Positions 1 through 64,000 of a stretch of 64,000 nucleotides of DNA are shown one piece after another. Under the pieces are notes generated by a model that had not been told where the DNA came from, did not search any database, and saw only the letters and a list, made by a program, of their open reading frames with translations. The stretch's first letter is position 1. Every line of letters starts with the position of its first letter. A program made the translations under genes and the position numbers. Origin of the DNA: Colius striatus (lineage: Eukaryota; Chordata; Aves; Coliiformes; Coliidae); the NCBI RefSeq assembly GCF_028858725.1, contig NC_084763.1, positions 58,241,152 through 58,305,151 on the forward strand, read 5' to 3'.

Positions 1-1141
1 GCCAGGAGCTCAGCACCACAAACACCTCCTGAAAACAAGTGGAATCCACGGGTTTCCCTGCAGATGCTGGAAAGTCAGATGGAACAGCTCTCACGAGGAA
101 AAACTCTGTTCCTGCCCTTTGCTGCACTGCAGAGGTGGCTCATGGTGCTGGAGATATCCTCTCAGTAAAATCCCTGGTGTCAGCTGCTGCAGGAGCTCTC
201 ACATCCCAGCATCAGGAGAAGGGAGAGAGGAACAGCCCTGGAGAACACAGTTCTCTCACTCTTCAGCAAGTGTGGACACTCCTCCAGTGAGGGCCAGAGA
301 CAAACACTTCAGAGGTGGGAAAGCAAGAAACATGCTCAAGACACTCAACCTCCCTCCACAGAAATGCTGCACAATCAGCTCTAACACCAAGCTCCCACTC
401 TCCCCTCGCCTTCCCATGGGAAGAATAACGAGCTTTGTGCTGTGAGAGGAGACAGAGGTCACGTGGCAACAGAATATTTCCTATGGGAAAGTCATGACCA
501 GCACACTAAGCTCCTGGAGGCTGCTCCCAGAATGGGTTAATCCCAGCGCTGCCTTGCAGACACAAGGCTCCAGAACAGCCTGGATGTTCTCAGTTCTGTG
601 TTCACAGAAAAGCACTTTTCAAAGAGTAGAAACTCTTGATTAGACTTTACACTTGAGCTGCATCCCCCCTCCCACAACAGTGTGTAAAGTCTCAACTGAG
701 CCTCTGAACCAGATTGCAACACGAGAGGTGCATCTAGCCCAAGACAAGCAGGCAGATGCATGCCCCGTGCAAGCCTCACCTTCCTCTTCCCCTGGTCAGA
801 AACAGGCTAGTTTTGATGGGAGATGAACCTCTGAGTTTTCAACAGGACAATGAAACAATACAACATTGCACTGAGAGGATCAAACCTTCTCCTTTGTCCT
901 TCTCTGAGGACACCTCAAAGCTGTTCACACTGGGGCTGTGTGGGAACTGCTTGCTCTGAACTTGCTTTGCAACTTACCCCTCTCAGTGAAGGAAAACAAT
1001 AAACAAGCCACCAGAAGCACTGGGAGCATGCTTGCCAGGAGCTGCAGAGCTTTAAAGATCAAGGGGTTACACACAGAGTGGTATCAAATTCCACCACTCA
1101 CTTCATTCTCACCTTTTTGCTCGTTTTTCCTCTCCCTACAA

Positions 1142-1848
1142 TCACAGGATCACAAGGGCTGGGAGGGACCTGCAAAGCTCACCCAGTGCAGCGCCCTGCC
1201 AGAGCAGCAGAGCAGCAGCACCTAGAGCAGGGCACACAGGGACTGTGCAGCTGGGCTGGAATGGCTGCAGAGAAGGAGCCTCCACAGCCCATCTGGGCAG
1301 CCCCTGCCGGGGCTCCCTCACCTCAGCAGGGAAGAAGCTTTTCCTTGTGTTGCTTTGGAACCTCTCCTGTTCCAGCTTGTCCCCGTTGCCCCTTGTCCTG
1401 TCACTGGCCATCCCTGAGCACAGCCTGGCTCCAGCCTCCTCACACCCACCCTTGATGGGTTTGTAACATGACTGAGCTCAGCCCTCAGGCTCCTCTTCTC
1501 CAAGCTGCAGAGCCCCAGCTCCCTCAGCCTTTCAGCACAAGGCAGATGCTCCACTCCGTCATTCCCCAGCCTGTGCTGGCACATGGGGTTGTTTTATCCC
1601 AGACACAAGACTCTCCACTTGCCCTTGTTGAATTCCATCAGATTTCTCTCTGCCCAGCCCTCCAGCCTGTCCAGCTCTGGCTGAATGGCAGCACAGCCTC
1701 TGGGGTGGCAGCCACTGCCCCCAGTTCAGGATCAGCAGCAAACTTGCTGCCAGTGCCTCTGTTCCCTCAGCAAGGTCACTAATGAACAGGCTGAACGGTG
1801 CTGGGCCCAGCACAGACCCCTGAGGGACCCCACAATACTGATTCATGT
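1142..1848 (-). mobile_element. CR1 LINE, 3' part with end of ORF2
   Basis: The longest CR1 copy here. On the minus strand it encodes GVPQGSVLGPAPFSLFISDL near 1790-1840, the reverse-transcriptase block of CR1 ORF2, then runs to a CR1 3' end near 1142. It is 5' truncated, so not mobile. Confidence 0.9.
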
Positions 1849-2881
1849 TTTGAGAGTTTAAAAATCCAGAAGTTCTGTGAAGTAGAGCCCATTTTACAAG
1901 GGGTATTTAACTCACCTCAGAGCTTGAAATCCCTGAGCAGCAACAACAGGGCAACTGACACAAATATTCCAAAAGAAAGCACCTGCAGAACCTCAGCATC
2001 TCAGACAGCACCTTACGTGCTACCAAAGCAGGCACTGCCACTTAAAACCAGTTCCCAGACCTATTTCCAACATGTCTTTTGGACTTTTGTGCCTCAAGAG
2101 AAGAACCTCAGCTAAACTCCTTCAGAACAGTAGTTCACTGAATGCAGCTTCTATCAAATGCCCATTCTTGCTTCCTAAAATAACCATCAACAGCATCAGA
2201 AAACAACTTGTCGGTGTGGATGAACACAATGTTCCACTGTAAGAACCATAAAGACCTGGAGTGTGGGATATGTAACAAAAACAGAAAGCCTCCAAACTTA
2301 AAAAGCCCCACCACTGCTCTTTGTGTGCAGCCAAAGGAAGCTCCTGCCTCAGCCCGTGTGCTAACGGCTCACCACACACCAGAAACGTTTCCCAATCTCT
2401 TCTTCCTGGCCACCGAGTTTGTGCCCAACATAGCTCTCCTCAGCCACCACCTGAGCTCCACCATCAATCCACCACACAGAAAGGAACCAACCAGATGCCA
2501 CAGCTTCCCCTTAACACACAGTTATTAGAAACCTCAGGCAGGGCAAACAATGGAGACAGGTGACCCAAAACCCAGCAGGGACGGGGTTTAACCTCGAGAG
2601 ATGCAGGATATACAGAGAGGGAACCCCCAAGCTCCTTGGCAATGCTCACACTAAGCTGCTGAGGGGGTTTGCACAAAAGACTCATCCTCTCCAGACTCAT
2701 TTCTGCCTAGTCTGTAAAAGGAAAGCAAATTCTACTGATCACTGTCCCGCTTCATCTCAAAAAAAGACAGGCAGGAGGGTTATAAGAGGCCCAGAGAAGT
2801 TCAACAGGGATGATCCAAGAGTCTTCCATAACACAGAGAAGTCTAGGAAGACTTTTCCATTTGGAAAAATGTTATGAACAA

Positions 2882-3505
2882 AGGGCTTCTCAAACTGCTC
2901 CTCTCAACTGCACCCCTCAAACTGTACCCCTCAAACTGCTCCTAACTGCTCCTCTCTAACTGCACCCCTCAAATTGCACCCCTCAAATTGCTCCTCTCAA
3001 ACTGTACCCCTCAAACTGCTCCTAACTGCTCCTCTCTAACTGCACCCCTCAAAGTGCTCCTCTCAACCTGTACCCCTCAAACTGCTCCTAACTGCTCCTA
3101 ACTGCACTCCTCAAATTGCACCCCTCAAACTGCACCCCTCAAACTGCTCCTCTCAAACTGCTCCTCTCAAATTGCACCCCTCAAACTGCACCCCTCAAAC
3201 TGCACCCCTCAAAGTGCTCCTCTCAACCTGTACCCCTCAAACTGCTCCTAACTGCTCCTAACTGCACCCCTCAAACTGCACCCCTCAAACTGCACCCCTC
3301 AAACTGCTCCTCTCTAACTGCACCCCTCAAACTGCTCCTCTCAGCTGCATCCCTCAAACTGCACCCCTCAAACTGCACCCCTCAAACTGTACCCCTCAAA
3401 CTGTACCCCTCAAAGTGCTCCTCTCAACCTGTACCCCTCAAACTGCTCCTCTCTAACTGCTCCTCTCAACCTGTACCCCTCAAAGTGCTCCTCTCAAGCT
3501 GCACC
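2882..3505. repeat. 15-bp minisatellite (CTCAAACTGCACCCC-like)
   Basis: About 40 imperfect copies of a 15-bp unit alternating ACTGCACCCCTCAA and ACTGCTCCTCTCAA forms. Because 15 is a multiple of 3, it keeps a plus-strand frame open (PLKLHPSNCTPQ-like); this is not evidence of a gene. Confidence 0.92.
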
Positions 3506-4882
3506 AGCCTGAGGAGTCTGAATGGGGAGCCTGCCTCCTGCCTCTTCCACAACAGGAGCCATTCAGCATCAGACACAAGTACAAAGTGGCAGCTCAGAAC
3601 AAACACACAGTTAAGCCCTGGACACCGTGTGGCATGGGTGAGGCAGCAAGCAGACACCACTCAGTGCAAAGCCAAGGTATTCCTCTGGCTCCACAAGCCC
3701 CTCTGCCACAAGCCACTTCTCCCCAGCCCCATGCTGGCTGCCAGCACCCAACAGATTTGTCTTGTTTGCACACTCCTCCCCTACACCAAATCCTGTCCCT
3801 GCTCAGAACCAGCCACTAACCCAGGCAGAGCGTGCTTGGCCCAGCAGCCATCCTTATGCAATGCACTGCTTTTGGAATACGCTTCTTTGTGTTGATGAGG
3901 CAGCTGCCAGGGAATCACTTTCTCCTGCAAACACCCCAAGGCTGATACAACACCCACATGCAGTTACACATCAGGGCTTTACCATCCGACTCACCTCTCA
4001 CTTCACCAAGAGCACGCTGGCCTGGGGCTGTATGCCCCAACTCAGTGGTCAGGCACAAACACCCAGGGACTGGATCAACTTCTCACTCTGTGGCTGAAAC
4101 CAATTGGTCCAGGAACCAATTCCAGGATGCAAAGAGCGACCAACAGGGAGCTCCTCTGATCTTTGTTTGGAAGGATCACGTCTACACGCAGACACCGATT
4201 TGGCACCTTAAACCCCACATTTCTGAAGTATGGAGGAAATTCATTCCCATACAGCAATAACACAGACTCCAAGTGCTAATTAGGTGCTATTTACCTGCTT
4301 GCCAGTCCTAACCACGCTCCAGCACTGCCGTCTGAAGTCGCTGAGCCCATGTTTGTACTTCCTCCTGAACACAACGTCATCCAGCCGGCTCTTTCGCTAA
4401 CAGCCGCGGTGCAGGGCTGCAGCTCTCGGTGCAAGGCTCAGGAGAGGAGCACACCAACAGCTCGAGGAGGAAATGGCAGTTTCTAAAGGTCTCTGCAGGA
4501 CCAAGCTTCACAGCCTCTGTTTGTGATATGAAATGGGCCGAATGTGTTTGGTGTCGCTCCTGAAGCGGGACCTTGGTCAGATTCACCCTCAGCGCCACTC
4601 CTGGAACGTTCCCAAGCACTGCACCTATCACAGACTAACAACAAAGAGCCAAACCTCCCCAAAGCAGCCCTCAAACCCCACCAAAGCATGCCAACTGCAA
4701 GAAGAAATCGAGGTAAACCACTTGGAGAGCTCTGAGGGAAGCACACACGGCCAGCCACGTGCTTCTGCACTGAAAGCCACAGTCCTCCTGCTCCCATCTG
4801 GGTGCCTGATTCCACCTGCAGCAGCAGGCAGTAAGTGCAAGGGGAGCTGCCCCTCGCCTGCTGCCTTCACCCTGCCCCAGCA

Positions 4883-5193
4883 CTGGAGAAGAGGAGGCTG
4901 AGGGGAGACAGGAGCACTCTGCAACTCCCTCACAGGAGGCTGAAGTGAGGTGAGGGTTGGTCTCTGCTCCCACATAACAAGTGACAGGACAAGAGGAAAC
5001 AGCCTCAGGGCACATTGAGGCTGGAGCTGGGGAACAATTCCTTCCCCCAAGGGCTGTCCAGCCCTGTCCCAGCTGCCCAGGGCCGTGGGGGAGTGCCCAT
5101 CCCTGGAGGGATCCCAAAGCCTGGGGCTGTGGCAGTGCTGGGGGAACAGTTGGGCTCCAGCAGCTCAAGGGCTTCTCTGTAATTCTGTGTATT
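4883..5193 (+). mobile_element. CR1 fragment
   Basis: Plus-oriented; starts at GAGAAGAGGAGGCTGAGGGG and ends at the terminal AATTCTGTGT, the CR1-specific 3' octamer type. Confidence 0.85.
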
Positions 5194-5787
5194 GAAGCTG
5201 TAAATGACAGGATGCAGAGAAGGAGCACAAACAAGCTCTCTGGCAGGATTAAAAAGTCCAGAAAGGGATTTGATGACTGGGAAAACAGGTTACAGGTCAA
5301 GAAGGACAGTGCTAAGATGTTGTTACTCAAATCCCAATAACCAGCTGCAGGCATTGCAGCAGATCAGGCATCAGTGCAGAACTAAAGGAAGCTCTTCACC
5401 TGCCATGATGACTGTGTTCTCCTCTGGGCAGGTGAGAAGGGCAGGCAAAAGATCTCTTTGGGTCTATAAAGCAGAAAACAAGCTACAGGTGATGATGTGA
5501 CCCTTCTGTTTCACCCAGTGCTGGCAAAGCTTCACTGGGACACCCCGTGACCTTGTTTTGGGATGATACTGAAAAATGGCATTGAACCAAGTGGGGAGGC
5601 TCTGAAGCTGAGCCTGGGAGCTGTGTGCCCTCAGAAGGCTGAGGGGAGACCTGAGGGATTTACTCTTCAGGGTACTGCTGCTGAGGCTGTCCTGGTCTCC
5701 ATGCCTACTGAGAACAGCAGAGCAGGGACAGGTTTAAACCTTCTCACTAGACAATACGTTACTTGAGTGGCTGTAGAGTCTCCAACT

Positions 5788-6460
5788 CAACCATAAAATC
5801 ATACAACCATAGACTTCTTTTGGTTGGAAAAGATGTTTAAGATCAAATCCCAGCCCTGCCCTCACCCTGCCACAGCCAGCACTGACCCACAGCACCTCAG
5901 CCCCACGGCTTTGGGATCCCTCCAGGGCTGGGCACTGCCCCAGCTCCCTGGGCAGCCTGGCACAGGGGCTGACACCCCTCTCAGGGAAACAGTTCTGCCT
6001 CAGCTCCAACCTCAACCTCCCCTGGGGCAACTTGAGGCTCTTTGCTCTCATCCTGTCACTTGGGAGCACAGACAGACCCCCAGTCCCAGCCTCCTGTGAG
6101 GGAGCTGCAGAGAGTGCTGCTGTGTCCTCTCAGGCTCCTCTTCTCCAGGCTCAACACCCCCATTCCCTCAGCCCCTCCCCATCCCCTTGTGCTCCAGCCC
6201 CTTCCCCAGCTCTGTGCCCGGCTCTGGCCACGCTGCAGCCCCTCAGTGTCCCTGTGGCAGTGAGTGAGGGGCCCAGCACTGACACAGCCCTGGAGCTGCA
6301 GCCTCAGGGGATGGGCACAGCCCTGGGTCTGCTGCCACCCCGCTGCTGAGCCCAGCCAGGCTGCCACTGGCTTCTTGCCCCCTGGGCACGCTGCTGGCTC
6401 ATCTTCAGCCTCTGGCACCAACCCCCCCAGGCAGTTTGCAGCCCCCGTGCCCCAGCCTGT
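5788..6460 (-). mobile_element. CR1 fragment, about 0.67 kb
   Basis: Begins at its 3' end (ATAAAATCATACAACCATAG) and GGTTGGAAAAGA. It contains one copy of the 40-bp motif near 6270, the unexpanded state of the arrays at 44.3 and 54.4 kb. Confidence 0.88.
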
Positions 6461-8570
6461 GGCACTGCCTGGGCCCTACACAGTCTATCCTATCACTGAA
6501 GCTGTAAGAACCCACAGGCTCTCTCCCTCTCTGCACAGCCTCGCAGGTTATGAGCTCTTTCCTGCTCTGTTCATGTAACCATGTTTCTGTCCATCAGACA
6601 CTAGCATTTTCTGAGACTTATTTTTTTCAATCTCACCTAGTTGAGAATCTTCTGACCACCAAAACCAAAACCCTTCTGAGTTCAAGACCCAGGGAAAGGT
6701 TTACTTCTGCAGCCAGCAGCAGACCTAACAACTCATGGCTGAGAGAAGTGAAGTGGCTTTGCCAGGGATGGCCCTGTGGCAGACCAGCACTGGCTGTTAC
6801 ATGCTCCCACGGTCTTTCATCTGCTTCCAGACCACCTGACTTTTAGCTGCAGGAGTTTAAGATGACACCTACTCCCCCTGCTCTCCTTCCCCTACACAGA
6901 CTGCTCACCCTGCTCTAGTCTTCCAAAGCATCACCTATTTTCCATCTCAAGACGCCCACTCAAGCTTTTGTGATATTTTCTTTAGTCTGTACTTTAACAC
7001 AGACAAAAATAACTCAAATGACTGAGTGCAAAGCTGCTCTCTGTCTTGTCTAGTCACTGCCATGAGCTGCTTGCCTGATGACTTTGCTCTTAAGAGTCAA
7101 ACTGATACTGAACCCTTCAGTTTCACAGCACTGGACCTGTAAGGTTTCCTCTCTGTTCCTTCCTCCACCAGCTTCTTGCCATTAAGACATTCAGAGAATA
7201 ATGTCTGTGTCCCTTGACAGTCAGGTTTGACTCCTTCCTTAATCTTCCTTGGTGGTCAGAGGAAGAACAGAACCCTTGCTGGTGTGCATAACCCACACCC
7301 CACAGGAGGGATGAAGGCCACGTGTGTAACTTGTGTTTTACTTCTCCCCAGCTCCAGCCCTGCTTTATTGAGACAAAGTTCACCTGAGGGAGAGTTACCT
7401 AAAGCAGATTTGCACTGTCATAACATACCCACCAGACCCTCACTTTGTGTTTTCCGCCCTGCCCCTGGACAGTTCTGCAGCTGCAGTCACCCATTTACCT
7501 CATGAGATGGTTATCAAAACGAGCAGAGTTCCTTCCTGTTTACCCACAGCCTGCTCTCCCTCCCCTGCAAAGGACACGTTTCCTGTTTAAATCTCTCCTT
7601 CAGGACGGGGGTCAAACCCCACCTGGCTGAGGCCCTTCTGCTGTGACTGTATGGCTGTGGGGCTTGTTTCTCCAAGAGATGGTCTCGTCTGTAGACCTGA
7701 ACAGCACCTTCTCCTGCCACTGCTTTTCAGGAGACTATGCCACAAGAAATGTTTGACACCCACCCTTCATCCAAGAGTTTTACAAGTTACACTGGACCAT
7801 CATTGTCTTGTCCCCAGCACAGGCAGACACACTACTCAGAAGGAAAGTGAGTTTATTTAGCAGCCCACTACACTACTGCTGACGTTCAGGTCATTGCTAC
7901 GGCCGTAGGTGCTACAGATGCTGCAGGCTTCTGAAAGGTAAATGACATCTTCCCAGGTAAATCACACCTACATCAACACTCCCAGCAGACTTCTGCATTT
8001 TCCAGGTACTGCTCCACTTCCTCGTCCAGAGCTGCCGGCCTTCCCCCACGCAGAAACCCGCCCTGGCTCTGACTGTTACCCAGGAAGGGCTGAAGAGCTC
8101 TTCAGGTACCTTCTGCACCTTCTTTCTCCTGAGATTTGCACTGCCAGCACAGAGGTTTCCAGCCTCTCCTGCAGCAGCACCACCTCCATCACTGTTCCTG
8201 CAATCCTCTGTACTTCACTCAGCAGCTAGCTCGGTGATCTCTGTTGATGCAAGAGCAGCATTTCCCTGGGTTACCAAAGATTACAGCTTCTGTTGGGTCA
8301 TTCCCCCCAGGAGAAAACTCCCCAGAAAAACCCTTAGAAAAGAGCTTCTGAGTAAGCCCTTCTGTCACATTAAAACACCCTCCCTAACAAAGACCAAATA
8401 CCACTGGGAGCAGTTCCCTGAGGAACTGCAATCAGAATTGGATCAGACTTCAGTTTCTGTACCAAGCACCACCACCTTCCTGACAGTATGTTGTGAAAAC
8501 ATACAAGACAATAGCCTTTGCCACTGGAGGAGGAGGTCTTGGGTTCTGTAGCACGGGCTGGGTACTTCTG
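6461..8570. other. No feature seen
   Basis: Unique-looking sequence without recognisable exon, repeat or CpG cluster, within the presumed SCAP intron. Confidence 0.6.
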
Positions 8571-8573
8571 ACA

Positions 8574-8806
8574 TAGAATGACAGAATGGTAGGGGTTGGA
8601 AGGGACCTTTAGAGACCATCCAGTGCTGCTACAGCAGCTTCCCCTGGCTCAGGGAGCACAGGAACGTGTCCAGGCGCGTCTGGAAGCCTCCCAAGAAGGA
8701 GCCTCCACACCCTCCCTGGGCAGCCTGGGCCAGACTCCCTCACCTCACAATAAAATAGTTTTTCCTTATGTTTAAATTGAACTTTTTGTGTTCCAGCTTC
8801 TGGGTT
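8574..8806 (-). mobile_element. CR1 fragment
   Basis: Starts ATAGAATGACAGAATGGTAG GGGTTGGAAGGG at its 3' end and ends in the TTGTGTTCCAGCTTCTG block. Confidence 0.88.
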
Positions 8807-9717
8807 TGGCAGAAAAACACAAGTCTACCTTCAGCTCTCTGGGGAAAGGCGCTTCCTGTTCCACAGACTCTCTACAGCTCCTGAGGGGTGGAGCTTCAGT
8901 GGTATTTTCACTCTGACCTCTTGAACCATGGAAGTTTTGGCTGTGTCCATCAGCTAATTAACAGGATCCTCTCCTGAGCAGGATGTTGACAGTGGCAGAG
9001 ATAAGGGAAACAACAAACACAAACAGAAGTGAAACCGAGCACCTAGTCCTGAAACAGCAAACACTGAGATGTCAATTTCAGCAGCACCTCCCTGCATTGT
9101 TCCCCAACAACCCCAGCAAACCCAAACCAAACACCAAGCCTTTAATCCCAACAGTTTTCCTTACAAAACAAATCCTGCACTTGCAGACTTCTCAGGCTTG
9201 AAGAGCATCTATTCACTTGCATGGCAGTGACTTTACAGAAGTAACACTGGACAGGCCTGGATAAGCAAACATCCACTACTCCCAACTTCTTCTGTCATCT
9301 CTAGTAACCTGCAGAACTAAATATTTTGCTTTCTAATACTCACCAGCTAGGAACCCAGGCTCAGCAAATCAACCAAGCTCTTTCTTCCCAACAAGAAACA
9401 ATCCCAAACCTACTCTGTTGGACACCGAGCCTGAAAGGCTGACTCGGACATTGTCTGCTGAAAACAAACCAGCTATTATTCCCCTGGCATCTTTATCACA
9501 ATGGTCCACACAAGATTCATTCTGGTTTTTACCCAAGAAATGCAACTCTCCTTCTCTCCACTGCTCTCTTGCTGCAGCTAAAACTCACTCTTGTACTGCC
9601 TTAGAGTGTTATTTTCTTCCAAGGGGAGCCGTTACACAGAAGGAACCGCAGCGCTTCTCAAGCACTGCGACTGTGTCTTCACCTGAGGGCATAAATTAGA
9701 AGATTCACTTGAAGACT

Positions 9718-10175
9718 CAATCCCAGCATGGTGGGGGCTGGAAGGACCCTGCAGAGCTCATCAGCCCCTGCTACAGCAGGTTCCCCTGGCTCAGGGGACA
9801 CAGGAACGTGTCCAGGTGGGGTTGGAAACCTCCCGAGGAGCCTCCACACCCTCCCTGGGCAGCCTGGGCCAGGGCTCCCTCACCTCAGCACCAAAGGACT
9901 TGCTCCTCCTGTGCCAGGGGCACTGCCTGTGTGCCAGCCTGTGCCCATTACCCCTTGTCCTGGCACTGGCCACCACACAACAAACACTGGTCCCAGCCTC
10001 ACCACCCACCCTTTAGGGATTGATCAGCATTGCTGAGGTCCCCCTGAGCTCAGGCTTCTCTTCTCCAGGCTGAACAGCCCCAGGGCCCACAGTCTTTCCT
10101 CCTCACACACATATTCCATCCCCTCAGCACCTTGGGAGCCCTTCACTGGATCTCTCCAGCAGTTCTCCTTAAGGA
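9718..10175 (-). mobile_element. CR1 fragment
   Basis: GGTGGGGGCTGGAAGGACCC type 3' end, through GGCACTGCCTGTGTGCCAGC, to the CTCTCCAGCAGTTC block. Same subfamily as 18976-19612. Confidence 0.88.
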
Positions 10176-11997
10176 AACCACCTTTAAATCCTCGGTCCTC
10201 CACCTTCATTTTGATATTTTGCTTGTGAGAAGTCATAGCTTACAGACATTGAAACAGAAGGCTGCCCAAGCACAGAACTCCACAGAACTTTCCTTAAGAA
10301 CTTTCTCACCCTTTAACAGACCATACAAGTTTTGAAGGAGCTGTAACACAAGATATTACAGCTGAGGAGTGCTTCTAAAGCTGAGGCTACATCCACCTCC
10401 AGTCTCGTTCTATACTCGAGACTGAGTTCCTGGGGCCCTGAGCCCTCGGTTCCTCCTCTCGTACAGCCCCTGGCACAGAGAAGCGTGCTGCCCCTCACCA
10501 GAGCTCCAGGCTGCCAGGGCACACTGCAGAGAGCCTGCTGACAAACAGGCAAAAGCTGCCTGCAGCTCCTGGGGAAGCCAGGCCAGGAAGGGCTGGCAGC
10601 AGTGAGGACAGAAAGGAGGATTCCCAGGGCACAAGATCTGCTGAAATTGCAATGCTGCTGCTGCTCCCCTTCCACTCATTACCCAGCGTGTGCTGCTGCA
10701 GGCAGGTGAAACTAATGGTGTTCATCAAGCTGTACCTGCTCTATTTTTTAAAGCCTTTGCTCATCAATAAAAAAAGACTTCTCAGTGCATAACTGCACTA
10801 ACTGTGACAGCAGGCAGGCCTAGCAACCCACTGACAGAAGCTCCACAGCTGTCTTCAGACAGAGCTCGACAGAGTCACTCACCACTAAGATTTGGACACT
10901 TGAAAAATCACTTTCGTGCTCCCGAGACAAAACCTGACTCCTCTTTACCCTTCTGTGGTATTACATGTGAATTGTGCCTGGAAAATAAACTGCTGCCACC
11001 AAGTTTTGTAACTGAATACACGGAGCAGAATTGGCTTGGTGGAAGGATTTGGGGGCTAACAGCACAGCTCCTGACGTGTCACACCTTCAGCAACAACCAC
11101 AGGGAGCTTTCCTTCCTTCCAAGCTCAAGCCAGCTAATCTCCTTTCTCCATTACACAACAGCTCGTGTAATCCTAAATTTATCACACCAGCGCACTGTCC
11201 CAGCAGGGTGAGGTTTCACAAAGGGTGAGATCATGCCCCCTCTGTGCCCCTTGTATCAAAGGAAACCTCAATCTGTCTTTCAACAGTCCTGAGCAATAAG
11301 CAGACACTGCACATGACAGGGGTGATCCTTTCCTCGGTATTCTCCCAAGCACAGAACCACAACCACCTCAGCATTCACACAGCTCCTCGTCCACTCTGTT
11401 AGAAGACAACCTCCATGCCCAGTTAGTCTCGTATAAGGAAGCTGATTCCTAAACAGCAGCCAGACTTCAAAGACTAGGGCGGTTTGCCAGAGTGAGAGAC
11501 ACTCGCAGCACCGTGCCCTCATCACACAGCAAAGTCCACATGAGATCAAAGCAGTGGGAAAGGGCCAGTCCTGGAGCGGTCAGTAACGACCTGTCAACAT
11601 GCAAAGCAAATCCAGCGGAGCGTTTGGCTCCATGTCCCAGTCATCCCCTTTACATACACAGCCACCTTCCTTCTCTCCTATAAAGCATGTTCTCCTGATT
11701 CTGCAGCAGAGGTGATCAAATCCTGCCTCTGCCTCACTCTCTTCAGTAGTTTAGCCCTGTCCTACCACACCTGACTCACCAAAACTCTGTGTGTCCCTCT
11801 TTCAGAGACACTTGCTCACGCCTTCCCTCCCTGTCCCTCTCCTCCGCCACAGCGATACCTCAGGCTGACGACTCGCTTTCCTGAGCCCTGAACACCAATC
11901 CTTCCACAGAGCAGTGGCTACCTCAGGCCTTCAGCACAAGCACCCAACCTTCCCACACACACTGCTTGTTTCTTTCCCCTCAGCTGCCAAGCGGCCA
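10176..11997. other. No feature seen
   Basis: Unique-looking sequence; short open frames on both strands look random in composition. Confidence 0.6.
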
Positions 11998-12240
11998 CGG
12001 AATGGTAGAGGGGTTGGAAGGGACCTTTGGACATGAGCTCATCCAACCTCCCTGCCAAAGCAGCATCCCCTGGCTCAGGGGGCACAGGAACGTGTCCAAG
12101 TGGGGTTGGAAACCTCCTGAGAAGGAGCCTCCACACCCTCCCTGGGCAGCCTGGGCTCCCTCCCCTCAGCACCAAAGGACTTTCTCCTTAAGTGGAACTT
12201 TCTGTGTTGCAGCTCGCCGTGCCACTGGACACTACAGAGG
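11998..12240 (-). mobile_element. CR1 fragment next to the CpG island
   Basis: GGTTGGAAGGGACCTTTGGA near its 3' end and CCTCCACACCCTCCCTGGGC inside. It lies about 0.3 kb left of the island. Confidence 0.86.
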
Positions 12241-12383
12241 AAACTGCTGCCCCATCCTCTTGGCACCCACCATTGAAATACCGGTGTGAACAACACCTCA
12301 CCCTCTACACCCCTCAGGAGAGCACAGCACCTTGCTCTCCACCAACAAAACCCACCCTTGCCATTTCCCCAACACCTCCTAAA

Positions 12384-12399
12384 CCCCCCCCCCCCCCCC
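12384..12399. repeat. Poly-C run (16 C)
   Basis: Homopolymer in the C-rich shoulder of the CpG island, between a CR1 copy and the island core. Confidence 0.9.
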
Positions 12400-12709
12400 A
12401 ACCAAACCCCAACCAGCACATTCACACAGCCAAACCCCGGCCACGGACAACCTCAATTGGCGTTAGATAACGAAGGAAGGACCTTTGGCACACCCCAAAT
12501 CCTTACCCACATCCCACCGAGAGCACGGGAGGACCCTTAACCCTCATCCTGAGGCCTTATCCCTTCAAGCCTTCCCGATGAGGGACACAGAGGCCTAGAG
12601 GCCGCGTTTTTTCCCTTCAAGAACGGTGGGGAAAGAGGGGGGTGGATATTAAAGGGGGTGGGGGGGGTAAAGAAGCGGGGGGTGATATTAAGCGGGGTGG
12701 GGGTGAGAT

Positions 12710-12789
12710 GGGGCGCGCGCCCTCCCCTCACACACACGCACGCGCGCGGCCGCGCGCGTGCGTGTGTGTGAGGGGAAGGCGCGCGCCCC
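12710..12789. repeat. 80-bp near-perfect palindrome
   Basis: Inverted repeat with no spacer, centred between 12749 and 12750 on GGCC. The inner 54 bp (12723-12776) pair perfectly; extended to 12710-12789 only one pair (12722/12777) fails. Each arm goes from C-rich through (CA)n to (CG)n, so alternating purine-pyrimidine makes it a strong cruciform and Z-DNA candidate. Confidence 0.95.
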
Positions 12790-12934
12790 CGAGGGAGGGT
12801 TTTTGGGGAGGAAAGAGGGGAAACAAGCTCTTCCGATCGCTCTTATCTCCGTCTCTCACCTCACCACGCGGCTCCTCCTCACCTCCGACACGTCCCGGCA
12901 GCCGTTTTGTTGCTGTTTTGAGTCTTTTTGGGTT

Positions 12935-12960
12935 TGTGTGTGTGTGTGGGGGGGGGGGGG
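12935..12960. repeat. (TG)n followed by 13 G
   Basis: Seven TG dinucleotides run directly into a 13-G tract within the CpG island. It is prone to length change and to sequencing error. Confidence 0.85.
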
Positions 12961-13303
12961 TTTATTTCTTTTTCCCCCCCTCTCTCCCCGCTCTAAAAAC
13001 CTTTGTTTTTCGCTCAGTCCGTTTTCCCGGCCTGGTTCATTTACCCACCCCCTCCCCGCCCTCCCTCCCCCCGTTGCTGTTGCCGCTGCTGCTGCCGCCG
13101 ACGACAACGGTCCCTACGCGCGCGCGCAAGGCGCCCCCCTCCGCAGGCCACGCCCCCGCCGCAGGCACCACGCCCATTGGTCCGTAGATACACAAGCCAC
13201 GCCCACATCCCCCATAACCACGCCTACCTCATTGTATACGCTCATAAGCCACGCCCCCTCTCTGGTTGATTGACAAGTCTCTGCGTTGTGACACGCCCCC
13301 CTC

Positions 13304-13311
13304 TGACGTCA
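13304..13311. promoter_or_regulatory. Perfect cAMP-response element
   Basis: Full palindromic TGACGTCA inside the CpG island, beside CACGCC boxes and upstream (on the minus strand) of the inverted CCAAT box. CREB/ATF family is the expected binder. Confidence 0.5.
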
Positions 13312-13604
13312 CCCCGGCGCGCCAGCGCTCACGTGGGAGGGCGGAAGGGGGAGCACGTGGAGCGGGGACGGGGTGGCGAGGGGAAGGGGCAATGGAGGGG
13401 TGGGGGTGGGGTTAAAGAGAGGGGACGGTTGGGCACAAGGAGGGAGAGAGGGCACCCAGGGGAGTGTAAGTGGATAGGAGATTGATTAAACTAGTATGCA
13501 CTGGGTCCTGATGCAGGGGGGCTTTGTGGTCAGAACTAGTATGAGGCTGCACCGATCAGGACGTTGCTGTGCCCCCCAAGCCAAGGGAAGCTTGGACTGG
13601 CACT

Positions 13605-13652
13605 GCATGAGCTCTGCGGGGCCCTTCCAGCCCCCAGCATGCTGGGATTGTG
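13605..13652 (+). mobile_element. CR1 3' terminal fragment
   Basis: Only about 48 bp: GAGCTCTGCGGGGCCCTTCC AGCCCCCAGCATGCTGGGAT, the last bases of a plus-oriented copy. Confidence 0.65.
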
Positions 13653-14431
13653 TGCCAGACACATTCTCCTCACAAAGGATGTCCTGGGTTAATACATTTG
13701 TCTGCCTGAGGGGGACAGGCTGTTATTGCTGTGGGCCCACTCACTGTATCTGCATCCCGTGGGGATGGCTCTGCTCTGGCTATCAGCAGTAGCTTGATGG
13801 AGTGGGCCTGGATGCTTTATTTGCATGATTTGTACTGGTGAGGATGGAACCTGCCTCCTTGGCACGGACAGAGGCTGGATAATCATTTATTCAATCTCCA
13901 TACAAGGCCAAGGGCTCACTGAACACAATAACAAACTGTGCTAGATAAGGTATTGTACAAATACAGTGTGGAATGTGCTGTGGGTGTGCTGGCTCTGTGG
14001 AGCTACTCCCTGTCACCCATCTACACAGGAAATAAAGCACTCTTGACTCTGGAGGGGGGCAGGCTCATTGCACACTGGGTATGAACCTGCTGTTCAGACA
14101 ACAGGAGGAGTTTGCACCAGGAGCTAGAGGACAGAGGTGACTCTGTACCCAGAGCCACAGGGAACAGGCCTGGGAACAGAGGGGTTGGCAGCACATGGCT
14201 TGGGCAAGGGAGGCAAGGCTGATACCCTGGAAGGAGTGAGAGCTGCAGGGAGAAGGGAAGGCAAAGGGGTAGGAGGTGCTCAGAGACCACAGGATCTTTT
14301 TACCCCAGGATGTGTGTGGTGGTCTTGCCATACGGCCCCAGCGTGGGGTGGAATGCTGGGCAGCCTGGGGAGCCAGGGCTTATCCCGAGGCACCAGAACA
14401 AAGTCATGAGCATCTACATCACAAGGGTGTT
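13653..14431. other. Intergenic, right of CpG island
   Basis: Unique sequence containing a plus-strand AATAAA at 14031-14036 and nothing else recognisable. It could hold the end of a divergent non-coding transcript from the island. Confidence 0.4.
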
Positions 14432-14810
14432 GGGGAGGGGCTGAGGGAATGGGGGTGTTGAGCCTGGAGGAGGCTGAGGGGAGACAGCAGCACTCTCTGA
14501 CACTCCCTCACAGGAGGCTGTGGCTGGGGGGATTGGACTCTGATCCCAAGCGACAGGATGAGAGGAAACAGCCTCAAGTTGCCCCAGGGGAGGTTGAGAT
14601 TGGAGATGGGGAACAATTTATTCCTCCAAGGGCTGTCCGGCCCTGCCCCAGCTGCCCAGAGAGGGGAGCAGTGTCCAGCCCTGGAGGGACCCCAAAGCCG
14701 TGGAGCTGTGGGGCTGAGGCCATGGGTCAGTGGTGGCCGTGGCAGGGTGAGGGGAGGGCTGGGACTGCAGCAGCCTTTCCAAGCAAAATGATTCTGTGAC
14801 TTCTGTGATC
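14432..14810 (+). mobile_element. CR1 fragment
   Basis: From GGGCTGAGGGAATGGGGGTG to the terminal GATTCTGTGACTTCTGTGAT, an intact CR1 3' end. Confidence 0.88.
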
Positions 14811-15231
14811 AGGATGTGGAGACCAGAGGCTGATCTGGCAGCTTTGCTGAGCCAAGGCCAATGCGACCATGAACCGAGCCGAGCCCTCGCTCTGGGGCTG
14901 ATGCTGCTGGAAGCCAGGGGAGATGAGGAGGGATGCCACTGATGGCAGAACAGGGTGGCCTTGCACAGGGTCAGCCAACATCTGCGTGCCCAGGGCTGCC
15001 AATACACACAGCTGTTTGTGAGCCAGAGCTTGTGCAACGCTGCATCTCCACTGATAAAGCAGCTGGGGCTTGGCCCAAGGTCTCTGGTCTTCATTCCCTC
15101 GGCCTTGGTGGGAGCAGCACAGGGTCTTGGCAGGGCAGCAACTGGAGAAAGGCCCACTATGGACTGGTGGCACAGTGGGGCAGGGCTGCCAGCAGCAGGG
15201 GCTGTCACTCTCCTGACACTCCCCCACACAC

Positions 15232-15390
15232 TCCCTCACAGCCCTGGGCAGCCTGGGACAGGGGCTGACAACCCTCAGGGAAACTGTTCTGCCTCAGCTC
15301 CAACCTCAACCTCCCCTGGGGCAACTTGAGCCCTTTTCCTCTTGTCCTGTCATTCATTTCTGAGGAGCAGAGACCGACCCCCACCTCCCT
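15232..15390 (-). mobile_element. CR1 internal fragment
   Basis: CCTGGGCAGCCTGGGACAGG to CCTCTTGTCCTGTCATTCAT; both element ends are missing. Confidence 0.75.
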
Positions 15391-15935
15391 GCAACCCCCT
15401 TTCAGGTAGAAAGATTCCTGCATGGAGAAAGCAGGAACGTGTCCCATGGAGTTGTTCCCCCCTCTCTGGAGCTGCAAAGGCCCTGAGAGGTTGCTCCTGT
15501 CTCTCACAAGCATGAGGGGTGTCATTTCTCTGCCAGGACACTCCCTGGTGTGAGCTCTGCCCCCAGGGCTGCCCCTGTGGCTGTGGGGAATGAGGGCCCC
15601 CAAATGCCCATTTCCTTCCCCTGCCAAGGAGGCTGCAGGGAACGATTCCCATGCACAGTTACTTAATGACTGTACCCTTATCTAATTAAAATTAGCGACT
15701 ATTAGCCCTTAATAACACTTCAATACAGGCACATAAATGCTAGTGGCTATTTGTGGCTGAGGCAGAGGCTTGTGTCCATTGCCCAAAGTCAAGGCTGAGC
15801 CTGGGAAGCCTCATTCTCAACAGACACGGGGCTTTCACATGACAAAGAGGGAAAGGAACAAAGGAAAGCAAGGGATTAACCCAGCAAGGTCTCACCACAG
15901 CGAGGTCAGCAGCTGCACACGTAGCTAGAGACGTA

Positions 15936-15941
15936 TTTAAT
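15936..15941 (-). terminator. Candidate ELP6 poly(A) signal
   Basis: ATTAAA, the commonest variant of the canonical hexamer, on the minus strand about 475 bp past the ELP6 stop. No AATAAA lies between it and the stop. Confidence 0.4.
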
Positions 15942-16415
15942 TCTGTAGAAGCTGGGAGTTGAGCAAATCTCTCCTGTGCCAGAAGCTGGGAGAAAGGTAG
16001 AAATTGCAACAGGCTGCAAAGACCATCCCTGTTCTGTGTCATCCCTGAAACGCCAGCGGGAGGGTGGGGAGGGTGGAGCCATCCCTCCTCTGCCACGGAA
16101 CACCGGAAAGGAGAGGCACGCCTGGCCCCGGGGGCACCTCTGCCTGCATGGACCTGCTCCAACGGCCATTCCTGCAAGTTGCTGCTCTTCCTCTTGGCCT
16201 GGGAACGTTGGGAACGGGGTGGGAGGACAAAAGGATGCAGCAAGCTCTGGGCAGGTTAATCCTCCCTGTTGGCACACAGTCCAGTAGGTGTTTAAGCTTC
16301 GGTTTGCTGCACTGCTCCTGGGATGGGGCTGGTGATACAGGCTGCAGGGGGCTGGTGACACAGGCTGGTTTGGTGGCACATCCAGCCCCAAGGTCCTGGC
16401 CTCACTCCCTCGGTG
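15936..16415 (-). other. ELP6: ELP6 3' UTR (inferred)
   Basis: The stretch follows the ELP6 stop codon and has no coding signal. The first plausible poly(A) signal downstream on the minus strand is ATTAAA at 15936-15941, giving a UTR of roughly 0.5 kb. The end is inferred from that signal alone. Confidence 0.5.
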
Positions 16416-16544
16416 TCACAGGACTGCAGCTGACAGCCCTCTGGCAAAAAAGGTGACATTCCTGTCCTGGATCTTGTACTGGTAGATCTGGACGTGATCC
16501 TGCTTCCCAGTCAGCTCCAAGGACAATCTTTTAATTATTTTGAT
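16416..16544 (-). CDS. ELP6: ELP6 terminal coding exon 7
   Basis: A 129-nt exon encoding the C-terminal 42 residues and TGA at 16416-16418. It starts IKIIKRLSLELTGKQ and ends YQYKIQDRNVTFFARGLS then AAVL. The human C terminus has the same YQYKIQD...FFAKG...AVL pattern. Confidence 0.94.
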   Translation of the reverse strand: MKIIKRLSLELTGKQDHVQIYQYKIQDRNVTFFARGLSAAVL

Positions 16545-19500
16545 CTGCAAAGGGGAAGAAACAGGAATATCATCCCTCTGGCTGCCCTGCTCACAGCATC
16601 CTCACCCCCACACCTATTGCTGGCCTGCAGGGAAAGGGGATCACTGATAAAAGACCATCCCTTGGTGGCAGCCCCTGATGAGTGACCGGGTCCCAGGGAC
16701 AGAGCTGCCCTCCCAGCCCAGCAGAGCTCACTGAGAGCTCAGAACCACCAAAAGGACCCTTGGGGAAGTTTCCCAGGAACGAGGTGTTTTTCTGTGCCAT
16801 CACCTCAAGGTGGGAGGGACTGAGGGACTCTGCACTTCTTGCCCACCTGGGCACGCTGCTGGCTGGTGTTCAGCTGCTGGCACCGACCCCTCTCAGGCCC
16901 CTTCCCCCGGGGCAGCTTTCCAGAGCCCTCTGCAAACCCTTCCTGCCCTCACACAGATGTGTCATCAAGTCATGCTTGATGTCATCACATCATCCCTAGA
17001 CATGCTGCAGCCCAGGCTGCTCCTGGGCCACCTCTCACGGGGTGGATGGAGCATGTCTCCTACTCAGGGGCCTGCAGGCAGTGTAGTGTGTGACACAGAC
17101 TTGTGCCACCTCTCACGTGTGTTACCTGCCCGTGAACATCCTTGCAGAAGCCAGTCACCAGCCCCTCTGCCCACAGGATCAGGTCACTGTGATGACACAG
17201 GGAGTTCACAACCAGTTCATTTTCCTCATCTTCTGAGTCCTCATTGCTGTGAACCAGCACCACGATGTTCCCCTGCAACGAGAGCCAAGGTGAGCCCCTG
17301 GACAATCCCTGATCTGCACAGTGGAGCCAGCAGCTGGAGACTGCACAACCCCCCTGCTGCTACCTCAGCTACTCACACACCCCCAGCACAGCAGCTGCTT
17401 CAGAAAGTCCACCGGGAAAATAAACGACAGATATTGTAGTGGGTGTGTGTGGGCAGGGTGTGGTGCCGGGGGGCTGCTTTAAACCAAGAGCTGCTGGGAG
17501 CCTCCCCTGTGTGTGCCAGGGCCAGGGGGCTCCGAGCTGGCCCCGCTGCCGCCCCAGGCCCAGCCCAGCGGCCACGGAGGGAACGTCTCCCCACGCCGCA
17601 GCGGGTGGGTGCCCGAGGGAGGCCGTGAGCCCGGGGGAAGCCCCATGGCCCGGCCCCTGCGCTGCTGGGGGGGAGGAGGGACAGAGCCGGGCAGGAGGAG
17701 GGCTGGGGGCGCTGCTCCGGGCCTCAGCTTGTGTTTCTCACGGCCCTGCTCTGCTCTGAGTGTTCATTCACAAACCAGAGCGCTGCTCCCCAGGCTGAGC
17801 CTGTTGTGCCCAGCAGCTGCTGAGTGATCTCCCTGCCCTTGTCTCCACTCACCAGCCCTTTGCTGTGTTTCCCTCTCCAGCTGAGGAGGGGCAGTGACAC
17901 AACACACTTGGTGGGCAGCTGGCAGCCAGTCAGGGTTAAACCAGCACACATCCACAAACCTCTGACACAGCTTGCTGTGTGTATATATGGTGTTTACATT
18001 ACAGATACACGCAGAGATGTAACACACAGCCTAAAAATACATCAAGCCTTTGTTGGGAGGCAGCTGTCCAGTTAAACCAGTCTGGCAGGCCAGGCAATGG
18101 CAACCCCACGTGAATTCAGAACAGCTAAAGACAGACGAGGCCCAACAGCCACAGCCTGAGCCACGGTGCTCAAACCTTCACAGCTCCCTACACAACACCA
18201 GCTCTGCTGAAAGCCCATCCCAAGGGTCGCCGCCTCAGGCCGTGCAGGTCACCAAGGACTTCAAATAACCAGTTCCCAAACAACTGAAAAGCACTTTAAA
18301 GCTTCAGAACACCTTCCACAGCAACGTGTCAGCATGATTTATCATCTTTTTAGCTGTTTTGGAGGTAAATATCCTCAGCCAGCAGAACCCTTGTGAGCAT
18401 TTACAGCTCAAACACCCTGGCACCACAGGAAGCACAGCATAACAAAACCTGACACCATCGACTTTCTTTCTCACTCAAGCAGAGACAGGAGCAGCCAGGG
18501 TGGGGGAGGCTGCAGTGGAAACAGCACAGCATGGATGTGACTGTAAGGATTTTTGGCTGTGATGCTCTCAGAAGTTGGCACATCACTGGGGAGATCTTTG
18601 TAGGAGTCACATACCCTTAGAAACAAGAGAGGGAAACAAGCAGCAGTGCTGGACTGTTGGAAGCAGAGACTTGTGTCTCTGAGTGGACCTTCATCTCTGT
18701 CCCCTGTGAGACTCATCAGCCTCTCATCACATTCCTAACCCTTTTCCCTCTTGCACTCACACAGACAAGGGTGTGAGGAGAGATCCCTAGAGAACCAGGA
18801 GCTTTAAGAAACACTGTTTTAGACTTTGGAGCTCTGCTCACACATCAGGAACAGTGAGCCCTTCTCTGGGCAGCACCTCTGGGGAAACCAGTTGCAAAGG
18901 ACCCTATGCAGGTACTCAGGAAGTAACACAACTCCCTGAGAGAGGCCCTAGAGCAAGGACTTGAATTTCTTCACATAGAATCCCAGCATGGTGGGGGCTG
19001 GCAGGGCCCTGCAGAGCTCATCCAGCCCCAGCCCCTGCTACAGCAGGTTCCCCTGGCTCAGGGGACACAGGAACGTGTCCAGGTGGGTTGGAAATCTCCC
19101 CAATGAACCTCCACACCCTCCCTGGGCAGCCTGGGCCAGGCTCCCTCACCTCAGCACCAAAGGAGCTTCTCCTCCTGTGCCAGGGGCACTGCCTGTGTGC
19201 CAGCCTGTGCCTGGTACCCCTTGTCCTGGCACTGGCCACCACACAACACACACCGGCCCCAGCCTCCTGACACCCATCCTTTAGGGTTTGATCAGCATTG
19301 CTGAGATCCCCCTGAGCTCAGGCTTCTCTTCCCCAGGCTCAACAGCCCCAGTTCCCGCAGCCTTTCCTCCTCACACACATGTTCCATCCCCTCAGCACCC
19401 TGGGAGCCCTCCCTGGCCTCTCTCCAGCAGTTCCCTGTCTCTCTGCAGCTGGGGAGCCCAGCACTGGGCACAGGGCTCCAGCTGAGGCCTCAGCAGAGCA

Positions 19501-22500
19501 GAGCAGAGGGGCAGCACAACCTCCCTGGCCCTGCTGCCCACACTCTGCTGGATGCCCCCAGGCCTGCCATTGGCTTCTTGCCCACAAGGACACATTCCTG
19601 GCTGTCCTTGGACAGCCAAAACCTTCCAAAACCCCATTAGGCAGACGTGGAAAAAGGCAGCCAGGCTTTGCTCCAGAGGCTGTTTCGTACAGGTGACGTG
19701 CAGGAGGCTGCATGTGCAGGGAGCAGTACCTGCAGCTGGCAGCACACAGCCACTCGGCAGTAGTGGATGAAGTCCAGCACAGCCACGGGCCTGGCACCCA
19801 GGCTGAGCAGCACACTCAGGTCATCAACCAGCAGCACGACGCCCTTCCAGGAGTCGCTGCCAGCGGGACTCAGGGATGTCCGGACGAAGTTGAACAAGGC
19901 TCTGAGGTCACAGTTGCTCTCACTGGAACAGAAGAAGGAGGTCTCAAGGGGCTTGGCCCACACCTGTGTTGTTCATCACCCTCCTCACCCTCAGATACAA
20001 CACAAGGAACAGCTTCTGCCTCCCAGCTCAGCTCAGTCTCCCCTCTGGCACTTGGGAGCCAGCAGCCCTTGTCCTGGCACTCCAGGCCCTTGGCCAAAGT
20101 CCCTGCCCATGTCTCTTGGGTGCCCCTCGAGGGACTGGAGGCTGCCCCAAGGGCTCCTGGAGCCTTCTCTGCTCCAGGCTGAGCAGCCCCAACTCTCTCA
20201 GCCTGTGCTCACAGCAGAGGGGCTCCAGCCCTGGCAGCAGCTCTGGGGCCTCCTGTGCACTGGCTCCAGCAAGTGAAAAAGCCAGCATGGCTAAGGCAGC
20301 ACTGACCTCTTGGACGAGAATAAAGCTCAGAGTAACTTTTTAATAAAAGGAATGAAGCTGCTTGGATGGGGTTTTATTTGACACAGGCTTGCTGAGTGCT
20401 GAAACACATCTTCTCCAGACCTGTAGCGTGCCTGGCAGTGAGAATGGGAGTGGGAACTGCCCTGAAGTGCTGGAGAGGGGGGATAGAAAGCCTCTGTGAG
20501 CAGCAGGGTGACACAGGGCAGCATGAGCCCAGCAGTGTGCACGGCACTGGCCTTTCCCTTCACTTAGGTGTGCAGCTCCTGAGCCCTTGGGTCCCAGAGG
20601 GAAGCCCAAATGAGCTGTGTGCCAGCATTGGACCTCACTGCTCCGGCTGGTCTCAGCGCTGGCTGCAGGGGTGGGTGACAGGAGGGGGAAAACACTGTGC
20701 TGAAGTCCTGCTGAGCCTCAGCAGAACCACCAACTACTCTGTTTTACCTCATAAACTGAAGAGGACAGGGCTCTCCTGACTGCTCCTCTGCCTCTTCTCC
20801 AAACAAGAGGTCAACGCAGGACTTGAGGCCTTCCAAGAAGACAAGCTGTCCCCGCTCCTTGGCAGCTGTCAGACTGATTCCCTTCAGAGAGAAAAACATC
20901 ATGCAGAGCAAACAGCTGTGGAGGAGCAGTGCAAACAGAACCAAGGGGATCCACAGCCAGTCTTTACTGAGTCTTAGCAAAACGTGCCATTAAGTTCGTG
21001 CTTCAGCGAGTCCTGAGCAGGGGATGACACAGGCAGGGCTCCTCACACACTAGTGGACGTGTTTGCTTTCCTATATTTTGCCAAGATATGAAAAAAAAAA
21101 CCAAGCCTACTGTGATTTGGGGGTTCAGACATCCTGGAATTGCTCCTGGGAAAAGAGCCTCACTGCACAGGAGTAAAGTTGCAGAGGCAGGGAGAGGATG
21201 GGCACAAGCTGCTCCATGCACCACACTGGGAGCAATTCCTTCACCCTCCCTTCTTGGGTTGTGAAAGCCTTTTCACACTATCTCCAAATCATAGAGCCAC
21301 AGAATCATTTGGGTTGGAAAAGTCCTCTAAGAGCGTCAAGTCCCAGCCCTCCCCTCACCCTGCCACAGCCACCACTGACCCACGGCCTCAGCCCCACAGC
21401 TCCAGGCTTTGGGGTCCCTCCAGGGCTGGGCACTCCCCCACGGCCCTGGGCAGCTGGGACAGGGCTGGACAGCCCTTGGGGGAAGGAACTGTTCCCCAGC
21501 TCCAGCCTCAACGTGCCCTGGGGCAACTTGAAGCCATTTCCTCTCACCACTTGGGAGCAGAGGCTGAATCCCCCCCAGGGCCTTTTCTGCTGAAGAACTT
21601 TCCAGACCCACATCCCCAAGGACTCCCCAGCACAGTCCCACAGTGAGGCACAGCCCAGGTCTGTGCAGTGCCATGGGCTGAGAGAGCAGCAGAGCTGGGG
21701 CTCCCACAGGAAGCAGCCCCAGCCCTGAATCCCCTTGAGAGAAGAAGGAGGGACTGTGACAAACTGCCTGGGGCCACAACTCAAACTCATGGCAAGGTTT
21801 CCAGCTCTCAGTGCTGCTTCATCGTGAGGTCAAGCTCAAGAGCCACACGCTGGGCACCTCCAGCTCCAGTGGAGCAAGCCCTGGCAGAGCTGCAGAAGAC
21901 CCCAACTGCAAATCCAGTCCTTGAACTTCTGTCTCATCCTCTTTTCTTTGAGCAGACTTTTGCCAACCATTCTATAGCTCCTCAGCTGACTGATAACTGC
22001 ACCAGTCCCCCCTCCAGGAGAACACTGAGGACCTGCTATTGACATGATCATACAAATACATCTCCTGCCACTGCCTTCCAGCCTCAGCCCAACTGCACTC
22101 AGTTGGCTCAGCCTGGCAGCTTGGGTGCCTTCCCACATTGCACAACAGGACTGTAATCTCTCAGAATGGAACCAAGGAGCATCCACACTGAGACTGGCAG
22201 CGCCTCAGCAACCTGGATATTGTGCAGCTCAGCAGGTAGCTGGGCAAGATGGGGAGATAAGATGGTTTACAGGGAGTTCAGGAAGGTTGAGCTCAATGCA
22301 GCATTGCTTGACAGGCAAAATTGGTGAGGGAGAAACAAGGATCCTGAGAAAGCAGTTCCCACATCCCCAGAGGGAGGACATCCCTTGGAGGTGCTGCAGG
22401 AATCCTCTGAAGAGGGTGGCTGAGCAGGACTGGTCAGGGACAGAGGTAAGTCCTAGGGCAGGAGCAGGAGCCCTCCCCTTAAGCCAGGACTGGCTGCTGC

Positions 22501-25500
22501 TGCCTGAACACTGCAAGAGGCACACACCAGCAGCACCACAGACAGTGTTTTCTGGCAGCAGCCCTGATGAATGGATCTCTCCCCCTCACGTTTCAGCTGG
22601 CAGGGGAAGCAGTGGAAATCTCTCTTTCCTCTCATTAGCACTGAACCTGTGGCAACTGATAAGCCTTGCAGGAGCTCAGGGTTAATGTCCCTGAAAAGGA
22701 GCTCTGCCTTATCTACCCAGCCCTTCTCTCTGGAGGTCCCTGTGTGGAAATGCCACACTCACCAAGCACAGCCCCTTGTGGGGATTGTCTCGTTCATCAC
22801 ACCCTCAAGATGTGGCTTTATGGTTATTTTAACTAAAAAAATAAAGAAAACTGGGTTTAAATCATAGAATCCCAGAGTGGTGGGGGCTGGAAGGGCCCTG
22901 CAGAGCTGCTGCAGCCCAGCCCCTGCTACAGCAGCTGCCCCTGGCTCAGGGGGCACAGGAACGTGTCCAGGCGGGTTTGGGAACCTCCTGAGAAGGAGCC
23001 TCCACACCCTCCCTGGGCAGCCTGGGCCAGGGCTCCCTCCCCTCAGCACCAAAGGACTTGCTCCTCCTGTGCCTGTGTGCCAGCCTGTGCCCGTCCTGGC
23101 AGTGGCCAGGAGCTGCTGCAGCTGCTCTCCAGCAGGTCACCCCCAGCCTGTTCTGCTCTGAGACGGCAGAAAAACGCTCAGAATTGCCAAGGGCACCTTC
23201 CTGCCTGCCACAGACACCCCACACGCCCTGCTGCAGAGCCCCGGTGCTGCACAGCACCCAAACACTGCACGTCACCAGCCTGGAAGCCTTCATTATCCCA
23301 CAGCCCCACGCTGCAGCTCCACCAGGAGCACACAGACATTATCTCTGGCAGATCTGTCACTTATCCATCAAGCCCAGAATCGCTGGGGAAGCTGCAGCTG
23401 GGCGTGAGCGAGGCTGTGAGCTCTGCAGCACAGCACAGCTGTGCTCAGGCAGCCTGCAGCCTGCCAGCACTGCCGGCCCTTAAACCAGAGCCCCCAGGGA
23501 GAGCAAAATATTTGCAGGAGAGAACTAGCAAAGAAGGATGTGAGGCAGCAGCTCAAACAGCAAACACAGCCCTGGGTTCAAAGTGCAACGATCTGACATC
23601 GGGCAACAGGCCAAGGTCTCTTCTCTAGCACAACCACCTGCAGAGGAAAGCTGAGGTGACCAGGTGGTGTCCCCTGGCCTGGCAAAGGACAAGGAGCAGG
23701 CAAGAGGGTGACCAAATGGGGACAAATATGTTTTTCCCTTAAGACAGAACACACATTGTAACAAATGAGAGTGGGAAGACCAATCTGGGAAGCTGCCACC
23801 AGCCTTGCTACAGCCCAGCACGTTCACTACAAGGTCATAACACACAACACTAACTGTGCCTTAGAACTCAGTGCAGATCCTCGTGAAAGGAGGGTGACTT
23901 GCAGAAAACACAGCCCTGGAGCTGCAGCCTCCCCAGGGCCCAGCACAGGGGATGGGCACAGCCCTGGGCCTGCTGCCACCCCGCTGCTGAGCCCAGCCAG
24001 GCTGCCCCTGGCTTCTTGTCCCCCTGGGCACGCTGCTGGCTCATCTTCAGCCTCTGACACCAACCCCCTCAGGCCCCTTTCCCTCAGGCAGCTTTCCAGT
24101 CACACTTCACTATTATGACCCTGGCTCCAGGATCCTTCTTCCCAGGCCTGGGACCACCCCAGCAGAAATAAAAGCCTCACTAAGGCATGAGGCTCCTCCA
24201 ACTGCAGTCTTTATAATCTTCTAAGGATGATTACACAGAGGAGGTGTAAGCTGTGGGTGGGATAATGTAATGCAAGTGGCTTCCCACAGGCTAGATTCTT
24301 CCAAGCAGCTCCTGGAGGAAATACAGCCTGACCCAACAGAGAGAGCCAGGCAGCTGGTCTTGAGCTTGCCACCGAGGAAGAGGAGGTGACACAGCTCAGG
24401 GTTCTGTCTGAAACTGGGCTTTGCTACAGCCACGTCAATCACATCCCAGCTGCTCTCCCTACAGACCCACAGCAGCAAAGTCTAAAGTCTAAGGGTGAAA
24501 CTACTCTGCCAAAAACCACCTTTACTGAGCCTCCTACGCTCACTGAGGCAAAGGAGGATTGAAGCAAAGACAAGATCTTACAGAAACTCAAACCCATGGA
24601 AATAACTGATGTCATGCCCCCCAGCTCCCCACAACCACCAACCACGGGGGCATCTGTGCAGTTACAGGGTAAGACTCACTCAGACTTGAAACCAAGAGGA
24701 CAGGGACAGCTCAGCACAGCAGGCAAATGTAATCACTTCTCTGAACTCTCCTGGGCAATCTGTGTTCTCCTTGCTATCACCTCCCTGCCCAGCAGTACCC
24801 ACTGTGGCGAAGCAGCAGACAGCACATCACGTCATTTTGCACAGCTCTTGTGCTCCAGCTAATCCTTGTGTTGTGTCTCCCTGCTCCAACTCTCCCACGG
24901 GGGAGATGGCAACAGCTCCTATTAAAAGCACAGGCTGCACACTGGGACATTGCACCACATCAGGAAGCACACCAACAAACCCCACTCTGCCTTCAGAGCA
25001 GGCAAGGAGCCCACATTTAACAGCTGCATCTCCTACCTACGCTGGTTGCTGTGCCCTGTTTCACTCAGGCAAGCTCCCCCCTAAGATTTCCTGCTCTCTG
25101 TACCACGAAGGCCAGAACTCACAGGGGGTTTGCTCAGCACTGAGGAATCTGCTCTGCAGAGGAACTGTGGCTTGAGTATCAGCCCATGAGCTGAAGTGCA
25201 ACGTGGAAATGCTTCATTTGCTGAGTCCATTTCATTTCCCTCAGCTCCTGGACCAATGATTTCCTCTTAAAAGGAAAAAACTGAGCAGTAAATAAAATAC
25301 AGTTGTTGAGCAAGCACTGAAACTCAACCCACAGGTACACTGGGGAACTCACCATCTCAGCAACATCTGCTTCTTCAGCACCTGAAAGCCTTTACAAGCA
25401 GCAGCACTGCTGGGATTTCAAGCAGCACCAGAGGACAGACAACCACCAAGGCAAGCAAGCCCTCATCCCTCCAGCCCTGGCAGCTCACCTGGACTCCCCA

Positions 25501-28500
25501 GCTGCAGCATTTCACCTCTGAGCATTACACAAAAAGCTGAGAGATATGGTGTAAATCCAGAGCTCAGCCTGATTTGCTGACCCTGCCTACTGTGTTTCTC
25601 TGTTTCTCTCCTTTCAGGGTACACACAATCCATGCCTGACTTACCACAGGAATCAGAGAAGGATGGAATGCTGGGGGCTGGAAGGGCCCTGCAGAGCTCA
25701 GCCAGTGCCACCCCCTGCTAAAGCAGGCTCCCCTGGCTCAGGGGGCAAAGGAACGTGTCCAGGTAGGGTTGGACACGAGAAGGAGCCTCCACACCCTCCC
25801 TGGGCAGCCTGGGCCAGGGCTCCCTCACCTCAGCACCAAAGGACTTTCTCCTTGCGTTTGAATGGAACTTTTTGTGTTGCAGCTTCTTCCCACCACCCCT
25901 TGTCCTGGCACTGGAGACAACAAAAAACCGAGGCAGCCCATCCTCCTGACACCCACCCTTTAGGTACTTGTGTTGATGACTGAACCCCTAAGGATGTCAC
26001 TCAGCACTTGTGGCTCCTAAGACTGTTCAAACTGGTGGCCTGGCCCAGGGCCAACAGAGGCACGCAGGTGTCCTGCCCAAATCTACTGCCCAAAGCACTG
26101 CATCACACCATAACCACAGGATGAAGCCACCTCAGGAGCTCCTGCGCTGTGCAGCCAGTGCATCCCACAGGGGTATAAAGAAGCCCTAGAAACATAAGAC
26201 ACCATGGCATTTGTCTCCCCAGAGCACTAATGAAGCTACATGTACCAGTCTGAGCCTGTCTGGGGAATGCTGATCTCCAGAAAACATTTCCAAGCGCAAA
26301 GAAAGCAAGCAGCTGTTCAGCTCCCTGCCCTCTCTCAGGCAGAGCCTGCTGGGGCTCTTGCAGTGAGCCTCGTAGCCAGCTTTGTGCCCTGTATCACATC
26401 CTTCTCCAGCAAGAAGTGTTCTCCTTCCCCTGCTGCAGGAGCACCAATCCTGACTGTGCCCACTAAGCCCTGGAAACACTTCCTCAGCTCCTGTTTCCCG
26501 TTCTCATCCCTTTCCACCCAACAGAAACCACCCAGACCTGTACATACTAAGCTACACCAAGAGACTTACCAGCTTCTGTGCCACGATGTTGTAGTGACTG
26601 AAGGATTGGAGCAGGGCCACAAAGCAAACCTTACAGCCAGCTGGGGAAGAAGACAAAAAGACACGTTATCATTTCAACTTTGCAAGCTGCCATTATCAAA
26701 ACACATAAATCACAGCAGCCAGGAAAGGCCTTGAGGTGAGATAGGGTCTAAGCAGCCCCTCACTTGCTCCTGGCTGGGCTGTCAGTGTGCACCCTTCTAG
26801 AGGATTTCCACATTAGGGGGAATGTTAGTTTGAAAAGAAATGGAAAAAAAAACCACCAAGAAAGAAAAAGAAGCCATTTAAAAGGTCCCTTTTCTGTTTT
26901 GTGCCACCCTGCCCTGGGGGCACCTGGCACAGTCTGCTGGTGTCACCGCGAGGAGGCCAACGGCCGGCCGTGACACATGCTACCCAAACCACGGACATGC
27001 CAACACATCCCTGGCTCAGCTCTTGCAGGGCAAGTGACCTTGAGTGGAAAAACACCAGGCAAATAAACACAAACAGTATTTGTTTCTCCCTGGTGGAAAG
27101 CAGGACGTGGATTTCAAACACAACAAGTCAGTGGCCTCGGTGGAGCCCTCACTGACCCCTTGGGAGATCCCAAAGGTACCTGGACGACATGGCAGTGCTA
27201 CAGACACAGAGGAACTGGCACCTGGGTGCTGGATGGAAACGAGAGGGTGACAGCAAGCACACCTGCCTCAGTGCATCAGTGATCCCAAGGAGAATGGTGA
27301 GACTCCTCCCTGGCAGACGGGCAGTTCAATGCAGCCATCCCAGCACAATGCTGCAGGGGCATTGTGCCAGGCCCAGAGGCAATGCCTGAGCAGGGCTGTC
27401 CCTTCAGAGTCATCCTGCTGGTCATAACCTGCTTCCCACGGGCCTTCCTGCGGTTCTAGTGCCAGGCACTGCCTCTGGGCCACACCAGCGGTTGGTGTCA
27501 GCAGCTGGAGATGAGCCAGCAGCGTGCCCAGGGGGGCAAGAAGGCCAGTGGCTTGTGTTAGAAACAGGATTAGGAAGAACTGTTTCCCTGAGAGGGGTGT
27601 CAGCCCCTGTGCCAGGCTGCCCAGGGAGCTGGGGGAGTGCCCAGCCCTGGAGGGATCCCAAAGCCATGGAGATGAGGTGCTATGGGTGAGTGGTGTCAGC
27701 TTCAGGGCTGACAGGTACCAGATTTGCCAGGCTGGCTGCTTTGCCTGCAGCAAGCCAAAGGAGTCCATGAGTGCAGCACCCACTCTGCAGGGGCTGGAAG
27801 GTTGCTCACAGGTGAAATTAGTCCAAAAAAAGTAATTAGGCAACTTGCCAGGGCCTTTGTTTCTTTACTCACTACCAGCTTATCCAATTGTTCCTGATAT
27901 TTTTAATTACATTATGAACCACCCAGCTAGTAAAGGAATTGCACCCACCACCTCACTGTCAGATGTCCACATGATTTACAGCATTCACTGCTCAAATGAT
28001 GAAACGAGGTGCAGAGATGTTACAGAATGTGCCCAAGGAGATAGAGCAAGTCCCAAGAACAAGTCAGGACTGGGATCCCTAAATCCTGAGCCCACAGCTT
28101 TTTGCTAATCCTAGGATGCCTCATGCTCTGCAGAATTAGCTTCTGCTCACATAGAAACACTTCATGCTGTAGGAACCTTCAAGGAGCATGCAAAGGCAAA
28201 CCCTTGCCCTGGAGAGTCCTGCTGCTGCCATACCTCTGAGGTAGAAGGAGAGGAAATGGTGCACCAGGAAGCTGCCATCTGTTCTGGTGTCTCGCAGCAG
28301 AGTGAATTTACCCTGAAAAAGAAGCAGCACAACAATGTAACACGGGAAGATGAGGGCACAGACTCCTCCTGGTTCCATTTTGGTAGACAAGCAGATGTCT
28401 GCTCAGGCTGAGGGCAACCCTGCAGGTATTAGTCACAGAAAGGAGCAGGAGCAGCACGCCAGCCACCCGTCCACTTACAAAGGGATGCCAGTGCTTCCTC

Positions 28501-31292
28501 CAGATACAGCCCATGGGGAAGCACCAGAAGAGGTTGAGTTCATTGCTTTCTGAAAGGCTGGATGCCCCCAGGCTGCCATTGGCTTCTTGCCCACCAGCCC
28601 ACGCTGCTGCTCATGTTTCTCTGCTGCCCACCAGCACTGCCAGGTCCCTCTCCTGGAGCTGCTCTCCAGCAGGTCCCCCCCAGCCTGTGCTGGGGCAGGG
28701 GCTTGTTCCTGCCCAGCTGCAGGACTCTGCCCTTGCCCTGGGTGACCCTCAGCAGGTTCCTCTGTGCCCAGCTCTCACTCACTGGCAGCTCAGCCTTACA
28801 GTGAACCAGCCACAGTGACTTGTTCTTTGTGTGAGAGCACTGGGTGATGCCAGCCTAAGGAGCAAGCTCTTTGAGTCTCTCTGGGAAAAACTTCAATGAT
28901 AATTTCCTTCCTAATGTGTATTTTGAGACTTTACCTACTCCTGTGCCTTGCTCTGTGGTGTTGATCTGGTTCCATTACTGAGACTGCATAGGTCAGGCAG
29001 GGCAGAATGACTGGCAGAGGGCTCTGGCAACAAGGTCCTTGTGTCACTCTGACTTGTCACACAAATGAGTTTGTTTCATTGAACAGCATTAATTGGTTTT
29101 AAGTTTCCTGTCAAGCATTCAGTGCCATATTGCAGGTGTGTGCCCCACTGTTTGGTCAGGAAGGGAACAGCAGGCTGAATGTCAAATGTCACCTCAAGTC
29201 CCCTCTCTCACCCCCTGGCTCTGACAGGTTCTCTCCTTTGCTCCCAGATGCACAGCACAGAACACACGGGATGTTATCATTCAGGGCTTGCATTATTTCA
29301 GACCTTTACAGTTACCAACCCTTCAATCCTGCCAGCCTGTCACACTCCAGCTGGCTCCAGCCAGCGCTCACAACTCTTCACTTCTGACACCCAGATGCTC
29401 AGCTACCCGGGGGTGGAAGTGTCTGAACATCTCCAGAGGCAGCAGCTGCTGCAAACCACAGCCAGAGGAGGAGAGGGAGGGAAGCAACAGCTCTGTGAAA
29501 CTCCAGCACCCTGCTTGTGAGGCTCCCAAGATGCTGAGGGGATGGAACATGTGTGTGGGGAGGAAAGGCTGCGGGAACTGGGGCTGTTGAGCCTGGGGAA
29601 GAGAAGCCTGAGCTCAGGGGGATCTCAGCAATGCTGCTCAGTCCCTACAGGGTGGGTGTGGAGAGGCTGGGGCCAGTGTGTGGTGGCCAGTGCCAGGACA
29701 AGGGGTACCAGGCACAGGCTGGCACACAGGCAATGCCCCCGGTACAGGAGGAGAAGCTCCTTTGGTGCTGAGGTGAGGGAGCCCTGGCCCAGGCTGCCCA
29801 GGGAGGGTGTGGAGGCTCCTGCTTGGAGGTTCCCAAACCCACCTGGACACGTTCCTGTGCCCCCTGAGCCAGGGGAAGCTGCTGGAGCAGGGGCTGGATG
29901 AGCTCTGCAGGGCCCTTCCAGCCCCCACCATGCTGGGACTACACCAAATTACAGGAAGCATCTGCCTCCCTGGAGGAGCTGAGGGCAGGCAGTTTCCCCT
30001 TATTGCCACACAAGAGGAATTACTGGGCTGAGGAGCAGGTTAAGACCCAGCCCCATCACCAGGCCCCTGTTTGCTGGCATGCAGAAACCCCACAGCTCCA
30101 TGATTTATCACCACAGATGCACAGTCAATCTCTTCCCCTTTCTGTGCATCCTTGTCAAGCCCAGCAAGGCACAGTTGGGGACAAAGCACCTGCAAAGGCA
30201 AGGCCTTCTTGTAGCAACCTTCTCCATCGGTCTGCCGCAGCCCCTGCCCTCCACGCTCCGCTTTCACGCTCTTCCCACCTCCAGGCCACGAGGCAGAAGT
30301 TGCAGCTACTTGTCAGAAGCTGCCAGAAGCCCTTGGCAGGGCAGCAGCGGGTGTCACAAGCGCTGAGCAGGGACATGTCAGATACACCCACGCAGGCGGC
30401 AGCTCCATCCACCCACAGCCCTGCGGCAAAGGCGGCCGTGAGCGCCTGGAAAAGGGCACAAGCCAAGCACGGAGCCGCAGGAATCGGGGAGATCTGCAAA
30501 GGGCTGACGCTTTCCTGCTCTTCGGGGCACTGTGGCCAGGAGAGGCTTGTTCTCTGCTTCCAAGCCACAGGACAAAAGGAAGCAGCCACAGGTTGCCCCA
30601 GGGGAGGCTGATTGGCGATGGGGAACCATTTCTTCCCCCATGGGCTGCCCAGGGCCGTGGGGGAATCCCCAGCCCTGGAGGGACCCTAAAAACCGTGGGG
30701 CTGAGGCCGTGGGTCAGTGGTAGCCGTGGCAGTGCCGGGGGACTGTTGGACTCCAGCAGCTTCAGGGGCATTTCCAACCCCAACCAGCCTGTGATTCTCC
30801 ACCACACGCGCATTTCATCCAGCTTTCACCTGAAACGCTCTTACACGGGGCCGTGTAAGTTACACCGTGACTTCAACGGCGCAATGCCACGGCTGAGCAC
30901 ATTTAACTCGGTGGCCCAAAGGAGAAGAGACCTGTGGGACACAGCAGCGCCGGGCAGCGGCTCTGAGCCCCGTTTCTACTGCAGGGCCCGGCCCCTCCGC
31001 ACGCCGCAGCCACGGCCGTGGGGGGCCGCGAGGAGCCCAAGCCGGGCCACGGGAAGCCAAGGGAAGGCTCCGGAGGCCGCCGAGCAGCCGGGGACAGCCG
31101 GGGACAGCCCGGGGCCGCCGCCACGCTCCGCCCCTCGCGGCGGGCAGCGCTGCCCGGACTACAGCTCCCAGCCGGCCCCGCGCCTTCCCCGCTGCCGCCG
31201 CGCCCGCCCCTCCCTCCGGCCGGCCGTCCCGCTCTCACCGTCTCCGGCCGTTGCGGGGACGCGCCCAGCAGCTCGTTGAGCTCCGCGAACAT
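16416..31292 (-). CDS. ELP6: ELP6, Elongator complex subunit 6 (complete, 7 coding exons)
   Basis: ELP6 pairs with ELP4 and ELP5 in the ring-shaped ELP456 subcomplex of Elongator, which supports wobble-uridine modification of tRNAs in the cytoplasm. Coding exons on the minus strand are 31239-31292, 28234-28312, 26570-26640, 20748-20881, 19730-19922, 17126-17272 and 16416-16544. All junctions are GT-AG, phases agree throughout, and the sum is 807 nt (268 residues plus stop; human 266). The fold is RecA-like but there is no P-loop GK[ST], as expected for this pseudo-ATPase subunit. Recognisable blocks are TDGSFLVHHFLSFYL (exon 2), ERGQLVFLEGLKS (exon 4), the Walker-B-like VVLLVDDLSVLLSLG at residues 141-155 (exon 5), GLVTGFCKDVHGQ (exon 6) and YQYKIQDRNVTFFARGLS near the C terminus (exon 7). 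The start is the only ATG opening exon 1 in frame and lies in a CpG island. Introns are full of CR1 copies. Identity is from recalled family sequence and synteny. Confidence 0.95.
16835..16935 (-). mobile_element. CR1 internal fragment, ELP6 intron 6
   Basis: CTTGCCCACCTGGGCACGCT followed by GCTGG...CACCGACCCCTCTCAGG matches the interior of the copies at 5788 and 23905. Confidence 0.65.
17126..17272 (-). CDS. ELP6: ELP6 coding exon 6
   Basis: Exactly 49 codons, phase 0 at both ends, acceptor gttgcag and donor gtaaca. It runs from GNIVVLVHSNEDSEDEEN to GLVTGFCKDVHGQ, the conserved loop and strand region before the C terminus. Confidence 0.95.
18976..19612 (-). mobile_element. CR1 fragment, ELP6 intron 5
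   Basis: Starts at the CR1 3' end CATAGAATCCCAGCATGGTG and extends into the GCCATTGGCTTCTTGCCCAC block. It stops about 120 bp from ELP6 exon 5. Confidence 0.9.
19730..19922 (-). CDS. ELP6: ELP6 coding exon 5
   Basis: A 193-nt exon after a gttccag acceptor, donor gtactg. It encodes ESNCDLRALFNFVRTSL, the Walker-B-like VVLLVDDLSVLLSLG and AVLDFIHYCR. A CR1 copy ends only about 120 bp on the downstream (lower-coordinate) side. Confidence 0.95.
20060..20275 (-). mobile_element. CR1 internal fragment, ELP6 intron 4
   Basis: Matches the middle of other copies: CTTGTCCTGGCACT, GAGCAGCCCCAACTCTCTCA, GGGGCTCCAGCCCTGG. No 3' end present. Confidence 0.7.
20748..20881 (-). CDS. ELP6: ELP6 coding exon 4
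   Basis: A 134-nt exon encoding GISLTAAKERGQLVFLEGLK and on to CPLQFM, with gtaaaa as donor. The last codon is split AG|T (Ser113). The ERGQLVFLEGLKS stretch is the best-conserved part of the protein. Confidence 0.95.
21289..21575 (-). mobile_element. CR1 fragment, ELP6 intron 3
   Basis: CATAGAGCCACAGAATCATT then GGGTTGGAAAAGTCC marks the 3' end; ends in GGGAGCAGAGGCTGAATCCC. Confidence 0.88.
22862..23160 (-). mobile_element. CR1 fragment, ELP6 intron 3
   Basis: TCATAGAATCCCAGAGTGGT 3' end. An internal deletion joins the GTGCCAGCCTGTGCC block to CTCTCCAGCAGGTCACCCCC. Confidence 0.88.
23905..24105 (-). mobile_element. CR1 internal fragment, ELP6 intron 3
   Basis: Starts in the 40-bp motif (ACACAGCCCTGGAGCTGCAG) and runs through GGGCACGCTGCTGGCTCATC. 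Confidence 0.8.
25662..25985 (-). mobile_element. CR1 fragment, ELP6 intron 3
   Basis: GGAATGCTGGGGGCTGGAAG near the 3' end, then the ACTTTTTGTGTTGCAGCTTC block and CACCCTTTAGGTACTTGTGT. Confidence 0.87.
26570..26640 (-). CDS. ELP6: ELP6 coding exon 3
   Basis: A 71-nt exon between a ccccag acceptor and a gtaagt donor. It completes codon 45 and reads AGCKVCFVALLQSFSHYN then IVAQKL, matching the mammalian CKVCFVAL...QSFSHY block. Confidence 0.94.
27480..27695 (+). mobile_element. CR1 fragment, ELP6 intron 2
   Basis: Plus-oriented: GAGATGAGCCAGCAGCGTGC to GGAGGGATCCCAAAGCCATG. It lacks the terminal octamers. Confidence 0.82.
28234..28312 (-). CDS. ELP6: ELP6 coding exon 2
   Basis: The exon follows a ttttcag acceptor and encodes residues 19-44 plus one base. 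It carries TDGSFLVHHFLSFYL, nearly unchanged from mammals, and ends at AGAG|gtatgg. This occupies the place where an active RecA ATPase would have its P-loop. Confidence 0.95.
28556..28790 (-). mobile_element. CR1 internal fragment, ELP6 intron 1
   Basis: GGATGCCCCCAGGCTGCCAT to CCCTGGGTGACCCTCAGCAG, a region further 5' in the element than most copies here. Confidence 0.8.
29525..29941 (+). mobile_element. CR1 fragment, ELP6 intron 1
   Basis: From GATGCTGAGGGGATGGAACA to CAGCCCCCACCATGCTGGGA, the reverse complement of the 9718 and 18976 copies. Confidence 0.88.
30560..30800 (+). mobile_element. CR1 fragment, ELP6 intron 1 near promoter
   Basis: GGGGAGGCTGATTGGCGATG to CCAGCCTGTGATTCT, about 0.45 kb from ELP6 exon 1. 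Confidence 0.85.
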
Positions 31293-31420
31293 GGCGAGCG
31301 GCCGCTGCCCGCGGCACACGGAGGCTTCCGGGGATGGCGGCGGGGGCAGCGCGGCCTGGCGCATGCGCCGAGCCGAGTCCGGGGGGCGCGGAGCCGCGGC
31401 GCGCCTTTCCCCGCTGCCCT
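30950..31420 (-). promoter_or_regulatory. ELP6: ELP6 CpG-island promoter and 5' end
   Basis: A CpG-dense, repeat-free block surrounds the ELP6 start codon. The transcription start is expected just above 31292 on the minus strand. No TATA box is evident, as usual for a housekeeping promoter. A 49-bp minisatellite abuts the upstream side. Confidence 0.65.
31239..31292 (-). CDS. ELP6: ELP6 coding exon 1
   Basis: The exon encodes residues 1-18, MFAELNELLGASPQRPET, directly followed by a gtgaga donor. The human protein begins with a very similar MFVELNNLL. It ends in phase 0. Confidence 0.93.
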
Positions 31421-31424
31421 CGGG

Positions 31425-32130
31425 GCTCCGGCCGGGCCGTGGGGCTGCCCCGCTCCCTCCCGCCGCCCTCAGGGGCTGCCCCGCTCCCTCCCGCCGCCCT
31501 CGGGGCTCTGGCCGGGCCGTGGGGCTGCCCCGCTCCCTCCCGCCGCCCTCAGGGCTCCGCCGGGCTGTGGGGCTGCCCCGCTCCCTCCCGCCGCCCTCGG
31601 GGCTTCGCCGGGCTGTGGGGCTGCCCCGTTCCCTCGGGGCTCCGCCGGGCTGTGGGGCTGCCCCGCTCCCTCCCGCCGCCCTCGGGGCTCGGCCGGGCTG
31701 TGGGGCTGCCCCGCTCCCTCCCGCCGCCCTCGGGGCTCTGGCCGGGCCGTGGGGCTGCCCCGCTCCCTCCCGCCGCCCTCAGGGCTCCGCCGGGCTGTGG
31801 GGCTGCCCCGCTCCCTCCCGCCGCCCTCAGCGCTCCGGCCGGGCCGTGGGGGCTGCCCCGCTCCCTCCCGCCGCCCTCAGGGCTCCGGCCGGGCCGTGGG
31901 GGCTGCCCCGCTCCCTCCCGCCGCCCTCAGCGCTCCGGCCGGGCTGTGGGGCTGCCCCGCTCCCTCCCGCCGCCCTCAGGGCTCCGGCCGGGCTGTGGGG
32001 GCTGCCCCGCTCCCTCCCGCCGCCCTCAGCGCTCCGGCCGGGCTGTGGGGCTGCCCCGCTCCCTCCCGCCGCCCTCAGGGCTCCGGCCGGGCTGTGGGGG
32101 CTGCCCCGCTCCCTCCCGCCGCCGCCGCCC
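31425..32130. repeat. 49-bp GC-rich minisatellite upstream of ELP6
   Basis: About 14 tandem copies of a 48-50 bp unit with the core GGGGCTGCCCCGCTCCCTCC, one copy shortened to about 31 bp. From about 31825 to 32080 the units alternate between CAGCGCTCC and CAGGGCTCC forms, so a dimeric unit of about 99 bp has been amplified. The array makes three overlapping frames open, but no protein is supported. Confidence 0.93.
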
Positions 32131-32289
32131 CGGGATGGGCCCCGGCTGTCTGCGGGGACGCGTTCCCGTGTGTGCCGCTGCCGCCAGCCCCGCTCCCTTC
32201 AGGCAGCCCGGAGCATGGCCCGGTCACCCTCAGCCGCTGCCCAGCAGACCCGTCTCTGCACGGAGAGACATCCCTCCCGCTGCCCTGGT

Positions 32290-32585
32290 TCATAGAATCA
32301 CTTCGGTTTGAAAAGCACTTGAAGCTGCTGGAGTCCAGCCCTCCCCTCACCCTGACCCACGGCCCTCAGCACCTCAGCCCCACGGCTCTGGGGTCCCTCC
32401 ATGGCTCTGGGACCCCTCCAGGGCTGGGCACTGCCCCAGCTCCCTGGGCAGCCTGGCACAGGGCTGACACCCCTCTCAGGGAAACAGTTCTGCCTCAGCT
32501 CCAGCCTCAGCCTCCCCTGGGGCAGCCTGACCCCGTTTCCCCCTGTCCTGTCACTCCTCACTGAAGAGAACCGACTGACCCTCAC
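32290..32585 (-). mobile_element. CR1 fragment beside ELP6 minisatellite
   Basis: CATAGAATCACTTCGGTTTG 3' end; CCAGGGCTGGGCACTGCCCC inside. It contains a small tandem duplication of GCTCTGGG/CCCCTCCA near 32385-32415. Confidence 0.88.
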
Positions 32586-35500
32586 CACAACATGCTGTGG
32601 GCTCCTGGGTTTATATGGCAGCCACGGTACACCCTGAAATGGGACGTTTGAGAGGGGTCTGTTACTCCCTCAACGCTTCCCATTTCATTATTAGCACCAG
32701 TGAGTGTTTCTGAGCATTCCCAGCCTGCAGCTCAGTCTAACAGCAGCCTTACGGCCACAAACATCCACGCTCCTTGGTGTCAGTTTTGCCCATGTGCCTG
32801 AATTTGCTGCTTTTGGGGTTGTTTTGTGGGGTGGGTTTTTTGGCACAGAATTCACCTTTCCATTTCCTTGTCTCATCCAAGCTTTTGTTACCTTTGAGGA
32901 TTGCCCAGACGAGGGCAGACGTGCCGGAGCCCTGCGTGTGCCAAGAAGATGCACAGCCTTGCACTGTCTCGTCTGCTGTGAGCATTAGGGGGCATCAAAC
33001 GATGCTAATAACTGACAAAGCACCCAGCCAGAGAGAGAGGAGACACCTGCACAGCTTAGTGTGGGGCTCCTCACAACCACAAATGATGGCTACTGAAGGT
33101 TTATGTGGGTTTAGGAGGGAGAATCGGTAGGAGAAGGGGACAAGTCCAGGGAATAAAATATCTCCTCAGGGCCACCACCAGCTTGGGAAGTCCCTGAGCT
33201 GCAAACTGCTGGGGAGAGGAAAAGTAGGAAGACAAGTGGTTGTCTTGGCCTCCCTCTTCCCTCAGCCCGCTGGTGAGGATGGCTGGTGCACAAGCGGCAC
33301 TGGGCTGTGTGGAGATTCAGTTGAGCACTGCAGCTATTCTTCTTTCTTTATTTCCTATGTTTGTATGTGTGTTGGCTGTAAAACCTATCATCCCCTCTCT
33401 CCATCCCTGCTTCAGAGTGCTTAGGAATATCCTGGATAAGACAGATGCCAGGCCAGGCTGGGCTGTAATCTCAGGGGGCTGCAGAAACCCATCGTTTGTG
33501 TCAGCCCTTTGCTTCCTGCCTTTTAACCAGTTACTTAGCTGTGAAAGGACTTCCTCCCTTCCCCTTTGACGGCTTCATCCCTGTGACAGCTTTAGCTGAA
33601 AGCTTCTTGAAAAAGCCCACATCACTTTGCTTTTTGTTTTCCTACCCTTTCACAGAGCTGGGAACCTGAGTCTGGTCTCAGGGAGTCCAGTAACCAGCTA
33701 AGTCCCTGCTCTGTGTTGGAGCAGCCAGAGCCTTAATTCCTTGGCCACCCTTTGAAGCAGTCTGGCTCCTGGCCTCCTTCACATGGTTTGCCTGCAGAGC
33801 CCTGTTCTGCGGCACAGACGACAGCAAAGGGGCTTCACAGACAGAGAGGAACCTGCAGATGTTCCTACCTGGGAGCATTCTGTCAGCCTGCATCTGTCTG
33901 CCAGCCAAGGTGCCGCTTTCAGACCAGCTTTTGTCTGCACCATCACATTTCTGTCTCTGTAGCACTTTTCTTCCAGCTCCTTTGGGAGCGGGGGAGCCCT
34001 GGATGCCTTGTCAATGAAATGTAAAATCCTCTCTCTTTCTCTTTGCAGTGGGAAGGGGACCAAACCAGCATGCAAAGTACAGCTGCATCTCTCAAAACAC
34101 CTCTTGTCCTTCTTAATGTATTCCTTCTCACATTTCCTGACTTGCTGCCGTGCGAAGGCAGCGAGGGTTTTGCTGCTGAAACTGCTGCCCCTTCCCTCCC
34201 ATCTGCTTCATGCTTATTTGCAGCGTTTAGAATGCAGCAAACCTTGGAAGTATTGAGTAGTGGAGCCATATGGCATCCATAGGTAACAATGCTGCTCACA
34301 GTGAAGCTCCTCTGCTGCCAGGCCAGCGGGTAAAAGGCAATACAGGACCGAGGGGAGCAAAGGAAAGAAAACCCCAACTGGAGTCTGAGGCGATTCCCAA
34401 GCACGCGGTGGGAAAGGTTAACTGAAAGCACCAGCCTTCCTGAAAAGGACTTTTTTAGGGAGAAGGCACTGTGATTGAGCTGCCTGTGCTGCTGCTTGTA
34501 CCCGGGGTATCCCCAGCCCTTCGGATTTCAGTGCACAAATCAAATGACACCACAGCAAAAGGAGCGTAGGAGATGGGGGGGAGGGTTCTGTTGTCTTCAC
34601 ATAACTCTGGTGTTGCTGAGAGAATGCTAAATGCTTTAGTAATGCTCTGAGTGATAAAAGATGAGGCCAGAGAAGGTTAATGACAGAGCAGATGTTGGGC
34701 TGAGTCAATGGGTGAGAAAAGAAACAGGGGGAGTCGTCCCTTTAACTCAGCTTGTGTTGGGGGATAAATCCAGAGGCTCAATGCTGGGGCCTTGACATGG
34801 CAAAAAGCAGCTGGGGGGAATAATGGATGAGCTCAACCAGGTGCTGCATTTCTCTGAAGAAATGCAAAAGCCAGACTTTGAAAAGAGTTCCTGAGGCAGC
34901 CAGTGGGAAGAGGGAGCCTGGAGCCAGAGGCAGGGCTGTCCTCGGGGGCTGGCTGCTGCCTGCTCCTGCCATTGTCACTGGTACCCTGACCTGTCACCCC
35001 CTGTGACCTCAGTCCTCACTCCTCTGACTTTAACAGCCCTCTTTTCTACAGAGAAACTTGTGCAAAACCAGGTTTCTTGTGGTCTCACCAGCGCTGAAGA
35101 CACCCTGACATCTTTTGTCCCAGCTTGTCTGTGCTTTGCAAAGGAGCAGCAAAGAGCAGAGCTGGTTATGGGCAGCTCCTCGGTTCAAACCTCCCCTGCA
35201 CCCACTGGAAGTGGGGTTAAGCATCATGCTGGTCATCACAGGACCTCACTGTCTTCCTCGGGGTCTGCCTCACAAATGCAGAGGGTGAAGTAGCCAAGTA
35301 GCACCCGAGGAGTGAGGAGTGTTGGCTTCCAGAGCCCCGTGTCCTTCAGCTGCTGGTGGTTGCTAAAACAGAATCCCACAGGTCTTTTCAAAGCCTCTCA
35401 TCTGACATCCCCAGAGGCCACAGATCACAGAAGCACTGAATAGTTTGGGCTGTAGGGACAAAGCACCAGGGAGGAGAGAGGGAAAATAAACATGAATGTA

Positions 35501-36024
35501 GAATGGTAGGACAGCTGGGATGCCTGAGCTGCCTTTAAATACACCTACAAGACAGAACCACATCAGCAGCTCCCTTTTACCTTCTCCTGATGCCAGCTGC
35601 ACAAAGGCAGCTGAGCACCCTGGGGGGGGATTAGCCTCACCTCTGGGTATTCATTGGAAGGTTTTCTGGGGGCCTGATAGGTCTGGGACAGAGAAATACA
35701 AGGTACACTGAGAAAACAGACAGGAAGGACGATGGTTTGTATCCTCTCCCTTTTCAGATCTTCCTTTTTGCCTGTCTGTGCACATCTCTGTCCTCCTGTG
35801 TGAGTAGCAACTGGTAGAAACAGGAGAAAATGATTAAGAATTAGCATCCTGTCAGCCCCTGCTGAAGATGAAGCTCACCAACCTGTTTGGCAGAGGGATG
35901 CAAGAGCAGGCCTGACATTTCTGATGAGGGAGGAAAGCAGAAGTGGTGTGGGATCACTGAGCATAAGGAGGACCTGCAGAAGCTGAGCAGATAGAGCAGC
36001 ACCTGCCGCCGGGCACAACAGCTC
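32586..36024. other. ELP6-CSPG5 intergenic, no feature seen
   Basis: About 3.4 kb without exon, CR1 or tandem repeat that I can support; base composition is ordinary. Confidence 0.6.
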
Positions 36025-36160
36025 AGCTCCAACCTTTCCTGGCACATGTTTGTCCAACCTGCTCTTAGAAACCCTCAGTGACCATGGCTCCACACCCTCT
36101 CTCGGCATTTCTACCCAGAGCCTCATTGCCCCCACTTCAGACACCCTGAATGCCCTTCAC
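36025..36160 (-). mobile_element. Older, diverged CR1 fragment
   Basis: GTTTGTCCAACCTGCTCTTA GAAACCCTCAGTGACCATGG resembles an older CR1 class than the rest. Divergence makes the edges vague. Confidence 0.6.
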
Positions 36161-36454
36161 TGTGTAACCAGGGGTTGCTTGCTGGCTGCCAGCGCCTCTG
36201 CAGAAGAAACTCCTGCATCAGAAAGCAGGAGAGGGGGGAAAAAAACCCAACAACAGTTTTGATTCAGTTCTCAGGTCACCTTTAAAATTCACAAGGGATT
36301 TTCCAGCAGAGACTGAAAACTCCCTGGGAAACCTGCTGAAAGCTGTGGGGACCCAGCAGCAAAGTCATCTCAGGGAGGAACCACCTGGGAAAGGTGCTTT
36401 AGCCTAGAAAGTAGAAGGAAGAAAGAGGGGAGAGCTCATCAACACAAGTACCTA

Positions 36455-36655
36455 AAGGGTGGGTGTCAGAGGGATGGGGTGACACTTTGGTGTGTGGTGG
36501 CCAGTGCCAGGACCAGGGACAATGGACACAAGCTGAAACACGAGAAGTTCCACTTAAACACAAGGAGCAAGTCGTTTGGTGCTGAGGGGAGGGAGCCCTG
36601 GCCCAGGCTGCCCAGGGAGGGTGTGGAGGCTCCTTCTCTGCAGGTTTCCAAACCT
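36455..36655 (+). mobile_element. CR1 fragment (plus), left half of an inverted pair
   Basis: GGTGGCCAGTGCCAGGACCA to GGTTTCCAAACCTTACTG, plus-oriented and without its 3' end. Confidence 0.82.
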
Positions 36656-36820
36656 TACTGAAATCCATGGCATTGGCCTTGCCCCAGCCCTCCAGCCTGT
36701 CTGGATCTCTCTGTAAAGCTTCCCCACCCTCCAGCAGATCCACACTCCCACCCAGCTTGGTGTCATCTGCAAACCTGCTGAGGGTGCCCTGTGTCCCCTC
36801 ACCCAGATCACACTCGCTGT
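36656..36820 (-). mobile_element. CR1 fragment (minus), right half of an inverted pair
   Basis: CCTCCAGCCTGTCTGGATCT and CTTGGTGTCATCTGCAAACC are from the reverse-transcriptase-proximal part of CR1 in the opposite orientation. Confidence 0.7.
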
Positions 36821-38934
36821 GTGCTAAACCCCGGTGACTGCCATGCCAGCCAGTATTGTCTCGCTCTGTCTTTGTGCTCTTCTACCCAACACTGTCTCCA
36901 TCTGCTGTCTCCTCCCCAGCAGCCAGACTCTGAGCTCTCTGAAGCCACGTTTGTTTGTGGCACCTCCCAAAAGATCTCCATTCCAGACCAGGACCTCACA
37001 GTGCTTCTGCAGAGTGACTCCTAATGCACTTGATACATGCAAAGGGTCTGAGCAGTGTGCAAGAAGTACTGAGGAGTGGAAGAAGTGGGATGTAAAGCAA
37101 AGCCAGCCCAGCAAGGAAGAGGTGTGCTGCAAAACAGAGGCAGAGAAAACAGAGCTGCAGGGTCAGCAATGCCACAGACTATGGAGAGTCAGCACTTTGT
37201 GTCACCCTGAGATGCCTCTCAACCTGCTGCTGATGCCCTCGGTGAGGAGAGCTGCCCACCCTCCCTGGGGCACTCTGTCCTGGTGGTTCTCTCTCCATAC
37301 AGCTGCCAATTATTTCCTAATGTCTCTCTGATCTGTCTCTTCTGGCAGCTGAAGTTCATTCAACCATTCAAAGTTCACCTTTTGTTTTTGAGGTTCTTCT
37401 GATATGCCACTACAGACCCTGGCTCTTCCCAGCCAGGAAGAAGCAGCCCTTTGCACCCTGTTTCCACCCTGTTTCAGCCCTGTTTGGAGAAGCCCTTTCC
37501 ACCCTTTGAGCCCATTCTCACATCTCCCTGCTCTTCATCTCTCCACCCCACCTCACAGAGGCTTTTTCTGCTGGCTCCCGTGGGATCTGTCTCTCACCTT
37601 CCTTCCCATGGGTTGTGTCTTTCCTGAAGTGACATGCCCCAAAATGGACCTGGGCTTGTAAAGCCTCACCCATTGTTGGAGCTACCCCCTAGGCCTGAGG
37701 TGGCTTTAACTGGTTCTCTAAGCAGGATGTAGCTCAGAAAAGTCCTCACTGAGCTGTAGACACTGTTTAATCATCTCGTTTATTGTCATGAATGCTCTCA
37801 GCAAGGAGCACGAGATCTTTTTGCTTGTGGCAGGCATCTGCTTGCAGTTGACATTTTTAAAGGCTGTTTTTCAACTAAAACCCAGTGAAAGCCTTGAATT
37901 CCCCACCCCCTTTGTCAGCAGCCTTCCTTCTTCTCCGGGGCTGCACCAACACCCTTTGCTCCCAGCCTTTTCTTCTCCCTCTTAATGATGCTCACCATTT
38001 CCATCTCAATTTGTGCCTTGGCTGCTCTGATCTTTCCCCACTCCTGTAACTGTCCTTAGTAATTTGACCTAGTTCCCACTTTCTGTGAACTTTTTGTCTC
38101 AAGCCTGAGGTCAGTGAAGAGCTTGTGACACGGCCAAGCTGCTCCCCTGCTACATTTCCTCTGGGGATGGCTTGTGTGTGTGTTGTTAGCATCGTTTCTG
38201 TGAAGCACTGCCAGTTTCCTTAACTCCCTTCACCTTTAAACGTGCCTCCCATGAGATCTCACTCACCAGTTCCCAAAGTGTCTCGGGACCCCTTCTCTTC
38301 CTTCCCCTTTTCTTGCACATCCCTGTGAGGGCTGTGAGCCCTGTGAGGGCTGTGAGCTTGGTCAGTTCTGTGCTCAGTCAGCCAGCTCACCTCCTGCTCC
38401 TAATCAGTCTCTCATCAACCTTGCTGCCTGCCTCTCCCTCTCCCAGCAGAACCAGTTAACCATGTGCTGGCCAGCATGGCCCAAAGCAGTGACAAAGAGA
38501 GGCCACAGTGGTTAAAGCCATGCCCAGAGCCTCACCAGCATCAGCTGTTCTTCCCACACTGAGCATTCCACAGTTGATGAAGCTGAGAGGATTCTGCTCT
38601 TCTCCTCTCTTCAAAGCCACTGTGGGCTCAGTTTAATGCTGAGCTCGCTCCCTCTCGCAGGGAGACTGAGAATAGTGCAGTGACTGGCATTTCCATCACC
38701 AAATACTGAGATCCTGCTGCTTCCTGGCCATGCAGATATTGCTTAAAGGCTCCCACAAACCCAGGAATGGTGAGAGGACCTGGATGTCAGCAGAGGTGTT
38801 CCCACATCTCCCCACAGTCACCTTCAGGATGTGTCTCCTCCTGAATGTGCCTGTGGGTCACTGGGAAGCATCCTGAGCTGCTGGTGTAGCAGGAGCTACA
38901 TGTGGATATGTATGACTGGAGCACATTGTCATGG
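36821..38934. other. ELP6-CSPG5 intergenic, little seen
   Basis: Pyrimidine-rich stretches on the plus strand and one short direct repeat (38326-38358). No coding signal. Confidence 0.6.
38326..38358. repeat. Short direct repeat (CCCTGTGAGGGCTGTGAG)
   Basis: About two copies of an 18-bp unit in otherwise unique intergenic sequence. Confidence 0.7.
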
Positions 38935-39105
38935 GGTGTCAGCCCCTGTGCCAGGCTGCCCAGGGCCATGGGGGAGTGCCCAGCCCTGGAGGGATCCCAA
39001 AGCTGTGGAGCTGAGGTGCTGAGGGCCGTGGGTCAGTGGTGGCTGTGGCAGTGCTGGGGGAATGGTTGCACTCCAGCAGCTTCAGGGGCTTTTCCAACCT
39101 CAATC
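38935..39105 (+). mobile_element. CR1 fragment (plus)
   Basis: GGGGTGTCAGCCCCTGTGCC to TCCAGCAGCTTCAGGGGCTT. Confidence 0.82.
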
Positions 39106-39129
39106 ATTGGCTGTGGCTGTGCTTGGTGT

Positions 39130-39460
39130 GGGTAGGATCCACACCCTCCCTGGGCAGCCTGGACCAGGGCTCCCCCACCTCAGCACCAAAGCAGTTTCTC
39201 CTCCTGTGCCAGGGGCACTGCCTGTGCTCCAGCCTGTGCCTGGTGCCCCTTGTCCTGCCACTGGCCAGCACTCAGCAAAGCGTTGCCTCATCCTCCTGAC
39301 ACCCACTCTTTAGGTACTTATGTGTGTTAATGAGATCCCCCCTCAGCCTTATCCTCTGCAGACCAAACAGCCCCAGGTCCTGCAGCCTTTCCTCATGAGA
39401 AAGATGTTCTGGTTCCCTCAGCCAGAGGTAGCCCTGGCTGAAACCTCCTGGTAAGCCCAG
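39130..39460 (-). mobile_element. CR1 fragment (minus)
   Basis: ATCCACACCCTCCCTGGGCA, then CACCCACTCTTTAGGTACTT and GCAGCCTTTCCTCATGAGAA. Faces the plus copy at 38935. Confidence 0.83.
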
Positions 39461-40784
39461 GTCAGCAGAGAGACAGTGCCGGGGAGGACACAGGCGCAGA
39501 GCTCCCACCTCACCAGCCCCAGGTGTCAAACAAACACCCAGCTCTGCTCCCAGGGAGTGCCCCAGCAGCTCAGGGAGAGACAGCCAAACCCCAGGTCCCA
39601 GGGCAGCAGCATCCTGCACTGAGGGTGCTGAGCTGGGGACGGCAGAGCCACCAGCCCGATCCCTTCTCCCCCCTCTGCACCCCCAGCCCGGGCTCTGCCG
39701 GTGAATCGGGACTCTGGCTGGTTTGTTTCTGGCAGCCAGAGCTTGTCAGAAGGAAGAAAGGCTCCTTGTCTTGGGGTCGTGGCTCTGATCCTGTTACGTG
39801 TCTGTGAGAGAAAAGAGGCTGAGGGAGCGAGGACAGAGCGGGCAGCGACGCCAGCTCCGTCCCTCCGCGCCCGCGCCAGCCCCTGCCCGCGCGCAAGAGG
39901 CCCCCTGCCCCCCCCTGCCCCCCTCCCTGCCCTCCCTGCCCAGCAAACCACCCAAGCATTGAAATTTAATGGCTGTCCAAAGCCTCACCCTTTGGAAGTC
40001 ATTGGGCCTTTGATTAAAGCCCTTGTGGTGTTTTGCTGGCTGGGAGGCAAATTCATCCCAGGGTGGGTGACATGGGCCCTGCCCTGCCATCCCCTGCCAT
40101 CCCCCTGACACACGGGTGCTGATGGGCAGCCCAGCCCCTCGGGTGACCCCCCACTGTCCCCTCCATCCACAGCACCAAAGCCACGCTCCTCCCTCCTGCG
40201 GTGCCAGAGCAAGAGGAGAGCCCGTGGCCGTGAGCCCTGCCAGCCCGGCAGGGACCGAGGCACGGCGAGGGACCAGATGGGGCTCCAGGGCTCGTGGAGA
40301 TGGAGCAGAGGTTGTGGCTTCCAGCAGGACACAGCAGCGTGCCAGGGAGGTGAGTAGGGCCCAAAGTAGGGGGCACAACGAGGAGGAGGGTTCTGGGGGT
40401 CAGAGCGATACCCCGGAGCGGAGGCACAGGGGGACAAATCCCCCCACCCACTCTCAACGTGGGTATTAACAGGAGCATCCTTAGACCTGCTTAAATCCCT
40501 GTGACCTGATTTTGCCCTGAGTCCCACTAAGTCCCTGCAGCCCCTCTGGGTGAGGAGCTGCAGTGAGTGTTGGGTCAAGCATGACACCCATCCCCTTGCC
40601 TCCTCCTTGGGTCCAGCCCTCACACGAGGGGTAACCCTCAGCACTTGCCATTCTGCCCATCTCACCTTGGCTATGTGCTGGGCTCCTCTGGAAGGATGGA
40701 GAATGGGTGGTGAAGGATGAGCAACCCCAGCTGACACTTTGCCTACCTGGGAGGGTCCCAAGGTGGGCACCTCTGTGTGGAGCT

Positions 40785-41095
40785 GGGATGGATGGGCTGT
40801 ACCAGGATGGATGGGTTGTGCCATGCCAGGATGAAGAGGCTGTGCCAGGATGGATGGGCTGTGCCATTCTGGGATGGATGGGCTGTGCCATGCTGGGATG
40901 GATGGGCTGTGCCATGCTGAGATGGATAGGTTTTGCCAGGATGGATGGAGTGTGCCATGCCAGGATGAAGAGGCTGTGCCATGCTGAGATGGATAGGTTG
41001 TGCCAGGATGGATGGAGTGTGCCATGCTGAGATGGATGTGCTCTGCTGGGACAGATGGGTTGTGCCAGGATGGATGGGCTGTGTCATGCCAGCCT
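40785..41095. repeat. 24-bp GGATGG-type minisatellite downstream of CSPG5
   Basis: Roughly a dozen imperfect units of the form GGGATGGATGGGCTGTGCCA, some carrying GCTGAGATGGATAGG variants. Confidence 0.85.
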
Positions 41096-41442
41096 CACCT
41101 CTAAGGTGGGCACCATCTGTGATGGAGGGGCTGTGCTGTGCCAGCCTCCCCTGCTAGCAGAAGAAGGAACCCCTCTTCCTCTCAGGTGGAACCCATCCTC
41201 CCAGGAGGAACCCTTCTTCTGCTTCCCAAATCACCTGAAGGATGAAGGCTGCCTCATCTCCAGGCAGATGTGCCTGATGCTGGTGAGTGAAACAGGGACG
41301 AGGTTCCTCTGTGTGCTCAGGGGGCTGGTGTTACGTTGTCTGATTCTTCCCTGCAAAGGAGCTGCCCTTCACTCCACAGGCAGCATCTGGCTGGAGCTGC
41401 CAGCTCTGCTGGGAAGGATCCCCGTGAGAGGCAGATGGCTTC

Positions 41443-41572
41443 ACAGAATCCCAGAGTGGTGGGGGCTGGAAGGGCCCTGCAGAGCTCAGCCAGCCCCAGC
41501 CCCTGCTACAGCAGCTTCCCCTCGCTCAGAGGCCACAGGAACGTGTCCAGCTGGGGTTGGAAACCTCCTCCC
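41443..41572 (-). mobile_element. CR1 3' fragment
   Basis: CACAGAATCCCAGAGTGGTG through GGAACGTGTCCAGCTGGGGT; only the last ~130 bp. Confidence 0.85.
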
Positions 41573-42239
41573 TTTCCATGAGCCTTTCTCCAGCATCAGC
41601 ATCTCCTCCCTGCTCAGCTGGGCTCCTGCTGCCCCAACACATCACTCCCCCTCCCCAGGTTTGGCCCCAGCCATCTTTTAGCCGTGTCTCTGAGCTGCCT
41701 CAGCCCTTCAGCCACGAAATGACCCGTCACACAGCCACAGCAAAACCCCAAAGCCCCGACGGCGCCCCTCGCTCTGCTCTGTGTGACCCCTGGGATCACC
41801 TGCAGGCTCCTGAGCTGAGAGGTAATTATTTGGCAGCTCACAGAAGGCGTTGGGGAGGACTGAAAGATGCTGAGCTGTGGCTTCAGCTCCCCCCTGCCCC
41901 GGGCAGCGCCTCCCTTGGCGGTGGCTGCTGATTAATGGCTTCATTTCCTCTCTCCCGAGGAGCTGCGAGGTTCGGCTCCTGCAGGAATCCATCTCCGGGC
42001 GAAACCAGCTCCTGTGGGCAGCAAGACAGAGCCGTGGCCGGGGAAGAGGCGGCGGGAGCTCTGGGCTCCCTGGGGACAGCCCCTCGGCACACGCTGCAGC
42101 GGCCACGGACACGGGGAGGCTGCTCCGGATCTACACCGGGTCACCACCCCCAGAGCTGCCGGGGGCGATGGATGGCAGCGAGGAGCCGGGGGGTGACAGC
42201 CCTGGGGCTTTTCAGCTGCAGAGCCCAAAACCACAGGAG

Positions 42240-42382
42240 CTCAAGGGCTGGAAGGGAGCTGGGAAGCTCACCCAGTGCAACCCCCTGCCCGAGCAGCACC
42301 ACCTAGAGCAGGGCACACAGGGACTCATCCAGCTGGGTTGGGATGTCTCAGAGAAGGAGCCTCCACAGCCCATCTGGGCAGC
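42240..42382 (-). mobile_element. CR1 fragment, first of two abutting copies
   Basis: GCTCAAGGGCTGGAAGGGAG to CCACAGCCCATCTGGGCAGC, the subfamily of the 1142 and 61742 copies. Confidence 0.82.
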
Positions 42383-42640
42383 TTGGAGTGGACTTGCAGA
42401 GCTCATCCAGTGCCACCCCCTGCTACAGCAGGTTCCCCTCACTCAGGGGGCACAGGAACGTGTCCAGGCGGGTTTGGACATGAGCAGGAGCCTCCTCACC
42501 GTCCCTGGGCAGCCTGGGCCAGGGCTCCCTCACCTCAGCACCAAAGGACTTTCTCCTTGTGTTTGAATGGAACTTTTTGTGTTCCAGCTTGTGCCTGTTA
42601 CCCCTTGTCCTGTCACTAGAGACAAGTGGGCTGGGAGCAC
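42383..42640 (-). mobile_element. CR1 fragment, second of two abutting copies
   Basis: CTTGCAGAGCTCATCCAGTG to CCCCTTGTCCTGTCACTAGA. It begins where the neighbouring copy stops, so one probably inserted into the other. Confidence 0.84.
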
Positions 42641-42929
42641 GCTGTCGGTGGTGGCAACACCCCCCATGCACCCAGCCCTTATGTGGGACCCCACGCTGGG
42701 GATGGAGACAGGGAGGGGGCTGGAGGAGCAGCCCCTGGGAGCAGGATGCTGCCCAGGCACCTCTGCCACACACCCTGAGGGTCCCCTCGGCACACGAGCA
42801 CCCTGCAGGGACCCCACACTGCAGCCCTGGCTTGGGAGGGGTCCCGTGAGCCCTGGCTGACACCCGGAGGGGCCCAGGGCAGAAGGGGCTGAGTCCACAG
42901 GCAGCTGCCAGAGCCTTCACTTTAACAAA

Positions 42930-43361
42930 AGAAAAACAAACCCGAGTTTTATTTCAAGATCTTCCCTTTTTTTTCCTTTTCCTCTCCTTTTTTGTTGTTT
43001 TTACTCGTATTTCAAAAAAAGTGGGGTGAAAGTACAAAAAAAGTCAGTTGGGGAAGGGCAAAGGCGTAGAAACCACAGCGCTGAACTAACCCAAGCGAGA
43101 GACACGGAGCACAAACCCACCACCCCCAGCACCCCCCGCACAAAGGCCCCTCTGCAGGCCTCCGGCTCCGGGGCAATCCCCAACCAACCGCTTGCTTCAT
43201 CCTCTGTACATACAAACCACACCAAAGCATGCCACAGAGCAGGGAAAATAAACAGAGAGCGCAGCCAGGGAGGAGCGGGGACATTTGTACAGCAGGGGAT
43301 GGGAGGGAGGGCTTCCCCCTGCCCTCCTCCTCCTCCTCTTCCTCCTCCTTCCCCCCCCAGC
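42930..43361 (-). other. CSPG5: CSPG5 3' UTR
   Basis: Runs from the stop to just past AATAAA at 42948-42953. Near its end the mRNA strand is A- and T-rich, with homopolymer runs. Length is about 0.4 kb if this poly(A) site is used. Confidence 0.65.
42948..42953 (-). terminator. CSPG5 poly(A) signal
   Basis: Canonical AATAAA on the minus strand, about 410 bp past the CSPG5 stop. Confidence 0.65.
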
Positions 43362-43526
43362 TCACGTCAGGTTGTTCTGCAGGCAGTTGAGATCGCTGCC
43401 CTCCTGCTCCCCCCCTTTGCCACCGTCGTGCTTGGGAGACGTCGAGTTGTGGATGTTAAAAGGCTCCTCGTCCTTCAGGCAGGATTTTAGGGAGTCCTGC
43501 AGCTTGTGGGGAGCGCTGGGGTCATC
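43362..43526 (-). CDS. CSPG5: CSPG5 terminal coding exon 5
   Basis: Begins DDPSAPHKLQDSLKSCLKDE after a cagcag acceptor and ends SDLNCLQNNLT with TGA at 43362-43364. The family C terminus also ends CLQNNLT. Confidence 0.96.
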   Translation of the reverse strand, partial: DDPSAPHKLQDSLKSCLKDEEPFNIHNSTSPKHDGGKGGEQEGSDLNCLQNNLT

Positions 43527-46500
43527 CTGCTGGAGAGATGAGGAGGGGATAGGGGTCAGGAGATGACCCTGTTGCAACAGCGTCCCCCACAGCTCCGTCT
43601 GTTTGGTGACCAACGTCCTCAACAGAAACCCAGTGTCCTGGCAGATGACAGGGGGCATTTTGGAGGAGTACAGATGTGTTCCCCCCAAAAAACACACAGC
43701 TCAGCACAGGGGGAGATCACAGAGCGGGGGAGGAACCAGTGGGTGATGGGGGCTGAGCACCCCGTGCCGACTCACTGCCATTCCCCACCTTGGGCTGCCT
43801 CCAGCACACAAAGCCACTCATGCAATCCATTTGGTTGTTAAAGCCCCTGAAGCTCCTGGAGTCCCAGCCCTGCCCTCACCCTGCCACAGCCACCACTGAC
43901 CCCTGGCCCTCAGCACCTCAGCCCCAAGGCTTTGGGATCCCTCCAGGGCTGGGCACTGCCCCAGCTCCCTGGGCAGCCTGGCACAGGGGCTGACACCCCT
44001 CTCAGGGAAACAGTTCTGCCTCAGCTCCAGCCTCAACCTCCCCTGGGGCAACTGGAGGACAATTCCTCTTGTTCTGTCCCTTGCTAGGTGGGATCAGAGA
44101 CCAAACCCTACCTCAGCCTCCTCTTCTCCAGGCTCAACACCCCCATTCCCTCAGCCCCTCCCCAGCCCCTTGTGCTCCAGCCCCTTCCCCAGCTCTGTGC
44201 CCGGCTCTGGCCACGCTGCAGCCCCTCAGTGTCCCTGTGGCAGTGAGTGAGGGGCCCAGCACTGACACAGCCCTGGAGCTGCAGCCTCCCAGAGCCCAGC
44301 ACTGACACAGCCCTGGAGCTGCAGCCTCCCAGAGCCCAGCACTGACACAGCCCTGGAGCTGCAGCCTCCCAGAGCCCAGCACTGACACAGCCCTGGAGCT
44401 GCAGCCTCCCAGAGCCCAGCACTGACACAGCCCTGGAGCTGCAGCCTCCCAGAGCCCAGCACTGACACAGCCCTGGAGCTGCAGCCTCCCAGAGCCCAGC
44501 ACTGAGCACAGCCCTGGAGCTGCAGCCTCCCCACCCATGAGCTGTGCCAGGCCCCAGATCCATCCTCCCACCACCACCCCGGCTCACCCCGTCCCACCTC
44601 ATCCCCCCGGTGCGAGTGAGCGGCTGCCCGAGCGGCGTGGCAGGAGGCCCGAGGGGGCGGGTTTATTGCGGCTGGTGTCTGTACAGCTGTGCCCACCGTG
44701 CCCCCAGCGGCTCCCCACGGCTGCCGGGAGCATCTTCCCCCCGGGGCTGGGCTGCAGCCCGAGTTTGTCCCACGGCCACGGGGACAGAGGCTTCTCCGGC
44801 ACCGGGCTGAGCTCTGGTGGTCTGCGCCCGGCTGGTCCCGTCGGTGCCGGCAGGGCAGGATGAGCCCCGGCTCTGGGGCTGCGAGGGCAGGACGGGCCGT
44901 GGTGCTGAGGCACACGACGGGCAGACACACACGAGGGCCGGTGTCACGCAGCCGCGATGGTTCTGGGGCAGGAAGCCTCCATGCTCTGGGCAGCGCCGGG
45001 CTTGTGCCAGCGGCAGCCGCCGCGGGACGGGCGCCGCGCCCCGTGTCCCCCAAAGCCGCGTTCCCGGGGACCGACCCCGCTGCCATCGGCGCGTCCTCGG
45101 TGTGCCGCACCCCAGGCCACCGTGCCACCAGAGCCCGGCCCCAGCGCACCCCGAGGGGGCGAGGGACGGGTCAGAGCCCGGCCAGGGCCAATTCACGCCG
45201 GGGTTCCTCATCCCGTCCGCGCCGGGAGCCTCCTGCGGGGCGGCGCTCGCTACGGCTACAGGCGGGCGGGACGCGGGGACACCGCGCGGGGGCTACGGGC
45301 ACCTGCGCGCCTCCTCCGGCTCCGCAGAGCCCTTCGCTTCTCTCTGCTCCGGGGCCAAAGAGCGGCGTGCGAGGGGAGGTGGAGACGCAGAGCCTGCCGG
45401 CGCTGCCCCTGCCCCACGCCGCGGCCGCCGAGCCCCGACGGCGCCGGCACAGCCGCCCCCGGCGCCCACCCACGGAGCCAAAGCTGCCCCCACGGAGCCA
45501 AAGCCACCCCCACGGAGCCAAAGCTGCCCCCAGCACCCACCCACGGAGCCAAAGCCGCCCCCAGCACCCACCCACGGAGCCAAAGCTGCCCCCACGGAGC
45601 CAAAGCCGCCCCCACGGAGCCAAAGCCACCCCCACGGAGCCAAAGCCACCCCCACGGAGCCAAAGCCGCCCCGAGGCTCTGGATGGGGCAGGAGGGGACA
45701 AGGCAGCGGGGTGACAGCGGGGTTCGGGGTGTCGGGGCAGGACCCGAGGGTGAGGGTGCAGTGCCAGGGCCACGGGTGCGGGGACAGAGGAGAAGCCACG
45801 GGACAGGGGGACAAAGGGAGGGCAGCAAATGGGAAGAGGAAGGGGGGTCGGTGCTACGGAGGCTCCTTACGTTTGGGTGGGAGCCCTCGGCGATGGTGGA
45901 GAGGGAGAAGTTGTCGTTGTGCAGCTCGGACGGGGTGCGGTATCTGCCGTGGGGAGAGGAGAGGGGGGAACCATAAACACCCTCATAAACACCATAAACA
46001 CCCTCATAAACAAACACCCTCAGCTGGGGACACTCGGGGTCAAACGCCCCCTGAGCTGGGGCTTTGGGAAATCTAGGGATGTAGTGGATAAATATCCCCA
46101 AGGATAGAAGTTTGGGGCTAAACACTCCCAGATCTGATGAGGAGTAAATAGCTCCAGACTTGGAGATTTGGGGTAAATTGCTCCAGTTGCAGGAATTTGA
46201 GAGATAGATGTCCCCAGAGATGGAGATTTGGGGCTAAATCCCCGCAGATCTGGGTATTTGGAGGCTAAATGCTCCCAAGTCTAGGGAGATTTGGGGTTAA
46301 ATGCCCTCCAAGGATGGAGGTCAAGAGCTAAATGCCTCCAGGGATGGAGATTTGGGGTTAAATGCCCTCCAAGGATGGAGGTCAAGAGCTAAATGCCTCC
46401 AGGGATGGAGATTTGGGGGGCTAAAAGCCCCCAGCCTTGTGGTTTTGGGGAGCTCAATGCCTCCTGTTCTGGAGTTTGGGGCTAAATACCCTCAGCTGTG

Positions 46501-49500
46501 GAGATTTTGGGCTAAATGTCCCCAGATCTGTGGGTTTGGGAAATCTGGGGATTTAGCAGCTAAATATCCCTTGGGATGGAGGTTTGGGGCTACATGCCCC
46601 CATATCTGAGGCTCTGAGAGACCAAAATGTCTCCAAACCTGGAGGTTTGGGGTAAATCCTACCAGCTCCAGGGATCTGAGGGCTGAATGTCCCCAGAGAT
46701 GGAGATTTGGAGCTAAACGCCCCCAGATCTGAGGGTTTGGGGCTAAATGTCTCTCAGCTCTGGGGTTTGGGCATTTAAATGCCCCCCAGATGTGGGGATT
46801 TGGGGTTAAATGCCCCCAGCTCTGGGAAGAGGAAGGTAGCTGAGGGCAAACAGGGGCCACTGGCTCCCAGGGCTCCCAGGGGCTGGCAGGAGCTTCCCAG
46901 CTAATTACACTTGGCACGCCCAACCACTAATTAACGGCTCATTAGGGACCCAGGCTGGGAGTGCTCCAGGGAGGTGGGGTGAGGGGAGGAGGGGGGGGAG
47001 GTGTGACCCCAACCTTCGCCCCGTGGGGTGGGCAATCACCGGTGGCCCCCGGGCAGCGTGGCCAGCACAGCCCCAGCTCCCAGTGCAGCAGATTAACTGG
47101 TGCCAGGCAGCTTTACAGGATTAACCACGGGGCAGGAGCCACGTCCCCGCAGGGCACCTTCCCCATCATGGGGGCTTCCCCACCCCCCCAGCACCTCACC
47201 CCAGCCGGCGCAAGGGGGCTGAGAGCAGCCGAGGGCAGTTTTTGGGGTGTCAGCCCCCTCCCGCCGCCACTCACTTGGTCTTGCGCAGTTTGCTGTTCTC
47301 GGTCTTGAGCAGGTAGAGCTTCTTGGCGAAGAAGACGGTGAGCATGAAGAGCAGCAGCACCACGAGGGCGGCCGAGCCCACGGCCACGCACAGCACCTGG
47401 AAGTCGGTGACAATGGCCTCGCAGCGCGTGCCCTTGTGCCACGTGTAGTCCTGCGTGTTGCACCTGCACACGGACACAAACACACACACACGGGGTCAGG
47501 GAACCCCGCACGCACCCCAAAACCTGGCCCTGGCCCACGCTGACACACACACATCTGTGACCCAAGCGCCCACGGTGGCCGGGGGAGGAGGGAGATTAAG
47601 GGGTCCCCAAAGGTGTGACCCCCCCAACACTGGGGACACTGGGAGTGGATCCTCCATGGCAATGCGCATCCCGGCTCGCCATGGGAGGGGGCGCAAGGCT
47701 GGAGCAGCACGGCACAGCCGCTGGGAGCCCTCCCCGGCACAATCTGCCGGGGCCGATTAGCGCGGCGGCCCCGGAGCCGCGGCTGCACAGCCCTGACCTA
47801 ATTCCTGCCCAGGCACGGCTCGGGGGCGGGGGGAAAGCCCCTCCGTGTCCCTGGGGTGAGGGGGGAGCCTCTGTGTGTCCCTGCAGGACAGGGCTGCTGG
47901 GCTGGAGGGACCCAGGCTGGGGTGGAGGGGTCAGAGAGCCCAGGGATGGGGTGCAAAGGGGAGGGAGGTGACGGAGAGACCAGGGATGGGATGCATGGAG
48001 AGCTCAGAGATGGGCTGGTTGCACAGGGGATGGAGAGCTCAGAGATGGATGGGCTGGTTGCACAGAGGGATGGAGAGCTCAGAGATGGGCTGGTTGCACA
48101 GGGGATGGAGGGAGAGCCCAGGGATGGGATGCAGGGGGATGGAGAGCTCAGAGATGGGCTGGTTGCACAGAGGGATGGAGGGAGAGCCCAGAGATGGGAT
48201 GCAGGGGGATGGAGAGCTCAGATATGGATGGGCTGGTTGCACAGAGGGATGGAGAGCTCAGAGATGGGCTGGTTGCACAGAGGGATGGAGGGAGAGCCCA
48301 GGGATGGGATGCAGAGGCCAGAGAGCCTGGCATAGGGTGTAAGGGGATGGAGAGGTCAGGAATGAGGTGCAGGGGGATGGACACCTTAGAGATGGGATGC
48401 AGGGCAGAGGGAGACCCTAGAGATGAGCTGCAGGGCTCAGAGGACCCAGGGATGGGGTGGAGAGAGGCTGGAGAGCCTGAGCATGGGATGAAGGGGATGC
48501 AGACCCTAGAGATGGGATGCAGGGGAGATGGAGAGCTCGGAGACGGGCTGGTTGCACACTGGGACGGAGGGAGAGCCCAGAGACGGGGCGCAGGTGGCCG
48601 GAGAGCCGCCCCACGGCGCCGTCCCTTACCGGCAGAAGGCCCCGTGGCTCTCCACCAGGTAGCACTGGCCGCCGTTGTGGCAGTAGCTGGGCACGAGGTC
48701 GCAGAGGGAGCGGCAGGAGCTGTTGTGCCGCACGTAGCCGCTCCGGCACTCGCTGCCGTTGTCGGGCTGCCCGCGCTCGCCGGGCCGCGGCCGCACCGTG
48801 GGGCTGCTCCCGGCCACCCCCGACGGCTGCGGCGGGGCCCCGGCTCGGCGGCCGGTGGGTCGCGGCTCCCGCGGCGCGGGCTGAGCCGAGGCGGGCGGCC
48901 GGTAGCCGTTCTCGTCCTCCAGCTCCCCGTCCTCCTCCTCTTCCTCCTCCAGCTCGTCCTCCAGCTCGTCCTCCTCGTCCCCGTCGGCGTAGAAGGAGGT
49001 GGTGGGGTAGAAATCGGCCTCGTCGAAGGGCGTGAAGTCGTCGTAGAGCTCGTGGAGGCCCCACGGCGTGGCCGCTGCCTCGGGCTCCCGCCGCCGCGCC
49101 GAGCCGGCCGCCCCCCGGCCGCCCCCGGGGAAGCCCCCCAGTCCTTCCCCTCCCTCCAACAGGTCGTAGTAATCCACGTCGATGATCTCGGAGGTGGGGC
49201 GGTCGGGCGGCGGCTCGGCCGGGCCCGGGGAGGCGGTGCCGGGCTCCCCCAGCTCCGGCCAGGCCAGCTCGGTGGGGCCGCGAGCCCCCTGCGCCGGGGC
49301 CGGGCTGGACGCGGCGGCCCGGAGCTCCGGGAGCCGCCGGGGGTCGGCCGCGGCGGTGGGCGGCGGCGGGCCGGGGGGGCTCGTCGGGGCGGCCGGGAGC
49401 CCCGCGGGGCCGGGCGGCGAGGCCGGCGTGGGCCGGGGGTCGCCGCTGCCCGGCTCGTCGGGGCTGCCCAGCGGCCCCGCGGCCCCGCGGCCGGGCCAGG

Positions 49501-51120
49501 TCACGGCCCCCCGCCCGTCGGGCGGCTCGTTGTCCCGGGGGGGCGCGGCGCTGGCGTCCCCATCCCCGCCGCACCCCGCGCACCCCTCCGGGGCCGCGCC
49601 CGCTCCGGGGGGCTCACGCCGGGGTCCCGCCTGCGCCTCGCCGCCCGTCGGGACCCCCCCGGGGCCGGTGCCGTTGTTGGACCCTCCCGGGGGGTCTTTG
49701 CTCGCCGGGTCCCAGCGCGGGGGGCTGCTCTCCAGGGAGCCCTCCCAGCCTCGCCCCTCGGCCTCGCTGGCGTTTTGGGGGGGCCACTCGGATGCTGGGG
49801 GGGACACACAAGGAGAGAGAGAAGTGTCAGAGGCGCCCCCCGCACGCCGGGGAAGCCGGGGCGGGCCGGGGCGGAGGCGGGGGGGGGTCCCGGCAGGTCC
49901 CCTCCGGCTGCTCGAGCTCGCGCCCACCGTGACAAGCCCTTTGGGGGCGGGGGCTGCCCCCCGAGGCTTTTACGGCTTCTCCCACAGCAGCCCCCGATTC
50001 TGCGGGTCCCTGCTGACCTGCGACAGCCCGTCATCACCCCCCCAGCTCTGAGACCCCCGCACACACCATGACACAACCCCCCCTAAGCCAAGCTGCCCCC
50101 CAGCACTGACCCCCAGCTGCCCTGCAGGGGGATCCAGCCGCCTGCCAAGGACGCGGCCCCCCAAGGATCCAGCCTCCCCTGCAAGGGATCCATCCAGACC
50201 TCCTCCGGTTCCTGCAAGTGCACCCCATCCCCACAACCGGATCCAGTCCCTGCAAGGGGATCCAGCTCCCCTCCACCCTGCAAATAGATCCAGCCCCTTC
50301 TGCAAGGGGATCCAGCCCTCTCTGGTTCCTGCGAGTGCACCCTGTCATCACGGGAGGATCCAGCCTCCGGCAAGGGGATCCAGTCCCTCCTCCAAGGGAA
50401 TCGAGCCCTCTTCAGGCTCCTGCAGACACACCCGTGCACACAAGGGGATCTAGCCCTCCCCTCGTGAAAAGGGATCCAACCCCCGGCATGGGGATCCAGC
50501 CCTCCTCTGGCTCCTGCAGATTCACCCCACACAGACGAGAGGATCCAGCCCCCTGCTACAGGACCAAGCCCTGCCCTGCACGGGCGTGCAGCCCTCGGCA
50601 AGGGGATCCAGCCCTCCCCCGGCTCCTGCAGACGCAGCCCATACACACGAGGGGATCCAGCCCGCCCTGCAAAGGGATCCAGCCCCCGGCAAAGGGATCC
50701 AGCCTCCGGCGAGGAGATCCAGCCCAGCTCAGGCTCCCGCAGCCGCAGCCCATCCACACAAGGGGATCCAGCCCCCTCCCCGCCACCCCCCAGGAAGGGA
50801 TCCGTCCCTCGGCAAAGGGATGCAGCCCGCCCTGCGAGAAGATGCCGCTCCCCGCGATGGGATCCAGTCCCCGGCGAGGGGATCCCCTCCTCCCCCCGGC
50901 CCCTGCAGAGGAATGCAGCCCCCGCCCGGCACCGCCGACCACCCCCCGGGACCCGCCCCCCCCCCCCCGCCCTCCTACAGGTGACGGCCCCCGCCCGGCG
51001 CCCCCTCCCCCGCGCGGGATCGGGCCCCCCAGCGCCCCCCCGGTACGCACCGAGGGCGCCGAGTGCCAGCAGCAGGGCCAGGGCCGGGGCGGAGCGGGGC
51101 CGGGCGGCCGCGGGGGCCAT
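43362..51120 (-). CDS. CSPG5: CSPG5 (neuroglycan C / CALEB), complete, 5 coding exons
   Basis: CSPG5 is a neural single-pass membrane proteoglycan with an EGF-like domain. Its chick ortholog CALEB binds tenascins through an acidic segment and acts in neurite and synapse development. Coding exons on the minus strand are 51051-51120, 48630-49794, 47275-47463, 45871-45943 and 43362-43526. Splice phases agree and total 1662 nt (553 residues). In order: signal peptide with a leucine-rich core (about 1-24); a long Pro/Gly/Ala-rich ectodomain; the acidic box DEEDELEDELEEEEEEDGEL from about residue 296; an EGF-like domain with six cysteines (388-426); a transmembrane helix (about 435-458); and a tail containing RTPSELHNDNFSLSTIAEGS and ending NCLQNNLT, close to mammals. 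N-glycosylation sequons occur in the ectodomain (QNAS, NNGT, DNGS, HNSS). Acidic box, EGF, membrane segment and tail identify the gene securely; the Pro/Gly-rich part is poorly conserved in the family. Confidence 0.96.
43832..44532 (-). mobile_element. CR1 fragment with expanded 40-bp array, CSPG5 intron 4
   Basis: GTTAAAGCCCCTGAAGCTCC at the 3' end, standard CR1 body, then at 44252 the single 40-bp motif of other copies becomes a tandem array that runs to the copy's 5' edge. Confidence 0.88.
44252..44530. repeat. 40-bp tandem array inside a CR1 copy, CSPG5 intron 4
   Basis: About seven near-identical 40-bp units beginning GAGCCCAGCACTGACACAGC. The array sits inside a CR1 copy; the same unit recurs at 54380-54755, and related sequence occurs singly in CR1 copies near 6270 and 23910. 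Confidence 0.93.
45465..45668. repeat. 18-bp minisatellite, CSPG5 intron 4
   Basis: About ten units of CACGGAGCCAAAGCCGCC, with two insertions of an AGCACCCACC variant, in a CpG-rich part of the intron about 200 bp from exon 4. Being a multiple of 3, it keeps a false frame open. Confidence 0.9.
45871..45943 (-). CDS. CSPG5: CSPG5 coding exon 4 (cytoplasmic tail)
   Basis: A 73-nt exon, acceptor cggcag, donor gtaagg. It encodes YRTPSELHNDNFSLSTIAEG then SHPN, a segment conserved across vertebrates. Confidence 0.96.
46060..46830. repeat. Degenerate ~26-bp minisatellite, CSPG5 intron 3
   Basis: Diverged repeats of GAGATTTGGGGCTAAATG followed by CCCCCAG variants across about 0.77 kb. Copies at 46300-46420 also form a longer, better-conserved duplicated block of about 70 bp. 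Confidence 0.85.
47275..47463 (-). CDS. CSPG5: CSPG5 coding exon 3 (EGF end, transmembrane helix)
   Basis: Starts CNTQDYTWHKGTRCEAIV, completing the EGF domain, then the membrane span (AVGSAALVVLLLFMLTVFF) and the juxtamembrane KKLYLLKTENSKLRKT. This is almost identical to the mammalian protein. Donor gtgagt splits codon 475. Confidence 0.97.
47940..48600. repeat. Minisatellite, CSPG5 intron 2
   Basis: Units built on GATGGAGAGCTCAGAGATGG plus GCTGGTTGCACAGAG, about 34-36 bp, most regular at 47990-48300. It ends next to the exon 2 donor at 48630. Confidence 0.88.
48630..49794 (-). CDS. CSPG5: CSPG5 coding exon 2 (ectodomain, acidic box, EGF part)
   Basis: A 1165-nt exon after a ccccccag acceptor, starting in phase with exon 1 (ASEWPPQNASEAEG). 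It holds the variable Pro/Gly-rich region, EIIDVDYYDLLEG, YDDFTPFDEADFYPTTSFY, the acidic box and the first four EGF cysteines (ending SHGAFC). Donor is gtaagg. GC content is very high, so the opposite strand also looks open. Confidence 0.95.
50140..50900. repeat. GGATCCAGCC minisatellite, CSPG5 intron 1
   Basis: More than twenty occurrences of GGGGATCCAGCCC at irregular spacing, interrupted by a CTCCTGCAGA-type spacer and longer shared blocks. It fills most of intron 1. Confidence 0.88.
51051..51120 (-). CDS. CSPG5: CSPG5 coding exon 1 (signal peptide)
   Basis: Begins MAPAAARPRSAPALALLLAL and ends one base into codon 24 at a gtgcgt donor. Ala/Leu-rich hydrophobic core after two arginines is a typical signal peptide. 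This ATG is chosen because the core follows at once. Confidence 0.9.
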
Positions 51121-51310
51121 GGCGGCATGGAGGGACCGGCGGGGCCGGCACCGGCACCGGAGCGGCTCCGCCCGCGCTCCCGCCGCCCCGCGCCGCGCCG
51201 GGGGGGCCGGGGGGGGCCGGGCCGGGGGCGGGCGGCAGCACCGGCTCCGCCCGCGGGACTGGGCACGGGGCACCGGGACCCCCACCCGCCCCCGGAGACG
51301 CCCCCGAGGG
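51121..51310 (-). promoter_or_regulatory. CSPG5: CSPG5 CpG-island promoter / 5' UTR
   Basis: Extremely CpG-rich DNA directly upstream of the CSPG5 start codon, with several GC boxes (CCGCCCG, GGGGCGGG) and no TATA box. The exact transcription start cannot be placed from sequence alone. Confidence 0.6.
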
Positions 51311-52689
51311 CATCGCACCCCCCCGTCCCTGCACCGGCATCCCCTCCTGACCCCCCCCCCCCAAACTGCCCCCTGCACCGGGACCCCTCCCTGGAAACAC
51401 CCCCGGTGGCATCGCAGCCCCTCACCCCGCACCGGCATCCCCTCCTGACCCCCCCTACTCAAACGGCCCCCTGCACCGGGACCCCCTAGCCCGCCCCTGA
51501 TGGCATCTCACCCCCCCACCCCGCACTGGCATCCTTGGCCGACCCCCGCCCTGCACGAGGATATCCCTCACGGACCCCCTAAAATCGCTGTTGCGGGGGG
51601 AGGCAGCCCTGCCTCGAGCAGGGACCCCTCGCTGCCCCCCCGCACTGCTCCCACCCGGGGTTACCCTCACATCGGGCCCCCCCCAAGCTTCGGGACATGC
51701 AGCTCCCCCCGGCACCGGCATCTCGCTGAGCCCCCCTAAACCTGCTCGTGCACGCCAGGGGGGTGTCTCTGTACTGGGACCCCCTCCCAGCACCAGGATC
51801 CGTCACTGACCGCCCCCAACCCGCTGCTGTATGTCGGGGGGGCCCATCCCCACTCCAGCATCCTCAGCCGGTGCGGGGGGACCCCCACTCTGCGCCCCCG
51901 CAGCCCCGGGGGGGCCGTGGGACCCCCCAGCAGAGCCGCGGGGCTGTGGCACAGGGGGGGCTGCTGACCCCCATCCTCCCCGGGACAAGCCCCTCCTCAC
52001 CCCCGAGCGGGCACCCCACTGCCACGGAGCCCCTGCCCAGTGCCACACTGGCCCAGATGCCACCAGGGGCCACGACCCCGTCCCCAGTCCCAGCTCTGGG
52101 GCGTGTCGAGGGACCACCACGGCTCTGGAGACACCCTGAGATGCACCCGGGGGGGCTCAGCACGGACCTGTTGCCTGGCAGAGGGGCTGCACCTTGGCCA
52201 TCCCTTGCCTCCTGCACCGCTTGCCCTGTGGCTACCTCGTGCCCCCAGGGCCACCACGAGCTCCTGGCTGGCCAAAGCTTCCCAAGGTCACCCCGTGTCC
52301 TCCCCCTGCAGCACAGGGATGCACCAGCCACGGCTGCTCCTGCAGCCCACCCCTCAGCTCCCACAGCCCAAGCTCCACGTCATGCACCCCACACCCTGTG
52401 CCAGGGCTGGATGCTCAGGGCAGGGCTGGGGGTCCCGGGGAGCAGCCCAGCCCCAGAGCCCCCCAGCCCCTGCGTGAGACCCCCATCATCAGCTCAGCCC
52501 CCACTCCCAGTCTGGCCCGTGGGGGGCACAGCAGGGCCAGGGGTTCCCTCTGCCCCCGGCAGCCTGCCCGGGCTCCCTGTGCTGGAACAAGCCCCTCTCT
52601 GTCCCTGCTCAAAGGGGATTGAAGGGGCTGCACCTGCTTAATATTCCCAGCGCTTCCCACCCTGGATGCGTTTCCAAGGGGACCGGCCA
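51311..52689. other. Upstream of CSPG5, C-rich, no gene seen
   Basis: Plus strand is very C-rich with many short CCCC runs and scattered GCACCGGCATCC-like repeats (51330-51560). Open frames are composition artefacts. Confidence 0.55.
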
Positions 52690-53100
52690 CAGGGCTGTGG
52701 GATGGCCGGGGGATGGCCAGGGGATGGAGGGGAGATGGAGGGGGGAAGGATGGGGGGATGGAGGGGGGAAGGATGGGGGATGGATGGAGGGATGGAGGGG
52801 GGGATGGAGGGGGCATGGATGGGGGGATGGATGAGGGATGGATGGGGGGATGGAGGGGGGAAGGATGAGGGATGAATGGGGGATGGATGAGGGCATGGAG
52901 GGGGGAAGGATAGGGGATGGATGGGGGGATGGAGGGGGGAAGGATAGGGGATGGATGGGGGTTGGATGGGGGATGGCTGGGGGGATGGAGGGGGGAAGGA
53001 TAGGGGATGGATGGGGGAAGGATGAGGGATGGATGGGGGATGGATGGGGGAAGGATGAGGGATGGATGGGGGGATGGATGGGGGATGGCTGGGGGACACA
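52690..53100. repeat. GGATGG-type minisatellite upstream of CSPG5
   Basis: About 0.4 kb of GGATGGATGGGGGATGGAGG-like units mixed with GGGGGGAAGGATGAGG variants. Strong purine/pyrimidine strand asymmetry. Confidence 0.92.
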
Positions 53101-53343
53101 GCCATGAACTGGGAGAAAGGGTCAGGAAGAGGCATCGGGGTCCCACGCGCTGCCTGGGGCTGGGGGTCCCTCTGCAGGGTCCCCACCATTGTAGTGAGAG
53201 ACTGAGGGAGTCTGGGATGAGGATGAGGAAGTCACAGGGTGCTGGGAGAACAGGCACCAGCAGCGATGGCAACGGGGTGTTTACACTCAGGGCCTTGGTG
53301 CTTGTCGGGCCCCTGGAAGGTTCTGGCACCCCCAGGAACTGCT

Positions 53344-53396
53344 GGGAGCAGGGAGGGAGCAGGGAGGGAGCAGGGAGGGAGCAGGGAGGGAGAAGG
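53344..53396. repeat. Short tandem repeat (GAGCAGGGAGG)
   Basis: About four copies of an 11-bp GGGAGCAGGGA unit. Confidence 0.8.
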
Positions 53397-53904
53397 AGGC
53401 CGTGGGGCTGGCAGGGACCCTTGGAGACCCTCTGGAGCAGCTTTCCCGGGGCTGCACCTGGCTGGTGTTGGGCAGCTCCACGGCTGGAGGCTCCAGCAGC
53501 CCCGGGAGCAGCACGTGCCCCTGTCCCGGGGCTGCAGCTGGGGGCTGCTGGGCCACGTCACCCTGTCACCTCACCCACTGAGCCCCACAGCAGCACCCCC
53601 CTGCCCCAGCCCCAGCTCTGTGGGTCTGTCTGCTGCAGCACTCGCCTGGGTGCAGGTGCCAGGCTGGGTGAGGCTCAGGGAGAGGCTGGAGGGAGGCAGG
53701 GACCGGCCCCTTCCCACCAGCTGAGGTGGGGACTCGCCTCCTCCTGTGCTCACAGGACCATGGCACCACTGGCCAGGCCCCACACCGGCTGCATCCAGCC
53801 CCTGGGGTCATGGGGTCGATGGTGGGGGCAGGAGGGGCTGGGGCCAGCAGCTCCACCAGCCTTTGTTTCTCCCACTGCCTCTCCCTGGCTGCCTGCTTGA
53901 CACA

Positions 53905-54755
53905 CAATCCCAGGACCCCGGAGTGCTGGGGGCTGGAAGGGCCCTGCAGAGCTCATCCAGCCCCAGCCCCTGCTCCACCAGCTTCCCCTGGCTCAGGGGG
54001 CACAGGAACGTGTCCAGGTGGGGTTGGAAACCTCCTGAGCAAGAGCCTCCACACCCTCCCTGGGCAGCCTGGCACAGGGGCTGACACCCCTCTCAGGGCA
54101 AGTTCTTCCCCAGCTCCTACCTCAACCTCCCCTGGGGCAACCTGAGGCTGTTTCACCCTGTCACTTGGGAGCACAGGCTGAATCCTCTCTCCTGGCCCCA
54201 GCCTCCTGTGAGGGAGCTGCAGAGAGTGCTGCTGGCTGCCCTCAGCCTCCTCTTCTCCAGGCTCAACACCCCCATTCCCTCAGCCCCTCCCCAGCCCCTT
54301 GTGCTCCAGCCCCTTCCCCAGCTCTGTGCCTGGCTCTGGCCACGCTGCAGCCCCTCAGTGTCCCTGTGGCAGTGAGTGAGGGGCCCAGCACTGACACAGC
54401 CCTGGAGCTGCAGCCTCCCAGAGCCCAGCACTGACACAGCCCTGGAGCTGCAGCCTCCCAGAGCCCAGCACTGACACAGCCCTGGAGCTGCAGCCTCCCA
54501 GAGCCCAGCACTGACACGGCCCTGGAGCTGCAGCCTCCCAGAGCCCAGCACTGACACAGCCCTGGAGCTGCAGCCTCCCAGAGCCCAGCACTGACACAGC
54601 TCTGGAGCTGCAGCCTCCCAGAGCCCAGCACTGACACAGCCCTGGAGCTGCAGCCTCCCAGAGCCCAGCACTGACACAGCCCTGGAGCTGCAGCCTCACA
54701 GAGCCCAGCACTGACACAGCCCTGGAGCTGCAGCCTCCCAGGGCCCAGCACAGGG
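53905..54755 (-). mobile_element. Chimeric CR1 with expanded 40-bp array
   Basis: The 3' portion (53905 to about 54068) is the subfamily with GGGGGCTGGAAGGGCCCTGC; at CTGGGCAGCCTGGCACAGGG it switches to the subfamily seen at 5788 and 43832. The array follows at 54380-54755. Confidence 0.87.
54380..54755. repeat. 40-bp tandem array inside a CR1 copy, CSPG5-SMARCC1 intergenic
   Basis: About nine units of the 40-bp GAGCCCAGCACTGACACAGC repeat, same position within CR1 as at 44252-44530. Single-base variants distinguish some units. Confidence 0.93.
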
Positions 54756-55146
54756 GGACAGGTCACCCCCATCCCTGCAGCCACCCGTTGCTGGGACACA
54801 TCACCTCCTGCCAGGAGCTGAGGCCATGGGGTGGGTGCTGGGCTCTGCTGGGCTCACCCCCATCTGTGCTGCACTGAACCTGCAGAGCTGGAGCTTCCAG
54901 CCAAACCCCTCAGCTCAGAGTTTCTCTTGAGAACAGCCCAGGGCCTGAAAGCACAATGTCAGTCACAAAGTGCACTGCACTGGCACCCCAAACTGCTCAG
55001 GGGCCGCAGCGAGCTCTTGGGCTGACGTGGGCCAAGGGCCTCGGCGTGAGGGGAGGGAGATTTGCCTCTCAGAGGGCGAGGAAGGGGCGATGGCAGGGGA
55101 CAAGCCTTGCTGCAGGCATCGGGACACAGCCCCTGCCCTTTCCTAC

Positions 55147-55193
55147 CTGTCCCTGAGCCCACAGGAACCTCCAAGGAGGAATCTCCAGCTGGG
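55147..55193 (-). other. Unassigned exon-like segment B
   Basis: Minus-strand short segment with a ccag acceptor and a gtagga donor, in phase with segment A and reading PAGDSSLEVPVGSGT. It is too short to stand alone; it is listed only because phase and orientation fit segment A. Confidence 0.12.
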
Positions 55194-55507
55194 GCTGGGC
55201 CTTCAGGGGTGTCCCAGACCTGGGGACACGTCTCCAACCCTCTGCTTTTCCTTCTTCACCTTCAGGCACAAGGGACTGTGGGTGCTGCAGCTCTGGGATG
55301 CCCAGGGGGAAATGCCATCAGCCCCCTGCTGCAGAGGGAAAAGCTCTGACCTGGTGAAGCTGCAGGAGCATTGGGGATGTAACCCAGCTTGGATTCCATG
55401 CTTCAGTTCAATCCAAAAGGCAACCCAGAGCCCTGCAGGAGAGGACAAGGGAGCTGAACAGGCACTGAAAGCCTGCCCCGTGCCCTGCTGCAGCTCAGAG
55501 CACTCAC

Positions 55508-55622
55508 CTGTGGCCTTCAGCTGAGGGAGAGCAGGAATCAAACAGAAACGATCCTGTTGGGCCTCCAGCAGCCCCCTGACTTCATCCACGCTCATTAAGC
55601 TTCGAAAGTGAGCATCTCCCCT
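55508..55622 (-). other. Unassigned exon-like segment A
   Basis: Minus-strand open segment of 38 codons plus one base between a ttggcag acceptor and a gtgagtg donor. It reads RGDAHFRSLMSVDEVRGLLE then AQQDRFCLIPALPQLKAT. I do not recognise the family. It lies just beyond the distal SMARCC1 poly(A) signal. It may be a real exon, a pseudogene remnant or chance. Confidence 0.2.
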
Positions 55623-55807
55623 CTGCCAAGGGGCAGGCTGTGAAGGGCCTTCGCTCCCCTGCTCAGCAGGGCATCTCCCCTGAGCCCAGGCTCTGCCTCC
55701 CTGCAGTGAGGATGCAGCCCCAGGACAGCCTCCATCGCCCCAGGGGGGGAAGCCAGACCCCACACAGAGCGGCACGAAGCTTTGTACAAAAACCACATGA
55801 TTCTTCC

Positions 55808-55813
55808 TTTTAT
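55808..55813 (-). terminator. SMARCC1 distal poly(A) signal candidate
   Basis: AATAAA on the minus strand about 1.5 kb past the stop, followed downstream on that strand by a G/T-bearing stretch. Confidence 0.45.
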
Positions 55814-56517
55814 TTCACAAAAGTGGGTGGCTGTGTCACGGGAGCAAAACCGGCCCCAGACACAGGATCAGGTGAAAAAGTCAGCACAGGGGCTCTTTGT
55901 ACAGAGACGAGTGTCAGGGCGTCAGGTCACGCTGCAGGAGCAGCACTACAGTAAAAAACACAGTCTCCACCTGCATCCTTTATAGTGGAAGTTGATCGAG
56001 CTAAAAACAACCTGAGGTTACTCTAAAACTGGGCTATGGCCTGAACCAGAACAATCCCACGCTCACCCCAGAGCCCTGGGGAAAGGGAAGGCTGGGGAGG
56101 GAGGGAGGGGGGAAGCTCCTGTGTGGGAGGGGGCAGGCCCTGACCGTCCCTGCCAGGCACCGCGGGGTGGTGGCGCTGGGGGCAGCAGGGGGATGCTGCA
56201 CCCACACTCCTGCACTCTCAGGACCTGGCGAGTGCAGCCGTGTGAGTCGCTCACCTGGGTGCTCTTCAAAGCAAAGCTGCTGCTTCCCTTCTCTTCCCTT
56301 CCCACGGTGGGAAGTGGTTCTGTGGGTCCCAGAGCACCTGGGAGCTCTCTCCCAGCCCCCAGCCTTGTGCCCAGGCACTGCATGGAGCAGCCTGCAGCCC
56401 CCGCCCAGGGGAGCCCTCAGCTCCTGTCCTGCTGGGGGAGGGCAGAGAACCCCAGCCCAGCCCCAGCCCCTATCTAGCACTTCTTCACTAGCTACTGACA
56501 TGGTTTTTTTGTTTGTT

Positions 56518-56523
56518 TTTATT
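56518..56523 (-). terminator. SMARCC1 proximal poly(A) signal candidate
   Basis: AATAAA on the minus strand in an A/T-rich pocket about 0.8 kb past the stop. Confidence 0.4.
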
Positions 56524-57326
56524 CATTTTTAAAAGTAAAAAGCAAATGCTCCCCAAAAGGACTAAACCAAACCAAAGCAAAGAGGATTCCCTTCCTCAGC
56601 TGGCTACTGTTACCGAACTACTCAGGGGGAAGGTCCAACTACCACCTTCAAAGGCAAAGGAAAGGTTAAAACTGGAGCAAGAAAGACTCCTACCCTGGAG
56701 TGGCTCTGTTGCAATGGGCTCACTCCTGGCTCTGTTCACACTGCATCAGGATGGTCTCTAATAACTCAGGGAGGCAGCCTGGGACCCGGGTCCTCGAGGA
56801 GCAGGTCTCTGCCACGAGCACGCTGGCACTGCTGTGCCACAGCACGCCCTCACTTCCCTTCTCTGCTCCAAACACTGGTTTGATATCTCATCTTGATGCT
56901 TTGCTGTACCTGGAGGGACCTGAGACACCACATCCCAGCTGGAGCTGGCTCCGTTAATGCCTCCACCAGGAAAACTCGGTTCTCTCTCACGCTCCCCAGG
57001 TGAACCCACAGCTCAAAACACCAAGAGGAGAGAAACCAGAGCGGAGCACACTGCCAGGCAAGCAGGCCAAAGCGTAAAGGACTTCCCAGCAGCAACATGG
57101 GAGGCACTGCTGGCAGGTCTGACCTCGGGCTTTCCCAGAGGAAGGCTGGGAGAGGTGGGGGACAGGGGCTGTGTGGGTGTGCTTGTATCTGGTGTGTGTG
57201 TGCACACATGCGCGACCAGGGCGGGCTGATGGGAAGAGAAAACCTCCCAAGGGACGGGAAAGTAACTGAGGGATTCATTTTTGGTCACCACTATGTTGCT
57301 GGAGAAGTTCTTCCTTCCTTGAGTGC

Positions 57327-57412
57327 TCAGGGAGCGGCCGAGGCCGGGGGCGCGGCGGCCGGCGGGGGGGTCACCCCTTCTGCTGGAGGAGGCGGCTGTG
57401 CAGGAGGGGCAT
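57327..57412 (-). CDS. SMARCC1: SMARCC1 terminal coding exon
   Basis: Follows a ttttgcag acceptor; the 86-nt coding part ends AAAPPASAAP then TGA at 57327-57329. Only the frame set by the previous exon matches the family. Confidence 0.95.
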
Positions 57413-58963
57413 CTGCAAAAACAGCAGGGACACAGTGAGCAGCAGCCAGGAGAGGCTGGAGGCGGGCAGGGAGCCCACCACACACACACACAGGTGCCCA
57501 AATGGCACGGCAGACGCGGCTGCCCGAGGGGAACGCAGCACGGCCCCACGACCCGCCACCGCCGGGGCTGCCCCGAGCCCTGGGCGTCACGTGAAGCTCC
57601 AGCACGGGGTCCATCGAGCTTCTCAAGCACCAAGTGCTGTGTGGACACCGTGAAAGGGGCAAAACATCCTGCTTTCCACAGAACAGGTGCCGGGCTGGCA
57701 GCTCAGCAGCCGGGCAACGTCCACTTCAGGCACCTCCCTGGGCAGGAATGAGCATCTCCCAGCTCGGTGCTGCAGCCTTTAGACCGTGGCTCTTCTGTAC
57801 TTAACAGAGCTGGGACAATAGGCTTCACAGAAGCAGAGCCTGCACTTAAGCTCTGAGCAGTGTATGTAGGTTAAAGCAGAGGAATCCACAGATGCAGCAA
57901 GTAGGAGGAATGAAGTGAAGCTACAAAAGGCCAGCCCTCTGCACAGAGACGTTAATGGAACACGACTGACTTGTTTAGCAGGGGAGAAAGCAAGCAGAGA
58001 GATGAAGCCAAGGGAAGAGAGCAGGCAGGAATAGAACCTGACACGAGACATTGCCAGTGGCAGAGGCTCAGGGAGAAGGAAGAGTGAGGAAAGGCAGAGC
58101 AGCAGCACCAGGAGCAAACGCCTGAGCTGGGACAGCAGCAGAGGGGTGTTCTGTGCTCGGGCCGGAGGGTCAGAGCTGCTCAGCAGCTCCCCTCAGCTGC
58201 AGCCAGCACGGGATGGCCTTCCCCACTCACCCTGAGGGAGAGCTCCTATGGGCACCCCAACCCCTGCCCACCTGGGGAACAGCAGGCTCAGTACCATTCT
58301 GGGCTCCAGACTGCTGTGCTGAAGCAGGGCAGCAGCCAGCCCTGGGCTGAGCTAACACCGACACGACAGCCCTTGTGCTTCTTTCTCCCTTTCACTTCAG
58401 GGGCTGTTTTCTGGCAGGTGCTGAGCTGAGCCATGCCCTGGCTGCTGCTGTGGAAGGAGTGGGCTGGAGGCTGATTCCTGAACCTCTGCACTGAGCTGAG
58501 AGAGGGGATTTTTGGTGCCTACAGAGCCTCAGTGTCACTCTAAATAAAACAAGGGATGTTATAAATAAAAGAAAGGACACTGGAGGACGTTGGGATGCCT
58601 GGAGGGGAGACAAGCACTTAGAGCTTCAAGCACACCTCTGGCAGCAGCCTTTGGCTGCCAACAGGCACAGAGCCCCTTACTCCTGCAGCGAAGGGGATTC
58701 AGCAACAGTGACTTTTCTGGCCATAAGGCAAGGGACAGGAGAGCCACAGCAGCCCTGTTCACACCTTCTGCTGGAGAGCCACTTACACATGCCATTTGGA
58801 GCTGCCAGGGGAACACGAGGTCCGATGAGGTTCCCGGCCATGGGTGCCATGCCGGGCGGGGGAGGCGCGGCGCCGGCGGGATGGACGTTGGCCGACACGC
58901 CTGGCATCATGCGGCCTGGCATGGGCTGCCCGGGGATCATGGCACCAGGCACCGCCATCTGAC
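57327..58963 (-). CDS. SMARCC1: SMARCC1 (BAF155), last two coding exons; rest off the right edge
   Basis: SMARCC1 is a core scaffold of SWI/SNF (BAF) chromatin-remodelling complexes in the nucleus; its SWIRM, SANT and leucine-zipper regions are not in the window. Two minus-strand exons, 58787-58963 and 57327-57412, encode its Pro/Met/Gly-rich C-terminal tail. The first reads GAMIPGQPMPGRMMPGVSAN, then PPPPGMAPMAGN and IGPRVPLAAPNGM; the second reads APPAQPPPPAEGV to APPASAAP and stop. The split codon T|AT restores the Tyr of the family's PNGMY, and the human protein also ends PPASAAP. The human polyglutamine/polyproline stretch after PNGMY is shorter here. SMARCC2 is the alternative, but this ending and the CSPG5 neighbour argue for SMARCC1. 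No earlier exon was found up to 64000. Confidence 0.95.
58787..58963 (-). CDS. SMARCC1: SMARCC1 penultimate coding exon
   Basis: 177 nt between a gttgcag acceptor and a gtaagt donor. It encodes the Met/Pro/Gly-rich segment through PRVPLAAPNGM and leaves one base of the next codon. Confidence 0.95.
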
Positions 58964-59584
58964 CTGCAACAGCAGCACAGACACGCTCGTCAGGCCCGTG
59001 GGAAACGTGCAAGGGGCGAAGACAAGAGTCCAGGCGTTCTCTGAGCCCTGTGAGAGCCAAAGCCACAGCTCCAGGCACCCAAGGAAACGCCTCCCTGCCC
59101 TCCCCCAGCCCAGGCCACCTCCCAGACGGGCCCCGGGGCGCTTCTCTCCAGAGCTCCAGCACAAGAAGCAAGTGGAAGGTAACGTGTGGTCAGACCCCAC
59201 TCGAGAGCTGCCAGTGTAAACAAAGGCCTGGGAACCAGGCACCAGAACAACCAGGCACCTGGGTCACCACAGCTGATGGAAAAGGAGCAGCCACAGAGCC
59301 TGATGGCCCAATGCACTGGGAAAGCTGAAATCACACAGGCAGAAACTGGACTGTGCAGAAGCTTCTGCTGCCAAACCCCCTGCTCTGACGTGAGGAATGG
59401 GTCCAGTCACAGGACACATCAGCTCTGGCAGACACTGATGTTCCAGCTGCACAGGGAACTGCTGGAATCACCCAGTGCTGGACACCTTCAACGTGCTGAC
59501 TGAGGCTTTAAAGTCTCACTGGAGGAGATTGTTTTGCATTTTGACTTTTACACACTGGACAAAGGGATTTCAGTTAGGAAAGTG

Positions 59585-60005
59585 GTTCTTAGGCACTAAC
59601 AATCCCACTGCTGGTGGGTCCCTCCAAAGCCTTCTCCTCTGGGCTCCCTCTGTCTCCCCACAGGGAAGTGCTCAGGCCCTTGGAGCATCTTTGGTGGCCC
59701 TCTGCTGAACCCACTCCAGTTTAATCCATGCTCTTCTTGTACTGGGGGACCCAATCCCCTAGATGTGGTCTTCTAACCACTGCTGGGCAGAGCAAGGAAC
59801 AATCCCATCCCTGCCTGTGCTCCTGCTTGCTCAGCCTGGGACACTGCCTGTCCCCACCGTGACCCACAGAGCCCTTCCCGCAGCTCAGGCTTGGTGCTCC
59901 CAGGTCCAGGACTTGCCATTTGCTCTCTGGTGAATCTCAGAAGGCTCCTGTCAGCCCCTTCCTCCAGCCTGGCTCAGCCCTTGGGAATGGCAGCCCTGCC
60001 CTCCA
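59585..60005 (-). mobile_element. Older CR1, reverse-transcriptase-proximal part, SMARCC1 intron
   Basis: CTTCTTGTACTGGGGGACCC, GGTCCAGGACTTGCCATTTG and CAGCCTGGCTCAGCCCTTGG are typical of an older CR1 class. Edges uncertain. Confidence 0.65.
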
Positions 60006-60539
60006 GCCCATCCACGCATCACACACACACAACTGAAGATGTGAGCAGACGTGGCATGAATTTACTGCTGCTGGCATCTGTGCATCTGTTTTGGTCCAGC
60101 TCACTCCGAGATGAGGGGTGGGGAGAGAAAGGGCATGGCAGGCAACATGAGAACACTGTCACTGAAAGCAACAGCCAGGCACAGGCTGAGGCTTAAAGAC
60201 ATAGTGATCTATTAGGATTAAAAGTGGGTCAGGAGCTACAGCACCGGTGCTGTCGAGAGACAAAGGCTGTTGGGATGCAAACAGCTCAAATGTGCCCAGC
60301 TGCAGCCTCTTTGGTGCCAGGGCTGAGCTTCTAGGAGACTTCAGCTTGGAGCTTCAAACGTGAGTGTAGCAGGTAGGCAAGAAGCAAGCAGCTCTCCTCC
60401 ATCCTGGGGGCTGACCTGATCCCACACTCACAAGCTACCTGGGAGAAGTCAGTTAGTGGGAGAGCAGAGCAGCAGAGCTGGCACTGAGCTCTGGCACCAG
60501 AAACTGAGTCAAGGTCTAGATCAGCTCACACAGCAAGAT

Positions 60540-60742
60540 CACAGAATCACACAATGGCTGAGCTTGGAAAAGCCCTTGATCAACTCCAACTGTCCTCCCA
60601 GCACTGCCACAGCCACCACTGACCCATGGCCTCAGCCCCACAGCTCCAGGGCTTTGGGATCCCTCCAGGGCTGGGCACTCCCCCACAGCTCTGGGCAGCT
60701 GGGACAGGGCTGGACAGCCCTTGGGGGAAGATCTAAACCTGC
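60540..60742 (-). mobile_element. CR1 fragment, SMARCC1 intron
   Basis: CACAGAATCACACAATGGCT 3' end, then CCACAGCCACCACTGACCCA. Confidence 0.86.
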
Positions 60743-61741
60743 TGAGACGAGCACTGCTTCCTCACATGTCCTCATCCTTGCACTCCTCCATGCTTTGACT
60801 CCGGTGCTGTACTCTGAAAGGCTCCTGCACAAGAACCACAGACACTTGGTGCACCAAGACAACACCATCACGCTCTTAAGAACTCCAGCTTGAGTAGATC
60901 TTGTATTTTTAATGAACTCCTGTGTTTTCAGCTCCCCCAAAAGGGAACGATTTCAGCTGCAAGCAGGCAGCAGCACAGGCAGGCTGGCAGAAACACAGAA
61001 AGCCTGACAACACCAGAGGTAAAGCACAGCCCAGAGACACAGGGGCCTTCAGAGCAGAAGCAGATGATTTCACAGCTCCAAGGGATGTTTTTCACAGGCA
61101 AAATTAGGGTTGATCAAGGAATAAAAAGAAGTGTAGAAACTGGAACGCTGCAGCTGTGGCTCAGACCAGGGAAGGTGGGAAATGAGACATCCCCAAGGAG
61201 CCTCAGCCTCTCCAAGCACCATTTGGCCATTCTCCTACTAACAGGCCTACAAGAGTCCCTCCCCTCTAATGAAGTGATTACTCCTGACACTCCTCTTCTG
61301 AAACACCTGGACCTGGGTCAGACTTCCACTGAGTGGCTTCGTGTCAGGTCTTAAAGCTCCAGTGCCGGGTGAGTCTCCCCTCAGTAGGGAAAAGCTCTCA
61401 CACCCACAGCAGTACAAAGATTCAAGGACCTGGTTGCATATCCCAGTCAACCAGAGTCTGGCTAAAATCACCACTAACCACATTCAATCCACTTGGAGAA
61501 GTGGTTTCTTCATAACTTGAAGCGAGTCACAGCTCCACATCTAACGGTGCTCGTGGGGAAGCACCTTCCTGGCAGCAACAAGCAGCCTGGAGAACCCTCT
61601 CCTCTGGAATCCTGGAGATTTACACAGCTGCAGCACTGCAGTCCTAACAGTGCCCATCAGCTGAGAAGTTCCTCTGTGTCTGAGTACAAGGTTGGCTGCC
61701 CATTCTTTTGCCTTTTTGACAGTGCTGAAGGGGGTGAGGCA

Positions 61742-62143
61742 CCTGCCTTGTGCTGAAAGGCTGAGGGAGCTGGGGCTCTGCAGCTTGGAGGAGCCTGAGG
61801 GGTGAGCTCAGTCATGTTACAAACCCATCAGGGTGGGTGTGAGGAGGCTGGAGCCAGGCTGTGCTCAGGGATGGCCAGTGACAGGACAAGGGGCAACGGG
61901 GACAAGCTGCAACAGAAGAGGTTCCAAAGCAACACAAGGAAAAGCTTCTTCCCTGCTGAGGTGAGGGAGCCCTGGCAGGGGCTGCCCAGATGGGCTGTGG
62001 AGGCTCCTTCTCTGCAGCCATCCCAACCCAGCTGGATGAGTCCCTGTGTGCCCTGCTCTAGGTGGTGCTGCTCTGGCAGGGGGCTGCACTGGGTGAACTT
62101 TGCAGGTCCCTTCCAGCCCTTGGGATTCTGTGACTCTGTGATT
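61742..62143 (+). mobile_element. CR1 fragment with intact 3' end, SMARCC1 intron
   Basis: From GGCTGAGGGAGCTGGGGCTC to GGGATTCTGTGACTCTGTGA. Same subfamily as 1142-1848 in opposite orientation. Confidence 0.9.
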
Positions 62144-63364
62144 TTATTTGAGACCAGCTGAGGGTACTTGCAGAGGAACAATCCTCTGTGATCACACAGC
62201 ACAACTCCACAACACTCAAGTTGAGCAGTAACTGAGCAACACCCAAACTGGGATTAAGCAGGGGGAAAGCACTGCCATCAGCACAGCAAACCCCAAGTCC
62301 TGTTTCTACAGAGGCAGTGGCTTGTTCTTCCACTCCAGCAGAGACACGGCTCCAGGATGGTGGCTGAAGCACAAACCACGCGAGTGTGACCTACATAAGG
62401 GGAGAGCTTAACATCACAGCCATTGGAGGAGATAAAGCCCAAAGGTTCTACCAACAGGCCTGAGCAGGCTGAGCCCCCCTCCCTGTGCATGTTACACACT
62501 GCAGACGTTTTCTGCTGCGTGCTCTGAGGCGTCCTGCTCTTGGGAAACTGCCAACTGCAGCTCCATGTTACAGGGAAATGGACGAGGAGCAGTTTTTAAA
62601 GCATCTCCAAGGTATTTACCTCTATTAAATAAGCCTCTACCTCTATTAAATCAGCTACTTGAGGGGCACTGGGGTGATAAGCAGCTTCAGTGGTTTTGTG
62701 CGTGATGCACAAAGCCTGGAGCTGACTGCAAGGCTCTGCACAGCTCTCCCTGTTCAGCATGCAGAGGCAGAGGCTGCGCAGGCAGCAGCGTGCAGGGAGC
62801 CCGTCCTTGGGCAGGCAGCACTCAGAGGAGGAGCTGAGCAGGCTGTGCTCTGCCAGCCCCCTGCTCCCCACTGCAACGTGCTGTGGTGAGCCTCCCTCTG
62901 CCACCACCGCATGAATGGCTGCCCAGAGCTGGCAGGGGAAGCAGCAGAGCTGTGGGGAATGCCTGGCAGCTCCCTGCAGAGCAGCTCTGCAGGAGTGTCC
63001 CTGCCCACCGGGAAGGGTTTGCACTGGGCTCAGGAACCTCCCCTCGTAGCCCAGCTCCCAGACACGTCCTTTCCTTCAGCACATGCTCTCCCCACGCAGG
63101 CTGCAGCACACAGCCCCAGAGAGCTGTCAATAATTAACCACACCAACTCATTTAGCACCTGTGTGGGGGGAGAGGCACCATTTCCACTTCCAGGCTGTGC
63201 TCCTGTCACTGGCCTCTGGCTCATCCCTCCCACAGAGGCTCTGCCATGGCTGAGGCCTGGGAAGGGCCTGACACCACCTCCCAGCTGAGGGCTGACTTCT
63301 GCAACAAAGCACCTACAGTGGGAGACACTCTGTCAACAATCTGCTTAGTGTGCCTTAGAAGCAT

Positions 63365-63672
63365 TGGGGTTGTTAAAGCCCTTGAAGCTCCTGCAGTCCC
63401 AGCCCTGCCCTCACCCTGCCACAGCCACCACTGACCCCTGGCCCTCAGCTCCAGGGCTTGGCACTGCCCCAGCTCCCTGGGCAGCCTGGCACAGGGGCTG
63501 ACACTCCTCTCAGGGAAACAGTTCTTCCACCTCAGCCTCCTGTGAGGGAGCTGCAGAGAGTGCTGCTGTCTGCCTTCAGCCTCCTCTTCTCCAGGCTGAA
63601 CCCCTCCATTCTCTCAGCCCCTCCCCAGCACCCTTGTGCTCCAGCCCCTTCCCCAGCTCTGGACACACTCCA
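63365..63672 (-). mobile_element. CR1 fragment, SMARCC1 intron
   Basis: GGGGTTGTTAAAGCCCTTGA 3' end; ends CCTTCCCCAGCTCTGGACAC. Confidence 0.87.
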
Positions 63673-63802
63673 GTGTCACAGAAGCAGGGAACAATTGTTC
63701 CACAGAGCAGCACTGGTGGCCTTCAACTATGAACACATCTTCAACAACCCATCCCTGTAAGGAGCCAGGAGCTGCTCAGACTGGAAAAGCCCTGCAGCTG
63801 CC

Positions 63803-63866
63803 AGAACGCTGGGGCTGGAAGGGCCCTGCAGAGCTCACCCAGTGCCACCCTCTGCTAAAGCAGGAA
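63803..63866 (-). mobile_element. CR1 3' stub, SMARCC1 intron
   Basis: GCTGGGGCTGGAAGGGCCCT to CTGCTAAAGCAGG, a 5'-truncated stub of about 60 bp. Confidence 0.75.
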
Positions 63867-64000
63867 AAATCTTCACTGTTAACTTTAGTTGAGAGATTTG
63901 GCTTCCCTGCTTCTGCCTCTGCAGCCAGAAGAGCCACAAGCAGGCACTTCTATTTTTCCCCTCCCTTTGTAAATGCCTTTTCAGATCCTTTCACCGTTGT

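Follow-up and report, generated by a model that had tools for sequence, protein, structure and literature searches.

Within the window analysed here, a stretch of 64,000 nucleotides of Colius striatus DNA (C7:58241152-58305151 of a 1.21-Gb genome), positions 12710-12789 form a spacer-less palindrome of 80 bp with a single mismatched pair. It is a real feature of the assembly and most likely a template-switch palindrome situated early in the SCAP transcript. As it stands, the palindrome is most likely the record of a replication error.

Structure of the palindrome

We counted as a near-perfect palindrome two adjoining complementary arms with no spacer and at most four mismatches. The block at 12710-12789 belongs to this class, being its own reverse complement save at C12722/A12777, with 39 of its 40 pairs complementary and a spacer of 0. 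Self-pairing across 12749/12750 with one mismatch in 40 had been described in the initial annotation, and this proved exact. On the plus strand the left arm (12710-12749; GC skew -0.21) passes from C-rich sequence through CA to CG toward the centre, in the order previously given, and the right arm (12750-12789; GC skew +0.19) has the complementary order, from CG through TG to G-rich sequence. The palindrome has a G+C content of 81% and contains 16 CpG. Its edges are sharp, with none of the first 16 outward positions pairing.

A self-complementary 10-mer, GGCGCGCGCC, is found near both outer ends, at 12712-12721 and, 66 bp further along, at 12778-12787; being self-complementary, the two copies also form a direct repeat. 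The mismatched pair adjoins the inner border of this 10-mer, and between both members of that pair lies a perfect palindrome of 54 bp (12723-12776). Because the GGCGCGCGCC copies are self-complementary and pair trivially, the informative palindrome is this inner 54 bp. The GCAC/GTGC interruptions of the arm repeat are mirrored between the arms, as is the non-repeat CCCCTC/GAGGGG.

The 80-bp palindrome is far beyond chance. Its extension score was 36, compared with a maximum of 12 among 2000 dinucleotide shuffles of 12600-12899 and a maximum of 13 when the 80-mer itself was shuffled 3000 times. The runner-up in the 64-kb window, with spacers of up to 8 allowed, has a 10-bp arm. Twenty-five further 10-kb stretches of the same genome (250 kb) contained two palindromes at score 12, the best of which has a 19-bp arm and a 3-nt spacer. 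Five of these stretches were beside the window, one overlapping its first 3.8 kb and one its last 152 bases, and the other 20 were spread over the same contig.

The 40-nt flanks of the palindrome are G-rich on the plus strand, with GC skews of +0.83 and +0.73. Clusters of G runs occur on the plus strand to the left (12628-12667) and to the right (12793-12820); both are weakly quadruplex-like, and only when loops of up to 12 are allowed. Directly left of the palindrome, 12638-12706 is a degenerate 21-bp tandem repeat with many G runs.

Position within the SCAP locus

Sterol-sensing exons on the minus strand at C7:58212249-58219419 account for three of the 15 genome-wide Pfam matches and, when joined, match six distinct PDB sequences, all of them SCAP (best E 1.2e-56). 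A local search with a SCAP N-terminal sequence identified consecutive minus-strand coding exons with the start codon at C7:58234415; two further N-terminal matches inside the window, with E of 0.5-0.9, were taken as noise. The gene is on the minus strand, and the exon with its start codon lies 19.4 kb left of the palindrome. The exons of ELP6, also on the minus strand, include 19727-19933 and 17111-17284, and a Pfam scan of six frames of 13401-28400 gave ELP6 alone, on the minus strand, with E up to 0.01. A phmmer comparison of two single frames with solved structures, one from the plus strand over 13401-28400 and the other from the minus strand over 1-12789, returned no match.

With 400-bp windows and thresholds of GC above 0.55 and CpG o/e above 0.7, we found a single CpG island from the SCAP start-codon exon to ELP6 (12399-13498; GC 0.62, CpG o/e 0.75), and the palindrome lies inside it. 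Since it is the sole island in this interval, we presume that it is the SCAP promoter and that exon 1 is non-coding. A putative promoter-type motif cluster at 13055-13359, made up of exact matches to motif letters, contains six C[AC]CGCCC boxes, ATTGG at 13176, TGACGTCA at 13304, GGGCGG at 13339, and CACGTG at 13330 and 13354. TATAAA, CCGGAA and the letters used for a sterol element had no match. Two candidate 5' splice sites for SCAP exon 1 (12860-12883, minus strand) have as last exon base 12883 (GAG/GTGAGG) and 12860 (GAG/GTGAGA), with scores of 6.2 and 5.8 from a frequency table. They are the only minus-strand sites scoring above 5 in 12300-13600, where the plus strand has none.

Given the motifs at 13055-13359 and the donor-like sites at 12883 and 12860, the palindrome is probably past SCAP exon 1 and outside the core promoter, early in intron 1 and just downstream of the exon. 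If either 12883 or 12860 ends exon 1, it would lie about 70-175 nt into the intron. The initial annotation had placed the palindrome in the presumed SCAP promoter. The assignment to SCAP is upheld by the PDB matches and the N-terminal exons, but the location should probably be moved from the core promoter to a point downstream of exon 1. A literature search on the avian SCAP promoter gave no paper about one, judging by title and abstract start.

Genomic copies

A search of the genome with the 80-mer, of a type that skips simple repeats, returned only the palindrome itself. A 22-nt probe from the arm, with up to three mismatches, gave 34 hits genome-wide (14 forward and 20 reverse), and its reversed control gave 45 (26 forward and 19 reverse). 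The probe matched exactly in the two arms alone, the nearest other sites being two with 2 mismatches; the palindrome is therefore no dispersed element.

With no more than 30 nt between them, CACACACG and CGTGTGTG occur together at 15 genomic sites compared with 109 for the reversed control, so the arrangement is rarer than in the control. Three of the 15 have no mismatched pair: the SCAP palindrome, which is the longest at 38 nt, and sites of 19 nt and 16 nt. A stricter pattern, CACACACGCG...CGCGTGTGTG, had no genomic site and one in the reversed control; interruptions in the arm kept it from matching even the SCAP palindrome.

Target-site duplications of 2-11 bp were sought at the palindrome edges (12709/12790) and not found; the 10-bp direct repeat further in is the GGCGCGCGCC pair. 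That pair exactly bounds 12722-12777, and in principle the 56-bp palindrome between the copies could be what is left of a fold-back or miniature inverted-repeat transposon, with GGCGCGCGCC as its 10-bp target duplication. We find this scarcely credible and reject it on copy number, since such elements occur in multiple copies and neither the 80-mer search nor the 22-nt probe yielded a second one. In addition, GGCGCGCGCC is itself palindromic and part of the CG tract, and the innermost ends of the supposed element do not pair (C versus A).

Origin of the palindrome

On balance we favour a genuine inverted duplication, probably young, that arose at the 5' end of SCAP by short-range template switching. 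During replication, the nascent strand would have switched template in a G-rich stretch of CG/CA repeats, read one arm in reverse for about 28-40 nt and then switched back, which would have placed a mirror copy next to the original and so given the palindrome. GGCGCGCGCC, which is self-complementary and stands close to each outer end, is an obvious candidate for the point of switching. The mirrored interruptions and the sharp ends suggest that one arm was copied from the other, and an inverted copy beside its source with such ends (0 of 16 outward positions pairing) is the form by which short-range template switching is recognised. In the cell, we would expect supercoiling or early elongation to be affected modestly at most, and deletions to be more frequent locally. 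The palindrome, the absence of further exact copies, the gene context and the predicted folds are what the analysis shows; the switch, its direction and its youth, like the intron-1 position and any cellular effect, are what we infer from the sequence.

Template switches in great apes provide a reference: copied pieces measure 12 nt at the median and 128 nt at most, and 65% of the events lengthen the sequence (PMC7954356). Template switching has also been reported to create hairpin stems (PMC8794818). The SCAP palindrome has in common with these duplications a short inverted copy beside its source, a hairpin, and a length within the reported range; it differs in that its copy exceeds the median event of PMC7954356 and that it is known here from one genome's sequence. 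No bird study was among the matches listed in a literature search on bird palindromes with template switching.

As to direction, the left arm may be the copy, which is a weak guess made because the right arm has a skew of the same sign as both 40-nt flanks. Of any two complementary arms, one is bound to match the flanks, and over 100 nt the right flank has a skew of -0.12, opposite in sign to the right arm. Several points tell against template switching itself. Repeated correction could lengthen a shorter palindrome gradually and end in an identical product, the copied stretch is much longer than the median in great apes, and the outer GGCGCGCGCC 10-mer, as its own complement, would pair anyway.

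It is distinctly unlikely that a fold-back read or a polishing error made the second arm during library preparation or assembly. An artefact from a fold-back read is usually as long as the read itself instead of 40 bp, and there is no N within the 100 kb examined, although the region is rich in GC and in G runs and thus hard to sequence. A 12-mer, GCTCTTCCGATC, identical to the 3' end of the Illumina adapter, is present at 12827-12838, starting 38 bp past the right edge. It has 12 genomic occurrences against 8 for its reversed control, which is near chance, and the neighbouring bases, by eye, do not extend the adapter; we rejected the site as evidence of adapter contamination but retain it as a caution.

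That CA/CG and CG/TG microsatellites grew independently and met by chance is quite improbable. CA/CG repeat makes up much of the arm, and CA-rich strings that resemble it to within 2-3 mismatches exist elsewhere in the genome, but no oftener than in the control (the 34 and 45 hits above). Independent growth would not readily give mirrored interruptions, the non-repeat CCCCTC/GAGGGG is mirrored too, and no shuffle of the same 80 bases exceeded a score of 13.

Comparison with known palindromes

In a catalogue of the human genome, the average chromosome has 797 near-palindromes in the 60-80 bp class and 84 in the 80-100 bp class; with all lengths taken together, A+T content is 80-90% in 80% of the entries and C+G is above 80% in only 2% (PMC7680136). 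Up to four mismatches are permitted in this catalogue, according to a review (PMC7999016). Eukaryotic spacer-less inverted repeats are likewise described as disproportionately AT-rich (PMC13155455). The SCAP palindrome shares with the human entries (PMC7680136) its length class of 80-100 bp, the lack of a spacer and the small number of mismatches; the catalogue is mostly A+T-rich, whereas the SCAP palindrome is 81% G+C and lies in a CpG island. The earlier description of such palindromes as rare thus applies to G+C content (2% above 80% C+G) more than to length (84 per human chromosome). So far as the human catalogue is a guide for this genome, the size would be unremarkable and the composition unusual.

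PATRRs, the palindromic AT-rich repeats found at human translocation breakpoints, are near-perfect as well and can likewise fold into hairpins or cruciforms. They are described as several hundred bp long with more than 90% A+T (PMC7999016), and the SCAP palindrome, at 80 bp and 81% G+C, does not belong among them.

Z-DNA and cruciform capacity

Z-DNA motifs are usually taken to be runs of about 10 nt or more in which purines and pyrimidines alternate. The palindrome has two such runs of 20 nt each, at 12729-12748 and 12751-12770, both Z-DNA-prone, and two 8-nt runs in its outer parts. Its arms had been called Z-DNA-type, and by this usual measure that description stands. The alternating centre that had also been described is present as a 20-nt run on each side but is not continuous, since the central GGCC breaks the alternation phase at its GG and CC steps. 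Folded as single-strand DNA, 12690-12810 gave -59.6 kcal/mol (z -11.6).

We compared B-DNA, Z-DNA and the cruciform in a crude energy model, run under 24 settings, in which slow kinetics were ignored. Departure from B-DNA was half-complete at sigma of -0.026 to -0.050 across the settings. At this threshold Z-DNA was ahead in 17 of the 24 and the cruciform in 7, and at sigma -0.06 the cruciform was ahead in 13 and Z-DNA in 11. An initial run with one setting had favoured the cruciform from sigma -0.04 onward; the verdict between the two shifts with the nucleation cost. As to the earlier suggestion that the block could extrude a cruciform or adopt Z-DNA, a structural transition at ordinary negative supercoiling is plausible under the model, but the winner changes with its settings. 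An all-G/C palindrome centre should make cruciform extrusion slow, and the 18-bp all-G/C centre here would thus favour Z-DNA kinetically. According to the model, the palindrome is capable of absorbing negative supercoils in either form.

In SCAP-sense RNA the mismatch becomes a G-U pair, giving a stem of 38 unbroken pairs and a 4-nt loop, with a fold of -95.5 kcal/mol (z -12.5). Whenever one arm acquires a single transition, one strand is left with G-U at that pair and the opposite strand with A-C; the odds that the sense strand carries the G-U are thus even, and its presence there is not a sign of selection. Rfam families, microRNAs included, had no match in the window at the gathering threshold.

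This capacity could be put to use if supercoils from SCAP transcription flipped the arms to Z-DNA or a cruciform and so tuned initiation or early elongation, which we regard as unlikely. The two 20-nt runs and the half-points of the 24-setting model (sigma -0.026 to -0.050) agree with such a switch, but the leading form depends on the setting (Z-DNA in 17 of 24 at threshold, the cruciform in 13 of 24 at sigma -0.06), and the all-G/C centre should slow cruciform extrusion. Among 153 bird species, Z motifs are reported to peak within 1 kb upstream of start codons (PMC11580473). Z-prone sequence near gene starts would therefore be ordinary in birds, and the peak fits a regulatory role, although the enrichment does not strictly apply at a distance of 19.4 kb from the SCAP start codon. 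The SCAP runs resemble the motifs of PMC11580473 in being alternating runs near a presumed gene start, and differ from them in being mirrored, in being joined within a palindrome by a phase-breaking GGCC, and in this distance from the start codon.

A more elaborate role is very improbable and has nothing specific to recommend it, namely that the palindrome is kept as a working double switch at the SCAP start, with Z-prone DNA and, in the nascent RNA, a 38-bp Z-RNA-type CG/CA hairpin. Such a hairpin might pause the polymerase, affect the first splice donor or recruit the Z-binding ADAR1, tying sterol sensing to structure. Conservation of the palindrome would point to structural control of SCAP, a central cholesterol gene. 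If confirmed by reads, it would be a clean natural example of a GC-rich, near-perfect palindrome whose two mirrored arms are Z-prone and which lies at a vertebrate gene start that is presumably transcribed. It could then serve to compare Z-DNA with the cruciform on one sequence and to ask how such accidents persist.

Other repeats in the window

Near 12000 there is a stretch that we take to be CR1-like. A tandem array of about 44 copies of a 14-bp unit, CTCAAACTGCACCC, occupies 2889-3505 with 76% matches, and 31472-32123 is a G+C-rich array of about 14 copies of a 49-bp unit, situated in a CpG-rich stretch. Two arrays 10 kb apart, at 44254-44531 and 54383-54751, have a common 40-bp unit, GCCCAGCACTGACACAGCCCTGGAGCTGCAGCCTCCCAGA, with within-array matches of 99% and 97%.
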